A DNA stretch of 64,000 nt, taken from assembly GCF_964019385.1 (NCBI RefSeq), contig NC_088651.1, positions 2,086,368 to 2,150,367 on the forward strand, in the 5' to 3' direction. Source of the DNA: Sycon ciliatum. Lineage: Eukaryota > Porifera > Calcarea > Leucosolenida > Sycettidae. Below the pieces are notes generated by a model. That model did no database searches. It saw only the letters and a list, made by a program, of their open reading frames with translations, and was not told the DNA's origin. This document shows positions 1-64,000 of the stretch, piece by piece (the stretch's first letter is position 1; every line of letters starts with the position of its first letter). The translations under genes and the position numbers were made by a program.

Positions 1-155
1 GACAGACATCCCGTCGAGTCCAGAAGGCCCGTGATCGGCAGAGTCTAAGCCGGTCCCCGGAATCGTCAGGACAGACAACCCGTCGAGTCCAGAACGCCCG
101 TGATCGGCAGAGCGCCGGTCCCAGGAAACGTCAGGACAGACATCCCGTCGACGCG
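1..155. repeat. 69-bp minisatellite, about 2.3 copies
   Basis: Tandem copies of a GC-rich unit containing CGCCCGTGATCGGCAGAG and GTCAGGACAGACATCCCGTC. The window opens inside the array. Shorter pieces (about 1.5 copies) of the same unit recur at 9713-9815, 12531-12632, 22090-22192, 24905-25008, 39168-39270 and 44390-44492, always followed directly by dispersed repeat R. No coding signal seen. Confidence 0.85.
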
Positions 156-699
156 CAAAAAAACTAAATCTGCAGACTCTTTTGCCGTCGGACAGGATAC
201 GTATTTCAGGAGACTGTAAAGTTATGTAATGTGCTCCACAGGCAACCATGCATTCGGCGTCGTCATTGGCTCAACAGGTCAATGTACATGTATTACTACA
301 AAAAGGCCAGAAAATCCGATTACTGTATTAAAATCAACTAATTTTCGCTGGCGATTTTATTTCGCTGATTTCGCCGCTTGGTACCTACCGGCCAAAGTAA
401 ATCGCAGGCCAAAGTTTGTCATATAGGCAAATGATGCATGATTGAGCAATGGATGCATGTCAGAGCAAAATACCGATCGATTTCAAATTTGACGTGAAAT
501 TGCGCGTCACGTCGGAAATAACGTGCATCTTAACCTCTCTAATAGAGAGGTTTTTATTTCTCATCGGCCAAAATTTGTTGATTTACAGTATAAAGAGATA
601 AAAGAAAAGAAGGAGCAAACCAAAAGTAGATGATTATTAGAGAAATAACAATCCGCAATAAATTCTGCAAATACTTTTGCCTAACTCATAATATTCAAA
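156..699. other. Non-coding stretch with one small palindrome
   Basis: No convincing gene. A perfect 9-bp inverted repeat with a 3-nt loop lies at 532-552 (AACCTCTCT-AAT-AGAGAGGTT). The rest is AT-rich sequence without recognisable domains. Confidence 0.5.
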
Positions 700-955
700 C
701 CGTTTGAAACGTTTTTGCAATACAGTGATGTGGCCAATCAACGGAAAAAGACCTTTCCATCAGTTCTTATAACATGTACGATGAGCTAGGCAAAAAAGCA
801 AAGCGTAGAGCCCTGAGCTTCCAAGCTCTCTCGTTTGGTATTTGTGTGTTTGTTTGTTTGTGTCACACCTAGCGCTACCCCGTATCTGTCCCGTACCGTA
901 CCGTACCATCAAACACAGCTGGCAACATACAGCTGGCCGCAATATTCAAATAGGG
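700..955. repeat. Dispersed repeat module R + Q
   Basis: R (about 700-836) is a repeat of roughly 145 bp running from GAAACGTTTTTGCAAT to a GAGCTTCCAAGCTC palindrome and CTCTCGTT. Q (837-955) starts with a TTTG tract followed by a block rich in CCCGTACCGTACC motifs. The same R-Q order recurs at 9816-10345, 22193-22722 and 39271-39800. Q is cut off at about 955, where the retroelement remnant begins. Confidence 0.75.
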
Positions 956-956
956 C

Positions 957-1900
957 TGCGCTTGATGTCAGCCAATTTGTCGTCAGGGAGCCGGGCTTCC
1001 ATCTTCTCACAATCCAGGATAATGCCCAGGAATGTCAGGGTACGAGACCTTTGCAGGCGCGAGCGGGACTCCGAGGTATGAGAATGCACGGAGAAGAATG
1101 GCCAGCTGCCGATTCGCCACTGCCTGGCCCACGCTCACGCACAAGTAGTCGTCCAGGAAATGCAGCAAATTAGGGATGGAGAATTCGTGGTGCATTATCC
1201 ATTCGATGGTGGCTGCCACTGCAGCAAATACCGCCGGGCTAGAGCGGAGCCCAAATGGCAAGACACGGTCGTAGTAGTACTTCCCCTGCCACAGGATGCC
1301 GAGGAGATGCCAATCCTGTGGGCGGACAGGTATTTGACGAAAAGCACTCTTCACATCGAGTTTAGAGAGATAGACAGGAGACGGGGAGGACATAATGATG
1401 TTAATGGCTTCATCAATGCTGATGTACTGCAAAGAGAAAGGCTCGGCAGGGATCCCGTCGTTAACGCTGGAGCCGGCAGGGCTGGACAGGTGGTGTATCA
1501 AGCGTAGCTTGCCATTCTTTTTCGGAACAGCGCCAATGCCAGAGCAGTACATAAAATTAATGGGAATGGGGGAGAGTCAAATGGGCCAGCCGTGTAGCCG
1601 GCGTTGCAGGAAGCGGTGAGCTGTGCAGACACAAATGCAGAGTGCTGGAATGCTGATGAGAGGTTGGACGAGTGCTGGTTAGTTATGCGGTTGCCGGTAA
1701 AGCCAAAGTCAAAGCCGCAGCGGAGGCCGTTAATAACATACGAAGCCAATGAACTGTCAGGGTGGTTACGGAGCAGTGATTCGAAGCGAGAAACAGAGAG
1801 GGGTGTGTGGACAGCAGGACATGCGCTTGTGAAATCAGTAGAACGTGAAGTGCAGGGAGAAATAGGTACAATCGCGGGAGCTGCAGCCAAAGCAGCAGAG
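957..1900 (-). pseudogene. DIRS/Ngaro-like reverse transcriptase, frameshifted and truncated
   Basis: Read on the minus strand, an RT domain is spread over several frames. An N-terminal piece (about 1850-1550) contains PLSVSRFESLLRNHPD and AGPFDSPPF. The palm (1552-1007) has VPKKNGKLRLIHHLSSPAGS, the catalytic region YLSKLDVKSAFRQIPV, LPFGLRSSPAVF and the FLDDYL active site. A further shift near 1035 continues with TLTFLGIILDCEKMEARLPD. The frame ends at about 957 where the TTTG-type repeat starts, so RNase H and recombinase regions are missing. The HHLS..GSSVNDGI signature is typical of DIRS-order elements, including Ngaro-like ones; I cannot separate the two without the recombinase. At least two frameshifts make it non-functional. 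Confidence 0.85.
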
Positions 1901-2992
1901 TTACTGGCGCCTACCGCACTTAGATCCGTTGTGGTCCTTGGACCCGAAGCGGTTGCAGACATGGGCGTACTTGCACGTGCTGAGACTGCAACGCCCAGCG
2001 TTGAAGTTCCGGCAGATCGGTTGGCCATTAGACACCGTACGGACTCCATTGAAGGCTTGCTGGTTGTTACGTTGCGGACGAAAGGGACACTGGCCGCCTC
2101 CGGGATGGATGAGGCGGCAGGACTCACATGTGGGCCTTGATCGGCTAGTCACGGACATTTGCCACAGATTTATGTCGATGACGTCAAAGCGCTTGCCTGG
2201 CCGAGCAGAAATGGCAGAGCGAAACTGGGTGTCGTACGACAGCCAAGCCTCCGGATAGTATTGCCTGTTGGCTGCAACTATGGTGGCTTGGTAGGAGAGC
2301 ATCTCCTGCAGGCGGGACGGGTTGGCAGAACACACGACGTTCATGAAGAGAGTCCATGCCTCCAGCCATGTCGGCAAGTCGTGGACGCGTCGACGAACGG
2401 GCTGCGCCGCTCCACCTTCCACCACCTCCAGAGACTGGCCGCCACTGCTGAACTGCAGCTGAAGCTGGCGTGGGGCAGAATACGAGGTCGCGATAGTATC
2501 GGGCAGGAGCTGGGTGAAATCTACAAAGTCACCCTTCAATATTTTCTCTCGTATAGTCTGGGGAACGGAGAGATTACCAGCGTTGGAAGACTCCGCCGAA
2601 GGTTGAGTTCCAGCGGATCCAGGGGCAGTAATGGTGGCCAGCATTGGAGCGATCGCCTCCGACAAGGCAACGGTGACGGCGGAATGTACTTCCTGCCGCA
2701 CAAACTGGCGCAAATCGTCATTCCTGCTCCGCTCCGGGATCTGGGGAGTCGGAGAAGCTGCTGCAGCACTCTCCAGATCCTGCTTTTGCTCCTGCTCGTG
2801 CTCCTGCCGCAAGGATGGCGTGGCCGACGGAGATCGAGGTTCCCGTGCCACCGAGCTCGACGTGTCCTGGATACTGAGCAGCAAACGGGCAAGAAGCTGG
2901 GGCTTTGTTCCGCTCGAATTCAGCCTACGGCCTTCCAGCTCGGCCCGCAAGTCCGACACGTTCATACGGCGTGCTTTAGAGGTAGACAACAT
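1901..2992 (-). CDS. Retrotransposon gag-like protein with SAP domain and zinc fingers
   Basis: Open frame of 363 residues directly upstream of the broken RT. Residues about 11-39 match the SAP DNA-binding motif (MNVSDLRAELEGRR, then SGTKPQLLARLL). The middle is Ser/Gln/Glu-rich and low in complexity. The last 40 residues hold a CCCH-type finger (CRNFNAGRC..C.YAH) followed by a knuckle-like C..F....H....C. This SAP plus C-rich tail is what gag-like ORF1 proteins of DIRS/Ngaro-type elements look like. The start is the first Met of the frame; MNVSDL, ten residues in, is a plausible alternative. The ORF is intact but its partner RT is not, so it is probably a relic. A host SAP protein is unlikely because the RT begins at the next frame shift. 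Confidence 0.75.
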   Translation of the reverse strand: MLSTSKARRMNVSDLRAELEGRRLNSSGTKPQLLARLLLSIQDTSSSVAREPRSPSATPSLRQEHEQEQKQDLESAAAASPTPQIPERSRNDDLRQFVRQEVHSAVTVALSEAIAPMLATITAPGSAGTQPSAESSNAGNLSVPQTIREKILKGDFVDFTQLLPDTIATSYSAPRQLQLQFSSGGQSLEVVEGGAAQPVRRRVHDLPTWLEAWTLFMNVVCSANPSRLQEMLSYQATIVAANRQYYPEAWLSYDTQFRSAISARPGKRFDVIDINLWQMSVTSRSRPTCESCRLIHPGGGQCPFRPQRNNQQAFNGVRTVSNGQPICRNFNAGRCSLSTCKYAHVCNRFGSKDHNGSKCGRRQ

Positions 2993-3286
2993 GTTTGTCG
3001 TGCAGTAAACGGCTGCGAGGAATCTACAAGGAGTCTGAATAATTAATTATATTCTCGGCAAACAAATTCCGGTTGCTGCTCAGTGACACTGCAAAGGAAA
3101 GCGCAAGCTAAAGTCAGCGCAGCAAGAGCCACCCAAGGCGATTTGGGTGCGCATGCGCAGCAGTTGAGTGCACGTGTAAAGCCAGCTCAGTCGCAGCTAG
3201 CTAGCATGAGATAGAGAGCAGCGCATCAGTCTTATCACTAACTAGGGTTAGCCTTTGCTAGGGTTAGCCCAAAAGCTAACCCAACA
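2993..3286. other. Leader of the gag/RT element, up to the satellite junction
   Basis: No gene. The block at 3241-3280 contains two direct copies of CTAGGGTTAGCC 17 bp apart and one inverted copy of the core (GCTAACCC). It abuts satellite sequence at TTAATCAAACTTCCC. It may be the 5' terminal repeat of the retroelement, but no second copy is present to prove it. Confidence 0.4.
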
Positions 3287-4829
3287 TGTTAATCAAACTT
3301 CCCACAGTCCCTTGACCTTCTTCATGGTGCCAGATCTCGTCAGTATTCGGTTATCACGACGGTCATGAGGAAGATTCTGAAGTGCATTTTAGAATACTGC
3401 AGAACGGTTAGACATACGGTCAGAGATTTTTCTCTCCATCACGCCAGGTCAAATGATTTCAGCAGTAAGTGCAAAATGCAAGTGAGGATTGTCTTGGCGT
3501 GCGTTGCTCGTAATATTTTATTCTTGCTCGATTTATCCCCGATTGCTTTTATTCGTATCTGCAGGCCATACAATATTCGGTTTGTACCGGTATTCGAATC
3601 ATTTTATATAGAGATTTCGATCTTTGATTAATCGGGTGGCATGCCTAGCTTGTGTATATCAACGAGGCGTTTATCGCTGGCATCACATTCAATGCATTAG
3701 TGCAGGTTCGAATCCTGCAGAACGCTTAGAAATGAATTTGTAGATTTTTTTCTCTTTCACGCCAAGTGGAATGAATCCTTTCGAAAGTAAGGACAGATGC
3801 AAGTGAAGGCAATGCTACATTTTTCTTGCTGGGATTGAGAAACGGAGGGTGGTGATACCTAGTACAATCAGTCGATCTGGGGTTTCTGCTTTATCCAGAA
3901 ACACATTGGTGCTTCCAATTTGCCGTTAAATGCTTGGCAGTCTAAGGAACGGGAACATTAAGTTTTTTTTTGCTAGTAGCCACGGGCACCTAAGGGGAAT
4001 CTGGGTAGAAAAAAAACAGGACAAATATTAACGATTCATAGCAGGAAGCGGCATCTGGCCTGGAATCACACGGAAATTATATGGTACACGGTTATTTTAG
4101 ATTGTTTTCTTTCACATTTTCATTGCTTGTCCAAAATACACAGTTAATCAAACTTCCCACAGTCCCTTGACCTTCTTCATGGTGCCAGATCTCGTCAGTA
4201 TTCGGTTATCACGACGGTTATGAGGAAGATTCTGAAGTGCATTTTAGAATACTGCAGAACGGTTAGACATACGGTCAGAGATTTTTCTCTCCATCACGCC
4301 AGGTCAAATGATTTCAGCAGTAAGTGCAAACTGCAAGTGAGGATTGTCTTGGCGTGTGTTGCTCCTAATATTTTATTCTTGCTCTATTTATCCCCGATTG
4401 CTTTTATTCGTATCTGCTGGCCATACAATATTCGGTTTGTACCGGTATTCGAACCATTTGAATAGAGATTTCGATCTTTGATTAATCGCGTGGCATCCCT
4501 AGCTTGTGTATATCAATGAGGCGTTTATCGCTGGCATCACATTCAATGCTTAAGTGCAGGTTCGAATCCTGCAGAACGCTTAGAAATGAATTTGTAGATT
4601 TTTTTCTCTTTCACGCCAAGTGGAATGAATCCTTTCGAAAGTAATGACAGATGCAAGTGAAGGCAATGCTACATTTTTCTTGCTGGGATTGAGAAACGGA
4701 GGGTGGTGATACCTAGTACAATCAGTCGATCTGGGGTTTCTGCTTTATCCAGAAACACATTGGTGCTTCCAATTTGCCGTTAAATGCCTGGCAGTCTAAA
4801 GAACGGGAACATTAAGTTTTTTTTTGCTA
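3287..4829. repeat. Satellite monomers left of unit 1 (1.8 copies)
   Basis: Two monomers with T-arms at 3702-3718 and 4556-4572. Landmarks in order are: AATCAAACTTCCCACAG, a tract rich in TTTTTCTCTCCATCACGCC, CAATATTCGGTTTGTACCGG, the tRNA-like segment, and CACGGGCACCTAAGG. Short open frames in both strands are by-products of the repeat and change between copies. Confidence 0.9.
3667..3725 (+). other. tRNA-like segment of the satellite (first of 24)
   Basis: GCAGG-TTCGAAT-CCTGC (3702-3718) is a perfect 5-bp stem with a 7-nt TTCGAAT loop, i.e. a tRNA T-arm containing the B-box consensus GGTTCGAATCC. The following AGAACGC (3719-3725) can pair with GCGTTTA (3667-3673) in acceptor-stem fashion (5 Watson-Crick pairs plus one G-T). 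Only 28 nt separate acceptor and T-arm, so D and anticodon arms are reduced or absent. The T-arm matches that common in animal tRNA-Ser genes. Best read as a degenerate tRNA or tRNA-derived promoter, not a working tRNA gene. Confidence 0.65.
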
Positions 4830-4985
4830 CTTCCTCCGTATACAAAAACTTCGTGACTTTTTTTTGAAGGCTGGGCACAGCTCTGGAATTGTTCCGTTGG
4901 ACTTGAAATAACACTCGTGGCATTGTCTAACCTGTTTACAAGCTATACACAAAGAAAAAAGCAACTCAGACGAATGTGATTGAGT

Positions 4986-5168
4986 TTATTCAGAGTCTTC
5001 GTCGCGCCTGTCATTGTCGCCTGACGACGCTGACTCCGCGTCGCCAACAGCCGCTGCTTCCGCTCCCATTTCGTTCAGATTCTTTTCAGCTGCAGTGATG
5101 ATCCGACGCGGAACTTTGGCTACGTCCTCTTCATCTCCAGAGCTGTGCACGAATCGGTGTCGACTATA
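4986..5168 (-). pseudogene. Mariner-like transposase, C-terminal piece
   Basis: Sixty codons ending at a TAA (4986-4988), beginning with YSRHRFVHSS and AKVPRRI. It continues the reading frame that breaks off at 8014 (..AGWND), so the two pieces were adjacent before the nested element split them. The Y..H....P arrangement fits the tail of mariner-like transposases (GGN-Y--PH---LP). The last 30 residues are acidic (EDSE end). The open frame runs on upstream into the nested element (to 5228) but that part is not transposase. Confidence 0.7.
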
Positions 5169-5589
5169 GGTAGGACTCAGTGAGCAGTCACGTCTCGATG
5201 ACCGATCACGATCCCCGTGACCAATCAAACAGTCACAAATCCCCGAAGAGCAGTCATAAAGTCACACACCAGTTTGAATCCCGATGACCAGTCACAAACA
5301 GCCGCGACTTTCTCTGTGAACGGTCACAGGGTCCACGTCAAAATATTACAACTCATCTGTAGGCATTCACGCGATCACTCGGATCAGCCTACTTTTTTCC
5401 TTCACAGACACAGGTTTCCGAAGTGAGCAAGAAAGATTTCGATCAACTCTCGATCTCCGCGTAGTTTACTTGTAGCTCGAGTCTGGTGTGTGTGGGCTCC
5501 TCTCCAAAACGAAGGGTGGTCGAAAATCTTGCAGGCTTCAGATAAAATCTCATTTGAGAGGACGTTCTGGCTAGTAGATTGTGCTATTC

Positions 5590-5904
5590 CCTGCCTAATG
5601 CTTCGTCACGGTACGGTTTCTATGCTTTGCCTTACCTGGCTGCTGACAGGTGGAATTCGCTTCCAGCAGCATGCCGCCAGGCAGCCTCCTTTGCAATGTT
5701 CAACAGTACTCTTCGCAGCCTCTTTTGCAACACATAATGGCACAGCATGCAGCCACCGTTTTCTTTTTTCTTTACTCTATTTCACGCACTTACGGCTTTC
5801 TTCATTCAGCTCTATTTCACGCACTTACCTAGGGTACCCTGTAAAAAGACTCACAGTCTGTGGGGATTGCCCTAGTAAAATAATAAATACTACTACTACT
5901 ACTA
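5590..5904 (+). mobile_element. 5'-truncated LINE insertion, unit 1 only
   Basis: A 315-bp block absent from the same place in units 2-4 (e.g. 18280-18295 reads straight through GTGCTATTCATCAT). It is flanked by a 6-bp duplication CTATTC (5584-5589 and 5905-5910) and ends in TAATAAA followed by a (TAC)n tail. The 5' end is truncated in coding sequence. Tail, duplication and coding remnant together indicate target-primed integration of a non-LTR retrotransposon. Confidence 0.85.
5591..5737 (+). pseudogene. LINE ORF2 C-terminus fragment
   Basis: Forty-eight codons open from the truncation point to a TAA at 5735-5737, containing the motif DRWNSLPAACRQAASFAMF. WNSLP followed by an A.S...F...L pattern is the conserved C-terminal end of RT proteins in CR1/L2/Jockey-type LINEs. 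The clade is not resolvable from this fragment. No RT or endonuclease domain is present. Confidence 0.75.
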
Positions 5905-7019
5905 CTATTCATCATATTTGAAGAACAAACTTCGTCGTTCAGAAAAGCTATTTCGGAATATTTTCAGTCAAGTAATTTTTTGCATGCCGATCTTGCTAGA
6001 ACGGAGACTGATTTCAACTGATCCAGCATACAAGCAGCACTCGCTTTGTGTTTTTGGAGAGGATGGGTGACAAGATTACGGAGTCAGAAGTGGACATCGT
6101 CGACGATGCAGAGACGAAAATATAATGAAGATGGAAAAGAAAATATGTTCATCTCCAAGAAGGTACTGAGTACACCAAGCACCTTCGTGTGTGTAGCTCT
6201 GTCTTTCTTGTGGAAGACTCCACAGAAAAAAAGGTCCAGCTTGTTGAAACTGAAACTGCCTCTCAGTTGAAGTCGTTCAGGGAAGACATCTATTCGAGAC
6301 ATCATTGATCCATTCTCAAGAACCATCGTAAGAAAAATCAAGTCATGTTAGCGATAAGAATGGCGAACTAGACCAGAGAAGTGTGAGTGTCTTGGTTTGG
6401 CTGCAGGAAACTGTATTTCAATATTGTGGCTGAACGTATTGCTTACGCAGTTTACTGCTTCGAACACATCTTCATTCCTACTCCCAAAATAACTCTGTAA
6501 AATTTATTGATGTAACATTATGGTACATGTACAAGTCATGGTCTTTCTCGTTGTGCTGCTATAACGTGTATTATAAGTACATGCATACGAGTACTGTGTA
6601 CCGTTTACTGTCTCCTTGTCAGTGTTTTTGGGCGATCCTCCACACCTTCATTTGTCCATTACGTACTATTTGCCTTCTACATGTACTTATTAATTTTATA
6701 GAAATATTCACTCACTGCAACTTCTTGTGATTGCTGGTGCGAATGTACCCTGCGATGCCTGCTTGTTAGTGAGAGTGCACCAGACATGTGTCGATATGTA
6801 TGTCTGACGAGATGTTCTTGAACTGGCATATCAGTATCACCAAGAGTACGGTTCTTCCGTCTACGCATCTCTTCTTGGCTTGTGGATTGTTTGAAAAGAG
6901 ATAAAAAATATAATAATGATACAGATATACTTGTGTCCAAGTGTCGTCATGAAAATAAGTTCTACCTCCGTAACTTTGTCCGCAAGGTCACGTGAATCTA
7001 GCTGGTAGTCCCGCAGCCA

Positions 7020-7242
7020 ATTTGTGTGTGTTTGTGTGTGTATGTGTGTGTGTGTGTGAGTAAGTGTGTGCGCGCATGTGTGAGTGTGTGTGTTTGTGTG
7101 CATCCGTGAGAAAGAGAGTGCGTGTGTGTGTGTGTGGGAGAGAGAGAGAATGTGTGTGTGTGCGCGCATGTGTGTGTGTGCGTGTACGCGCGTGTGGGTG
7201 TATGTGAGAAAAGGACAGAGTGTGTGTGTGTGTGTGTAATGG
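7020..7242. repeat. GT-rich microsatellite tract, unit 1
   Basis: (TG)n with interruptions such as GCGCGCATG and AGAGAGAGA. Copies at 19398-19622, 36475-36693 and 51259-51479 differ in repeat number. His/Thr-rich and Cys/Val-rich translations here are artefacts. Confidence 0.9.
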
Positions 7243-8013
7243 TGTGGGCATGTGTGGATTTGGCATTGAAGTCCCCAGCTCTATTCTATAATTATCATTC
7301 ACGCTGGAACTGCTGCTGCATAGCTCCAAGTCTGAAGACTTGGCAACTTCACGCCTGCACATGACTCTTGCGCTATGATACACGTCGCCTATGATACCCA
7401 TCAGAATTTTCCACCTTACTCCCCCTTATGTTCAGGCTGCCCGTTTTGGAGCCATCAGTTGCCTGACGATCGTAGTAATACGTTAAACTCAGAGTTGTGA
7501 CAAAGCTTCCAATCTCTCTTGTAATACAGAAATACCTATATTCTGCCTGTGACTACTCACTGAGAAAGAGTGGCCGTAACTGTACATTCCGCATATACCT
7601 GTTCGCTTGGAATTATAGTGGTGGCAACTGTCTCCCCCCAGCGCAGCTCATGTAGCGCCTACACACCCATTGTTGTCTTTTTTGTTTCGTCTTCGTTTTG
7701 TCTCCCCCTTCTTCCGTAGGTATGTGCAATGTGATAAAAAATAAATAAAAATAAAAACTATTCTGTGACCGCTCAAAGGGAATTATAGTTTCCACAACAA
7801 ATCCTGCAGTACGAAGCACTCCGCGAGCAGTCACGAACTGTGTGCTTTACACATGTACATGTGTGGTGATTTGTGACTGGTCATGGGGCATTTGTGACTG
7901 GTAAACTAATTTGTGACTGGTCATGGGGAGTTTGTGACTGTTTGACTGGTCCGTCACAGGGACCGTGATTGGTCATGGGGCCTTGACTGGTCACTGAGTC
8001 CTACATATATTCA

Positions 8014-8247
8014 GTCGTTCCAACCCGCGACCTCCATTATGCCGGGAAACGAGTCGCTCAAGCACATCCACACGCTTCGCATTTTCTCGGCAGGATAATC
8101 CTCCCAGAATTCTACAACGGCTTTGAGGAGGTCCCTGCGATTCCCCTATACGACGACGGAGACGTCTGACTGGAGAGAGGCGAAGAAAGCCAGGTCGTCG
8201 ACATTCCGATCCGGAGTCAGCGCTGATTGCACGACGACTAAAATGTT
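8014..8247 (-). pseudogene. Mariner-like transposase, catalytic piece
   Basis: Minus-strand frame of 78 codons containing VVVQSALTPDRNVDDLAFF then ASLQ, the third-Asp region of DDD mariner-like transposases (family pattern QPANSPDLNVLDLGFFASLQ). It continues with RRDLLKAVVEFWEDYP and RSVWMCLSDSFPGIMEVAG. The catalytic Asp (second D of DDL) is retained, but an in-frame TAG at 8146-8148 and a TGA at the N-terminal side break the frame. The same TAG is visible in the other units, so the gene was dead before amplification. The upstream DNA-binding and first catalytic regions are deleted. Confidence 0.8.
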
Positions 8248-8621
8248 TCATCTTGCCGTGCGAGCAGAACCGATTTATGTTCTCACGTTGCATATGGGGC
8301 CGCGCACCGCAAGTACGAGCCTGGCCAGTTTCATGGCAGCGAGTGCTGCGTGACTCCGTCTTCCAGCCGCGAGATCGACTTCGTCACGGTGTCAGTTTCG
8401 AAAAAGTAGGTGTTAGGTTTTTTTCATTTGACTCGTGAGTTCCTGTCGGCAACGTCCTCACACGCATGGTTTCCGTGGAGAATCTGTTCGGGATCAACCA
8501 GACCTACTTCAACATGAATGTGGGTTGTCGATGACAGCCTTTGGCGCGGTTCGTTCAGCAGGTTCTTGCTCAAAAACACAGTTGAAAAAAAGTCACGAAG
8601 TTTTTGTATACGGAGGAATTA

Positions 8622-9039
8622 GTAGCGACGGGCACCTAAGGGGAATCTGGGTAGCAAAAAACAAAGAGGACAAAATAATATTAACGATTCATAGCAGGAA
8701 GCGGCATCTGGCCTGGAATCACACGGAAAATATATGGTACACGGTTATTTTAGATTGTTTTCTTTCACATTTTGATTGCTTGTCCAAAATGCACAGTTAA
8801 TCAAACTTCCCACAGTCCCTTGACCTTCTTCATGGTGCCAGATCTCGTCAGTATTCGGTTCTCACGACGGTTATGAGGAAGATGCTTTAAAAGTGCATTT
8901 TAGAATACTGCAGAACGGTTAGACATACGGTCAGAGATTTTTCTCTCCATCACGCCAGGTCAAATGATTTCAGCAGTAAGTGCAAACTGCAAGTGAGGAT
9001 TGTCTTGGCGTGTGTTGCTCGTAATATTAATTTTTATTC
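8622..9039. repeat. Satellite half-monomer between mariner and composite, unit 1
   Basis: Resumes the monomer (GTAGCGACGGGCACCTAAGG...) interrupted by the mariner-like element and continues to GTAATATTAATTTTTATTC, where the composite insert begins. No T-arm in this piece. The 121-codon open frame overlapping it is chimeric with transposon DNA and not a gene. Confidence 0.85.
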
Positions 9040-9176
9040 CCGTAGCTATGCAGAAGACGTTACTTCAGTAACGTCTGGCGCTAGCCAGGGTCCACACAGC
9101 TTTAATTCCCGTAGCTATGCAGAAGACGTTACTTCAGTAACGTCTGGCGCTAGCCAGGGTCCACACAGCTTTAATT
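9039..9176. repeat. Two tandem 69-bp units, each a perfect hairpin
   Basis: Identical direct copies at 9039-9107 and 9108-9176. Each contains AGACGTTAC-TTCA-GTAACGTCT, a 9-bp perfect stem with a 4-nt loop (first at 9055-9076). Also at 21424-21561 and 38494-38631; in the latter the first unit has one stem mismatch (CTTCACTAACG). Confidence 0.9.
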
Positions 9177-9573
9177 TGGTGTTTGTTTGTTTGTTTGTTT
9201 GTTTGTTTGTTTGTTTGTTTGTTTGTTTGTTTGTTTGTTTGTGTCACGCCTGGCGCTATCCCGTATCTGTCCCGTACTGTACCGTACCAGCAAAGACAGC
9301 TGGCCACAATATTTTTGTTTGTTTGTGCCATCGACATGCCTGGCGCTATCCCTTACCTGTCCCGTACCATCAAGAGTACGGTACCATCAACAGAATGAGT
9401 ATATATGCGAAGTGTATCGGGGGAATGCATTCAGTGCAGTAACATTTTGTGTGGATTTGTGTGCGAGGCCGAGATCCCACTAGCTGGCTGGCTGGGCCGC
9501 CTGTCGACCAGCCCGGGAATCGCATATAGGCCGATAGCATAATAATTATAACGTATATACAGTCATGTAGATG

Positions 9574-9614
9574 TATAGCAGGGTGTCATGTTCTGTAAAC
9601 GACTCCCTGCTGTA
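9574..9614. repeat. Palindrome H1 (and H2 at 12392-12432)
   Basis: TATAGCAGGG..GTC pairs with GACTCCCTGCTGTA across a 13-nt loop. H1 copies (9574-9614, 21951-21991, 39029-39069) have a mismatch at GGTGTC. H2 copies (12392-12432, 24766-24806, 44251-44291) have GGGAGTC and a nearly complete 14-bp stem. Confidence 0.8.
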
Positions 9615-10458
9615 TGGGGAGATTTTCTGGAAAGAAATACGAAGTAGGGAGACGAGTAAATGCAATCAGAATGGATGTTAGTTGCCGTCAGTATAATAAT
9701 AATAAGAAGAAGAACGCCCGTGATCGGCAGAGTCAGCGCCGGTCCCAGGAAACGTCAGGACAGACATCCCGTTGACTCCAGAGCGCCCGTGATCGGCAGA
9801 GTCAGCGCCGGTCCCATAGCTATGCAGAAGACGTGACTTCAGTATCTCAGTGAAACGTTTTTGCAATACAATGATGTAGCTAATCAAAGGAAAAAGCATT
9901 TCCATCAGTTCTAACAACATACACGATAAGCTAGGCAACAAAGCATAGCGCAGGGCCCTGAGCTTCCAAGCTCTCTCGTTTGGTGTTTGTTTGTTTGTTT
10001 GTTTGTTTGTTTGTTTGTTTGTGTCACGCCTGGCGCTATCCCGTATCTATCCCGTACTGTACCGTACCAGCAAAGACAGCTGGCCACAATATTTTTGTTT
10101 GTTGTTTGTGCCATCGACATGCCTGGCGCTATCCCGTACCTGTCCCGTACCATCAAGAGTACGGTACCATCAAGAGAATCAGTACTAGTATATATGCGAA
10201 GTGTATGGGGGAATGCATTCAGTCCAGTAACATTTTGTGTGGATTTGTGTGCGAGGCCAAGATCCCACTAGCTGGCTGGCTGGGCCGCCTGTCGACCAGC
10301 CCGGGAATCGCATGTAGGCGGAAAGCATAATAATTATAACGTATATACAGTCATGTCTTTGTCTTTGTTTCTCTCCTTATTATTCAGTTCGCCGTGGTTG
10401 GCTACCACCCGACTTCTCATATATATTGGCAGTCTTCTGACGAGCCAGGAGATGTTGA

Positions 10459-10491
<33 letters not shown>

Positions 10492-10632
10492 TCAGAACTA
10501 AATATTGCGACAGAGCTTTCGGCCATATTTTCAATTCATTGCATTCCCAACTCATCACAACCACGCGCTCTTCAGCCGAACCATACAGACACCAGCAAGG
10601 ACACTTCCGTTGAGAGATAATATTGCTCCACG

Positions 10633-10678
10633 CCTCTAGACAGCTGTTTCGCTCCCTGTCGGAGCTCATCAGTAGAGG
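10633..10678 (-). ncRNA. Type I hammerhead ribozyme, array copy a, unit 1
   Basis: Minus strand 5' to 3': stem I CCUCUA (10678-10673), core CUGAUGA (10672-10666), stem II GCUCC-GACAG-GGAGC (10665-10651), core GAAA (10650-10647), C-AGCU-G (10646-10641), U and C17 (10640-10639), stem I UAGAGG (10638-10633). All invariant positions are present. Stem I is 6 bp and perfect; stem II is 5 bp and perfect. Stem III is only A-U and C-G with a 4-nt palindromic AGCU loop. Predicted cut is after GUC, between 10639 and 10638. Such short stem III hammerheads usually act best as dimers, and the tandem copies would provide that. Confidence 0.95.
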
Positions 10679-11479
10679 ATAATAATGATGATAATGGAGG
10701 AATGATCATTCTTATACACCAGAAATGGCGCAAATGCGCGCTTTCCACATTATATCAATGGCATATGCAAGCTGCTAAAATGGTAAAGTGTGAGAACAGC
10801 GATAAATAATCATAGTACGCGCTCATTGGTGAAGAAACACACCACACAAGCGATGAAAACCTGACGCGGAATACTGATGCCAATGGAAAGTACATGTATG
10901 TTGTTTATTATTATGATGTCGCAATGTCCATGTATTCAGGCGAGGCGAGACTCACCGCCGAGATCCCCCAACGCGACAGGCTCGGTTGCCGTTCAGGATT
11001 CACACCGACCTGTCCGCCCGTCAACAGGATCGACAGCGGGAGGCCCCACTGATGCCGATGTTGATGCACACCGGGAAACTTGTAGTCGTGAGTGTGATAC
11101 TAACAGGTCTAGTACTAGCAACCACTGACAAACGAGAGGCCAGCTGGGGCATTCACTCCAGTCAGGGATGCTTGGTCGACGCTTCGTATCAGCAGCTCAG
11201 CTCAGTTTGATCAAAGATGTTGCAGATGTGTCTTGCTTTCCTCCTTCCTTCTTCACCGACTCGTCTTGTCACCTCTTCTTCTTGCTTCCCCGACACTTCG
11301 TGTCCACTCTGCTCTGCCACTAACGGCGCATTAAAACTTCAGAACTAAATATTGCGACAGAGCTTTCGGCCATATTTTCAATTCATTGCATTCCCAACTC
11401 ATCACAACCACGCGCTCTTCAGCCGAACCATACAGACACCAGCAAGGACACTTCCGTTGAGAGATAATATTGCTCCACG

Positions 11480-11525
11480 CCTCTAGACAGCTGTTTCGCT
11501 CCCTGTCGGAGCTCATCAGTAGAGG
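11480..11525 (-). ncRNA. Type I hammerhead ribozyme, array copy b, unit 1
   Basis: Identical over all 46 nt to the copy at 10633-10678. The cut is predicted between 11486 and 11485, so the two ribozymes would release an RNA of 847 nt. Confidence 0.95.
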
Positions 11526-12330
11526 ATGATAATGATGATAATTGATGAATGATCATTCTTATACACCAGAAATGGCGCAAGTGCGCGCTTTCCACATAAT
11601 ATCAATGGCATATGCAAGCTGCTAAAATGGTAAAGTGTGAGAACAGCGATAAATAATCATAGTACGCGCTCATTGGTGGAGAAACACACCACACAAGCGA
11701 CGAAAATCTTACTCGGAATATTGATGCCAATGGAAAGTACATGTATGTTGTTTATTATTATGATGTTGCAATGTCCATGTATGCAGGCGAGGCGAGACTC
11801 ACCGCCGAGATCCCCCAATGCGACAGGCTCGGTTGCCGTTCAGGATTCACATCTACCTGTCCGCCCGTCAACAGGATCGACAGCGGGAGGCCCCACTGAT
11901 GCCGATGTTGATGCACACCAGGAAACTTGTAGTCGTGAGTGTGATACTAACAGGTCTAGTAGCAACCACTGACAAACGAGAGGCCAGCTGGGGCATTCAC
12001 TCCAGTCAGGGATGCTTGGTCGACGCTTCGTATCAGCAGCTCAGCTCAGTTTGATCAAAGATGTTGCAGATGTGTCTTGCTTTCCTCCTTCCTTCTTCAC
12101 CGACTCGTCTTGTCATCTCTCCTTCTTTCTTCACCGACTCTTCGTGTCCACTCTGCTCTGCCACTAACGCGCATTAAAACTTCAGAACTAAATATTGCGA
12201 CAGAGCTTTCGGCCATATTTTCAATTCATTGCATTCCCAACTCATCACAACCACGCGCTCTTCAGCCGAACCATACAGACACCAGCAAGGACACTTCCGT
12301 TGAGAGATATTGATATTGATATTATGTGGA

Positions 12331-12385
<55 letters not shown>

Positions 12386-12796
12386 TAGATGTATAGCAGG
12401 GAGTCATATTATGTGAACGACTCCCTGCTGTATGGAGAGATTTTCTGGAAAGAAATACGAAGTAGGAAGACGAGTAAATGTAATCAGAATGGATGTTAGT
12501 TAACGTCAGTATAATAATAAGAAGAAGAAGAACGCCCGTGATCGGCAGAGTCAGCGCCGGTCCCAGGAAACGTCAGGACAGACATCCCGTCGACTCCAGA
12601 ACGCCCGTGATCGGCAGAGTCAGCGCCGGTTCCATAGCTATGCAGAAGACGTTACTTCAGTATCTCATTGAAACGTTTTTGCAATACAATGATGTAGCTA
12701 ATCAAAGGAAAAAGCATTTCCATCAGTTCTAACAACATGCACGATGAGCTAGGCTACAAAGCATAGCGCAGGGCCCTGAGCTTCCAAGCTCTCTCG

Positions 12797-13267
12797 TTCT
12801 TGCTCGATTTATCCCCGATTGCTTTTATTCGTATCTGCAGGCCATACAATATTCGGTTTGTACCGGTTTTCGAACCGTTTAAATAGAGATTTCGATCTTT
12901 GATTAATCGCATGGCATGCCTAGCTTGTGTATATCAATGAGGCGTTTATCGCTGGCATCACATTCAATGCATAAGTGCAGGTTCGAATCCTGCAGAACGC
13001 TTAGAAATGAATTTGTAGATTTTTTTCTCTTTCATGCCAAGTGGAATGAATCCTTTCCAAAGTAAGGACAGATGCAAGTGAAGGCAATGGTACATTTTTC
13101 TTGCTGGGATTGAGAAACGGAGGGTGGTGATACCTAGTACAATCAGTCGATCTGGGGTTTCTGCTTTATCCAGAAACACATTGGTGCTTCCAATTTGCCG
13201 TTAAATGCTTGGCAGTCTAATGAACGGGAACATTAAGTTTGTTTTGCTAGTAGCCACGGGCACCTAA
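12797..13267. repeat. Satellite monomer piece with T-arm, unit 1
   Basis: Continues the monomer broken by the composite (TTCTTGCTCGATTTATCC), with T-arm 12977-12993. It ends at CACCTAA, where the Harbinger-like element begins. Confidence 0.85.
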
Positions 13268-14106
13268 GGCCTCGGTCACACTACGGCAAAAATGCTGCGT
13301 CAGCGTCAGAATCATTAGCTTTTCCATGGCAACTGACGCAACGCGGGAAGTTTGAGCGTCAGACGCTGCTGCGTCTGACGTGGGGAAATCGGCTGCGTTG
13401 CCGCTGATGGGAGTGACGCTTGGCGGAAAAACAGTGTCTTTCAAGTAAAATTAGTTTCAAGACACTTTGCTTGAGTTGAGCAGTTATTCGACATTCGTCT
13501 CTTCAAGGTTTGTTTTGTTCCCTCTTTTTGTTCGAGATGAGTCCGTGGACCTACGAGGCCGAGGCTGCTCTGCTCCGAACCTGGCGGAAGAGCGAGGCAT
13601 TTTCTGAGAAGAAAATGATGTCGAGAAAGGACCAGTTGTTTGAGTGGGTCATCGGCCAACTGGAGCCTGTTGACTTGTGAGTGTTGTGTTGTCGTCAAGA
13701 GCCCCAAAAAGGACAACCAGCATGACGAAGTCAGGAGAAACACAGCTGCGATGCGGACTTTTCTTGCCTGATCCATGACACTACAACTGAAAATGGCTTC
13801 AAATTGGGAAAGAAGCAACAACGATCGTGCACGCGTGGACCTTTCGTCTTCTTGTAATCAAAAATCAATGACAAATTTGAAAACTTTGTCCGACAATTTT
13901 TTTGGTATGATAAGCAAAAGGCCGGTTTCCGTGGAAATCCGTGTCGTCATTGAGTTTCCCTGGTGATTTTGTGACGTAGCCAAATGCGTCAGGCCGCGGC
14001 AGTCATGAGCTGCAAAAAACAAAACACTGTGTGACCCCGCGTCTGCGTCAAGTGCTGCGGCTTGACGCTGCGTCCAGCTTCAAACTGCCGTAGTGTGACC
14101 GAGGCC
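13268..14106. mobile_element. Harbinger-like non-autonomous element, unit 1 (839 bp)
   Basis: Perfect 21-bp terminal inverted repeats beginning GGCCTCGGTCACACTACGGC (13268-13288 and 14086-14106), flanked by TAA on both sides (13265-13267, 14107-14109). Removing the element and one TAA restores the monomer sequence CACCTAAGGGGAATC. A 3-bp TAA duplication and GG-starting termini fit PIF/Harbinger. Subterminal regions repeat GCGTCAG/CTGACGC motifs, as expected for transposase binding sites. No transposase; one short Myb/SANT-like frame inside. Confidence 0.85.
13537..13680 (+). pseudogene. Myb/SANT-like exon remnant in Harbinger-like element
   Basis: Forty-seven codons starting MSPWTYEAEAALLRTWRKSE. 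The W..E...LL..W pattern followed by a basic stretch and LFEWVIGQL resembles the Myb/SANT (trihelix) DNA-binding protein that partners Harbinger transposases. The frame stops at 13678 within CTTGTGAGTG, which also reads as a 5' splice site, so this could be a first exon whose partner was lost. Identical frames at 25911-26054 and 45396-45539. Too short to be functional alone; assignment is by pattern only. Confidence 0.5.
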
Positions 14107-17100
14107 TAAGGGGAATCTGGGTAGCAAAAACAAAAAGGACAAATATTAACGATTCATAGCAGGAAGCGGCATCTGGCCTGGAATCACACGGAAATTATAT
14201 GGTACACGGTTATTTTAGATTATTTTCTTTCACATTTTCATTGCTTGTCCAAAATACACAGTTAATCAAACTTCCCACAGTCTCTTGAACTTCTTCATGG
14301 TGCCAGATCTCGTCAGTATTCGGTTCTCACGACGGTTATGAGGAAGATGCTGAAGTGCATTTTAGAATACTGCAGAACGGTTAGACATACGGTCAGAGAT
14401 TTTTCTCTCCATCACGCCAGGTCAAATGATTTCAGCAGTAAGTGCAAAATGCAAGTAACGAACAATTGTCTTGGCATGTGTTGCTCATAATATTTTATTT
14501 TTGCTTGATTTATCTCCAACTGCTTTTATACGTATCTGCAGGCCAAACAATATTCGGTTTGTACCGGTATTCGAACCATTTAAATAGAGATTTCGATCTT
14601 TGATTAATCGCGTGGCATGCCTAGCTTGTGTATATCAACGAGGCGTTTATCGCTGGCATCACATTCAATGCATAAGTGCAGGTTCGAATCCTGCAGAACG
14701 CTTAGAAATGAATTTGTAGATTTTTTTCTCTTTCACGCCAAGTGGAATGAAACCTTTCGAAAGTAAAGACAGATGCAAGTGAAGGCAAAGGTACATTTTT
14801 CTTGCTGGGATTAAGAAACGGAGGGTGGTGATATCTAGTACAATGAGTCGATCTGGGGTTTCTGCTTTATCCAGAAACACATTGGTGCTTCCAATTTGCC
14901 GTTAAATGCTTGGCAGTCTAATGAACGGGAACATTAAGTTTTGTTTGCTAGTAGCCACGGGCACCTAAGGGGAATCTGGGTAGCAAAAACAACGTGGACA
15001 ATTATTAACGATTCATAGCAGGAAGCGGCATCTTGCCTGGAATCACACGGAAATTATATGGTACACGGTTATTTTAGATTATTTTCTTTCACATTTTCAT
15101 TGCTTGTCCAAAATACACAGTTAATCCAACTTTCAACAGTCCCTTGAACTTCTTCATGGTGCCAGATCTCGTCAGTATTCGGTTCTCACGACGGTTATGA
15201 GGAAGATGCTTAAGTGCATTTTAGAATACTGCAGAACGGTTAGACATACGGTCAGAGATTTTTCTCTCCATCACGCCAGCTCAAATGATTTCAGCAGTAA
15301 GTGCAAAATGCAAGTAACGAACAATTGTCTTGGCATGTGTTGCTCGTAATCTTTTATTTTTGCTTGATTTATCCCCTATTGCTTTTATACGTATCTGCAG
15401 GCCAAACAATATTCGGTTTGTACCGGTATTCGAACCATTTAAATAGAGATTTCGATCTTTGATTAATCGCGTGGCATGCCTAGCTTGTGTATATCAACGA
15501 GGCGGTTATCGCTGGCATCACATTCAATGCATAAGTGCAGGTTCGAATCCTGCAGAACGCTTAGAAATGAATTTGTAGATTTTTTTCTCTTTCACGCCAA
15601 GTGGAATGAAACCTTTCGAAAGTAAAGACAGATGCAAGTGAAGGCAAAGGTACATTTTTCTTGCTGGGATTAAGAAACGGAGGGTGGTGATATCTAGTAC
15701 AATCAGTCGATCTGGGGTTTCTGCTTTATCCAGAAACACATTGGTGCTTCCAATTTGCCGTTAAATGCTTGGCAGTCTAATGAACGGGAACATTAAGTTT
15801 TGTTTGCTAGTAGCCACGGGCACCTAAGGGGAATCTGGGTAGCAAAAACAAAGAGGACAAATATTAACGATTCATAGCAGGAAGCGGCATCTTGCCTGGA
15901 ATCACACGGAAATTATATGGTACACGGTTATTTTAGATTATTTTCTTTCACATTTTCATTGCTTGTCCAAAATACACAGTTAATCAAACTTCCCACAGTC
16001 CCTTGACCTTCTTCATGGTGCCAGATCTCGTCAGTATTCGGTTCTCACGACGGTTATGAGGAAGATGCTTAAGTGCATTTTAGAATACTGCAGAACGGTT
16101 AGACATACGGTCAGAGATTTTTCTCTCCATCACGCCAGGTCAAATGATTTCAGCAGTAAATGCAAAATGCAAGTAACGAACAATTGTCTTGGCATGTGTT
16201 GCTCGTAATATTTTATTTTTGCTTGATTTATCCCCAATTGCTTTTATACGTATCTGCAGGCCAACCAATATTCGGTTTGTACCGGTATTCGAACCATTTA
16301 AATAGAGATTTCGATCTTTGATTAATCGCGTGGCATGCCTAGCTTTTGTATATCAATGAGGCGTTTATCGCTGGCATCACATTCAATGCATAAGTGCAGG
16401 TTCGAATCCTGCAAAACGCTTAGAAATGAATTTGTAGATTTTTTTCTCTTTCACGCCAAGTGGAATGAATCCTTTCGAAAGTAAGGACAGATGCAAGTGA
16501 AGGCAATGGTACATTTTTCTTGCTGGGATTAAGAAACGGAGGGTGGTGATACCTAGTACAATCAGTCGATCTGGGGTTTCTGCTTTATCCAGAAACACAT
16601 TGGTGCTTCCAATTTGCCGTTAAATGCTTGGCAGTCTAATGAACGGGAACATTAAGTTTTTTTGCTAGTAGCCACGGGCACCTAAGGGGAATCTGGGTAG
16701 CAAAAACAAAGAGGACAAATATTAACGATTCATAGCAGGAAGCGGCATCTGGCCTGGAATCACACGGAAATTATATGGTACACGGTTATTTTAGATTATT
16801 TTCTTTCACATTATCATTGTTTGTCCAAAATACACAGTTAATCAAACTTCCCACAGTCCCTTGACCTTCTTCATGGTGCCAGATCTCGTCAGTATTCGGT
16901 TCTCACGACGGTTATGAGGAAGATGCTGAAGTGCATTTTAGAATACTGCAGAACGGTTAGACATACGGTCAGAGATTTTTCTCTCCATCACGCCAGGTCA
17001 AATGATTTCAGCAGTAAGTGCAAACTGCAAGTGAGGATTGTCTTGGCGTGTGTTGCTCGTAATATTTTATTCTTGCTCTATTTATCCCCGATTGCTTTTA

Positions 17101-17529
17101 TTCGTATCTGCTGGCCATACAATATTCGGTTTGTACCGGTATTCGAACCATTTGAATAGAGATTTCGATCTTTGATTAATCGCGTGGCATCCCTAGCTTG
17201 TGTATATCAATGAGGCGTTTATCGCTGGCATCACATTCAATGCATCAGTGCAGGTTCGAATCCTGCAGAACGCTTAGAAATGAATTTGTAGATTTTTTTC
17301 TCTTTCACGCCAAGTGGAATGAATCCTTTCCAAAGTACATGTAAGGACAGATGCAAGTGAAGGCAATGGTACATTTTTCTTGCTGGGATTGAGAAACGGA
17401 GGGTGGTGATACCTAGTACAATCAGTCGATCTGGGGTTTCTGCTTTATCCAGAAACACATTGGTGCTTCCAATTTGCCGTTAAATGCCTGGCAGTCTAAA
17501 GAACGGGAACATCAAGTTTTTTTTTGCTA
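14107..17529. repeat. Satellite monomers, unit 1 (four T-arms)
   Basis: T-arms at 14678, 15537, 16396 and 17250 (spacing 859, 859, 854). The copy at 16396 has CTGCAAAACGC instead of CTGCAGAACGC, and this variant recurs at 28769 and 48255, showing inheritance by whole-unit duplication. Confidence 0.9.
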
Positions 17530-17684
17530 CTTCCTCCGTATACAAAAACTTCGTGACTTTTTTTTAAGGCTGGGCACAGCTCTGGAATTGTTCCGTTTGA
17601 CTTGAAATAACACTCGTGGCATTGTCTAACCTGTTTACAAGCTATACACAAAGAAAAAAGCAACTTAGACGAATGTGATTGAGT

Positions 17685-17867
17685 TTATTCAGAGTCTTCG
17701 TCGCGCCTGTCATTGTCGCCTGACGAAGCTGACTCCGCATCGCCAACAGTCGCTGCTTCCGCTCCCATTTCGTTCAGATTCTTTTCAGCTGCAGTGATGA
17801 TCCGACGCGGAACTTTGGCTACGTCCTCTTCATCTCCAGAGCTGTGCACGAATCGGTGTCGACTATA
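17685..17867 (-). pseudogene. Mariner-like transposase C-terminal piece, unit 2
   Basis: Copy of 4986-5168; differs by a Thr for Ala in the acidic tail (AATVGD), a variant shared with units 3 and 4. Confidence 0.65.
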
Positions 17868-20390
17868 TGTAGGACTCAGTGAGCAGTCACGTCTCGATGA
17901 CCGATCACGATCCCCGTGACCAATCAAACAGTCACAAATCCCCGAAGAGCAGTCATAAAGTCACACACCAGTTTGAATCCCGATGACCAGTCACAAACAG
18001 CCGCGACTTTCTCTGTGAACGGTCACAGGGTCCACGTCAAAATATTACAACTCATCTGTAGGCATTCACGCGATCACTCGGATCAGCCTACTTTTTTCCT
18101 TCACAGACACAGGTTTCCGAAGTGAGCAAGAAAGATTTCGATCAACTCTCGATCTCCGCGTAGTTTACTTGTAGCTCGAGTCTGGTGTGTGTGGGCTCCT
18201 CTCCAAAACGAAGGGTGGTCGAAAATCTTGCAGGCTTCAGATAGAATCTCTTTTGAGAGGACGTTCTGGCTAGTAGGTAGTGCTATTCATCATATTTGAA
18301 GAACAAACTTCGTCGTTCAGAAAAGCTATTTCGGAATATTTTCAGTCAAGTAATTTTTTGCATGCCGATCTTGCTAGAACGGAGACTGATTTCAACTGAT
18401 CCAGCATACAAGCAGCACTCGCTTTGTGTTTTTGGAGAGGATGGGTGACAAGATTACGGAGTCAGAAGTGGACATCGTCGACGATGCAGAGACGAAAATA
18501 TAATGAAGATGGAAAAGAAAATATGTTCATCTCCAAGAAGGTACTGAGTACACCAAGCACCTTCGTGTGTGTAGCTCTGTCTTTCTTGTGGAAGACTCCA
18601 CAGAAAAAATGTCCAGCTTGTTGAAACTGAAACTGCCTCTCAGTTGAAGTCGTTCAGGGAAGACATCTATTCGAGACATCATTGATCCATTCTCAAGAAC
18701 CATCGTAAGAAAAATCAAGTCATGTTAGCGATAAGAATGGCGAACTAGACCAGAGAAGTGTGAGTGTCTTGGTTTGGCTGCAGGAAACTGTATTTCAATA
18801 TTGTGGCTGAACGTATTGCTTACGCAGTTTACTGCTTCGAACACATCTTCATTCCTACTCCCAAAATAACTCTGTAAAATTTATTGATGCAACATTATGG
18901 TACATGTACAAGTCATGGTCTTTCTCGTTGTGCTGCTATAACGTGTATTATAAGTACATGCATACGAGTACTGTGTACCGTTTACTGTCTCCTTGTCAGT
19001 GTTTTTGGGCGATCCTCCACACCTTCATTTGTCCATTACGTACTATTTGCCTTCTACATGTACTTATTAATTTTATAGAAATATTCACTCAAGTGCAACT
19101 TCTTGTGATTGCTGGTGCGAATGTACCCTGCGATGCCTGCTTGTTAGTGAGAGTGCACCAGACATGTGTCGATATGTATGTCTGACGAGATGTTCTTGAA
19201 CTGGCATATCAGTATCACCAAGAGTACGGTTCTTCCGTCTACGCATCTCTTCTTGGCTTGTGGATTGTTTGAAAAGAGATAAAAAATATAATAATGATAC
19301 AGATATACTTGTGTCCAAGTGTCGTCATGAAAATAAGTTCTACCTCCGTAACTTTGTCCGCAAGGTCACGTGAATCTAGCTGGTAGTCCCGCAGCCAATT
19401 TGTGTGTGTTTGTGTGTGTATGTGTGTGTGTGTGAGTAAGTGTGTGCGCGCATGTGTGAGTGTGTGTGTTTGTGTGCATGCGTGAGAAAGAGAGTGCGTG
19501 TGTGTGTGTGTGTGGGAGAGAGAGAGAATGTGTGTGTGTGTGCGCGCATGTGTGTGTGTGCGTGTACGCGCGTGTGGGTGTATGTGAGAAAAAGGACAGA
19601 GTGTGTGTGTGTGTGTGTGTGTAATGGTGTGGGCATGTGTGGATTTGGCATTGAAGTCCCCAGCTCTATTCTATAATTATCATTCACGCTGGAACTGCTG
19701 TTGCATAGCTCCAAGTCTGAAGACTTGGCAACTTCACGCCTGCACCTGACTCTTGCGCTATGATACACGTCGCCTATGATACCCATCAGAATTTCCCACC
19801 TTACTCCCCCTTATGTTCAGGCTGCCCGTTTTGGAGCCATCAGTTGCCTGACGATCGTAGTAATACGTTAAACTCAGAGTTGTGACAAAGCTTCCAATCT
19901 CTCTTGTAATACAGAAATACCTATATTCTGCCTGTGACTACTCACTGAGAAAGAGTGGTCGTAACTGTACATTCCGCATATACCTGTTCGCTTGGAATTA
20001 TAGTGGTCGCAACTGTCTCCCCCCAGCGCAGCTCATGTAGCGCCTACACACCCATTGTTGTCTTTTTTGTTTCGTCTTCGTTTTGTCTCCCCCTTCTTCC
20101 GTAGGTATGTGCAATGTGATAAAAAATAAATAAAAATAAAAACTATTCTGTGACCGCTCAAAGGGAATTATAGTTTCCACAACAAATCCTGCAGTACGAA
20201 GCACTCCGCGAGCAGTCACGAACTGTGTGCTTTACACATGTACATGTGTGGTGATTTGTGACTGGTCATGGGGCATTTGTGACTGGTAAACTAATTTGTG
20301 ACTGGTCATGGGGAGTTTGTGACTGTTTGACTGGTCGGTCACAGGGACCGTGATTGGTCATGGGGCCTTGACTGGTCACTGAGTCCTACA
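17868..20390. mobile_element. Nested TIR element, unit 2 (LINE-free)
   Basis: Starts TGTAGGACTCAGTGA and ends TCACTGAGTCCTACA with TATA on each side (17864-17867, 20391-20394). GT tract at 19398-19622. This is the cleanest copy for defining the element: no LINE and no DIRS. Confidence 0.65.
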
Positions 20391-20398
20391 TATATTCA

Positions 20399-20632
20399 GT
20401 CGTTCCAACCCGCGACCTCCATTATGGCGGGAAACGAGTCGCTCAAGCACATCCACACGCTTCGCATTTTCTCGGCAGGATAATCCTCCCAGAATTCTAC
20501 AACGGCTTTGAGGAGGTCCCTGCGATTCCCCTATACGACGACGGAGACGTCTGACTGGAGAGAGGCGAAGAAAGCCAGGTCGTCGACATTCCGATCCGGA
20601 GTCAGCGCTGATTGCACGACGACTAAAATGTT
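20399..20632 (-). pseudogene. Mariner-like transposase catalytic piece, unit 2
   Basis: Same frame and premature TAG as 8014-8247; carries TPDRNVDDLAFF and the VEFWEDYP motif. Confidence 0.75.
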
Positions 20633-21004
20633 TCATCTTGCCGTGCGAGCAGAACCGATTTAGGTTCTCACGTTGCATATGGGGCCGCGCACCGCAAGTA
20701 CGAGCCTGGCCAGTTTCATGGCAGCGAGTGCTGCGTGACTCCGTCTTCCAGCCGCGAGATCGACTTCGTCACGGTGTCAGTTTCGAAAAAGTAGGTGTTA
20801 AGTTTTTTTCATTTGACTCGTGAGTTCCTGTCGGCAACGTCCTCACACGCATGGTTTCCGTGGAGAATCTGTTCGGGATCAACCAGACCTACTTCAACAT
20901 GAATGTGGGTTGTCGATGACAGCCTTTGGCGCGGTTCGTTCAGCAGGTTCTTGCTCAAAAACACAGTTGAAAAAAAGTCACGAAGTTTTTGTATACGGAG
21001 GAAT

Positions 21005-21424
21005 TAGTAGCGACGGGCACCTAAGGGGAATCTGGGTAGCAAAAAACAAAGAGGACAAAATAATATTAACGATTCATAGCAGGAAGCGGCATCTGGCCTG
21101 GAATCACACGGAAAATATATGGTACACGGTTATTTTAGATTGTTTTCTTTCACATTTTGATTGCTTGTCCAAAATGCACAGTTAATCAAACTTCCCACAG
21201 TCCCTTGACCTTCTTCATGGTGCCAGATCTCGTCAGTATTCGGTTCTCACGACGGTTATGAGGAAGATGCTTTAAAAGTGCATTTTAGAATACTGCAGAA
21301 CGGTTAGACATACGGTCAGAGATTTTTCTCTCCATCACGCCAGGTCAAATGATTTCAGCAGTAAGTGCAAACTGCAAGTGAGGATTGTCTTGGCGTGTGT
21401 TGCTCGTAATATTAATTTTTATTC
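21005..21424. repeat. Satellite half-monomer, unit 2
   Basis: Equivalent to 8622-9039. Confidence 0.85.
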
Positions 21425-22835
21425 CCGTAGCTATGCAGAAGACGTTACTTCAGTAACGTCTGGCGCTAGCCAGGGTCCACACAGCTTTAATTCCCGTAGC
21501 TATGCAGAAGACGTTACTTCAGTAACGTCTGGCGCTAGCCAGGGTCCACACAGCTTTAATTTGGTGTTTGTTTGTTTGTTTGTTTGTTTGTTTGTTTGTT
21601 TGTTTGTTTGTTTGTTTGTGTCACGCCTGGCGCTATCCCGTATCTGTCCCGTACTGTACCGTACCAGCAAAGACAGCTGGCCACAATATTTTTGTTTGTT
21701 TGTGCCATCGACATGCCTGGCGCTATCCCTTACCTGTCCCGTACCATCAAGAGTACGGTACCATCAACAGAATGAGTATATATGCGAAGTGTATCGGGGG
21801 AATGCATTCAGTGCAGTAACATTTTGTGTGGATTTGTGTGCGAGGCCGAGATCCCACTAGCTGGCTGGCTGGGCCGCCTGTCGACCAGCCCGGGAATCGC
21901 ATATAGGCCGATAGCATAATAATTATAACGTATATACAGTCATGTAGATGTATAGCAGGGTGTCATGTTCTGTAAACGACTCCCTGCTGTATGGGGAGAT
22001 TTTCTGGAAAGAAATACGAAGTAGGGAGACGAGTAAATGCAATCAGAATGGATGTTAGTTGCCGTCAGTATAATAATAATAAGAAGAAGAACGCCCGTGA
22101 TCGGCAGAGTCAGCGCCGGTCCCAGGAAACGTCAGGACAGACATCCCGTTGACTCCAGAGCGCCCGTGATCGGCAGAGTCAGCGCCGGTCCCATAGCTAT
22201 GCAGAAGACGTGACTTCAGTATCTCAGTGAAACGTTTTTGCAATACAATGATGTAGCTAATCAAAGGAAAAAGCATTTCCATCAGTTCTAACAACATACA
22301 CGATAAGCTAGGCAACAAAGCATAGCGCAGGGCCCTGAGCTTCCAAGCTCTCTCGTTTGGTGTTTGTTTGTTTGTTTGTTTGTTTGTTTGTTTGTTTGTG
22401 TCACGCCTGGCGCTATCCCGTATCTATCCCGTACTGTACCGTACCAGCAAAGACAGCTGGCCACAATATTTTTGTTTGTTGTTTGTGCCATCGACATGCC
22501 TGGCGCTATCCCGTACCTGTCCCGTACCATCAAGAGTACGGTACCATCAAGAGAATCAGTACTAGTATATATGCGAAGTGTATGGGGGAATGCATTCAGT
22601 CCAGTAACATTTTGTGTGGATTTGTGTGCGAGGCCAAGATCCCACTAGCTGGCTGGCTGGGCCGCCTGTCGACCAGCCCGGGAATCGCATGTAGGCGGAA
22701 AGCATAATAATTATAACGTATATACAGTCATGTCTTTGTCTTTGTTTCTCTCCTTATTATTCAGTTCGCCGTGGTTGGCTACCACCCGACTTCTCATATA
22801 TATTGGCAGTCTTCTGACGAGCCAGGAGATGTTGA

Positions 22836-22871
<36 letters not shown>

Positions 22872-23012
22872 TCAGAACTAAATATTGCGACAGAGCTTTC
22901 GGCCATATTTTCAATTCATTGCATTCCCAACTCATCACAACCACGCGCTCTTCAGCCGAACCATACAGACACCAGCAAGGACACTTCCGTTGAGAGATAA
23001 TATTGCTCCACG

Positions 23013-23058
23013 CCTCTAGACAGCTGTTTCGCTCCCTGTCGGAGCTCATCAGTAGAGG
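23013..23058 (-). ncRNA. Type I hammerhead ribozyme, copy a, unit 2
   Basis: Identical to 10633-10678; predicted cut between 23019 and 23018. Confidence 0.95.
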
Positions 23059-23858
23059 ATAATAATGATGATAATGGAGGAATGATCATTCTTATACACC
23101 AGAAATGGCGCAAATGCGCGCTTTCCACATATATCAATGGCATATGCAAGCTGCTAAAATGGTAAAGTGTGAGAACAGCGATAAATAATCATAGTACGCG
23201 CTCATTGGTGAAGAAACACACCACACAAGCGATGAAAACCTGACGCGGAATACTGATGCCAATGGAAAGTACATGTATGTTGTTTATTATTATGATGTCG
23301 CAATGTCCATGTATTCAGGCGAGGTGAGACTCACCGCCGAGATCCCCCAACGCGACAGGCTCGGTTGCCGTTCAGGATTCACACCGACCTGTCCGCCCGT
23401 CAACAGGATCGACAGCGGGAGGCCCCACTGATGCCGATGTTGATGCACACCGGGAAACTTGTAGTCGTGAGTGTGATACTAACAGGTCTAGTACTAGCAA
23501 CCACTGACAAACGAGAGGCCAGCTGGGGCATTCACTCCAGTCAGGGATGCTTGGTCGACGCTTCGTATCAGCAGCTCAGCTCAGTTTGATCAAAGATGTT
23601 GCAGATGTGTCTTGCTTTCCTCCTTCCTTCTTCACCGACTCGTCTTGTCACCTCTTCTTCTTGCTTCCCCGACACTTCGTGTCCACTCTGCTCTGCCACT
23701 AACGGCGCATTAAAACTTCAGAACTAAATATTGCGACAGAGCTTTCGGCCATATTTTCAATTCATTGCATTCCCAACTCATCACAACCACGCGCTCTTCA
23801 GCCGAACCATACAGACACCAGCAAGGACACTTCCGTTGAGAGATAATATTGCTCCACG

Positions 23859-23904
23859 CCTCTAGACAGCTGTTTCGCTCCCTGTCGGAGCTCATCAGTA
23901 GAGG
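23859..23904 (-). ncRNA. Type I hammerhead ribozyme, copy b, unit 2
   Basis: Identical core and stems; predicted cut between 23865 and 23864. Confidence 0.95.
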
Positions 23905-24710
23905 ATGATAATGATGATAATTGATGAATGATCATTCTTATACACCAGAAATGGCGCAAGTGCGCGCTTTCCACATAATATCAATGGCATATGCAAGCTG
24001 CTAAAATGGTAAAGTGTGAGAACAGCGATAAATAATCATAGTACGCGCTCATTGGTGGAGAAACACACCACACAAGCGACGAAAATCTTACTCGGAATAT
24101 TGATGCCAATGGAAAGTACATGTATGTTGTTTATTATTATGATGTTGCAATGTCCATGTATGCAGGCGAGGCGAGACTCACCGCCGAGATCCCCCAATGC
24201 GACAGGCTCGGTTGCCGTTCAGGATTCACATCTACCTGTCCGCCCGTCAACAGGATCGACAGCGGGAGGCCCCACTGATGCCGATGTTGATGCACACCAG
24301 GAAACTTGTAGTCGTGAGTGTGATACTAACAGGTCTAGTAGCAACCACTGACAAACGAGAGGCCAGCTGGGGCATTCACTCCAGTCAGGGATGCTTGGTC
24401 GACGCTTCGTATCAGCAGCTCAGCTCAGTTTGATCAAAGATGTTGCAGATGTGTCTTGCTTTCCTCCTTCCTTCTTCACCGACTCGTCTTGTCATCTCTC
24501 CTTCTTTCTTCACCGACTCTTCGTGTCCACTCTGCTCTGCCACTAACGGCGCATTAAAACTTCAGAACTAAATATTGCGACAGAGCTTTCGGCCATATTT
24601 TCAATTCATTGCATTCCCAACTCATCACAACCACGCGCTCTTCAGCCGAACCATACAGACACCAGCAAGGACACTTCCGTTGAGAGATATTGATATTGAT
24701 ATTATGTGGA

Positions 24711-24759
<49 letters not shown>

Positions 24760-25170
24760 TAGATGTATAGCAGGGAGTCATATTATGTGAACGACTCCCT
24801 GCTGTATGGAGAGATTTTCTGGAAAGAAATACGAAGTAGGAAGACGAGTAAATGTAATCAGAATGGATGTTAGTTAACGTCAGTATAATAATAAGAAGAA
24901 GAAGAACGCCCGTGATCGGCAGAGTCAGCGCCGGTCCCAGGAAACGTCAGGACAGACATCCCGTCGACTCCAGAACGCCCGTGATCGGCAGAGTCAGCGC
25001 CGGTTCCATAGCTATGCAGAAGACGTTACTTCAGTATCTCATTGAAACGTTTTTGCAATACAATGATGTAGCTAATCAAAGGAAAAAGCATTTCCATCAG
25101 TTCTAACAACATGCACGATGAGCTAGGCTACAAAGCATAGCGCAGGGCCCTGAGCTTCCAAGCTCTCTCG

Positions 25171-25641
25171 TTCTTGCTCGATTTATCCCCGATTGCTTTT
25201 ATTCGTATCTGCAGGCCATACAATATTCGGTTTGTACCGGTTTTCGAACCGTTTAAATAGAGATTTCGATCTTTGATTAATCGCATGGCATGCCTAGCTT
25301 GTGTATATCAATGAGGCGTTTATCGCTGGCATCACATTCAATGCATAAGTGCAGGTTCGAATCCTGCAGAACGCTTAGAAATGAATTTGTAGATTTTTTT
25401 CTCTTTCATGCCAAGTGGAATGAATCCTTTCCAAAGTAAGGACAGATGCAAGTGAAGGCAATGGTACATTTTTCTTGCTGGGATTGAGAAACGGAGGGTG
25501 GTGATACCTAGTACAATCAGTCGATCTGGGGTTTCTGCTTTATCCAGAAACACATTGGTGCTTCCAATTTGCCGTTAAATGCTTGGCAGTCTAATGAACG
25601 GGAACATTAAGTTTGTTTTGCTAGTAGCCACGGGCACCTAA
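25171..25641. repeat. Satellite monomer piece, unit 2
   Basis: T-arm 25351-25367; ends at the TAA flank of the Harbinger-like element. Confidence 0.85.
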
Positions 25642-26480
25642 GGCCTCGGTCACACTACGGCAAAAATGCTGCGTCAGCGTCAGAATCATTAGCTTTTCCA
25701 TGGCAACTGACGCAACGCGGGAAGTTTGAGCGTCAGACGCTGCTGCGTCTGACGTGGGGAAATCGGCTGCGTTGCCGCTGATGGGAGTGACGCTTGGCGG
25801 AAAAACAGTGTCTTTCAAGTAAAATTAGTTTCAAGACACTTTGCTTGAGTTGAGCAGTTATTCGACATTCGTCTCTTCAAGGTTTGTTTTGTTCCCTCTT
25901 TTTGTTCGAGATGAGTCCGTGGACCTACGAGGCCGAGGCTGCTCTGCTCCGAACCTGGCGGAAGAGCGAGGCATTTTCTGAGAAGAAAATGATGTCGAGA
26001 AAGGACCAGTTGTTTGAGTGGGTCATCGGCCAACTGGAGCCTGTTGACTTGTGAGTGTTGTGTTGTCGTCAAGAGCCCCAAAAAGGACAACCAGCATGAC
26101 GAAGTCAGGAGAAACACAGCTGCGATGCGGACTTTTCTTGCCTGATCCATGACACTACAACTGAAAATGGCTTCAAATTGGGAAAGAAGCAACAACGATC
26201 GTGCACGCGTGGACCTTTCGTCTTCTTGTAATCAAAAATCAATGACAAATTTGAAAACTTTGTCCGACAATTTTTTTGGTATGATAAGCAAAAGGCCGGT
26301 TTCCGTGGAAATCCGTGTCGTCATTGAGTTTCCCTGGTGATTTTGTGACGTAGCCAAATGCGTCAGGCCGCGGCAGTCATGAGCTGCAAAAAACAAAACA
26401 CTGTGTGACCCCGCGTCTGCGTCAAGTGCTGCGGCTTGACGCTGCGTCCAGCTTCAAACTGCCGTAGTGTGACCGAGGCC
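25642..26480. mobile_element. Harbinger-like element, unit 2
   Basis: 839 bp with the same perfect 21-bp termini and TAA flanks as 13268-14106. Confidence 0.85.
25911..26054 (+). pseudogene. Myb/SANT-like exon remnant, unit 2
   Basis: Identical to 13537-13680. Confidence 0.5.
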
Positions 26481-29400
26481 TAAGGGGAATCTGGGTAGCA
26501 AAAACAAAAAGGACAAATATTAACGATTCATAGCAGGAAGCGGCATCTGGCCTGGAATCACACGGAAATTAAATGGTACACGGTTATTTTAGATTATTTT
26601 CTTTCACATTTTCATTGCTTGTCCAAAATACACAGTTAATCAAACTTCCCACAGTCTCTTGAACTTCTTCATGGTGCCAGATCTCGTCAGTATTCGGTTC
26701 TCACGACGGTTATGAGGAAGATGCTGAAGTGCATTTTAGAATACTGCAGAACGGTTAGACATACGGTCAGAGATTTTTCTCTCCATCACGCCAGGTCAAA
26801 TGATTTCAGCAGTAAGTGCAAAATGCAAGTAACGAACAATTGTCTTGGCATGTGTTGCTCATAATATTTTATTTTTGCTTGATTTATCTCCAACTGCTTT
26901 TATACGTATCTGCAGGCCAAACAATATTCGGTTTGTACCGGTATTCGAACCATTTAAATAGAGATTTCGATCTTTGATTAATCGCGTGGCATGCCTAGCT
27001 TGTGTATATCAACGAGGCGTTTATCGCTGGCATCACATTCAATGCATAAGTGCAGGTTCGAATCCTGCAGAACGCTTAGAAATGAATTTGTAGATTTTTT
27101 CTCTTTCACGCCAAGTGGAATGAAACCTTTCGAAAGTAAAGACAGATGCAAGTGAAGGCAAAGGTACATTTTTCTTGCTGGGATTAAGAAACGGAGGGTG
27201 GTGATATCTAGTACAATGAGTCGATCTGGGGTTTCTCCTTTATCCAGAAACACATTGGTGCTTCCAATTTGCCGTTAAATGCTTGGCAGTCTAATGAACG
27301 GGAACATTAAGTTTTGTTTGCTAGTAGCCACGGGCACCTAAGGGGAATCTGGGTAGCAAAAACAAAGTGGACAATTATTAACGATTCATAGCAGGAAGCG
27401 GCATCTTGCCTGGAATCACACGGAAATTATATGGTACACGGTTATTTTAGATTATTTTCTTTCACATTTTCATTGCTTGTCCAAAATACACAGTTAATCC
27501 AACTTTCAACAGTCCCTTGAACTTCTTCATGGTGCCAGATCTCGTCAGTATTCGGTTCTCACGACGGTTATGAGGAAGATGCTTAAGTGCATTTTAGAAT
27601 ACTGCAGAACGGTTAGACATACGGTCAGAGATTTTTCTCTCCATCACGCCAGCTCAAATGATTTCAGCAGTAAGTGCAAAATGCAAGTAACGAACAATTG
27701 TCTTGGCATGTGTTGCTCGTAATCTTTTATTTTTGCTTGATTTATCCCCTATTGCTTTTATACGTATCTGCAGGCCAAACAATATTCGGTTTGTACCGGT
27801 ATTCGAACCATTTAAATAGAGATTTCGATCTTTGATTAATCGCGTGGCATGCCTAGCTTGTGTATATCAACGAGGCGGTTATCGCTGGCATCACATTCAA
27901 TGCATAAGTGCAGGTTCGAATCCTGCAGAACGCTTAGAAATGAATTTGTAGATTTTTTTCTCTTTCACGCCAAGTGGAATGAAACCTTTCGAAAGTAAAG
28001 ACAGATGCAAGTGAAGGCAAAGGTACATTTTTCTTGCTGGGATTAAGAAACGGAGGGTGGTGATATCTAGTACAATCAGTCGATCTGGGGTTTCTGCTTT
28101 ATCCAGAAACACATTGGTGCTTCCAATTTGCCGTTAAATGCTTGGCAGTCTAATGAACGGGAACATTAAGTTTTGTTTGCTAGTAGCCACGGGCACCTAA
28201 GGGGAATCTGGGTAGCAAAAACAAAGAGGACAAATATTAACGATTCATAGCAGGAAGCGGCATCTTGCCTGGAATCACACGGAAATTATATGGTACACGG
28301 TTATTTTAGATTATTTTCTTTCACATTTTCATTGCTTGTCCAAAATACACAGTTAATCAAACTTCCCACAGTCCCTTGACCTTCTTCATGGTGCCAGATC
28401 TCGTCAGTATTCGGTTCTCACGACGGTTATGAGGAAGATGCTTAAGTGCATTTTAGAATACTGCAGAACGGTTAGACATACGGTCAGAGATTTTTCTCTC
28501 CATCACGCCAGGTCAAATGATTTCAGCAGTAAATGCAAAATGCAAGTAACGAACAATTGTCTTGGCATGTGTTGCTCGTAATATTTTATTTTTGCTTGAT
28601 TTATCCCCAATTGCTTTTATACGTATCTGCAGGCCAACCAATATTCGGTTTGTACCGGTATTCGAACCATTTAAATAGAGATTTCGATCTTTGATTAATC
28701 GCGTGGCATGCCTAGCTTTTGTATATCAATGAGGCGTTTATCGCTGGCATCACATTCAATGCATAAGTGCAGGTTCGAATCCTGCAAAACGCTTAGAAAT
28801 GAATTTGTAGATTTTTTTCTCTTTCACGCCAAGTGGAATGAATCCTTTCGAAAGTAAGGACAGATGCAAGTGAAGGCAATGGTACATTTTTCTTGCTGGG
28901 ATTAAGAAACGGAGGGTGGTGATACCTAGTACAATCAGTCGATCTGGGGTTTCTGCTTTATCCAGAAACACATTGGTGCTTCCAATTTGCCGTTAAATGC
29001 TTGGCAGTCTAATGAACGGGAACATTAAGTTTTTTTGCTAGTAGCCACGGGCACCTAAGGGGAATCTGGGTAGCAAAAACAAAGAGGACAAATATTAACG
29101 ATTCATAGCAGGAAGCGGCATCTGGCCTGGAATCACACGGAAATTATATGGTACACGGTTATTTTAGATTATTTTCTTTCACATTATCATTGCTTGTCCA
29201 AAATACACAGTTAATCAAACTTCCCACAGTCCCTTGACCTTCTTCATGGTGCCAGATCTCGTCAGTATTCGGTTCTCACGACGGTTATGAGGAAGATTCT
29301 GAAGTGCATTTTAGAATACTGCAGAACGGTTAGACATACGGTCAGAGATTTTTCTCTCCATCACGCCAGGTCAAATGATTTCAGCAGTAAGTGCAAACTG

Positions 29401-29902
29401 CAAGTGAGGATTGTCTTGGCGTGTGTTGCTCGTAATATTTTATTCTTGCTCTATTTATCCCCGATTGCTTTTATTCGTATCTGCTGGCCATACAATATTC
29501 GGTTTGTACCGGTATTCGAACCATTTGAATAGAGATTTCGATCTTTGATTAATCGCGTGGCATCCCTAGCTTGTGTATATCAATGAGGCGTTTATCGCTG
29601 GCATCACATTCAATGCATCAGTGCAGGTTCGAATCCTGCTGAACGCTTAGAAATGAATTTGTAGATTTTTTTCTCTTTCACGCCAAGTGGAATGAATCCT
29701 TTCCAAAGTACATGTAAGGACAGATGCAAGTGAAGGCAATGGTACATTTTTCTTGCTGGGATTGAGAAACGGAGGGTGGTGATACCTAGTACAATCAGTC
29801 GATCTGGGGTTTCTGCTTTATCCAGAAACACATTGGTGCTTCCAATTTGCCGTTAAATGCCTGGCAGTCTAAAGAACGGGAACATCAAGTTTTTTTTTGC
29901 TA
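26481..29902. repeat. Satellite monomers, unit 2 (four T-arms)
   Basis: T-arms at 27052, 27910, 28769 and 29623. At 29623 the base after the arm is T (CCTGCTGAACGC) instead of A. Confidence 0.9.
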
Positions 29903-30057
29903 CTTCCTCCGTATACAAAAACTTCGTGACTTTTTTTTAAGGCTGGGCACAGCTCTGGAATTGTTCCGTTTGACTTGAAATAACACTCGTGGCATTGTCT
30001 AACCTGTTTACAAGCTATACACAAAGAAAAAAGCAACTTAGACGAATGTGATTGAGT

Positions 30058-30240
30058 TTATTCAGAGTCTTCGTCGCGCCTGTCATTGTCGCCTGACGAA
30101 GCTGACTCCGCATCGCCAACAGTCGCTGCTTCCGCTCCCATTTCGTTCAGATTCTTTTCAGCTGCAGTGATGATCCGACGCGGAACTTTGGCTACGTCCT
30201 CTTCATCTCCAGAGCTGTGCACGAATCGGTGTCGACTATA
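30058..30240 (-). pseudogene. Mariner-like transposase C-terminal piece, unit 3
   Basis: Same sequence as the unit 2 copy. Confidence 0.65.
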
Positions 30241-30351
30241 TGTAGGACTCAGTGAGCAGTCACGTCTCGATGACCGATCACGATCCCCGTGACCAATCAA
30301 ACAGTCACAAATCCCCGAAGAGCAGTCATAAAGTCACACACCAGTTTGAAT

Positions 30352-30591
30352 TACAGAATGGCTCAGACCACGCAGTGGTCGCCAGCTATTCTGGATTATA
30401 TGAAGAATGTGATGTCGAACATATCAACGTGTTTGGCCTAATTCTCTAACCTGACAGCTAGTTTGTAGTGTATTTTACATGTTTTATGTGAATTTTGTGT
30501 TTTATTTTGTGCGCATGCCCTTTGGCATCTTGGAAAGCGCACATTTTTTTGTTGTCAAAACTGTCCGTTCCACACTTGCTCTTCGGCCTTT
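30352..30591. repeat. DIRS left terminal region (tip plus 171-bp inverted repeat)
   Basis: Tip 30352-30420 starts TACAGAATGGCTCAGACC; the inverted repeat is 30421-30591 (ATATCAACGTGTTTGGCC to CTTCGGCCTTT). The opposite tip is shorter and different, as in other DIRS elements. Confidence 0.9.
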
Positions 30592-30653
30592 GATAGCGAG
30601 CCTCTAACAAGTGCATTGTCCCAATATCAACGTAGACGGGTGGGAGGGAAGGG

Positions 30654-30769
30654 ACGTTGATATGTTCGACATCACATTCTTCATATAATCCAGAATAGCT
30701 GGCGACCACTGCGTGGTCTGAGCCATTCTGTAATTATATTTCAGAATGCTCTGTCTCCATATCAACGTG
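30654..30769. repeat. DIRS internal complementary region
   Basis: 30654-30732 is the reverse complement of the left tip and 30736-30769 that of the right tip, meeting at ATT (30733-30735). In DIRS1 models this region templates joining of the two ends into a circle. The recombinase stop codon (30734-30736) overlaps the ATT junction. Confidence 0.92.
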
Positions 30770-31909
30770 ATTTTGTAGCTTGTCAGTGGTCGACAGCTTG
30801 GTAGACAGGACAGCCTTCCCGAAGGTGTTGTTCTTCTGAGGCTTGTAGTAGAACTTTTGGAAGATACTCTCACTGCTCCAATCTGCTGCAGAGAGGATAT
30901 CGGTCGTTGTGACCCCAGCGTCTGCTGCAGCTGAAGTTGCAGCACTTCGCACCGAGTGCGCTTTGAAGATATCCGTATCGATTCCGGCCTTCGCCAGAAC
31001 TGTTTTAATCCATCTGGCTACGGTCGATGATGACACCGCTTTGTAGGGTTGTATTGTAGCAATCAGGAGTTGAGCTTGCTTTTCATCATCAGCTCGATTC
31101 GCCAAGGTCCTACTTTCGTAGTCCTTCAATGTTTGCACAGGACACAATAGTGCATTGTCCTTAAATGCTGGGAAGAAGAACTCTGTAATCTTCTTGTTCT
31201 GCCTGGACTGCTTTGCCAGTTTTGTCGGGTGAAATGTTACGCCCTCCGGGCTAAACTGCCTGAACCTTATATCAAGGTTCACAAGATCCACCGATCTCGA
31301 TGGCCTAGTGAGGGCCAACAGCATCGTGATTTTGAACGTTATATCCTGGAGGGACATTTGCTCGTTCTGACCTAGTGAGACCAGGTATGTTGTGACCTTT
31401 GATACGTCCCACGTTGAGGAGTACCTAGGTTGGGGTGGTCTTTCATGGAAGACGCCCTTCAGTAGTCTGCTTACCATTGGGTGTGATCCCACTTCGTATC
31501 CATCAACTTTGTCGTGGATAGATGATATTGCAGATCGATAATTACACAAGGACCTATACTGGTACTTATTCTGATAAAGAGAAGCCAAGAAGTTAACCAC
31601 GCCGGCTATATCTCCCGAAATGGGATCAATGTCCCTTTCGACACACCAGCATGCCCATTTCTTAAAGAGGGAATCATAAGTTTTTGCAGACTTCTGTCTC
31701 CAAGATGCGAGGAGAAGTTTTGAAGCCTCTCCCGAAAGGTTCTCTGATGAGTATCTTGACCTGAGATATTCCACACGGCTAGGGGTGGGTTTATCTCCGG
31801 TTCGTTGACTGGGTGAGTTGGTTGGATCGGGCTTCTGGAGCTCGTTATGAGGCAAGGCTCTTGGATCAGCATGTCCAATAGCATTGGATATCACACTTGG
31901 CCCGGCCAT
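30734..31909 (-). CDS. DIRS tyrosine recombinase
   Basis: 391 residues from the ATG at 31909-31907, which overlaps the last codons of the RT frame (ATGGCCGGG within the RT end VWPGQV). An N-terminal SAM-like region (about 60-160; WRQKSAKTYDSLFKKWACWC) precedes the catalytic domain. Family residues visible: Arg205 in TRPSRSVDLVNL, His318 and Arg321 in AHSVRSAATSAAADAG, and nucleophile Tyr354 or Tyr355 in IFQKFYYKP. The product would recombine the circular DNA with the target at AAT. The same frame is open a further 633 codons upstream (to 33808, across the RT gene) but without an ATG for over 200 codons; DIRS elements are known for large overlaps here, so a longer fusion cannot be excluded. 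Confidence 0.9.
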   Translation of the reverse strand: MAGPSVISNAIGHADPRALPHNELQKPDPTNSPSQRTGDKPTPSRVEYLRSRYSSENLSGEASKLLLASWRQKSAKTYDSLFKKWACWCVERDIDPISGDIAGVVNFLASLYQNKYQYRSLCNYRSAISSIHDKVDGYEVGSHPMVSRLLKGVFHERPPQPRYSSTWDVSKVTTYLVSLGQNEQMSLQDITFKITMLLALTRPSRSVDLVNLDIRFRQFSPEGVTFHPTKLAKQSRQNKKITEFFFPAFKDNALLCPVQTLKDYESRTLANRADDEKQAQLLIATIQPYKAVSSSTVARWIKTVLAKAGIDTDIFKAHSVRSAATSAAADAGVTTTDILSAADWSSESIFQKFYYKPQKNNTFGKAVLSTKLSTTDKLQNHVDMETEHSEI

Positions 31910-33741
31910 ACCGGTGCCACAAGCACAATCTCTGCATTCTGTTGTTGGACTTGTTGCAGGACTTTGCCTATCAAGTTCCAAGGTGGGTTGGCATAGCCGT
32001 TCGAAACTTTCCAGTTCATTGTGAAGGCATCTGTGGCTATTGCTACTGGGTCGGGTCTCCAACTCACATACTGTGGGAGTTGATGGGACAGTCGAGAGGC
32101 AAAGAGGTCCACATCCAGTGGGCCGAATCTCGAGTTTATCCTTTGAAAGATTTTCGGGCATAGCATCCAGTCCGATCTGTCTTTCATCACTCGGGATTCC
32201 TCGTCGGCAATCACATTCAACGAACCCGCGAGATGAGAGGCTTTGAGAGTGATATTCCTCTGAAAGCACCACACCCAGAGCTCTTTCGTCAACCGGTTGA
32301 GTTCCGGTGATACGGTTCCTCCCAGTTTGTTGATGTAAGTCAGGGCAGTCGTGTTGTCCATCTTTAGATGGATCACAACATCTGTAGCATCCTTGGCATA
32401 GCTCTTGATCGCAAGGGATGCCGCCAGTAATTCCAGGCAGTTGATGTGCATGTGTCGTTCCTGTGGGGACCATGGTCCGCCTGTTCGAACATTGTTGAAA
32501 GATGCTCCCCAGCCTATTGTGGATGCATCTGTCTCTATCACCATGTCCGGCTTCGCCAACAGGAGTTGTTTCCCGTTCTTGTGAGACAGGTGATCCGTCC
32601 ACCATGTCAGTTCCTCTCTGGCATCTGGTGACAGATGGCAAGGATGGGAGTACTCTTGATTCCCCTCCTCGAGAGACACTTGTAGACACCTCTGCAGGTG
32701 TCTGTAAAACAATGGTGCCGCAGCGATTGCTTGGGCCGCATGGTTCAGTTTGCCCAGAAATCTGGAAACTGCCAACGCCGTCAAGGCATCTGCTTGCAGT
32801 AGACTTTTCGCCTCGGACTTGATCTTCTTGATCTTGTCTGAGGGTAACTTCAGCTCCATCGTTGCGGAGTTCACTGTCAACCCGAGGAATTCTGTCTCCT
32901 GTGTTGGAATCACTTGGGATTTGGTTTGGTTTACTGTGAAACCCAAGTTTTCGAGTAGAAAGATCAGGCACATTGTGTGTTGACGAGCTTTCTCTTCGCT
33001 TTCTGCCAGAATCAGAATATCGTCTATGTAGATGATTACTCTCAGTCCGAGTGTCCTGAGAAAAACCATTATTGGCTTCGTGGTCTTGGTAAAGACCCAT
33101 GGAGCCGACGACAGACCGAAAGGTAGGCAGTTGAACCGGTACGTCTTTCCCATCCACTGAAATTTCAGGTAGGATGTGTGTTCCGGCGTTATCGGGATCG
33201 CAAAGTAAGCGTCCTTTAGATCGACTTTCGTCATCCAGTCGCCCTGCTTTAGCAGGTCTTTGAGAGTGTGAATTCCTTCCATCTTGAAGGAAACTTTCCT
33301 CACAAAGGTGTTGAGACTCTTCAGATTTATTATTGGTCTCACACCCCCGTCCTTCTTCGGGACTGCAAACAACTGAGAAATGAATTCTTTCTCTTGTTTC
33401 TTCATCTGTACTTCCGTAACAGCATGTTTCTCTACCATCTTTTGCACTTCTAGTGAAAGACAGTTCATCTCTTCCCCGGAAAAGACTATTTCGTGGGGCG
33501 GTTTCACTTGATGGGGTTGAGCAATCCAATCTATTGCATACCCTTGCACACAATCCTGTACCCAACGGTCGGATGTGAGAACTTTCCAATTTTGAATGAA
33601 AAGTTGTATCTTCCCTGCAGGGGGAGGACTCTGTAAGGCTATGCTTTGAGCCATGTCCACAAAACCCAAGTCCTTCAGGCACACCATAAGCGGAGATTGA
33701 GACATATTTGGAAGAAATTTTATTTCTTTCAAATGATTCAT
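31891..33741 (-). CDS. DIRS reverse transcriptase / RNase H
   Basis: 616 residues. RT domain about 120-300: AVPKKDGGVRPIINLKSLN, catalytic Asp174 in TKVDLKDAYFAIPI, LPFGLSSAPWVF, and YIDD (238-241). RNase H about 400-535: VIETDASTIGWGASF, INCLELLAASLAIKSYA, HLKMDNTTALTYIN and VIADEESR carry the acidic residues. The C-terminal 75 residues (DVDLFASRL ... ANPPWNLI) match the segment after RNase H in DIRS elements, where a Dam-like methyltransferase has been described; NPPW resembles its motif IV, but the assignment here is tentative. The frame is the same as gag, separated by one stop and 21 codons, so start at MNHLKEI or readthrough are both possible. No premature stop. Confidence 0.95.
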   Translation of the reverse strand: MNHLKEIKFLPNMSQSPLMVCLKDLGFVDMAQSIALQSPPPAGKIQLFIQNWKVLTSDRWVQDCVQGYAIDWIAQPHQVKPPHEIVFSGEEMNCLSLEVQKMVEKHAVTEVQMKKQEKEFISQLFAVPKKDGGVRPIINLKSLNTFVRKVSFKMEGIHTLKDLLKQGDWMTKVDLKDAYFAIPITPEHTSYLKFQWMGKTYRFNCLPFGLSSAPWVFTKTTKPIMVFLRTLGLRVIIYIDDILILAESEEKARQHTMCLIFLLENLGFTVNQTKSQVIPTQETEFLGLTVNSATMELKLPSDKIKKIKSEAKSLLQADALTALAVSRFLGKLNHAAQAIAAAPLFYRHLQRCLQVSLEEGNQEYSHPCHLSPDAREELTWWTDHLSHKNGKQLLLAKPDMVIETDASTIGWGASFNNVRTGGPWSPQERHMHINCLELLAASLAIKSYAKDATDVVIHLKMDNTTALTYINKLGGTVSPELNRLTKELWVWCFQRNITLKASHLAGSLNVIADEESRVMKDRSDWMLCPKIFQRINSRFGPLDVDLFASRLSHQLPQYVSWRPDPVAIATDAFTMNWKVSNGYANPPWNLIGKVLQQVQQQNAEIVLVAPVWPGQV

Positions 33742-33804
33742 GAGGAGGCACTTCTGGTCCCGCTGATGCTCGTGTGCTGGACTTGGACTTGTTGGAGCTG
33801 GATG

Positions 33805-34845
33805 TCACTTGGCAGAGTCCGAGGACTTCTTGCTGCTGCCGTGGCTGAAGCTCGAATTGCCTGCGTAAGGCTGGTACCGTCCTCGTCCCCTGAATCCTCC
33901 ACGGGAATTGCGGGAGTCCCGGTGAAAAACCGGCTGGTGGCTCTTGAAACCGCTCGGTTTCTTGGCAGGAGCTGACTGGGTATGGGTCTTGCTGGCTGCA
34001 ACGCTGTTCAGCACCCGCATCTCGTCATCACGCTCCTTCGCCTTCTTATAAAAGCCGTCGCCAAACAAATGTTGACGGGCTTCGGTAAAAATGGAGTCGT
34101 CCTCAGCCATATCCGCAATGCGGGGGTTCAGACTAGAGAGGGCAATTTGACGGCGTTCCCGATTACATTGGGCCGAAAAATTCCCGAGGAGTTTGACTGC
34201 TGACTGTACAGCCTCCAATATCTCGCAAGCAGAGATATCCCCACTCTCTGCTCCCTCCAACACTCGAGTTAGGGGACCAACGGCGTCCAGGCCCAAGCTT
34301 TGCAGGCGCGCCAATTGTTTGTCTCGAGACTTTGTCTCATTGGACATCCTGGACTTCATGACTTTGTCAAGTCCAGGACAAGCCGAGTGTGGACAGTTTG
34401 GGGCACCAAACTTGTCACGAATTTGTCGCCTGCTCGGATTCGGCAAGGCGGAACAAAAACTCGACTTCAACAAACCCATAGTTGAATCAGACACAGGAAA
34501 AAGTTTGACCCCTTTGGAGTCCAACTCTTCCGTCTCTTTCTCCATTTCCTCCATCACACTGCTATCATCCGGCCATGACTTGGAGCTTTGCTCCTTGTAT
34601 GGTGTGGACGTGCCGAGGAATGAGACAGTCGAAGGATTTTGTCTTTGACTATCCTCGATTCTCGTTACACGATCAGCAATGCTTTGCATGCTGGCTTGGA
34701 TATTTTCCAGGATTCCAACCATCTCGCTGGACGGTGTAGACGACGTCTCCATACCAGTATCCATAACTAGAAGAAGTACAAAGACTAAGAAATGTTTCAA
34801 AACTGAAAAGGTACAAGACGTACAAAAAACGCAGCCGTCACTCAA
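33805..34845 (-). CDS. DIRS gag-like protein
   Basis: 346 residues from the first Met; the second Met (34764, MDTGMETSST) is the likelier start, because the first 27 residues are hydrophobic and lie next to the terminal repeat. A short predicted coiled coil (MVGILENIQASMQSIADRV) is followed by a mainly helical middle and a basic RGG/Gly-Arg tail (NSRGGFRGRGRYQPYAG) suited to nucleic-acid binding; no zinc knuckle. Position upstream of RT defines it as the gag equivalent. Sequence alone would not identify it. Confidence 0.8.
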   Translation of the reverse strand: MSDGCVFCTSCTFSVLKHFLVFVLLLVMDTGMETSSTPSSEMVGILENIQASMQSIADRVTRIEDSQRQNPSTVSFLGTSTPYKEQSSKSWPDDSSVMEEMEKETEELDSKGVKLFPVSDSTMGLLKSSFCSALPNPSRRQIRDKFGAPNCPHSACPGLDKVMKSRMSNETKSRDKQLARLQSLGLDAVGPLTRVLEGAESGDISACEILEAVQSAVKLLGNFSAQCNRERRQIALSSLNPRIADMAEDDSIFTEARQHLFGDGFYKKAKERDDEMRVLNSVAASKTHTQSAPAKKPSGFKSHQPVFHRDSRNSRGGFRGRGRYQPYAGNSSFSHGSSKKSSDSAK

Positions 34846-34858
34846 GGCGAGCTAGAAA

Positions 34859-35052
34859 AAAGGCCGAAGAGCAAGTGTGGAACGGACAGTTTTGACAACA
34901 AAAAAATGTGCGCTTTCCAAGATGCCAAAGGGCATGCGCACAAAATAAAACACAAAATTCACATAAAACATGTAAAATACACTACAAACTAGCTGTCAAG
35001 TTAGAGAATTAGGCCAAACACGTTGATATGGAGACAGAGCATTCTGAAATAT
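34859..35052. repeat. DIRS right terminal region
   Basis: Inverted repeat 34859-35029 paired with 30421-30591, then tip 35030-35052 (GGAGACAGAGCATTCTGAAA...). The tip complement is found again in the internal region at 30736-30769. Confidence 0.9.
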
Positions 35053-37468
35053 AATCCCGATGACCAGTCACAAACAGCCGCGACTTTCTCTGTGAACGGT
35101 CACAGGGTCCACGTCAAAATATTACAACTCATCTGTAGGCATTCACGCGATCACTCGGATCAGCCTACTTTTTTCCTTCACAGACACAGGTTTCCGAAGT
35201 GAGCAAGAAAGATTTCGATCAACTCTCGATCTCCGCGTAGTTTACTTGTAGCTCGAGTCTGGTGTGTGTGGGCTCCTCTCCAAAACGAAGGGTGGTCGAA
35301 AATCTTGCAGGCTTCAGATAGAATCTCTTTTGAGAGGACGTTCTGGCTAGTAGGTAGTGCTATTCATCATATTTGAAGAACAAACTTCGTCGTTCAGAAA
35401 AGCTATTTCGGAATATTTTCAGTCAAGTAATTTTTTGCATGCCGATCTTGCTAGAACGGAGACTGATTTCAACTGATCCAGCATACAAGCAGCACTCGCT
35501 TTGTGTTTTTGGAGAGGATGGGTGACAAGATTACGGAGTCAGAAGTGGACATCGTCGACGATGCAGAGACGAAAATATAATGAAGATGGAAAAGAAAATA
35601 TGTTCATCTCCAAGAAGGTACTGAGTACACCAAGCACCTTCGTGTGTGTAGCTCTGTCTTTCTTGTGGAAGACTCCACAGAAAAAATGTCCAGCTTGTTG
35701 AAACTGAAACTGCCTCTCAGTTGAAGTCGTTCAGGGAAGACATCTATTCGAGACATCATTGATCCATTCTCAAGAACCATCGTAAGAAAAATCAAGTCAT
35801 GTTAGCGATAAGAATGGCGAACTAGACCAGAGAAGTGTGAGTGTCTTGGTTTGGCTGCAGGAAACTGTATTTCAATATTGTGGCTGAACGTATTGCTTAC
35901 GCAGTTTACTGCTTCGAACACATCTTCATTCCTACTCCCAAAATAACTCTGTAAAATTTATTGATGCAACATTATGGTACATGTACAAGTCATGGTCTTT
36001 CTCGTTGTGCTGCTATAACGTGTATTATAAGTACATGCATACGAGTACTGTGTACCGTTTACTGTCTCCTTGTCAGTGTTTTTGGGCGATCCTCCACACC
36101 TTCATTTGTCCATTACGTACTATTTGCCTTCTACATGTACTTATTAATTTTATAGAAATATTCACTCACTGCAACTTCTTGTGATTGCTGGTGCGAATGT
36201 ACCCTGCGATGCCTGCTTGTTAGTGAGAGTGCACCAGACATGTGTCGATATGTATGTCTGACGAGATGTTCTTGAACTGGCATATCAGTATCACCAAGAG
36301 TACGGTTCTTCCGTCTACGCATCTCTTCTTGGCTTGTGGATTGTTTGAAAAGAGATAAAAAATATAATAATGATACAGATATACTTGTGTCCAAGTGTCG
36401 TCATGAAAATAAGTTCTACCTCCGTAACTTTGTCCGCAAGGTCACGTGAATCTAGCTGGTAGTCCCGCAGCCAATTTGTGTGTGTTTGTGTGTGTATGTG
36501 TGTGTGTGTGAGTAAGTGTGTGCGCGCATGTGTGAGTGTGTGTGTTTGTGTGCATGCGTGAGAAAGAGAGTGCGTGTGTGTGTGTGTGGGAGAGAGAGAG
36601 AATGTGTGTGTGTGTGCGCGCATGTGTGTGTGTGCGTGTACGCGCGTGTGGGTGTATGTGAGAAAAAGGACAGAGTGTGTGTGTGTGTGTGTAATGGTGT
36701 GGGCATGTGTGGATTTGGCATTGAAGTCCCCAGCTCTATTCTATAATTATCATTCACGCTGGAACTGCTGTTGCATAGCTCCAAGTCTGAAGACTTGGCA
36801 ACTTCACGTCTGCACCTGACTCTTGCGCTATGATACACGTCGCCTATGATACCCATCAGAATTTCCCACCTTACTCCCCCTTATGTTCAGGCTGCCCGTT
36901 TTGGAGCCATCAGTTGCCTGACGATCGTAGTAATACGTTAAACTCAGAGTTGTGACAAAGCTTCCAATCTCTCTTGTAATACAGAAATACCTATATTCTG
37001 CCTGTGACTACTCACTGAGAAAGAGTGGTCGTAACTGTACATTCCGCATATACCTGTTCGCTTGGAATTATAGTGGTCGCAACTGTCTCCCCCCAGCGCA
37101 GCTCATGTAGCGCCTACACACCCATTGTTGTCTTTTTTGTTTCGTCTTCGTTTTGTCTCCCCCTTCTTCCGTAGGTATGTGCAATGTGATAAAAAATAAA
37201 TAAAAATAAAAACTATTCTGTGACCGCTCAAAGGGAATTATAGTTTCCACAACAAATCCTGCAGTACGAAGCACTCCGCGAGCAGTCACGAACTGTGTGC
37301 TTTACACATGTACATGTGTGGTGATTTGTGACTGGTCATGGGGCATTTGTGACTGGTAAACTAATTTGTGACTGGTCATGGGGAGTTTGTGACTGTTTGA
37401 CTGGTCGGTCACAGGGACCGTGATTGGTCATGGGGCCTTGACTGGTCACTGAGTCCTACATATATTCA

Positions 37469-37702
37469 GTCGTTCCAACCCGCGACCTCCATTATGGCGG
37501 GAAACGAGTCGCTCAAGCACATCCACACGCTTCGCATTTTCTCGGCAGGATAATCCTCCCAGAATTCTACAACGGCTTTGAGGAGGTCCCTGCGATTCCC
37601 CTATACGACGACGGAGACGTCTGACTGGAGAGAGGCGAAGAAAGCCAGGTCGTCGACATTCCGATCCGGAGTCAGCGCTGATTGCACGACGACTAAAATG
37701 TT
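37469..37702 (-). pseudogene. Mariner-like transposase catalytic piece, unit 3
   Basis: Same as 20399-20632, including the premature TAG. Confidence 0.75.
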
Positions 37703-38074
37703 TCATCTTGCCGTGCGAGCAGAACCGATTTAGGTTCTCACGTTGCATATGGGGCCGCGCACCGCAAGTACGAGCCTGGCCAGTTTCATGGCAGCGAGTG
37801 CTGCGTGACTCCGTCTTCCAGCCGCGAGATCGACTTCGTCACGGTGTCAGTTTCGAAAAAGTAGGTGTTAAGTTTTTTTCATTTGACTCGTGAGTTCCTG
37901 TCGGCAACGTCCTCACACGCATGGTTTCCGTGGAGAATCTGTTCGGGATCAACCAGACCTACTTCAACATGAATGTGGGTTGTCGATGACAGCCTTTGGC
38001 GCGGTTCGTTCAGCAGGTTCTTGCTCAAAAACACAGTTGAAAAAAAGTCACGAAGTTTTTGTATACGGAGGAAT

Positions 38075-38494
38075 TAGTAGCGACGGGCACCTAAGGGGAA
38101 TCTGGGTAGCAAAAAACAAAGAGGACAAAATAATATTAACGATTCATAGCAGGAAGCGGCATCTGGCCTGGAATCACACGGAAAATATATGGTACACGGT
38201 TATTTTAGATTGTTTTCTTTCACATTTTGATTGCTTGTCCAAAATGCACAGTTAATCAAACTTCCCACAGTCCCTTGACCTTCTTCATGGTGCCAGATCT
38301 CGTCAGTATTCGGTTCTCACGACGGTTATGAGGAAGATGCTTTAAAAGTGCATTTTAGAATACTGCAGAACGGTTAGACATACGGTCAGAGATTTTTCTC
38401 TCCATCACGCCAGGTCAAATGATTTCAGCAGTAAGTGCAAACTGCAAGTGAGGATTGTCTTGGCGTGTGTTGCTCGTAATATTAATTTTTATTC
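38075..38494. repeat. Satellite half-monomer, unit 3
   Basis: Equivalent to 8622-9039. Confidence 0.85.
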
Positions 38495-40088
38495 CCGTAG
38501 CTATGCAGAAGACGTTACTTCACTAACGTCTGGCGCTAGCCAGGGTCCACACAGCTTTAATTCCCGTAGCTATGCAGAAGACGTTACTTCAGTAACGTCT
38601 GGCGCTAGCCAGGGTCCACACAGCTTTAATTTGGTGTTTGTTTGTTTGTTTGTTTGTTTGTTTGTTTGTTTGTTTGTTTGTTTGTTTGTTTGTTTGTGTC
38701 ACGCCTGGCGCTATCCCGTATCTGTCCCGTACTGTACCGTACCAGCAAAGACAGCTGGCCACAATATTTTTGTTTGTTTGTGCCATCGACATGCCTGGCG
38801 CTATCCCTTACCTGTCCCGTACCATCAAGAGTACGGTACCATCAACAGAATGAGTATATATGCGAAGTGTATCGGGGGAATGCATTCAGTGCAGTAACAT
38901 TTTGTGTGGATTTGTGTGCGAGGCCGAGATCCCACTAGCTGGCTGGCTGGGCCGCCTGTCGACCAGCCCGGGAATCGCATATAGGCCGATAGCATAATAA
39001 TTATAACGTATATACAGTCATGTAGATGTATAGCAGGGTGTCATGTTCTGTAAACGACTCCCTGCTGTATGGGGAGATTTTCTGGAAAGAAATACGAAGT
39101 AGGGAGACGAGTAAATGCAATCAGAATGGATGTTAGTTGCCGTCAGTATAATAATAATAAGAAGAAGAACGCCCGTGATCGGCAGAGTCAGCGCCGGTCC
39201 CAGGAAACGTCAGGACAGACATCCCGTTGACTCCAGAGCGCCCGTGATCGGCAGAGTCAGCGCCGGTCCCATAGCTATGCAGAAGACGTGACTTCAGTAT
39301 CTCAGTGAAACGTTTTTGCAATACAATGATGTAGCTAATCAAAGGAAAAAGCATTTCCATCAGTTCTAACAACATACACGATAAGCTAGGCAACAAAGCA
39401 TAGCGCAGGGCCCTGAGCTTCCAAGCTCTCTCGTTTGGTGTTTGTTTGTTTGTTTGTTTGTTTGTTTGTTTGTTTGTTTGTGTCACGCCTGGCGCTATCC
39501 CGTATCTATCCCGTACTGTACCGTACCAGCAAAGACAGCTGGCCACAATATTTTTGTTTGTTGTTTGTGCCATCGACATGCCTGGCGCTATCCCGTACCT
39601 GTCCCGTACCATCAAGAGTACGGTACCATCAAGAGAATCAGTACTAGTATATATGCGAAGTGTATGGGGGAATGCATTCAGTCCAGTAACATTTTGTGTG
39701 GATTTGTGTGCGAGGCCAAGATCCCACTAGCTGGCTGGCTGGGCCGCCTGTCGACCAGCCCGGGAATCGCATGTAGGCGGAAAGCATAATAATTATAACG
39801 TATATACAGTCATGTCTTTGTCTTTGTTTCTCTCCTTATTATTCAGTTCGCCGTGGTTGGCTACCACCCGACTTCTCATATATATTGGCAGTCTTCTGAC
39901 GAGCCAGGAGATGTTGAATTAATAATAATAATAATAATAATAATAATTCAGAACTAAATATTGCGACAGAGCTTTCGGCCATATTTTCAATTCATTGCAT
40001 TCCCAACTCATCACAACCACGCGCTCTTCAGCCGAACCATACAGACACCAGCAAGGACACTTCCGTTGAGAGATAATATTGCTCCACG

Positions 40089-40134
40089 CCTCTAGACAGC
40101 TGTTTCGCTCCCTGTCGGAGCTCATCAGTAGAGG
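40089..40134 (-). ncRNA. Type I hammerhead ribozyme, copy a, unit 3
   Basis: Identical to 10633-10678; predicted cut between 40095 and 40094. Confidence 0.95.
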
Positions 40135-40934
40135 ATAATAATGATGATAATGGAGGAATGATCATTCTTATACACCAGAAATGGCGCAAATGCGCGCTTT
40201 CCACATATATCAATGGCATATGCAAGCTGCTAAAATGGTAAAGTGTGAGAACAGCGATAAATAATCATAGTACGCGCTCATTGGTGAAGAAACACACCAC
40301 ACAAGCGATGAAAACCTGACGCGGAATACTGATGCCAATGGAAAGTACATGTATGTTGTTTATTATTATGATGTCGCAATGTCCATGTATTCAGGCGAGG
40401 CGAGACTCACCGCCGAGATCCCCCAACGCGACAGGCTCGGTTGCCGTTCAGGATTCACACCGACCTGTCCGCCCGTCAACAGGATCGACAGCGGGAGGCC
40501 CCACTGATGCCGATGTTGATGCACACCGGGAAACTTGTAGTCGTGAGTGTGATACTAACAGGTCTAGTACTAGCAACCACTGACAAACGAGAGGCCAGCT
40601 GGGGCATTCACTCCAGTCAGGGATGCTTGGTCGACGCTTCGTATCAGCAGCTCAGCTCAGTTTGATCAAAGATGTTGCAGATGTGTCTTGCTTTCCTCCT
40701 TCCTTCTTCACCGACTCGTCTTGTCACCTCTTCTTCTTGCTTCCCCGACACTTCGTGTCCACTCTGCTCTGCCACTAACGGCGCATTAAAACTTCAGAAC
40801 TAAATATTGCGACAGAGCTTTCGGCCATATTTTCAATTCATTGCATTCCCAACTCATCACAACCACGCGCTCTTCAGCCGAACCATACAGACACCAGCAA
40901 GGACACTTCCGTTGAGAGATAATATTGCTCCACG

Positions 40935-40980
40935 CCTCTAGACAGCTGTTTCGCTCCCTGTCGGAGCTCATCAGTAGAGG
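40935..40980 (-). ncRNA. Type I hammerhead ribozyme, copy b, unit 3
   Basis: Identical core and stems; predicted cut between 40941 and 40940. Confidence 0.95.
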
Positions 40981-41958
40981 ATGATAATGATGATAATTGA
41001 TGAATGATCATTCTTATACACCAGAAATGGCGCAAGTGCGCGCTTTCCACATAATATCAATGGCATATGCAAGCTGCTAAAATGGTAAAGTGTGAGAACA
41101 GCGATAAATAATCATAGTACGCGCTCATTGGTGGAGAAACACACCACACAAGCGACGAAAATCTTACTCGGAATATTGATGCCAATGGAAAGTACATGTA
41201 TGTTGTTTATTATTATGATGTTGCAATGTCCATGTATGCAGGCGAGGCGAGACTCACCGCCGAGATCCCCCAATGCGACAGGCTCGGTTGCCGTTCAGGA
41301 TTCACATCTACCTGTCCGCCCGTCAACAGGATCGACAGCGGGAGGCCCCACTGATGCCGATGTTGATGCACACCAGGAAACTTGTAGTCGTGAGTGTGAT
41401 ACTAACAGGTCTAGTAGCAACCACTGACAAACGAGAGGCCAGCTGGGGCATTCACTCCAGTCAGGGATGCTTGGTCGACGCTTCGTATCAGCAGCTCAGC
41501 TCAGTTTGATCAAAGATGTTGCAGATGTGTCTTGCTTTCCTCCTTCCTTCTTCACCGACTCGTCTTGTCATCTCTCCTTCTTTCTTCACCGACTCTTCGT
41601 GTCCACTCTGCTCTGCCACTAACGGCGCATTAAAACTTCAGAACTAAATATTGCGACAGAGCTTTCGGCCATATTTTCAATTCATTGCATTCCCAACTCA
41701 TCACAACCACGCGCTCTTCAGCCGAACCATACAGACACCAGCAAGGACACTTCCGTTGAGAGATATTGATATTGATATTATGTGGAAATAATAATAATAA
41801 TAATAATAATTTTAGAATTGCGATCAACAGAACGAGCTGAACCGACATTTTCACAAAGGCTTTTATTGTATTCAAAAAAACGAGTGTATACGAAGGCAGT
41901 GAAGAACATGTAAGAAAGAAAAAATGTGATATGGAAGAAATGATGAACAAAAAATTGT

Positions 41959-41996
41959 ACTTCGAACTAGTTTTCGCACAACACTCCTCAGGAAGC
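41959..41996 (-). ncRNA. Hammerhead ribozyme in the inverted PLE arm
   Basis: Exact complement of 44002-44039, so it would be made from the opposite strand. Confidence 0.7.
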
Positions 41997-42412
41997 TACG
42001 TTGTACTAATGAAAAACAATCCAGAAAGATACTGATAAAGAGAAATGGAGTGAGAAGAAACAACACCTATGAAAATGATAATCCTAGCACTAAGGTAATA
42101 ACAGGAAAAACTGCGAAAGCACTTAACGAACTTGTAAGGACTACTAGTATACTGTGACACAAGATATGACAACATGGCCAGCCAGAGCCAAACAGACAGA
42201 ACAAGTTGCTACTAAAACAATTTCAAACGAATAATGCTGTCCTTCTGGACACACAGATTAGGCTTATGAATACGTTGACAAACGGCTTCTAACACACTCA
42301 ACTGCAACTTATAACCATGACGAGCACGGCACAAAACAGAAAAAGAAGAATCAGAATAAACCTTACAGCAATCAGGACAGGTCTTTCTTGGTGCTCTCAA
42401 CACCCTTCACCC

Positions 42413-42524
42413 TTCCCTCCGCTTCACATGTGAGCACGAGCAGTCAAGCAAGTTACCCTTCCTCGACGTTCCCTCCGCTTCACATGTGAGCACGAGCAGT
42501 CAAGCAAGTTACCCTTCCTCGACG
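42413..42524 (+). repeat. 56-bp tandem duplication inside the PLE RT
   Basis: TTCCCTCCGCTTCACATGTG...CGACG occurs at 42413-42468 and 42469-42524. Each encodes the conserved FTCEHEQSSKLPFLDV, but 56 is not a multiple of 3, so the copies are in different frames. The frame of the second copy meets a TGA at 42431. Confidence 0.92.
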
Positions 42525-43783
42525 TACTTGTTGAGAAAACCGAATTTGGTAGCGTAACATCGGTGTATCGTAAACCGACATTCACCGGACAATACATTTC
42601 CTATGACTCGTACTGTTCATCTAATTATAAAGTCAACTTAGTAAAGAATCTCGTGGATCGCGCCAAACGGATCTGTTCACCTTGTAAACTCAGTGGTGAG
42701 CTCGAATTTCTCCGTTCAGTTTTCACCAAAAACGGATACCCAGGCGACATGTTGGCAAAACTATTGTCTACAGCCCCCACGCCGAAACATGAATTGATAG
42801 GGCCTGCTCGTTGTCCTGTCTTTTTGTGCTTACCATGGAAGGGCAAGAAGTCTGACAATTTGAGTCGTGAAGTTCGTGCGATCATCAAACAAACCTACTA
42901 TGCGGTACACTTCATACCCGTCTACACAACGATGCGTTCGTTCACGGTGTTGAAGGACGTCCTACCAACCCATCATTTAAGTCATGTAATCTACAACTTT
43001 GAATGCCGGAATTGTGCTAGCCGGTATGTTGGTAGGACTGTTCAGCACCTGAGCGAACGCATCAAGCAACACACTCCTTTACACATTATCCCACGTAGCG
43101 CACAACTGGAGCGTCCCACGCGGGGAAGACCCCGTAAACAACCACTACCTCCGCCAACACAGGACCTAGCGTCTCACTCGACAAGTCCACCATTGGCTCC
43201 CGTGGCCATGACCAAGTCACTCCCTCCACCAGCGGAGGTGGATGTGGCTTTGGCGACGCCACGTGTGTTGCATGCAGACACGTTTGCATCAGCATCGCTT
43301 GCTGCATCACCGGCAGAGACGACAACAATACCTACCTCAATATCAACGAGACCCAGAAGAACCACTGCTAATTACACCATGACCTATTTCAGTACGGAAG
43401 TACCGAGCCAACGGAATACACAACAGGAACGTGAGACGAGGGATGGGAGGAGACGGGCCCTGATTGCTCCGAGGCAGGAAGTCGTTGAGGAGGATTCGGC
43501 CAGTGAGTCCAGTGATTCCGGTGAGTGTGAGAGCGAGAATGATCGTGTGAGTAAAAGTGGGTGCGAGCGTGTGTTTTCTAGTAGGAAGTCATCAGTGTAT
43601 AAGCATCTTGCATCTCGTCCTGATTGCTGTAAGGTTTATTCTGATTCTTCTTTTTCTGTTTTGTGCCGTGCTCGTCATGGTTATAAGTTGCAGTTGAGTG
43701 TGTTAGAAGCCGTTTGTCAACGTATTCATAAGCCTAATCTGTGTGTCCAGAAGGACAGCATTATTCGTTTGAAATTGTTTTAG
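42434..43783 (+). CDS. PLE polyprotein, C-terminal part: RT end and GIY-YIG endonuclease
   Basis: Open from 42434; recognisable protein starts at 42479 with FTCEHEQSSKLPFLDVLVEK, then SVYRKPTFTGQY, both hallmark motifs of the PLE RT C-terminal region. Counting from the Met at 42563, a GIY-YIG endonuclease starts near residue 144: YNFECRNCASRYVGRT, ERIKQH. Its C-terminal half is at 343-406: YKHLASRPDCC, SVLEAVCQRIHKPNLCVQK, with catalytic Glu382 in VLEA. Between the halves lies about 170 residues of Pro-rich, basic then acidic sequence with an AT-hook-like TRGRPRKQP (about 186-194) and DSASESSDSGECESEND. The YIDD-type RT core is lost upstream, so this copy cannot copy itself. ORF ends at TAG 43781-43783. 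Confidence 0.88.
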   Translation, partial: ARAVKQVTLPRRSLRFTCEHEQSSKLPFLDVLVEKTEFGSVTSVYRKPTFTGQYISYDSYCSSNYKVNLVKNLVDRAKRICSPCKLSGELEFLRSVFTKNGYPGDMLAKLLSTAPTPKHELIGPARCPVFLCLPWKGKKSDNLSREVRAIIKQTYYAVHFIPVYTTMRSFTVLKDVLPTHHLSHVIYNFECRNCASRYVGRTVQHLSERIKQHTPLHIIPRSAQLERPTRGRPRKQPLPPPTQDLASHSTSPPLAPVAMTKSLPPPAEVDVALATPRVLHADTFASASLAASPAETTTIPTSISTRPRRTTANYTMTYFSTEVPSQRNTQQERETRDGRRRALIAPRQEVVEEDSASESSDSGECESENDRVSKSGCERVFSSRKSSVYKHLASRPDCCKVYSDSSFSVLCRARHGYKLQLSVLEAVCQRIHKPNLCVQKDSIIRLKLF

Positions 43784-44001
43784 TAGCAACTTGTTCTGTC
43801 TGTTTGGCTCTGGCTGGCCATGTTGTCATATCTTGTGTCACAGTATACTAGTAGTCCTTACAAGTTCGTTAAGTGCTTTCGCAGTTTTTCCTGTTATTAC
43901 CTTAGTGCTAGGATTATCATTTTCATAGGTGTTGTTTCTTCTCACTCCATTAACTCTCTTTATCAGTATCTTTCTGGATTGTTTTTCATTAGTACAACGT
44001 A

Positions 44002-44039
44002 GCTTCCTGAGGAGTGTTGTGCGAAAACTAGTTCGAAGT
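44002..44039 (+). ncRNA. Hammerhead ribozyme in the PLE 3' region
   Basis: Plus strand: stem I GCUUC (44002-44006), core CUGAGGA (44007-44013), stem II GUG-UUG-UGC (44014-44022), GAAA (44023-44026), A-CUAG-UU (44027-44033), C17 (44034), stem I GAAGU (44035-44039). The core fits CUGANGA/GAAA; stem I is 4 bp plus G-U; stem II is weak (one G-C and two G-U); stem III is two A-U pairs with a palindromic CUAG loop. PLEs are known to carry hammerheads of this short stem III type in their terminal repeats. The ORF stop is 220 bp upstream. Confidence 0.75.
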
Positions 44040-44213
44040 ACAATTTTTTGTTCATCATTTCTTCCATATCACATTTTTTCTTTCTTACATGTTCTTCACT
44101 GCCTTCGTATACACTCGTTTTTTTGAATACAATAAAAGCCTTTGTGAAAATGTCGGTTCAGCTCGTTCTGTTGATCGCAATTCTAAAACTATTGTCGCCT
44201 CGACGCCTATTTA

Positions 44214-44244
<31 letters not shown>

Positions 44245-44655
44245 TAGATGTATAGCAGGGAGTCATATTATGTGAACGACTCCCTGCTGTATGGAGAGAT
44301 TTTCTGGAAAGAAATACGAAGTAGGAAGACGAGTAAATGTAATCAGAATGGATGTTAGTTAACGTCAGTATAATAATAAGAAGAAGAAGAACGCCCGTGA
44401 TCGGCAGAGTCAGCGCCGGTCCCAGGAAACGTCAGGACAGACATCCCGTCGACTCCAGAACGCCCGTGATCGGCAGAGTCAGCGCCGGTTCCATAGCTAT
44501 GCAGAAGACGTTACTTCAGTATCTCATTGAAACGTTTTTGCAATACAATGATGTAGCTAATCAAAGGAAAAAGCATTTCCATCAGTTCTAACAACATGCA
44601 CGATGAGCTAGGCAACAAAGCATAGCGCAGGGCCCTGAGCCTCCACGCTCTCTCG

Positions 44656-45126
44656 TTCTTGCTCGATTTATCCCCGATTGCTTTTATTCGTATCTGCAGG
44701 CCATACAATATTCGGTTTGTACCGGTTTTCGAACCGTTTAAATAGAGATTTCGATCTTTGATTAATCGCATGGCATGCCTAGCTTGTGTATATCAATGAG
44801 GCGTTTATCGCTGGCATCACATTCAATGCATAAGTGCAGGTTCGAATCCTGCAGAACGCTTAGAAATGAATTTGTAGATTTTTTTCTCTTTCATGCCAAG
44901 TGGAATGAATCCTTTCCAAAGTAAGGACAGATGCAAGTGAAGGCAATGGTACATTTTTCTTGCTGGGATTGAGAAACGGAGGGTGGTGATACCTAGTACA
45001 ATCAGTCGATCTGGGGTTTCTGCTTTATCCAGAAACACATTGGTGCTTCCAATTTGCCGTTAAATGCTTGGCAGTCTAATGAACGGGAACATTAAGTTTG
45101 TTTTGCTAGTAGCCACGGGCACCTAA
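44656..45126. repeat. Satellite monomer piece, unit 3
   Basis: T-arm 44836-44852. Confidence 0.85.
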
Positions 45127-45965
45127 GGCCTCGGTCACACTACGGCAAAAATGCTGCGTCAGCGTCAGAATCATTAGCTTTTCCATGGCAACTGACGCAA
45201 CGCGGGAAGTTTGAGCGTCAGACGCTGCTGCGTCTGACGTGGGGAAATCGGCTGCGTTGCCGCTGATGGGAGTGACGCTTGGCGGAAAAACAGTGTCTTT
45301 CAAGTAAAATTAGTTTCAAGACACTTTGCTTGAGTTGAGCAGTTATTCGACATTCGTCTCTTCAAGGTTTGTTTTGTTCCCTCTTTTTGTTCGAGATGAG
45401 TCCGTGGACCTACGAGGCCGAGGCTGCTCTGCTCCGAACCTGGCGGAAGAGCGAGGCATTTTCTGAGAAGAAAATGATGTCGAGAAAGGACCAGTTGTTT
45501 GAGTGGGTCATCGGCCAACTGGAGCCTGTTGACTTGTGAGTGTTGTGTTGTCGTCAAGAGCCCCAAAAAGGACAACCAGCATGACGAAGTCAGGAGAAAC
45601 ACAGCTGCGATGCGGACTTTTCTTGCCTGATCCATGACACTACAACTGAAAATGGCTTCAAATTGGGAAAGAAGCAACAACGATCGTGCACGCGTGGACC
45701 TTTCGTCTTCTTGTAATCAAAAATCAATGACAAATTTGAAAACTTTGTCCGACAATTTTTTTGGTATGATAAGCAAAAGGCCGGTTTCCGTGGAAATCCG
45801 TGTCGTCATTGAGTTTCCCTGGTGATTTTGTGACGTAGCCAAATGCGTCAGGCCGCGGCAGTCATGAGCTGCAAAAAACAAAACACTGTGTGACCCCGCG
45901 TCTGCGTCAAGTGCTGCGGCTTGACGCTGCGTCCAGCTTCAAACTGCCGTAGTGTGACCGAGGCC
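45127..45965. mobile_element. Harbinger-like element, unit 3
   Basis: 839 bp, same perfect termini and TAA flanks. Confidence 0.85.
45396..45539 (+). pseudogene. Myb/SANT-like exon remnant, unit 3
   Basis: Identical to 13537-13680. Confidence 0.5.
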
Positions 45966-48900
45966 TAAGGGGAATCTGGGTAGCAAAAACAAAAAGGACA
46001 AATATTAACGATTCATAGCAGGAAGCGGCATCTGGCCTGGAATCACACGGAAATTATATGGTACACGGTTATTTTAGATTATTTTCTTTCACATTTTCAT
46101 TGCTTGTCCAAAATACACAGTTAATCAAACTTCCCACAGTCTCTTGAACTTCTTCATGGTGCCAGATCTCGTCAGTATTCGGTTCTCACGACGGTTATGA
46201 GGAAGATGCTGAAGTGCATTTTAGAATACTGCAGAACGGTTAGACATACGGTCAGAGATTTTTCTCTCCATCACGCCAGGTCAAATGATTTCAGCAGTAA
46301 GTGCAAAATGCAAGTAACGAACAATTGTCTTGGCATGTGTTGCTCATAATATTTTATTTTTGCTTGATTTATCTCCAACTGCTTTTATACGTATCTGCAG
46401 GCCAAACAATATTCGGTTTGTACCGGTATTCGAACCATTTAAATAGAGATTTCGATCTTTGATTAATCGCGCGGCATGCCTAGCTTGTGTATATCAACGA
46501 GGCGTTTATCGCTGGCATCACATTCAATGCATAAGTGCAGGTTCGAATCCTGCAGAACGCTTAGAAATGAATTTGTAGATTTTTTTCTCTTTCACGCCAA
46601 GTGGAATGAAACCTTTCGAAAGTAAAGACAGATGCAAGTGAAGGCAAAGGTACATTTTTCTTGCTGGGATTAAGAAACGGAGGGTGGTGATATCTAGTAC
46701 AATGAGTCGATCTGGGGTTTCTGCTTTATCCAGAAACACATTGGTGCTTCCAATTTGCCGTTAAATGCTTGGCAGTCTAATGAACGGGAACATTAAGTTT
46801 TGTTTGCTAGTAGCCACGGGCACCTAAGGGGAATCTGGGTAGCAAAAACAAAGTGGACAATTATTAACGATTCATAGCAGGAAGCGGCATCTTGCCTGGA
46901 ATCACACGGAAATTATATGGTACACGGTTATTTTAGATTATTTTCTTTCACATTTTCATTGCTTGTCCAAAATACACAGTTAATCCAACTTTCAACAGTC
47001 CCTTGAACTTCTTCATGGTGCCAGATCTCGTCAGTATTCGGTTCTCACGACGGTTATGAGGAAGATGCTTAAGTGCATTTTAGAATACTGCAGAACGGTT
47101 AGACATACGGTCAGAGATTTTTCTCTCCATCACGCCAGCTCAAATGATTTCAGCAGTAAGTGCAAAATGCAAGTAACGAACAATTGTCTTGGCATGTGTT
47201 GCTCGTAATCTTTTATTTTTGCTTGATTTATCCCCTATTGCTTTTATACGTATCTGCAGGCCAAACAATATTCGGTTTGTACCGGTATTCGAACCATTTA
47301 AATAGAGATTTCGATCTTTGATTAATCGCGTGGCATGCCTAGCTTGTGTATATCAACGAGGCGGTTATCGCTGGCATCACATTCAATGCATAAGTGCAGG
47401 TTCGAATCCTGCAGAACGCTTAGAAATGAATTTGTAGATTTTTTTCTCTTTCACGCCAAGTGGAATGAAACCTTTCGAAAGTAAAGACAGATGCAAGTGA
47501 AGGCAAAGGTACATTTTTCTTGCTGGGATTAAGAAACGGAGGGTGGTGATATCTAGTACAATCAGTCGATCTGGGGTTTCTGCTTTATCCAGAAACACAT
47601 TGGTGCTTCCAATTTGCCGTTAAATGCTTGGCAGTCTAATGAACGGGAACATTAAGTTTTGTTTGCTAGTAGCCACGGGCACCTAAGGGGAATCTGGGTA
47701 GCAAAAACAAAGAGGACAAATATTAACGATTCATAGCAGGAAGCGGCATCTTGCCTGGAATCACACGGAAATTATATGGTACACGGTTATTTTAGATTAT
47801 TTTCTTTCACATTTTCATTGCTTGTCCAAAATACACAGTTAATCAAACTTCCCACAGTCCCTTGACCTTCTTCATGGTGCCAGATCTCGTCAGTATTCGG
47901 TTCTCACGACGGTTATGAGGAAGATGCTTAAGTGCATTTTAGAATACTGCAGAACGGTTAGACATACGGTCAGAGATTTTTCTCTCCATCACGCCAGGTC
48001 AAATGATTTCAGCAGTAAATGCAAAATGCAAGTAACGAACAATTGTCTTGGCATGTGTTGCTCGTAATATTTTATTTTTGCTTGATTTATCCCCAATTGC
48101 TTTTATACGTATCTGCAGGCCAACCAATATTCGGTTTGTACCGGTATTCGAACCATTTAAATAGAGATTTCGATCTTTGATTAATCGCGTGGCATGCCTA
48201 GCTTTTGTATATCAATGAGGCGTTTATCGCTGGCATCACATTCAATGCATAAGTGCAGGTTCGAATCCTGCAAAACGCTTAGAAATGAATTTGTAGATTT
48301 TTTTCTCTTTCACGCCAAGTGGAATGAATCCTTTCGAAAGTAAGGACAGATGCAAGTGAAGGCAATGGTACATTTTTCTTGCTGGGATTAAGAAACGGAG
48401 GGTGGTGATACCTAGTACAATCAGTCGATCTGGGGTTTCTGCTTTATCCAGAAACACATTGGTGCTTCCAATTTGCCGTTAAATGCTTGGCAGTCTAATG
48501 AACGGGAACATTAAGTTTTTTTGCTAGTAGCCACGGGCACCTAAGGGGAATCTGGGTAGCAAAAACAAAGAGGACAAATATTAACGATTCATAGCAGGAA
48601 GCGGCATCTGGCCTGGAATCACACGGAAATTATATGGTACACGGTTATTTTAGATTATTTTCTTTCACATTATCATTGCTTGTCCAAAATACACAGTTAA
48701 TCAAACTTCCCACAGTCCCTTGACCTTCTTCATGGTGCCAGATCTCGTCAGTATTCGGTTATCACGACGGTCATGAGGAAGATTCTGAAGTGCATTTTAG
48801 AATACTGCAGAACGGTTAGACATACGGTCAGAGATTTTTCTCTCCATCACGCCAGGTCAAATGATTTCAGCAGTAAGTGCAAACTGCAAGTGAGGATTGT

Positions 48901-49388
48901 CTTGGCGTGTGTTGCTCGTAATATTTTATTCTTGCTCTATTTATCCCCGATTGCTTTTATTCGTATCTGCTGGCCATACAATATTCGGTTTGTACCGGTA
49001 TTCGAACCATTTGAATAGAGATTTCGATCTTTGATTAATCGCGTGGCATCCCTAGCTTGTGTATATCAATGAGGCGTTTATCGCTGGCATCACATTCAAT
49101 GCATCAGTGCAGGTTCGAATCCTGCAGAACGCTTAGAAATGAATTTGTAGATTTTTTTCTCTTTCACGCCAAGTGGAATGAATCCTTTCCAAAGTACATG
49201 TAAGGACAGATGCAAGTGAAGGCAATGGTACATTTTTCTTGCTGGGATTGAGAAACGGAGGGTGGTGATACCTAGTACAATCAGTCGATCTGGGGTTTCT
49301 GCTTTATCCAGAAACACATTGGTGCTTCCAATTTGCCGTTAAATGCCTGGCAGTCTAATGAACGGGAACATCAAGTTTTTTTTTGCTA
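45966..49388. repeat. Satellite monomers, unit 3 (four T-arms)
   Basis: T-arms at 46537, 47396, 48255 and 49109. Confidence 0.9.
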
Positions 49389-49543
49389 CTTCCTCCGTAT
49401 ACAAAAACTTCGTGACTTTTTTTTAAGGCTGGGCACAGCTCTGGAATTGTTCCGTTTGACTTGAAATAACACTCGTGGCATTGTCTAACCTGTTTACAAG
49501 CTATACACAAAGAAAAAAGCAACTTAGACGAATGTGATTGAGT

Positions 49544-49726
49544 TTATTCAGAGTCTTCGTCGCGCCTGTCATTGTCGCCTGACGAAGCTGACTCCGCATC
49601 GCCAACAGTCGCTGCTTCCGCTCCCATTTCGTTCAGATTCTTTTCAGCTGCAGTGATGATCCGACGCGGAACTTTGGCTACGTCCTCTTCATCTCCAGAG
49701 CTGTGTACGAATCGGTGTCGACTATA
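49544..49726 (-). pseudogene. Mariner-like transposase C-terminal piece, unit 4
   Basis: Copy of 4986-5168 with the AATVGD variant. Confidence 0.65.
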
Positions 49727-52245
49727 TGTAGGACTCAGTGAGCAGTCACGTCTCGATGACCGATCACGATCCCCGTGACCAATCAAACAGTCACAAATCC
49801 CCGAAGAGCAGTCATAAAGTCACACACCAGTTTGAATCCCGATGACCAGTCACAAACAGCCGCGACTTTCTCTGTGAACGGTCACAGGGTCCACGTCAAA
49901 ATATTACAACTCATCTGTAGGCATTCACGCGATCACTCGGATCAGCCTACTTTTTTCCTTCACAGACACAGGTTTCCGAAGTGAGCAAGAAAGATTTCGA
50001 TCAACTCTCGATCTCCGCGTAGTTTACTTGTAGCTCGAGTCTGGTGTGTGTGGGCTCCTCTCCAAAACGAAGGGTGGTCGAAAATCTTGCAGGCTTCAGA
50101 TAGAATCTCTTTTGAGAGGACGTTCTGGCTAGTAGGTAGTGCTATTCATCATATTTGAAGAACAAACTTCGTCGTTCAGAAAAGCTATTTCGGAATATTT
50201 TCAGTCAAGTAATTTTTTGCATGCCGATCTTGCTAGAACGGAGACTGATTTCAACTGATCCAGCATACAAGCAGCACTCGCTTTGTGTTTTTGGAGAGGA
50301 TGGGTGACAAGATTACGGAGTCAGAAGTGGACATCGTCGACGATGCAGAGACGAAAATATAATGAAGATGGAAAAGAAAATATGTTCATCTCCAAGAAGG
50401 TACTGAGTACACCAAGCACCTTCGTGTGTGTAGCTCTGTCTTTCTTGTGGAAGACTCCACAGAAAAAATGTCCAGCTTGTTGAAACTGAAACTGCCTCTC
50501 AGTTGAAGTCGTTCAGGGAAGACATCTATTCGAGACATCATTGATCCATTCTCAAGAACCATCGTAAGAAAAATCAAGTCATGTTAGCGATAAGAATGGC
50601 GAACTAGACCAGAGAAGTGTGAGTGTCTTGGTTTGGCTGCAGGAAACTGTATTTCAATATTGTGGCTGAACGTATTGCTTACGCAGTTTACTGCTTCGAA
50701 CACATCTTCATTCCTACTCCCAAAATAACTCTGTAAAATTTATTGATGCAACATTATGGTACATGTACAAGTCATGGTCTTTCTCGTTGTGCTGCTATAA
50801 CGTGTATTATAAGTACATGCATACGAGTACTGTGTACCGTTTACTGTCTCCTTGTCAGTGTTTTTGGGCGATCCTCCACACCTTCATTTGTCCATTACGT
50901 ACTATTTGCCTTCTACATGTACTTATTAATTTTATAGAAATATTCACTCAAGTGCAACTTCTTGTGATTGCTGGTGCGAATGTACCCTGCGATGCCTGCT
51001 TGTTAGTGAGAGTGCACCAGACATGTGTCGATATGTATGTCTGACGAGATGTTCTTGAACTGGCATATCAGTATCACCAAGAGTACGGTTCTTCCGTCTA
51101 CGCATCTCTTCTTGGCTTGTGGATTGTTTGAAAAGAGATAAAAAATATAATAATGATACAGATATACTTGTGTCCAAGTGTCGTCATGAAAATAAGTTCT
51201 ACCTCCGTAACTTTGTCCGCAAGGTCACGTGAATCTAGCTGGTAGTCCCGCAGCCAATTTGTGTGTGTTTGTGTGTGTATGTGTGTGTGTGTGAGTAAGT
51301 GTGTGCGCGCATGTGTGAGTGTGTGTGTTTGTGTGCATGCGTGAGAAAGAGAGTGCGTGTGTGTGTGTGTGGGAGAGAGAGAGAATGTGTGTGTGTGTGC
51401 GCGCATGTGTGTGTGTGCGTGTACGCGCGTGTGGGTGTATGTGAGAAAAAGGACAGAGTGTGTGTGTGTGTGTGTGTAATGGTGTGGGCATGTGTGGATT
51501 TGGCATTGAAGTCCCCAGCTCTATTCTATAATTATCATTCACGCTGGAACTGCTGCTGCATAGCTCCAAGTCTGAAGACTTGGCAACTTCACGCCTGCAC
51601 CTGACTCTTGCGCTATGATACACGTCGCCTATGATACCCATCAGAATTTCCCACCTTACTCCCCCTTATGTTCAGGCTGCCCGTTTTGGAGCCATCAGTT
51701 GCCTGACGATCGTAGTAATACGTTAAACTCAGAGTTGTGACAAAGCTTCCAATCTCTCTTGTAATACAGAAATACCTATATTCTGCCTGTGACTACTCAC
51801 TGAGAAAGAGTGGCCGTAACTGTACATTCCGCATATACCTGTTCGCTTGGAATTATAGTGGTCGCAACTGTCTCCCCCCAGCGCAGCTCATGTAGCGCCT
51901 ACACACCCATTGTTGTCTTTTTTGTTTCGTCTTCGTTTTGTCTCCCCCTTCTTCCGTAGGTATGTGCAATGTGATAAAAAATAAATAAAAATAAAAACTA
52001 TTCTGTGACCGCTCAAAGGGAATTATAGTTTCCACAACAAATCCTGCAGTACGAAGCACTCCGCGAGCAGTCACGAACTGTGTGCTTTACACATGTACAT
52101 GTGTGGTGATTTGTGACTGGTCATGGGGCATTTGTGACTGGTAAACTAATTTGTGACTGGTCATGGGGAGTTTGTGACTGTTTGACTGGTCGGTCACAGG
52201 GACCGTGATTGGTCATGGGGCCTTGACTGGTCACTGAGTCCTACA
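49727..52245. mobile_element. Nested TIR element, unit 4
   Basis: TATA-flanked copy, intact in the same sense as 17868-20390. Confidence 0.65.
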
Positions 52246-52253
52246 TATATTCA

Positions 52254-52487
52254 GTCGTTCCAACCCGCGACCTCCATTATGGCGGGAAACGAGTCGCTCA
52301 AGCACATCCACACGCTTCGCATTTTCTCGGCAGGATAATCCTCCCAGAATTCTACAACGGCTTTGAGGAGGTCCCTGCGATTCCCCTATACGACGACGGA
52401 GACGTCTGACTGGAGAGAGGCGAAGAAAGCCAGGTCGTCGACATTCCGATCCGGAGTCAGCGCTGATTGCACGACGACTAAAATGTT
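52254..52487 (-). pseudogene. Mariner-like transposase catalytic piece, unit 4
   Basis: Same frame and TAG as the other units. Confidence 0.75.
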
Positions 52488-52859
52488 TCATCTTGCCGTG
52501 CGAGCAGAACCGATTTATGTTCTCACGTTGCATATGGGGCCGCGCACCGCAAGTACGAGCCTGGCCAGTTTCATGGCAGCGAGTGCTGCGTGACTCCGTC
52601 TTCCAGCCGCGAGATCGACTTCGTCACGGTGTCAGTTTCGAAAAAGTAGGTGTTAGGTTTTTTTCATTTGACTCGTGAGTTCCTGTCGGCAACGTCCTCA
52701 CACGCATGGTTTCCGTGGAGAATCTGTTCGGGATCAACCAGACCTACTTCAACATGAATGTGGGTTGTCGATGACAGCCTTTGGCGCGGTTCGTTCAGCA
52801 GGTTCTTGCTCAAAAACACAGTTGAAAAAAAGTCACGAAGTTTTTGTATACGGAGGAAT

Positions 52860-55800
52860 TAGTAGCGACGGGCACCTAAGGGGAATCTGGGTAGCAAAAA
52901 ACAAAGAGGACAAAATAATATTAACGATTCATAGCAGGAAGCGGCATCTGGCCTGGAATCACACGGAAATTATATGGTACACGGTTATTTTAGATTGTTT
53001 TCTTTCACATTATCATTGCTTGTCCAAAATACACAGTTAATCAAACTTCCCACAGTCCCTTGACCTTCTTCATGGTGCCAGATCTCGTCAGTGTTCGGTT
53101 CTCACGACGGTTATGAGGAAGATGCTGAAGTGCATTTTAGAATACTGCAGAACGGTTAGACATACGGTCAGAGATTTTTCTCTCCATCACGCCAGGTCAA
53201 ATGATTTCAGCAGTAAGTGCAAACTGCAAGTGAGGATTGTCTTGGCGTGTGTTGCACGTAATATTAATTTTTATTCTTGCTCGATTTATCCCCGATTGCT
53301 TTTATTCGTATCTGCAGGCCATACAATATTCGGTTTGTACCGGTTTCCGAACCGTTTAAATAGAGATTTCGATCTTTGATTAATCGCGTGGCATGCCTAG
53401 CTTGTGTATATCAATGAGGCGTTTATCGCTGGCATCACATTCAATGCATAAGTGCAGGTTCGAATCCTGCAGAACGCTTAGAAATGAATTTGTAGATTTT
53501 TTTCTCTTTCATGCCAAGTGGAATGAATCCTTTCGAAAGTAAGGACAGATGCAAGTGAAGGCAATGGTACATTTTTCTTGCTGGGATTGAGAAACGGAGG
53601 GTGGTGATACCTAGTACAATCAGTCGATCTGGGGTTTCTGCTTTATCCAGAAACACATTGGTGCTTCCAATTTGCCGTTAAATGTTTGGCAGTCTAATGA
53701 ACGGGAACATTAAGTTTTTTTTTGCTAGTAGCCACGGGCACCTAAGGGGAATCTGGGTAGCAAAAACAAAGAGGATAAATATTAACGATTCATAGCAGGA
53801 AGCGGCATCTGGCCTGGAATCACACAGAAATTATATGGTACACGGTTATTTTAGATTATTTTCTTTCACATTTTCATTGCTTGTCCAAAATACACAGTTA
53901 ATCAAACTTCCCACAGTCTCTTGAACTTCTTCATGGTGCCAGATCTCGTCAGTATTCGGATCTCACGACGGTTATGAGGAAGATGCTGAAGTGCATTTTA
54001 GAATACTGCAGAACGGTTAGACATACGGTCAGAGATTTTTCTCTCCATCACGCCAGGTCAAATGATTTCAGCAGTAAGTGCAAAATGCAAGTAACGAACA
54101 ATTGTCTTGGCATGTGTTGCTCGTAATATTTTATTTTTGCTTGATTTATCTCCAACTGCTTTTATACGTATCTGCAGGCCAAACAATATTCGGTTTGTAC
54201 CGGTATTCGAACCATTTAAATAGAGATTTCCATCTTTGATTAATCGCGTGGCATGCCTACCTTGTGTATATCAACGAGGCGTTTATCGCTGGCATCACAT
54301 TCAATGCATAAGTGCAGGTTCGAATCCTGCAGAACGCTTAGAAATGAATTTGTAGATTTTTTTCTCTTTCACGCCAAGTGGAATGAAACCTTTCGAAAGT
54401 AAAGACACATGCAAGTGAAGGCAATGGTACATTTTTCTTGCTGTGATTAAGAAACGGAGGGTGGTGGTACCTAGTACAATCAGTCGATCTGGGGTTTCTG
54501 CTTTATCCAGAAACACATTGGTGCTTCCAATTTGCCGTTAAATGCTTGGCAGTCTAATGAACGGGAACATTAAGTTTTGTTTGCTAGTAGCCACGGGCAC
54601 CAAAGGGGAATCTGGGTAGCAAAAACAAAGAGGACAAATATTAACGATTCATAGCAGGAAGCGGCATCTGGCCTGGAATCACACGGAAATTACATGGTAC
54701 ACGGTTATTTTAGATTGTTTTCTTTCACATTATCATTGCTTGTCCAAAATAAACAGTTAATCAAACTTCCCACAGTCCCTTGACCTTCTTCATGGTGCCA
54801 GATCTCGTCAGTGTTCGGTTCTCACGACGGTTATGAGGAAGATGCTGAAGTGCATTTTAGAATACTGCAGAACGGTTAGACATACGGTCAGAGATTTTTC
54901 TCTCCATCACGCCAGGTCAAATGATTTCAGCAGTAAGTGAAAAATGCAAGTGTGGAACAATTGTCTTGGCGTGTGTTGCTCGTAATATTTTATTCTTGCT
55001 CGATTTATCCCCGATTGCTTTTATTCGTATCTGCAGGCCATACAATATTCGGTTTGTACCGGTATTCGAACCGTTTAAATAGAGATTTCGATCTTTGATT
55101 AATCGCGTGGCATGCCTAGCTTGTGTATATCAATGAGGCGTTTATCGCTGGCATCACATTCAATGCATAAGTGCAGGTTCGAATCCTGCAGAATGCTTAG
55201 AAATGAATTTGTAGATTTTTTCTCTTTCACGCCAAGTGGATTGAATCCTTTCGGAAGTACATGTAAGGACAGATGCAAGTGAAGGCAATGGTACATTTTT
55301 CTTGCTGGGATTGAGAAACGGAGGGTTGTGATACCTAGTACGATCAGTCGATCTAGGGTTTCTGCTTTATCCAGAAACACATTGGTGCTTCCAATTTGCC
55401 GTTAAATGCTTGGCAGTCTAATGAACGGGAACATTAAGTTTTTTATTTGCTAGTAGCCACGGGCACCTAAGGGGAATCTGGGTAGCAAAAAACAAAGAGG
55501 ACAAAATATTAACGATTCATAGCAGGAAGCGGCATCTGGCCTGGAATCACACAGAAATTATATGGTACACAGTATTTTAGATTGTTTTCTTTCACATTAT
55601 CATTGCTTGTCCAAAATACACAGTTAATCAAACTTCCCACAGTCCCTTGACCTTCTTCATGGTGCCAGATCTCGTCAGTATTCGGTTATCATGATGGGTA
55701 TGAGGAAGATGCTGAAGTGCATTTTAGAATACTGCAGAACGTTTAGACATACGGTCAGAGATTTTTCTCTCCATCACGCCAGGTCAAATGATTTCAGCAG

Positions 55801-58800
55801 TAAGTGCAAACTGCAAGTGAGGATTGTCTTGGCGTGTGTTGCTCGTAATATTTTATTCTTGCTCGATTTATCCCCGATTGCTTTTATTCGTATCTGCAGG
55901 CCATACAATATTCGGTTCGTACCGGTATTCGAACCATTTAAATAGAGATTTCGATCTTTGATTAATCGCGTGGCATGCCTATGTTGTATATATCAATGAG
56001 GCGTTTATCGCTGGCATCACATTCAATGCATAAGTGCAGGTTCGAATCCTGCAGAACGCTTAGAAATGAATTTGTAGATGTTTTTCACTTTCATGCCAAG
56101 TGGAATGAATCCTTTCGAAAGTAAGGACAGATGCAAGTGAAGGCAAAGGTACATTTTTCTTGCTGGGATTGAGAAACGGAGGGCGGTGATACCTAGTACA
56201 ATCAGTCGATCTGGGGTTTCTGCTTTATCCAGAAACACATTGGTGCTTCCAATTTGCCGTTAAATGCTTCGCAGTCTAATGAACGGGAACATTAAGTTTT
56301 TTTTTGCTAGTAGCCACGGGCACCTAAGGGGAATCTGGGTAGCAAAAAACAAAGAGGTAAAATATTAACGATTCATAGCAGGAAGCGGCATCTGGCCTGG
56401 AATCACACGGAAATTATAGGGTACACGGTTATTTTAGATTGTTTTCTTTCACATTATCATTGCTTGTCCAAAATACACAGTTAATCAAACTTCCCACAGT
56501 CCCTTGACCTTCTTCATGGTGCCAGATCTCGTCAGTATTCGGTTCTCACGACGGTTATGAGGAAGATGCTTTAAAAGTGCATTTTAGAATACTGCAGAAC
56601 GGTTAGACATACGGTCAGAGATTTTTCTCTCCATCACGCCAGGTCAAATGATTTCAGCAGTAAGTGCAAAATGCAAGTAACGAACAATTGTCTTGGCATG
56701 TGTTGCTCGTAATATTTTTTTTTTGCTTGATTTATCCCCAAATGCTTTTATACGTATCTGCAGGCCAAACAATATTCGGTTTGTACCGGTATTTGAACCA
56801 TTTAAGTAGAGATTTCGATCTTTGATTAATCGCGTGGCATGCCTAGCTTGTGTATATCAATGAGGCGTTTATCGCTGGCATCACATTCAATATATAAGTG
56901 CAGGTTCGAATCCTGCAGAACGCTTAGAAATGAATTTGTAGATTTTTTTCTCTTTCACGCCAAGTGGAATGAATCCTTTCGAAAGTAAGGACAGACGCAA
57001 GTGAAGGCAATGGTACATTTTTCTTGCTGGGATTAGGAAACGGAGGGTGGTGATACCTAGTACAATCAGTCGATCTGGGGTTTCTGCTTTATCCAGAAAC
57101 ACATTGGTGCTTCCAATTTGCCGTTAAATGCTTGGCAGTCTAATGAACGGGAACATTAATTTTTTTGCTAGTAGCCACGGGCACCTAAGGGGAATCTGGG
57201 TAGCAAAAAAAGAGGACAAATATTAACGATTCATAGCAGGAAGCGGCATCTGGCCTGGAATCACACGGAAATTATATGGTACACGGTTATTTTAGATTGT
57301 TTTCTTTCACATTATCATTGCTTGTCCAAAATACACAGTTAATCAAACTTCCCACAGTCCTTTGACCTTCTTCATGGTGCCAGATCTCGTCAGTATTCGG
57401 TTATCATGACGGTTATGAGGAAGATGCTGAAGTGCATTTTAGAATACTGCAGAACGGTTAGACATACGGTCAGAGATTTTTCTCTCCATCACGCCAGGTC
57501 AAATGATTTCAGCAGTAAGTGCAAAATGCAAGTGAGGATTGTCTTGGCGTGTGTTGCTCGTAATATTTTATTCTTGCTCGATTTATCCCCGATTGCTTTT
57601 ATTCGTATCTGCAGGCCATACAATGTTCGGTTCGTACCGGTATTCGAACCATTTAAATAGAGATTTCGATCTTTGATTAATCGCGTGGCATGCCTAGCTT
57701 GTATATATCAATGAGGCGTTTATCGCTGGCATCACATTCAATGCATAAGTGCAGGTTCGAATCCTGCAGAACGCTTAGAAATGAATTTGTAGATTTTTTC
57801 TCTTTCATGCCAAGTGGAATGAATCCTTTCGAAAGTAAGGACAGATGCAAGTGAAGGCAAAGGTACATTTTTCTTGCTGGGATTGAGAAACGGAGGGCGG
57901 TGATACCTAGTACAATCAGTTGATCTGGGGTTTCTGCTTTATCCAGAAACACATTGGTGCTTCCAATTTGCCGTTAAATGCTTGGCAGTCTAAGGAACGG
58001 GAACATTAAGTTTTTTTTGCTAGTAGCCACGGGCACCTAAGGGGAATCTGGGTAGCAAAAAACAAAGAGGACGAATATTAACGATTCATGGCAGGAAGCG
58101 GCATCTGGCCTGGAATCACACGGAAAATATATGGTACACGGTTTTTTTAGATTGTTTTCTTTCACATTTTGATTGCTTGTCCAAAATACACAGTTAATCA
58201 AACTTCCCACAGTCCCTTGACCTTCTTCATGGTGCCAGATCTCGTCAGTATTCGGTTCTCACGACGGTTATGAGGAAGATGCTTTAAAAGTGCATTTTAG
58301 AATACTGCAGAACGGTTAGACATACGGTCAGAGATTTTTCTCTCCATCACGCCAGGTCAAATGATTTCAGCAGTAAGTGCAAAATGCAAGTAACGAACAA
58401 TTGTCTTGGCATGTGTTGCTCGTAATATTTTATTTTTGCTCGATTTATCCCCAATTGCTTTTATACGTATCTGCAGGCCAAACAATATTCGGTTTGTACC
58501 GGTATTCGAACCATTTAAATAGAGATTTCGATCTTTGATTAATCGCGTGGCATGCCTAGCTTGTGTATATCAATGAGGCGTTTATCGCTGGCATCACATT
58601 CAATGCATAAGTGCAGGTTCGAATCCTGCAGAACGCTTAGAAATGAATTTGTAGATTTTTTTCTCTTTCACGCCAAGTGGAATGAATCGTTTCGAAAGTA
58701 AGGACAGATGCAAGTGAAGGCAATGGTACATTTTTCTTGCTGGGATTGAGAAACGGAGGGTGGTGATAGCTAGTAAAATCAGTCGATCTGGGGTTTCTGC

Positions 58801-59467
58801 TTTATCCAGAAACACATTGGTGCTTCCAATTTGCCGTTAAATGCTTGGCAGTCTAAGGAACGGGAACATTAGGTTTTTTTTGCTTGTAGCCACGGACACC
58901 TAAGGGGAATCTGTGTAGCAAAAAACAAAGAGGACAAATATTAACGATTCATAGCAGGAAGCCGCATCTGGCCTGGAATCACACGGAAATTATGGTACAC
59001 GGTTATTTTAGATTGTTTTCTTTCACATTTTCATTGCTTGTCCAAAATACACAGTTAATCAAACTTCCCACAGTCCCGTGACCTTCCTCATGGTGCCAGA
59101 TCTCGTCAGTATTCGGTTATCACGACGGTTAAGAGGAAAGTGCTGAAGTGCAGGTTAGAATACTGCCGAACGTTTAGACATACGGTCAGAGATTTTTTCT
59201 CTCCATCCCCCAGGTCAAATGATTTCAGCAGTAAGTGCAAAATGCAAGTGACGAACAATTGTCTTGGCGTGTGTTGCTCGTAATCTTTTATTCTTGCTCG
59301 ATTTATCCCCGATTCCTGTTATACGAATCTGCAGGCCAAACAATATTCGCTTTGTACCGGTATTCGAACCATTTAAATAGAGATTTCGATCTTTGATTAA
59401 TCGCGTGGCATGCCTAGCTTGTGTGTATCAATGAAGTGGCATCTGGCCTGGAATCACACGGAAATCA
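52860..59467. repeat. Plain satellite monomers right of unit 4 (seven T-arms)
   Basis: T-arms at 53454, 54314, 55173, 56036, 56900, 57751 and 58613. The monomer at 53260-53290 is the empty site for the composite insert, and no Harbinger-like element is present. These monomers differ from each other more than the corresponding positions of units 1-3 do. The array decays at 59040-59467 (e.g. CATCCCCCAGG, TATACGAATCTG) and ends after TGGCATCTGGCCTGG. Confidence 0.9.
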
Positions 59468-59469
59468 CT

Positions 59470-59880
59470 AGTGTTGTTTGATACCTGTTGAATTTTGTCC
59501 CCTTGGAGTGTTCAATTGTTACAGTTCGTGCTGTTGGTATCGTTCAGGAATAACTTGTGATACTTTTTTCACATTGTTTAGGTGTTATAACATCACTATC
59601 GATCCCTTTTAGTAATCTGTGTTGCAATTTTGTTATTTAGTACAACGATGCTTCCTGATGGGCATTGTGCGAAGGCTAGTTCGATGCATGTTTATATTTT
59701 GTCATCGTTCTTATTATTGTTTTTCGCTTAACATTTCCATCACAGTTATTTCCTTGTCCATCACCACTTTACATTTCAATAAAACGGTCGTAACATGTCG
59801 CCTCAGCTGATTCTTTTCATTGCCATCTTACAATTGTTGTCACCCCGCCGGCTGTTCAAATATTTTCCTTCCACATAATA
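59470..59880 (+). mobile_element. Second PLE 3' tail, solitary fragment
   Basis: Shares ordered blocks with the PLE tail at 43800-44212: TTAGTACAACG, the hammerhead core, CGAAGGCTAGTTCGATG, CAATAAAA, then TCAGCTGATTCTTTTCATTG and a CACCCCGCC..CTGTTCAAATA end. Divergence is much higher than between the unit 3 arms, so this is an older or different PLE family. No ORF remains. Confidence 0.75.
59648..59689 (+). ncRNA. Decayed hammerhead in the second PLE tail
   Basis: Stem I AUGCUUC (59648-59654) pairs with GAUGCAU (59683-59689), six of seven positions. Core CUGAUGG replaces CUGAUGA; stem II GCA-UUG-UGC is 3 bp and perfect; GAAG replaces GAAA; G-CUAG-UU then C17 (59682). Two core substitutions make activity unlikely. 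Confidence 0.55.
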
Positions 59881-60614
59881 TTTTATACTTCAAAAAGAAA
59901 AGAAAAATGACCAAAGAACGACACGTTACGCTATAATGTCCACTTACACCACCAGTTAATAAACAATCAGCTCATGCGATGACATTGCGCGACACTGACC
60001 GACGGTACTGACGTTCTACAACTAACTGGCCACCAGCACTAGCACCTCCTTATGTTATTTCTATAAGTTAGAACCTTCCAAGTCGGAAGGCTGTTGGAGT
60101 GCGCATCCAAGATGTGCCAGAGTTTTTAGCCAGGCGATTCATCTGCGTGGCAATAACACCAAGATATTGGTGTTCGAGAGATACCAGCGATCTTCATCGT
60201 CGTGCTAAGAATGGTGTTTCTTAGTTTTCCCTGTTCCTGTCGGTATTTTCATCCTTTGGCTAATTAATAAGAGCGGATAAAGGTGTGTTACACGCAGTGC
60301 CCAATCGAAACCGGTTGGACCAAAGTGAGTTTAAACTACAGTAAAACCTATCAAGGCGACTATTAGGAGCAGGCGAACAACTGGCCAAAGGGACTGCTAC
60401 AAGAGTTATCAATTTCAGTCAAATGACCCTGGAGAAGGAGACCATCTCTACACAGCGGTCGCATTGCGAAGGTCCTTTGAGCGGTCACCTTAGACAGGTT
60501 TCCTGTATCTTTAAAATAAATCAACATGTACACCCGGAGACGGATTATCAAGATCCTAGCGACATGGAGGATAAAAAATACTGTATTATTTTAACTTTGA
60601 AAATGCTAGTGGGA
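59881..60614. other. 3' flank of the small-gene duplication
   Basis: No gene. Contains a CCTTCC-AAGTC-GGAAGG hairpin near 60077-60093 and blocks that recur downstream of the second gene copy, e.g. GTGTTACACGCAGTGCCC (about 60283 and 61957) and CTACAGTAAAACCT (about 60337 and 62009). Confidence 0.6.
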
Positions 60615-61049
60615 TTACTTCATCAAAAGCTTTACCAGGTAATATATGAATACGGTGAATATTCCAGCAAGTATGACAAAACCAAAGATCATAATGCTGC
60701 GGTACATCCTTGTTGACACTCTTGCGCAAAGAGGTGCACATGTCCGCTCCAGGGCGTTCTGTTCCAGCAATGCAGCGTCCTTTGCTGCTGGAGGAGGGCT
60801 TCCAGTGGCTTGCTCGACAGCAGTTCCAGTTAGAGTATTCTCCAGCATGTCATATATCGTGCGGTTATGTGGGCTGATAATCTCCGACATCTCAGCATCA
60901 TTTGTTCCGTTCACAGGACTGGCCCCCTGGCTGCTTTGCCTCACTGGCAGATCAGCGTCGATGTCCGTCTCACGGACTTCGCAGCTTGCCTCTAGCTCTC
61001 TCTCCTGCTTTACACCAATACGCTTCATTGCAATTTCTCTGGCCTCCAT
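60615..61049 (-). CDS. Small protein with C-terminal membrane anchor, copy 1
   Basis: 144 residues. The N-terminal 110 are hydrophilic and acidic (CEVRETDIDADLPVRQSSQG; a possible glycosylation site NRT at 62-64). Residues about 117-138 form one hydrophobic helix (SIMIFGFVILAGIFTVFIYY) followed by only six residues, as in tail-anchored or type III/IV single-pass proteins. Paralog at 62281-62703: over the last 50 residues only three or four differ, while the N-terminal half is more diverged, suggesting selection on the anchor. A TGA lies six bases upstream of the Met; MKRIG at 61028 is the shared alternative start. A TATAAAA lies at 61169-61163. No known family recognised; introns not excluded. 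Confidence 0.7.
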   Translation of the reverse strand: MEAREIAMKRIGVKQERELEASCEVRETDIDADLPVRQSSQGASPVNGTNDAEMSEIISPHNRTIYDMLENTLTGTAVEQATGSPPPAAKDAALLEQNALERTCAPLCARVSTRMYRSIMIFGFVILAGIFTVFIYYLVKLLMK

Positions 61050-61270
61050 TATTCAGAATTAAGATCGAACAGAATGCGAAAAATCCGAGTGAAATTGAGA
61101 GCGCGCTGAATTCACCAGTGGACTAATTTTAAGCACAAAGGTACATGTCGAAGTTGTTTCGCTTTTATACCTGGAGACGTGTGTACTCGTGGTGTGCATA
61201 TGTGTGTATCCCTGCTTATGATACGATGTGCCTATCAAATATAATAACTAATAACGATAGTAATACGCTT
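61050..61270 (-). promoter_or_regulatory. Putative core promoter region of copy 1
   Basis: On the minus strand TATAAAA (61169-61163) sits about 114 bp before the Met, inside CCAGGTATAAAAGCG. The same TATAAAAGCG block precedes the third family member at 63566-63560. Copy 2 lacks this block. Confidence 0.5.
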
Positions 61271-61577
61271 AGTGTTATCCTGTACACATCATCCTTTAAT
61301 GTGACGAACCCCACGATAGACGGTCAGCCTTTGGGTCATCGAAATATAGTTATTATTTTTATTATGCTTAAAAAAGGTTTCAGAGCAGACTCGCTCTCTT
61401 CCCCTTCACTCTGCAAACGTTAAACTCGAACTCATGTGATCAATTTGTTACAACGTTTCGGTAACATTTGCCCTCATCAGGTATACAATGGTGTACGGGT
61501 CTGCAAAGGAGCAGTTATATACATGTACATGAAATTTGTCATGCTGTCCACAGATTTTAGTATTATTATCATTATTA
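61271..61577 (-). mobile_element. Insertion-like block with hammerhead-like core
   Basis: Present in copy 1 of the duplication between ACGCTTA and TATCGAATGGAAC, absent from copy 2 (joined at about 62780). On the minus strand it starts with an ATT-rich tract and contains CCTGATGAGGGC (CUGAUGA 61480-61474), GAAAC (61459-61455) and a GUA (61451-61449). The core order is that of a type I hammerhead but stem I does not pair and stem II has only two clear pairs. It may be a short PLE-related or other non-coding insertion, or the block may have been deleted from copy 2. Confidence 0.4.
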
Positions 61578-62259
61578 TTATCGAATGGAACTTCTCACTT
61601 AGCACCAGGGAGTAGTGCAAAACCACCCTACTGGTATTTGTACAACTGCCCCCTTAGCAACTTCAGGTCTTGATGTTGTTATTAGTGAGGTTTCTGCCAC
61701 ACGGTGAAACGAACCATAATACGTATTTTAGTTATCAGTAAGGACCGGTGCTTCATTGGCGAGAGACTAGCGTCTGGTTACATGGTCCAAGGCGATGCAG
61801 CTGCGTGGCGATGACCCCGAGTAATCGGTGTCGGAGAGATACCAGCTTCTTCAGCTTCTTTCTTCATCTAATCGTGCTAAGAATGGTGTTTCTTTGTAGT
61901 TCCTGTTCGTTTCGATATTTTCAACCTTTAGCTAATTGATAAGAGCGGACAAAGGTGTGTTACACGCAGTGCCCGCTCGAAATCTGTTGGGCCAAAGTGA
62001 GTTTTAACTACAGTAAAACCTGTCATTTCCACCACTCGGCTAAGGCAACCAACTGTACAAGGAGCCCGCTACAACCAGGGCTAAGGGTTGTTAGCTTCCG
62101 TCAAATGACCCTGGATAAGTAGAACACCTTTACATATCGGCCGCATTTCGAAGGTCCTTTGAGCGATCGCCTTAGACAGGTTTCGCTGTATATTTAAAAA
62201 AAAGATACGTGTACACCCGGAGATTGATTATCACACTTTTATATACAGGATAAAAATTC
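61578..62259. other. Spacer between gene copies 1 and 2
   Basis: No gene. 61580-61690 repeats at 62788-62890 (TATCGAATGGAACTTCTCACTT, ACTGGTATTTGTACAACTGC), showing that the duplication unit extends beyond the coding part. Confidence 0.65.
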
Positions 62260-62265
62260 TTTATT
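62260..62265 (-). terminator. Poly(A) signal AATAAA after gene copy 2
   Basis: AATAAA on the minus strand 16 bp past the stop of copy 2. The matching place after copy 1 has AATAAT-like sequence. Confidence 0.5.
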
Positions 62266-62280
62266 TCAGCATTGAAAATG

Positions 62281-62703
62281 CTAGTGCGATCTCTTCATCA
62301 ACAGCTTCACCAGGTAGTATATAAATACGATGAATATTCCAGCAAGTATGACAAAACCCAAGATCATTATGCTGCGGTACATCCGTGTTGACACTCGTGC
62401 GCAAAGAGGTGCACATGTCCGCTCAAGGGCGTTCTGTTCCAGCACAGCACCGTCTATTGTTGCTGGAGGGGGGCTTACTATAGCGTCCTCGACAGCAGTT
62501 CTCGTTAGAGTATTATCCAGCATATCATGCATCGTGCGGTAATGTGGGCTGATAATCTCTGTCAACTCAGCATCATTCGTTTCCCACACGGGACTGGCTG
62601 CCTGGCTACTTTGCCTCACTGGCAGATCAGCGTCGATGTCCGTCTCTTTGACTTCGCAGGTTGCCTCTGGCTCTTTCTCCTGCACCACACCAATACGCTT
62701 CAT
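62281..62703 (-). CDS. Small protein with C-terminal membrane anchor, copy 2
   Basis: 140 residues, paralog of 60615-61049 and in the same direction. Hydrophobic segment about 110-130 (SIMILGFVILAGIFIVFIYY); the tail is three residues longer (LLMKRSH). It starts at MKRIG. Compared with copy 1, about 150 bp directly upstream, including seven N-terminal codons and the TATA block, is missing: sequence joins straight to CACTGCTTATGATACGATGTG. So the reading frame is intact but its own promoter is probably gone. Confidence 0.6.
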   Translation of the reverse strand: MKRIGVVQEKEPEATCEVKETDIDADLPVRQSSQAASPVWETNDAELTEIISPHYRTMHDMLDNTLTRTAVEDAIVSPPPATIDGAVLEQNALERTCAPLCARVSTRMYRSIMILGFVILAGIFIVFIYYLVKLLMKRSH

Positions 62704-63249
62704 ATAGGCGTATCACTGCTTATGATACGATGTGACCATGAAAGAGTCTCTAGTAGTAGTATTGATCGTAGTACGCTTAAATTTATCGAATGGAACTTCT
62801 CACTTAACACCAGGGAGTAGTGTAATACCACTCTACTGGTATTTGTACAACTGCCTGCTTAGCTTAACACTTTCCGGGCTTGACGTTGTTGTTATGGCGT
62901 CCCATGTTAACTGTTGCCGCCCAAGTTTCACACTGTTTTTGGGCCTTCTGATTTCCATCTCTCTTTTGTTGCCTCATCGTGTTTTGTTTGCCCGCCACAG
63001 TCATGCTTATCGCGTTACTGCTCAATATAATTGTATTTTTCTTTCCTTTTTGAGTCGTTTCAGGTTCCTTTGAAGATTGTCCCCGTAATGTTGCATCCAC
63101 TGTTGCATAAATGCAGTGATGATCATAACAAGAAATTTATTCTCAACAGATGTTCTTCCTTTTACATGAGCACTATACCTCACAGCTTATGTTTTTAAAA
63201 AAGGAATTTTTTAAAGAATTTATAATATCCCTATGCTTTTTTTTGTCTA
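62704..63249. other. Upstream flank of copy 2 and spacer
   Basis: 62704-62890 belongs to the duplication. 62891-63249 shows no gene or repeat I recognise; open frames here lack support. Confidence 0.5.
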
Positions 63250-63305
63250 GGTCATCAAGGCAAAAAAGCATAGCGTAGGGCCCTGAGCTTCCAAGCTCTT
63301 TCGTT
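63250..63305. repeat. Dispersed repeat R, end fragment
   Basis: GGCAAAAAAGCATAGCG, GGGCCCTGAGCTTCC and the AAGCTCTTTCGTT end of R, as at 789-833. It lies outside the satellite domain and interrupts the third gene copy. Confidence 0.75.
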
Positions 63306-63471
63306 ATGGTTCTAGCGTACTGCTCCGCACTGGCCAAAGATCCCGCACTGCGGTGGGTAGCCTGCTTAGCTTCAATGGCCAACCAGCGTCCAGCACCATC
63401 TCCCGCACTTCGCAGGTTGCCTGCATTCCCGTCTCCTTCAAACAAATCGGCTTCATGTCGACGGCTTTCAT
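63304..63471 (-). pseudogene. Third small-gene copy, truncated by repeat R
   Basis: From a Met at 63471 the frame reads MKAVDMKPICLKETGMQATC then EVREMVLDAGWPL, aligning with copy 1 residues 1-36 (E.A.CEVRE...DA..P). After about 35 codons similarity fades (LSRLPTAVRDLWPVRSS) and the DNA runs into repeat R at 63305, so the membrane anchor is lost. The upstream block with TATAAAA (63566-63560) and GCTTCGCTTTTATA is shared with copy 1. Confidence 0.6.
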
Positions 63472-63516
63472 TTTCCAGACTTTGGAACGTATGCGGAAAA
63501 ACAAACTGAAATGCAA

Positions 63517-64000
63517 ATGCGAACCGACTTCACCAAAGATACATGCGAAGCTGCTTCGCTTTTATACTCGGAGACGTGAGATCAACAACTACAAATTTAA
63601 TAATTATTTACGAGAATGGAAACACAAGGCCTATCACAAATCGCGCGCAATCACACCAAATTACAAGAGGCTACTCAAAAATCGCCGACAGGAATCAAAA
63701 AGCCCGATCCACAGCGCGGATAAGGCGCCCGTGATCCCCTGAGGTAGGTGATCTGAGACCTCACGATAGACTGATCCTATATCGCAAATGAGGGATTATG
63801 GCGGAATAGAGAACTACTTTGTTGTACACTCCATGCAACTAAACCCAGAGATTGATCATTAGGATTATAATTATGATGACAAAATTCTTTTATTCACGCA
63901 ATAAACAATGGCATTACAGAACAGCAAACGGAACAACAAGGACAATCAAGGCATGCCGGTATATATGCCAGGAGAGGGTGGGTCTTGTAGCGCTGTATGA
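63517..64000. other. Right end of window
   Basis: 63540-63600 is promoter-like sequence shared with copy 1. An AATAAA on the minus strand at 63894-63889, in TGCGTGAATAAAAGAATTTT, could be the 3' end of a minus-strand gene lying beyond the window. Nothing else supported. Confidence 0.4.

What the first reader, a model, noticed from the sequence alone, without database searches (positions are those of the whole stretch)
10633..11525. Perfect hammerhead ribozymes in an 847-bp tandem non-coding repeat (retrozyme-like element)
Two identical 46-nt minus-strand hammerheads, exactly 847 bp apart, have every invariant core position, a perfect 6-bp stem I, a perfect 5-bp stem II and a GUC cut site. Stem III is only 2 bp with an AGCU loop, the short type I form known from Penelope elements and animal retrozymes. 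The repeat has no conserved protein frame. Six copies in three units are all identical in the ribozyme. A transcript of the array would self-cut into 847-nt RNAs that could circularise. The length is larger than the few hundred nt usually described for animal retrozymes, so this may be a new family.
Basis: partly seen in the sequence, partly recalled or inferred. Interest (0 to 1): 0.92.

Follow-up and report, generated by a model that had tools for sequence, protein, structure and literature searches.

The report
Ribozyme-bearing satellite of Penelope retrotransposons
This is a young, non-coding jumping element of an animal-type genome that carries a hammerhead self-cutting RNA motif and is inserted with the fingerprint of Penelope retrotransposons, which bears on the open question of which enzyme copies such ribozyme elements in animals.

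Summary
In detail: six exact copies of a complete type I hammerhead lie on the minus strand, two per ~847-nt tandem array in three near-identical 12-kb units; 100 shuffles give none. The six are not independent: arrays of different units are 99.8-99.9% identical, the two repeats of one array only 96.9%.

The unnamed 538-Mb genome holds 551 matches to the core. In 42 ribozyme-holding loci (41 fetched, plus the window's first array), 3' ends fall in two groups, ~105 and ~147 nt past the cut, and 21 of 21 head-to-head inserts pair one short with one long end. Thirteen of 40 have 7-12-bp target duplications, against 1 of 1560 mismatched flank pairs. This is the published signature of Penelope-like elements (PLEs; PMC11167929, PMC3846280), which are abundant here.

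Best reading: a PLE-mobilised, non-autonomous, pLTR-like element; retrozyme-like in design, but too long and not highly self-paired. In these loci insertions run through the cut, so cut linear RNA is not the usual template. The helper PLE, cleavage and circular RNA are unproven.

The parts
10485..12318 (-). Array of about 2.17 repeats in unit 1. On the minus strand it starts near phase 14 (12318) and ends at the long 3' end (10485), near (AAT)n on both sides. Phase 1 = first nt after the ribozyme cut.
10633..10678 (-). Type I hammerhead ribozyme, copy 1; predicted cut between 10639 and 10638
   Evidence: exact; HH9 E=0.0012, below gathering
11480..11525 (-). Type I hammerhead ribozyme, copy 2; predicted cut between 11486 and 11485
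   Evidence: (HH9 E=0.0092, below gathering)
10639..11485 (-). One full 847-nt unit (phase 1 at 11485 to phase 847 at 10639), GC 48.4%, no long open frame, not more structured than shuffles
10534..10638 (-). Tail up to the short reverse-transcription start (about phase 105), inferred from insertion ends
10485..10533 (-). Optional tail extension to the long reverse-transcription start (about phase 147-154)
22865..24698 (-). Same array in duplicated unit 2 (hammerheads 23013-23058 and 23859-23904)
39941..41774 (-). Same array in duplicated unit 3 (hammerheads 40089-40134 and 40935-40980)
41810..44215 (+). Apparently 5'-truncated Penelope-like element in the (AAT)n next to the unit 3 array; inverted ends (577-bp alignment, 99.3%); left end short, right end with the extra tail (44189-44215), ends read by eye
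42434..43783 (+). Open frame of that element; a 218-aa part of it has 150 scored matches (3226 first-look candidates), among them frames of about 1085 aa. Naming it PLE rests on recognised motifs and layout: no Pfam match at E<=0.001
44002..44039 (+). The PLE's own, different short hammerhead (CUGAGGA core; found with loose settings only), 3' side
41959..41996 (-). Inverted copy of the PLE's hammerhead, left end

Best explanation
A non-autonomous retroelement that a Penelope-like reverse transcriptase/GIY-YIG endonuclease moves in trans. Its 847-851-nt unit behaves like a PLE pseudo-LTR without the coding body: upstream part, type I hammerhead, then a ~150-nt region in which copying starts. 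Model: RNA containing at least one uncut (or resealed) ribozyme junction is bound by a PLE protein; the endonuclease nicks both strands of a target, often (AAT/ATT)n; copying starts inside the RNA at ~105 nt past the cut on one strand and ~147 nt past it on the other; cDNAs run through the ribozyme and stop at scattered places; they are joined head to head (or one alone is joined to the flank), leaving a 7-12-bp duplication. Reading round a circular or multimeric RNA gives tandem units. Shown by sequence in the loci examined: the ends, the pairing rule, the duplications, truncation, read-through of the cut site, tandem units, abundant PLEs. Inferred: the PLE protein as the engine, the RNA form, and ribozyme activity.
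For: Two discrete 3' ends: 33 short (phase 57-121, mode 105) and 30 long (139-158) in 63 arms of 42 loci; 21 of 21 head-to-head inserts are one short plus one long; singles are 12 short and 9 long. Duplications >=7 bp, microsatellites excluded, in 13 of 40 loci vs 1 of 1560 mismatched flank pairs. Flanks with AAT/ATT runs at several loci, e.g. L010, L018, L023, L050, L051 and the window (by eye). The window PLE shows the same short/long asymmetry and a hammerhead upstream of its 3' end; in another PLE group of the genome (L060, L061, L063, L064) short and long ends lie 36 nt apart (by eye). Literature: PLE copying starts internally at two adjacent sites, prefers ATT, and extends both strands (PMC11167929); inverted pLTRs with an optional 31-bp tail on one of them, 9-bp duplication, and pLTRs able to move foreign DNA in trans (PMC3846280). 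L041's insertion site is present empty in a related sequence, L037, with a 4-bp duplication (compared by eye).
Against: No PLE with a sequence-similar tail or the same ribozyme was found in the 20 fetched PLE 3' regions and the window PLE; this is a small survey. Among the 150 scored matches (of 998) to the frame over the ribozyme none has a long frame. The tail extension is ~42 nt here, ~27 and ~36 nt in the PLEs seen. 27 of 40 loci show no clear duplication >=7 bp (4 of these are microsatellite). Head-to-head arms of one locus differ by 0-5.8%, so they are not always copies of one RNA. No RNA or protein data. All loci were chosen because they hold the ribozyme.
Confidence: 0.8

Rival explanations
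1. A long animal retrozyme in the strict sense: array transcripts are cut by the ribozyme, units are ligated into 847-nt circles, and the circles are copied (by a PLE or LINE) into new tandem arrays.
For: Type I hammerhead, tandem units, no coding frame, GC 48.4%. In 7 of 8 arrays tandem sisters are more alike than copies of different loci: 0 of 686 positions in L010, 0 of 276 in L028, vs a between-locus mean of 3.08%. A circle gives insertions through the cut site of more than one unit; 12 of 63 arms exceed 847 nt. Eight ribozymes at exactly 851-bp spacing at C2:45079417-45085374.
Against: Unit twice the reported size; RNA not more structured than shuffles, z=+1.86. The window's two repeats differ by 3.1%, as much as copies of different loci. 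Ribozyme core not more conserved than its neighbour. Linear multimers explain the same data.
Confidence: 0.3
2. A deletion derivative of one particular autonomous PLE whose reading frame starts inside the ribozyme: the ATG in CUGAUGA opens a frame of about 60 codons that ends just past the long start site.
For: Frame from phase 817 runs through both start sites to a TAA near phase 155; in the anole PLE the frame starts at stem II of the hammerhead and copying starts inside the frame (PMC11167929).
Against: No long frame continuing it among 150 of 998 candidates scored; codon positions vary equally; in the window PLE the ATG that I take for the frame start lies about 110 nt downstream of its hammerhead (by eye).
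Confidence: 0.3
3. An ordinary satellite DNA that spreads by unequal exchange, with a fossil ribozyme.
For: The window arrays were multiplied with the whole 12-kb unit; long regular arrays exist elsewhere.
Against: Hundreds of matches spread over many contigs, target-site duplications, fixed 3' ends, variable 5' ends.
Confidence: 0.04

Closest known systems
Penelope-like elements (Penelope/Poseidon type), pseudo-LTRs
   Same: 5'-truncated insertions, tandem and head-to-head inverted copies, optional tail on one of two inverted ends, duplications of similar length (8-10 bp in the rotifer passages, 7-12 here), AAT/ATT targets, type I hammerhead upstream of the copying start (PMC3846280, PMC11167929)
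   Different: No reverse transcriptase or endonuclease frame; hammerhead has a 2-bp stem III with tetraloop and 5-bp stem II, where a review describes PLE hammerheads as minimal (PMC7761336); no sequence match to the PLEs examined
Metazoan non-LTR retrozymes (coral, mussel, axolotl)
   Same: Type I hammerhead with short stem III, tandem repeats, non-coding, GC below 50%, duplications longer than 4 bp, coexistence with PLEs (PMC7229834)
   Different: 847-851 bp instead of 150-450 bp; monomer not highly self-paired; most examined arms are shorter than one unit (51 of 63); circular RNA not tested
Plant LTR retrozymes
   Same: Similar circle size range (600-800 nt reported in PMC7229834) and hammerhead-bounded units
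   Different: Plant elements have type III hammerheads, LTRs, 4-bp duplications and probably Gypsy-type mobilisation (PMC7229834, PMC7761336); here type I and PLE-like ends
Schistosoma W-elements and other schistosome repeats with hammerheads
   Same: Repetitive, putatively mobile, hammerhead-bearing (PMC8490949, passages; Sj-alpha seen there only as a reference title)
   Different: No PLE-type ends were described in the passages seen

Membership tests
Hammerhead ribozyme, type I | Invariant core, three stems, cut after GUC | tested here: met
   0 in 100 shuffles
Hammerhead ribozyme, type I | Covariance-model match at curated score | tested here: inconclusive
   none at gathering; HH9 best at E=0.0012, 26.2 of 52 bits
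Hammerhead ribozyme, type I | Self-cleavage | not testable with these tools
   needs in vitro transcription
Metazoan non-LTR retrozyme | Type I hammerhead in tandem repeats | tested here: met
Metazoan non-LTR retrozyme | Unit about 150-450 bp (RNA 170-400 nt) | tested here: not met
   847-851 bp; range from PMC7229834
Metazoan non-LTR retrozyme | Stable, highly self-paired RNA | tested here: not met
   -254.8 vs -267.4 +/- 6.7 kcal/mol for 60 shuffles, linear fold
Metazoan non-LTR retrozyme | GC below 50%, no protein frame | tested here: met
   GC 48.4%
Metazoan non-LTR retrozyme | Target duplications longer than 4 bp | tested here: met
   13 of 40 loci >=7 bp
Metazoan non-LTR retrozyme | Linear and circular unit-length RNA in tissues | not testable with these tools
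   no RNA data held
Penelope-like element (autonomous) | Frame with RT and GIY-YIG domains | tested here: not met
   no long frame in the unit or joined to its 5' region (150 of 998 scored)
PLE-mobilised non-autonomous element | Two adjacent internal copying starts (tail signature) | tested here: met
   33 short and 30 long ends, gap between 121 and 139
PLE-mobilised non-autonomous element | Head-to-head inverted ends, tail on one | tested here: met
   21 of 21 head-to-head inserts
PLE-mobilised non-autonomous element | 5' truncation, target duplications, AT-rich targets | tested here: met
   duplications of 7-12 bp in 13 of 40; AT-rich targets judged by eye
PLE-mobilised non-autonomous element | Sequence shared with an autonomous PLE of the same genome | tested here: inconclusive
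   no match in 20 fetched PLE 3' regions and the window PLE (the one strong hit was the array's own end inside the slice); not a complete PLE catalogue

The most novel reading that the evidence does not exclude
Animal hammerhead retroelements of this kind are satellites of Penelope elements, and the PLE integration complex obeys a strict rule in the genome: one target strand is primed at the short start and the other at the long start of the RNA, always on RNA whose ribozyme junction is intact or resealed. The ribozyme would then not make the template end, but process multimers or act after copying.
Probability: 0.45. Interest if true: 0.78.

Novelty: new variant of a known kind. Interest (0 to 1): 0.62.

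Why it matters
A review says that metazoan retrozymes show no motif from which their helper retrotransposon can be deduced, and PLEs are named as candidates only (PMC7761336, PMC7229834). Here a hammerhead element carries the PLE integration fingerprint in dozens of young insertions, so the PLE-helper idea becomes directly testable in one genome. That a tail may sit on one of two inverted pLTRs was known (PMC3846280); the strict short-plus-long pairing (21 of 21) goes further and constrains how PLEs prime both target strands, since the in vitro study saw no difference in start site between strands (PMC11167929). The lack of stops at the ribozyme cut argues that cut linear RNA is not the usual template, in line with the in vitro result that ribozyme mutants still insert (same paper).

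Tried and rejected
Rejected: protein-coding remnant under selection (equal variation at codon positions 41/43/43; no long frame). Excess conservation of the ribozyme or tail: at first suggested by identities to the window copy, but divergence from the majority letter is about 1.7% in body and tail alike; the lower values of the ribozyme (0.28%) and of phases 1-50 (0.68%) are biased by how loci were chosen; the comparison 383/551 vs 442/610 exact shows no excess. A longer ancestral form with extra sequence near phase 733-739: the extra pieces of L018, L040, L052 and L053 are unrelated to each other. Partner PLE by tail similarity: none in the small survey. Counting the segment just past the cut (437) was dropped as a measure, because 851-bp copies seem to have 4 extra nt there (distance of ribozyme and tail matches). 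The short fold comparison of tails gave no shared hairpin. Papers: PMC11167929, parts 1 and 2 of 4; PMC7229834, parts 1-3 of 6 plus passages; PMC7761336, PMC3846280, PMC8490949, PMC8969392 and PMC11722881, passages only; Cervera and de la Pena 2014 not held, and Lunse 2017 seen only as a reference title.

Rows dropped before counts: L011 (segmental duplicate of L012), an old diverged copy in L027, segments under 85% identity and fragments without a 3' end; L011, L057 and the window for duplications; L011, the window copy, and matches under 88% or 60 nt for divergence; L011 and matches under 90% or 60 nt for sister comparison. L024 has a tiny second arm that the search did not call and is counted as single. 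Of the 8 loci cut only L001 was used, since the others lie inside L009 and L010 (L005 except for its last bases). The 42 loci all hold the ribozyme and are not a random sample.

Full report
What is there. The minus strand of the window carries six exact copies of a 46-nt type I hammerhead, two in each of three arrays. All core positions are present; stem I has 6 bp, stem II 5 bp, stem III 2 bp with an AGCU loop. A strict structural scan finds six in the window and none in 100 dinucleotide shuffles. Rfam gives no match at its curated score; at relaxed threshold, in a search of the first array only, Hammerhead_HH9 is best, with E 0.0012 and 0.0092. ACAGCUGU, which forms stem III and its loop, is an 8-nt palindrome, so a dimer of two ribozymes with a longer shared stem III is possible; this follows from the sequence and was not tested. 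Folding by energy alone pairs CUG with CAG instead of forming the hammerhead core, so activity must be shown at the bench.

The three arrays are not independent. They lie in a ~12.4-kb segment present in near-identical units. Arrays of different units are 99.84-99.89% identical, whereas the two repeats inside the first array are 96.86% identical. Spacing is 847 in unit 1 and 846 in units 2 and 3.

Anatomy. I number the unit from the first base after the cut (phase 1 = 11485, phase 847 = 10639, minus strand). The first array runs from 12318 (phase 14) to 10485 (about phase 154), that is 1834 bases or about 2.17 units, with AAT repeats on both sides. GC is 48.4%. The unit is slightly less structured than 60 dinucleotide shuffles (-254.8 against -267.4, sd 6.7, linear folding). 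There is no long frame; a 73-codon open stretch crosses the ribozyme, but codon positions vary equally and no frame longer than 202 aa contains it among the 150 scored of 998 candidates.

The family in its genome. The window lies in a 538-Mb assembly of 313 contigs. The 34-nt ribozyme core has 551 matches at up to 3 mismatches and none for the reversed control; 383 are exact. A 34-mer in the tail has 610 matches, 442 exact. Thus the ribozyme (69.5% exact) is not more conserved than its neighbour (72.5%). Copies in the loci examined differ from the majority letters by about 1.7%: the family is young. Some copies have 851-bp spacing, with eight ribozymes in a row at C2:45079417-45085374.

How copies are inserted. 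I fetched 20 loci of 9.9 kb, 6 of about 4 kb and 15 of 1151 bases around ribozyme matches, and used one more locus cut (L001). After dropping L011, a duplicate of L012, 41 fetched loci and the window's first array (42 in all) remain. They contain 63 arms with a 3' end. These ends form two groups without overlap: 33 at phase 57-121 (mode 105) and 30 at phase 139-158. Twenty-one loci are head-to-head inserts with two outward 3' ends, and all 21 have one short and one long end. Of the 21 single-ended loci 12 are short and 9 long. In 13 of 40 loci the flanks repeat 7-12 bp, microsatellites excluded and offsets of up to 3 allowed, against 1 of 1560 mismatched pairs of flanks. Several inserts sit in AAT/ATT runs (by eye). 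One insert, L041, lies in a repeat whose uninterrupted form occurs in L037 (by eye; 4-bp duplication).

The ribozyme and the template. The 5' ends of arms are scattered; 0 of 63 lie within 5 nt of the cut, the nearest being phase 6 (L047) and 14 (window). Because loci were picked for holding a ribozyme, the fair sample is the second arm of the 21 head-to-head inserts: in 11 both arms run through the cut, and in 10 the second arm stops earlier, at phases 6 to 123. If ribozyme-cut linear RNA were the usual template, arms would stop at phase 1. Genome-wide, 551 ribozyme against 610 tail matches point the same way, but roughly, since tandem copies and mismatch limits enter. So the template is mostly RNA with an uncut or resealed junction. 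Twelve of 63 arms are longer than one unit. In 7 of 8 arrays sister units are more alike (0-2.04% in the overlaps compared) than copies of different loci (mean 3.08%, 2968 pairs), but the window's own pair is not, at 3.12%. The two arms of head-to-head inserts differ by 0-5.8%. This fits a circle or a multimer and does not decide between them.

Why Penelope. Published PLE features are: reverse transcription that starts inside the RNA at two adjacent sites, giving the tail; cleavage of ATT; extension of both strands; insertion independent of ribozyme cleavage in vitro (PMC11167929, parts 1 and 2 of 4 read). In a rotifer: inverted pLTRs with a 31-bp tail on one of them, a 9-bp duplication, and pLTRs that move foreign DNA in trans (PMC3846280, passages). 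The positional features recur here. The genome is rich in PLEs: a part of the frame beside the third array has 3226 first-look candidates, 150 scored, with frames near 1085 aa. That apparently truncated PLE, about 41810-44215, has inverted ends, a different hammerhead, a short left end and a long right end. Further PLE groups turn up with the GIY-YIG profile (148 matches at E<=0.01 among 150 scored of 944). Of 11 such 3' regions fetched, 8 contain a hammerhead-like core, and in one group (L060, L061, L063, L064) short and long ends lie 36 nt apart, by eye. Naming the window frame a PLE rests on its layout and recognised motifs, since Pfam gave no match at E<=0.001.

What speaks against. None of the 20 fetched PLE 3' regions, nor the window PLE, shares sequence with the unit, and its tail extension (~42 nt) is longer than theirs (~27 and ~36 nt). 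The helper may be a PLE that I did not see. Nothing is known here about RNA, protein or activity.

Known or new. Animal retrozymes are reported as 150-450-bp repeats with 170-400-nt, highly self-paired circular RNAs (PMC7229834). This element is twice that size and not highly self-paired, so I do not file it as a strict member. It works like a retrozyme and is built like a PLE pseudo-LTR without the coding body. A review states that metazoan retrozymes show no motif from which the helper could be deduced (PMC7761336); PLEs are named as candidates there and in PMC7229834, PMC8969392 and PMC11722881. My seven literature searches, whose lists were mostly capped, showed no paper that, by title and abstract start, demonstrates PLE ends on a non-coding hammerhead element; only the open library was searched, and most listed papers were not read.

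Noticed in passing
window 5905-53276: A ~12.4-kb segment is present in near-identical (99.1-99.8%) direct units, later ones enlarged by further insertions; the hammerhead arrays were multiplied with it.
   Followed up: partly
window 30352-35052: A 4.7-kb stretch present only between units 2 and 3 with a reverse transcriptase frame (Pfam RVT_1, E 4.9e-26) and a tyrosine-recombinase match below the curated cut-off (E 2.3e-4), which looks like a DIRS-type retroelement.
   Followed up: no
window 3288-5589, 12797-17529, 25171-29902, 44656-49388, 52860-59434: An unrelated satellite of about 860 bp in tandem, copies about 91-97% identical.
   Followed up: no
window 1007-3046: Minus-strand frames with RVT_1 (E 7.7e-14) and a SAP domain (E 9.4e-8), another retroelement fragment.
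   Followed up: no
L018 4140-5383, L040 2236-3271, L052 634-822, L053 213-822: Four unrelated inserts, of 189 to 1244 bp and with inverted-looking ends, sit at nearly the same place of the repeat (about phase 733-739), an apparent insertion hot spot.
   Followed up: partly
G000:C1:78524528-78539334 (3' region: L059): A PLE group with 902-aa frames in head-to-tail rows spaced 2935 bp; its 3' region holds a short hammerhead-like core.
   Followed up: partly
G000:C2:45079417-45086565: A long array of eight hammerheads at exactly 851-bp spacing followed by one inverted copy, a sister subfamily.
   Followed up: no
window 12392-12432: A hairpin weakly like mir-929 (E 0.071, 22.7 of 56 bits), probably just an inverted repeat.
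   Followed up: no
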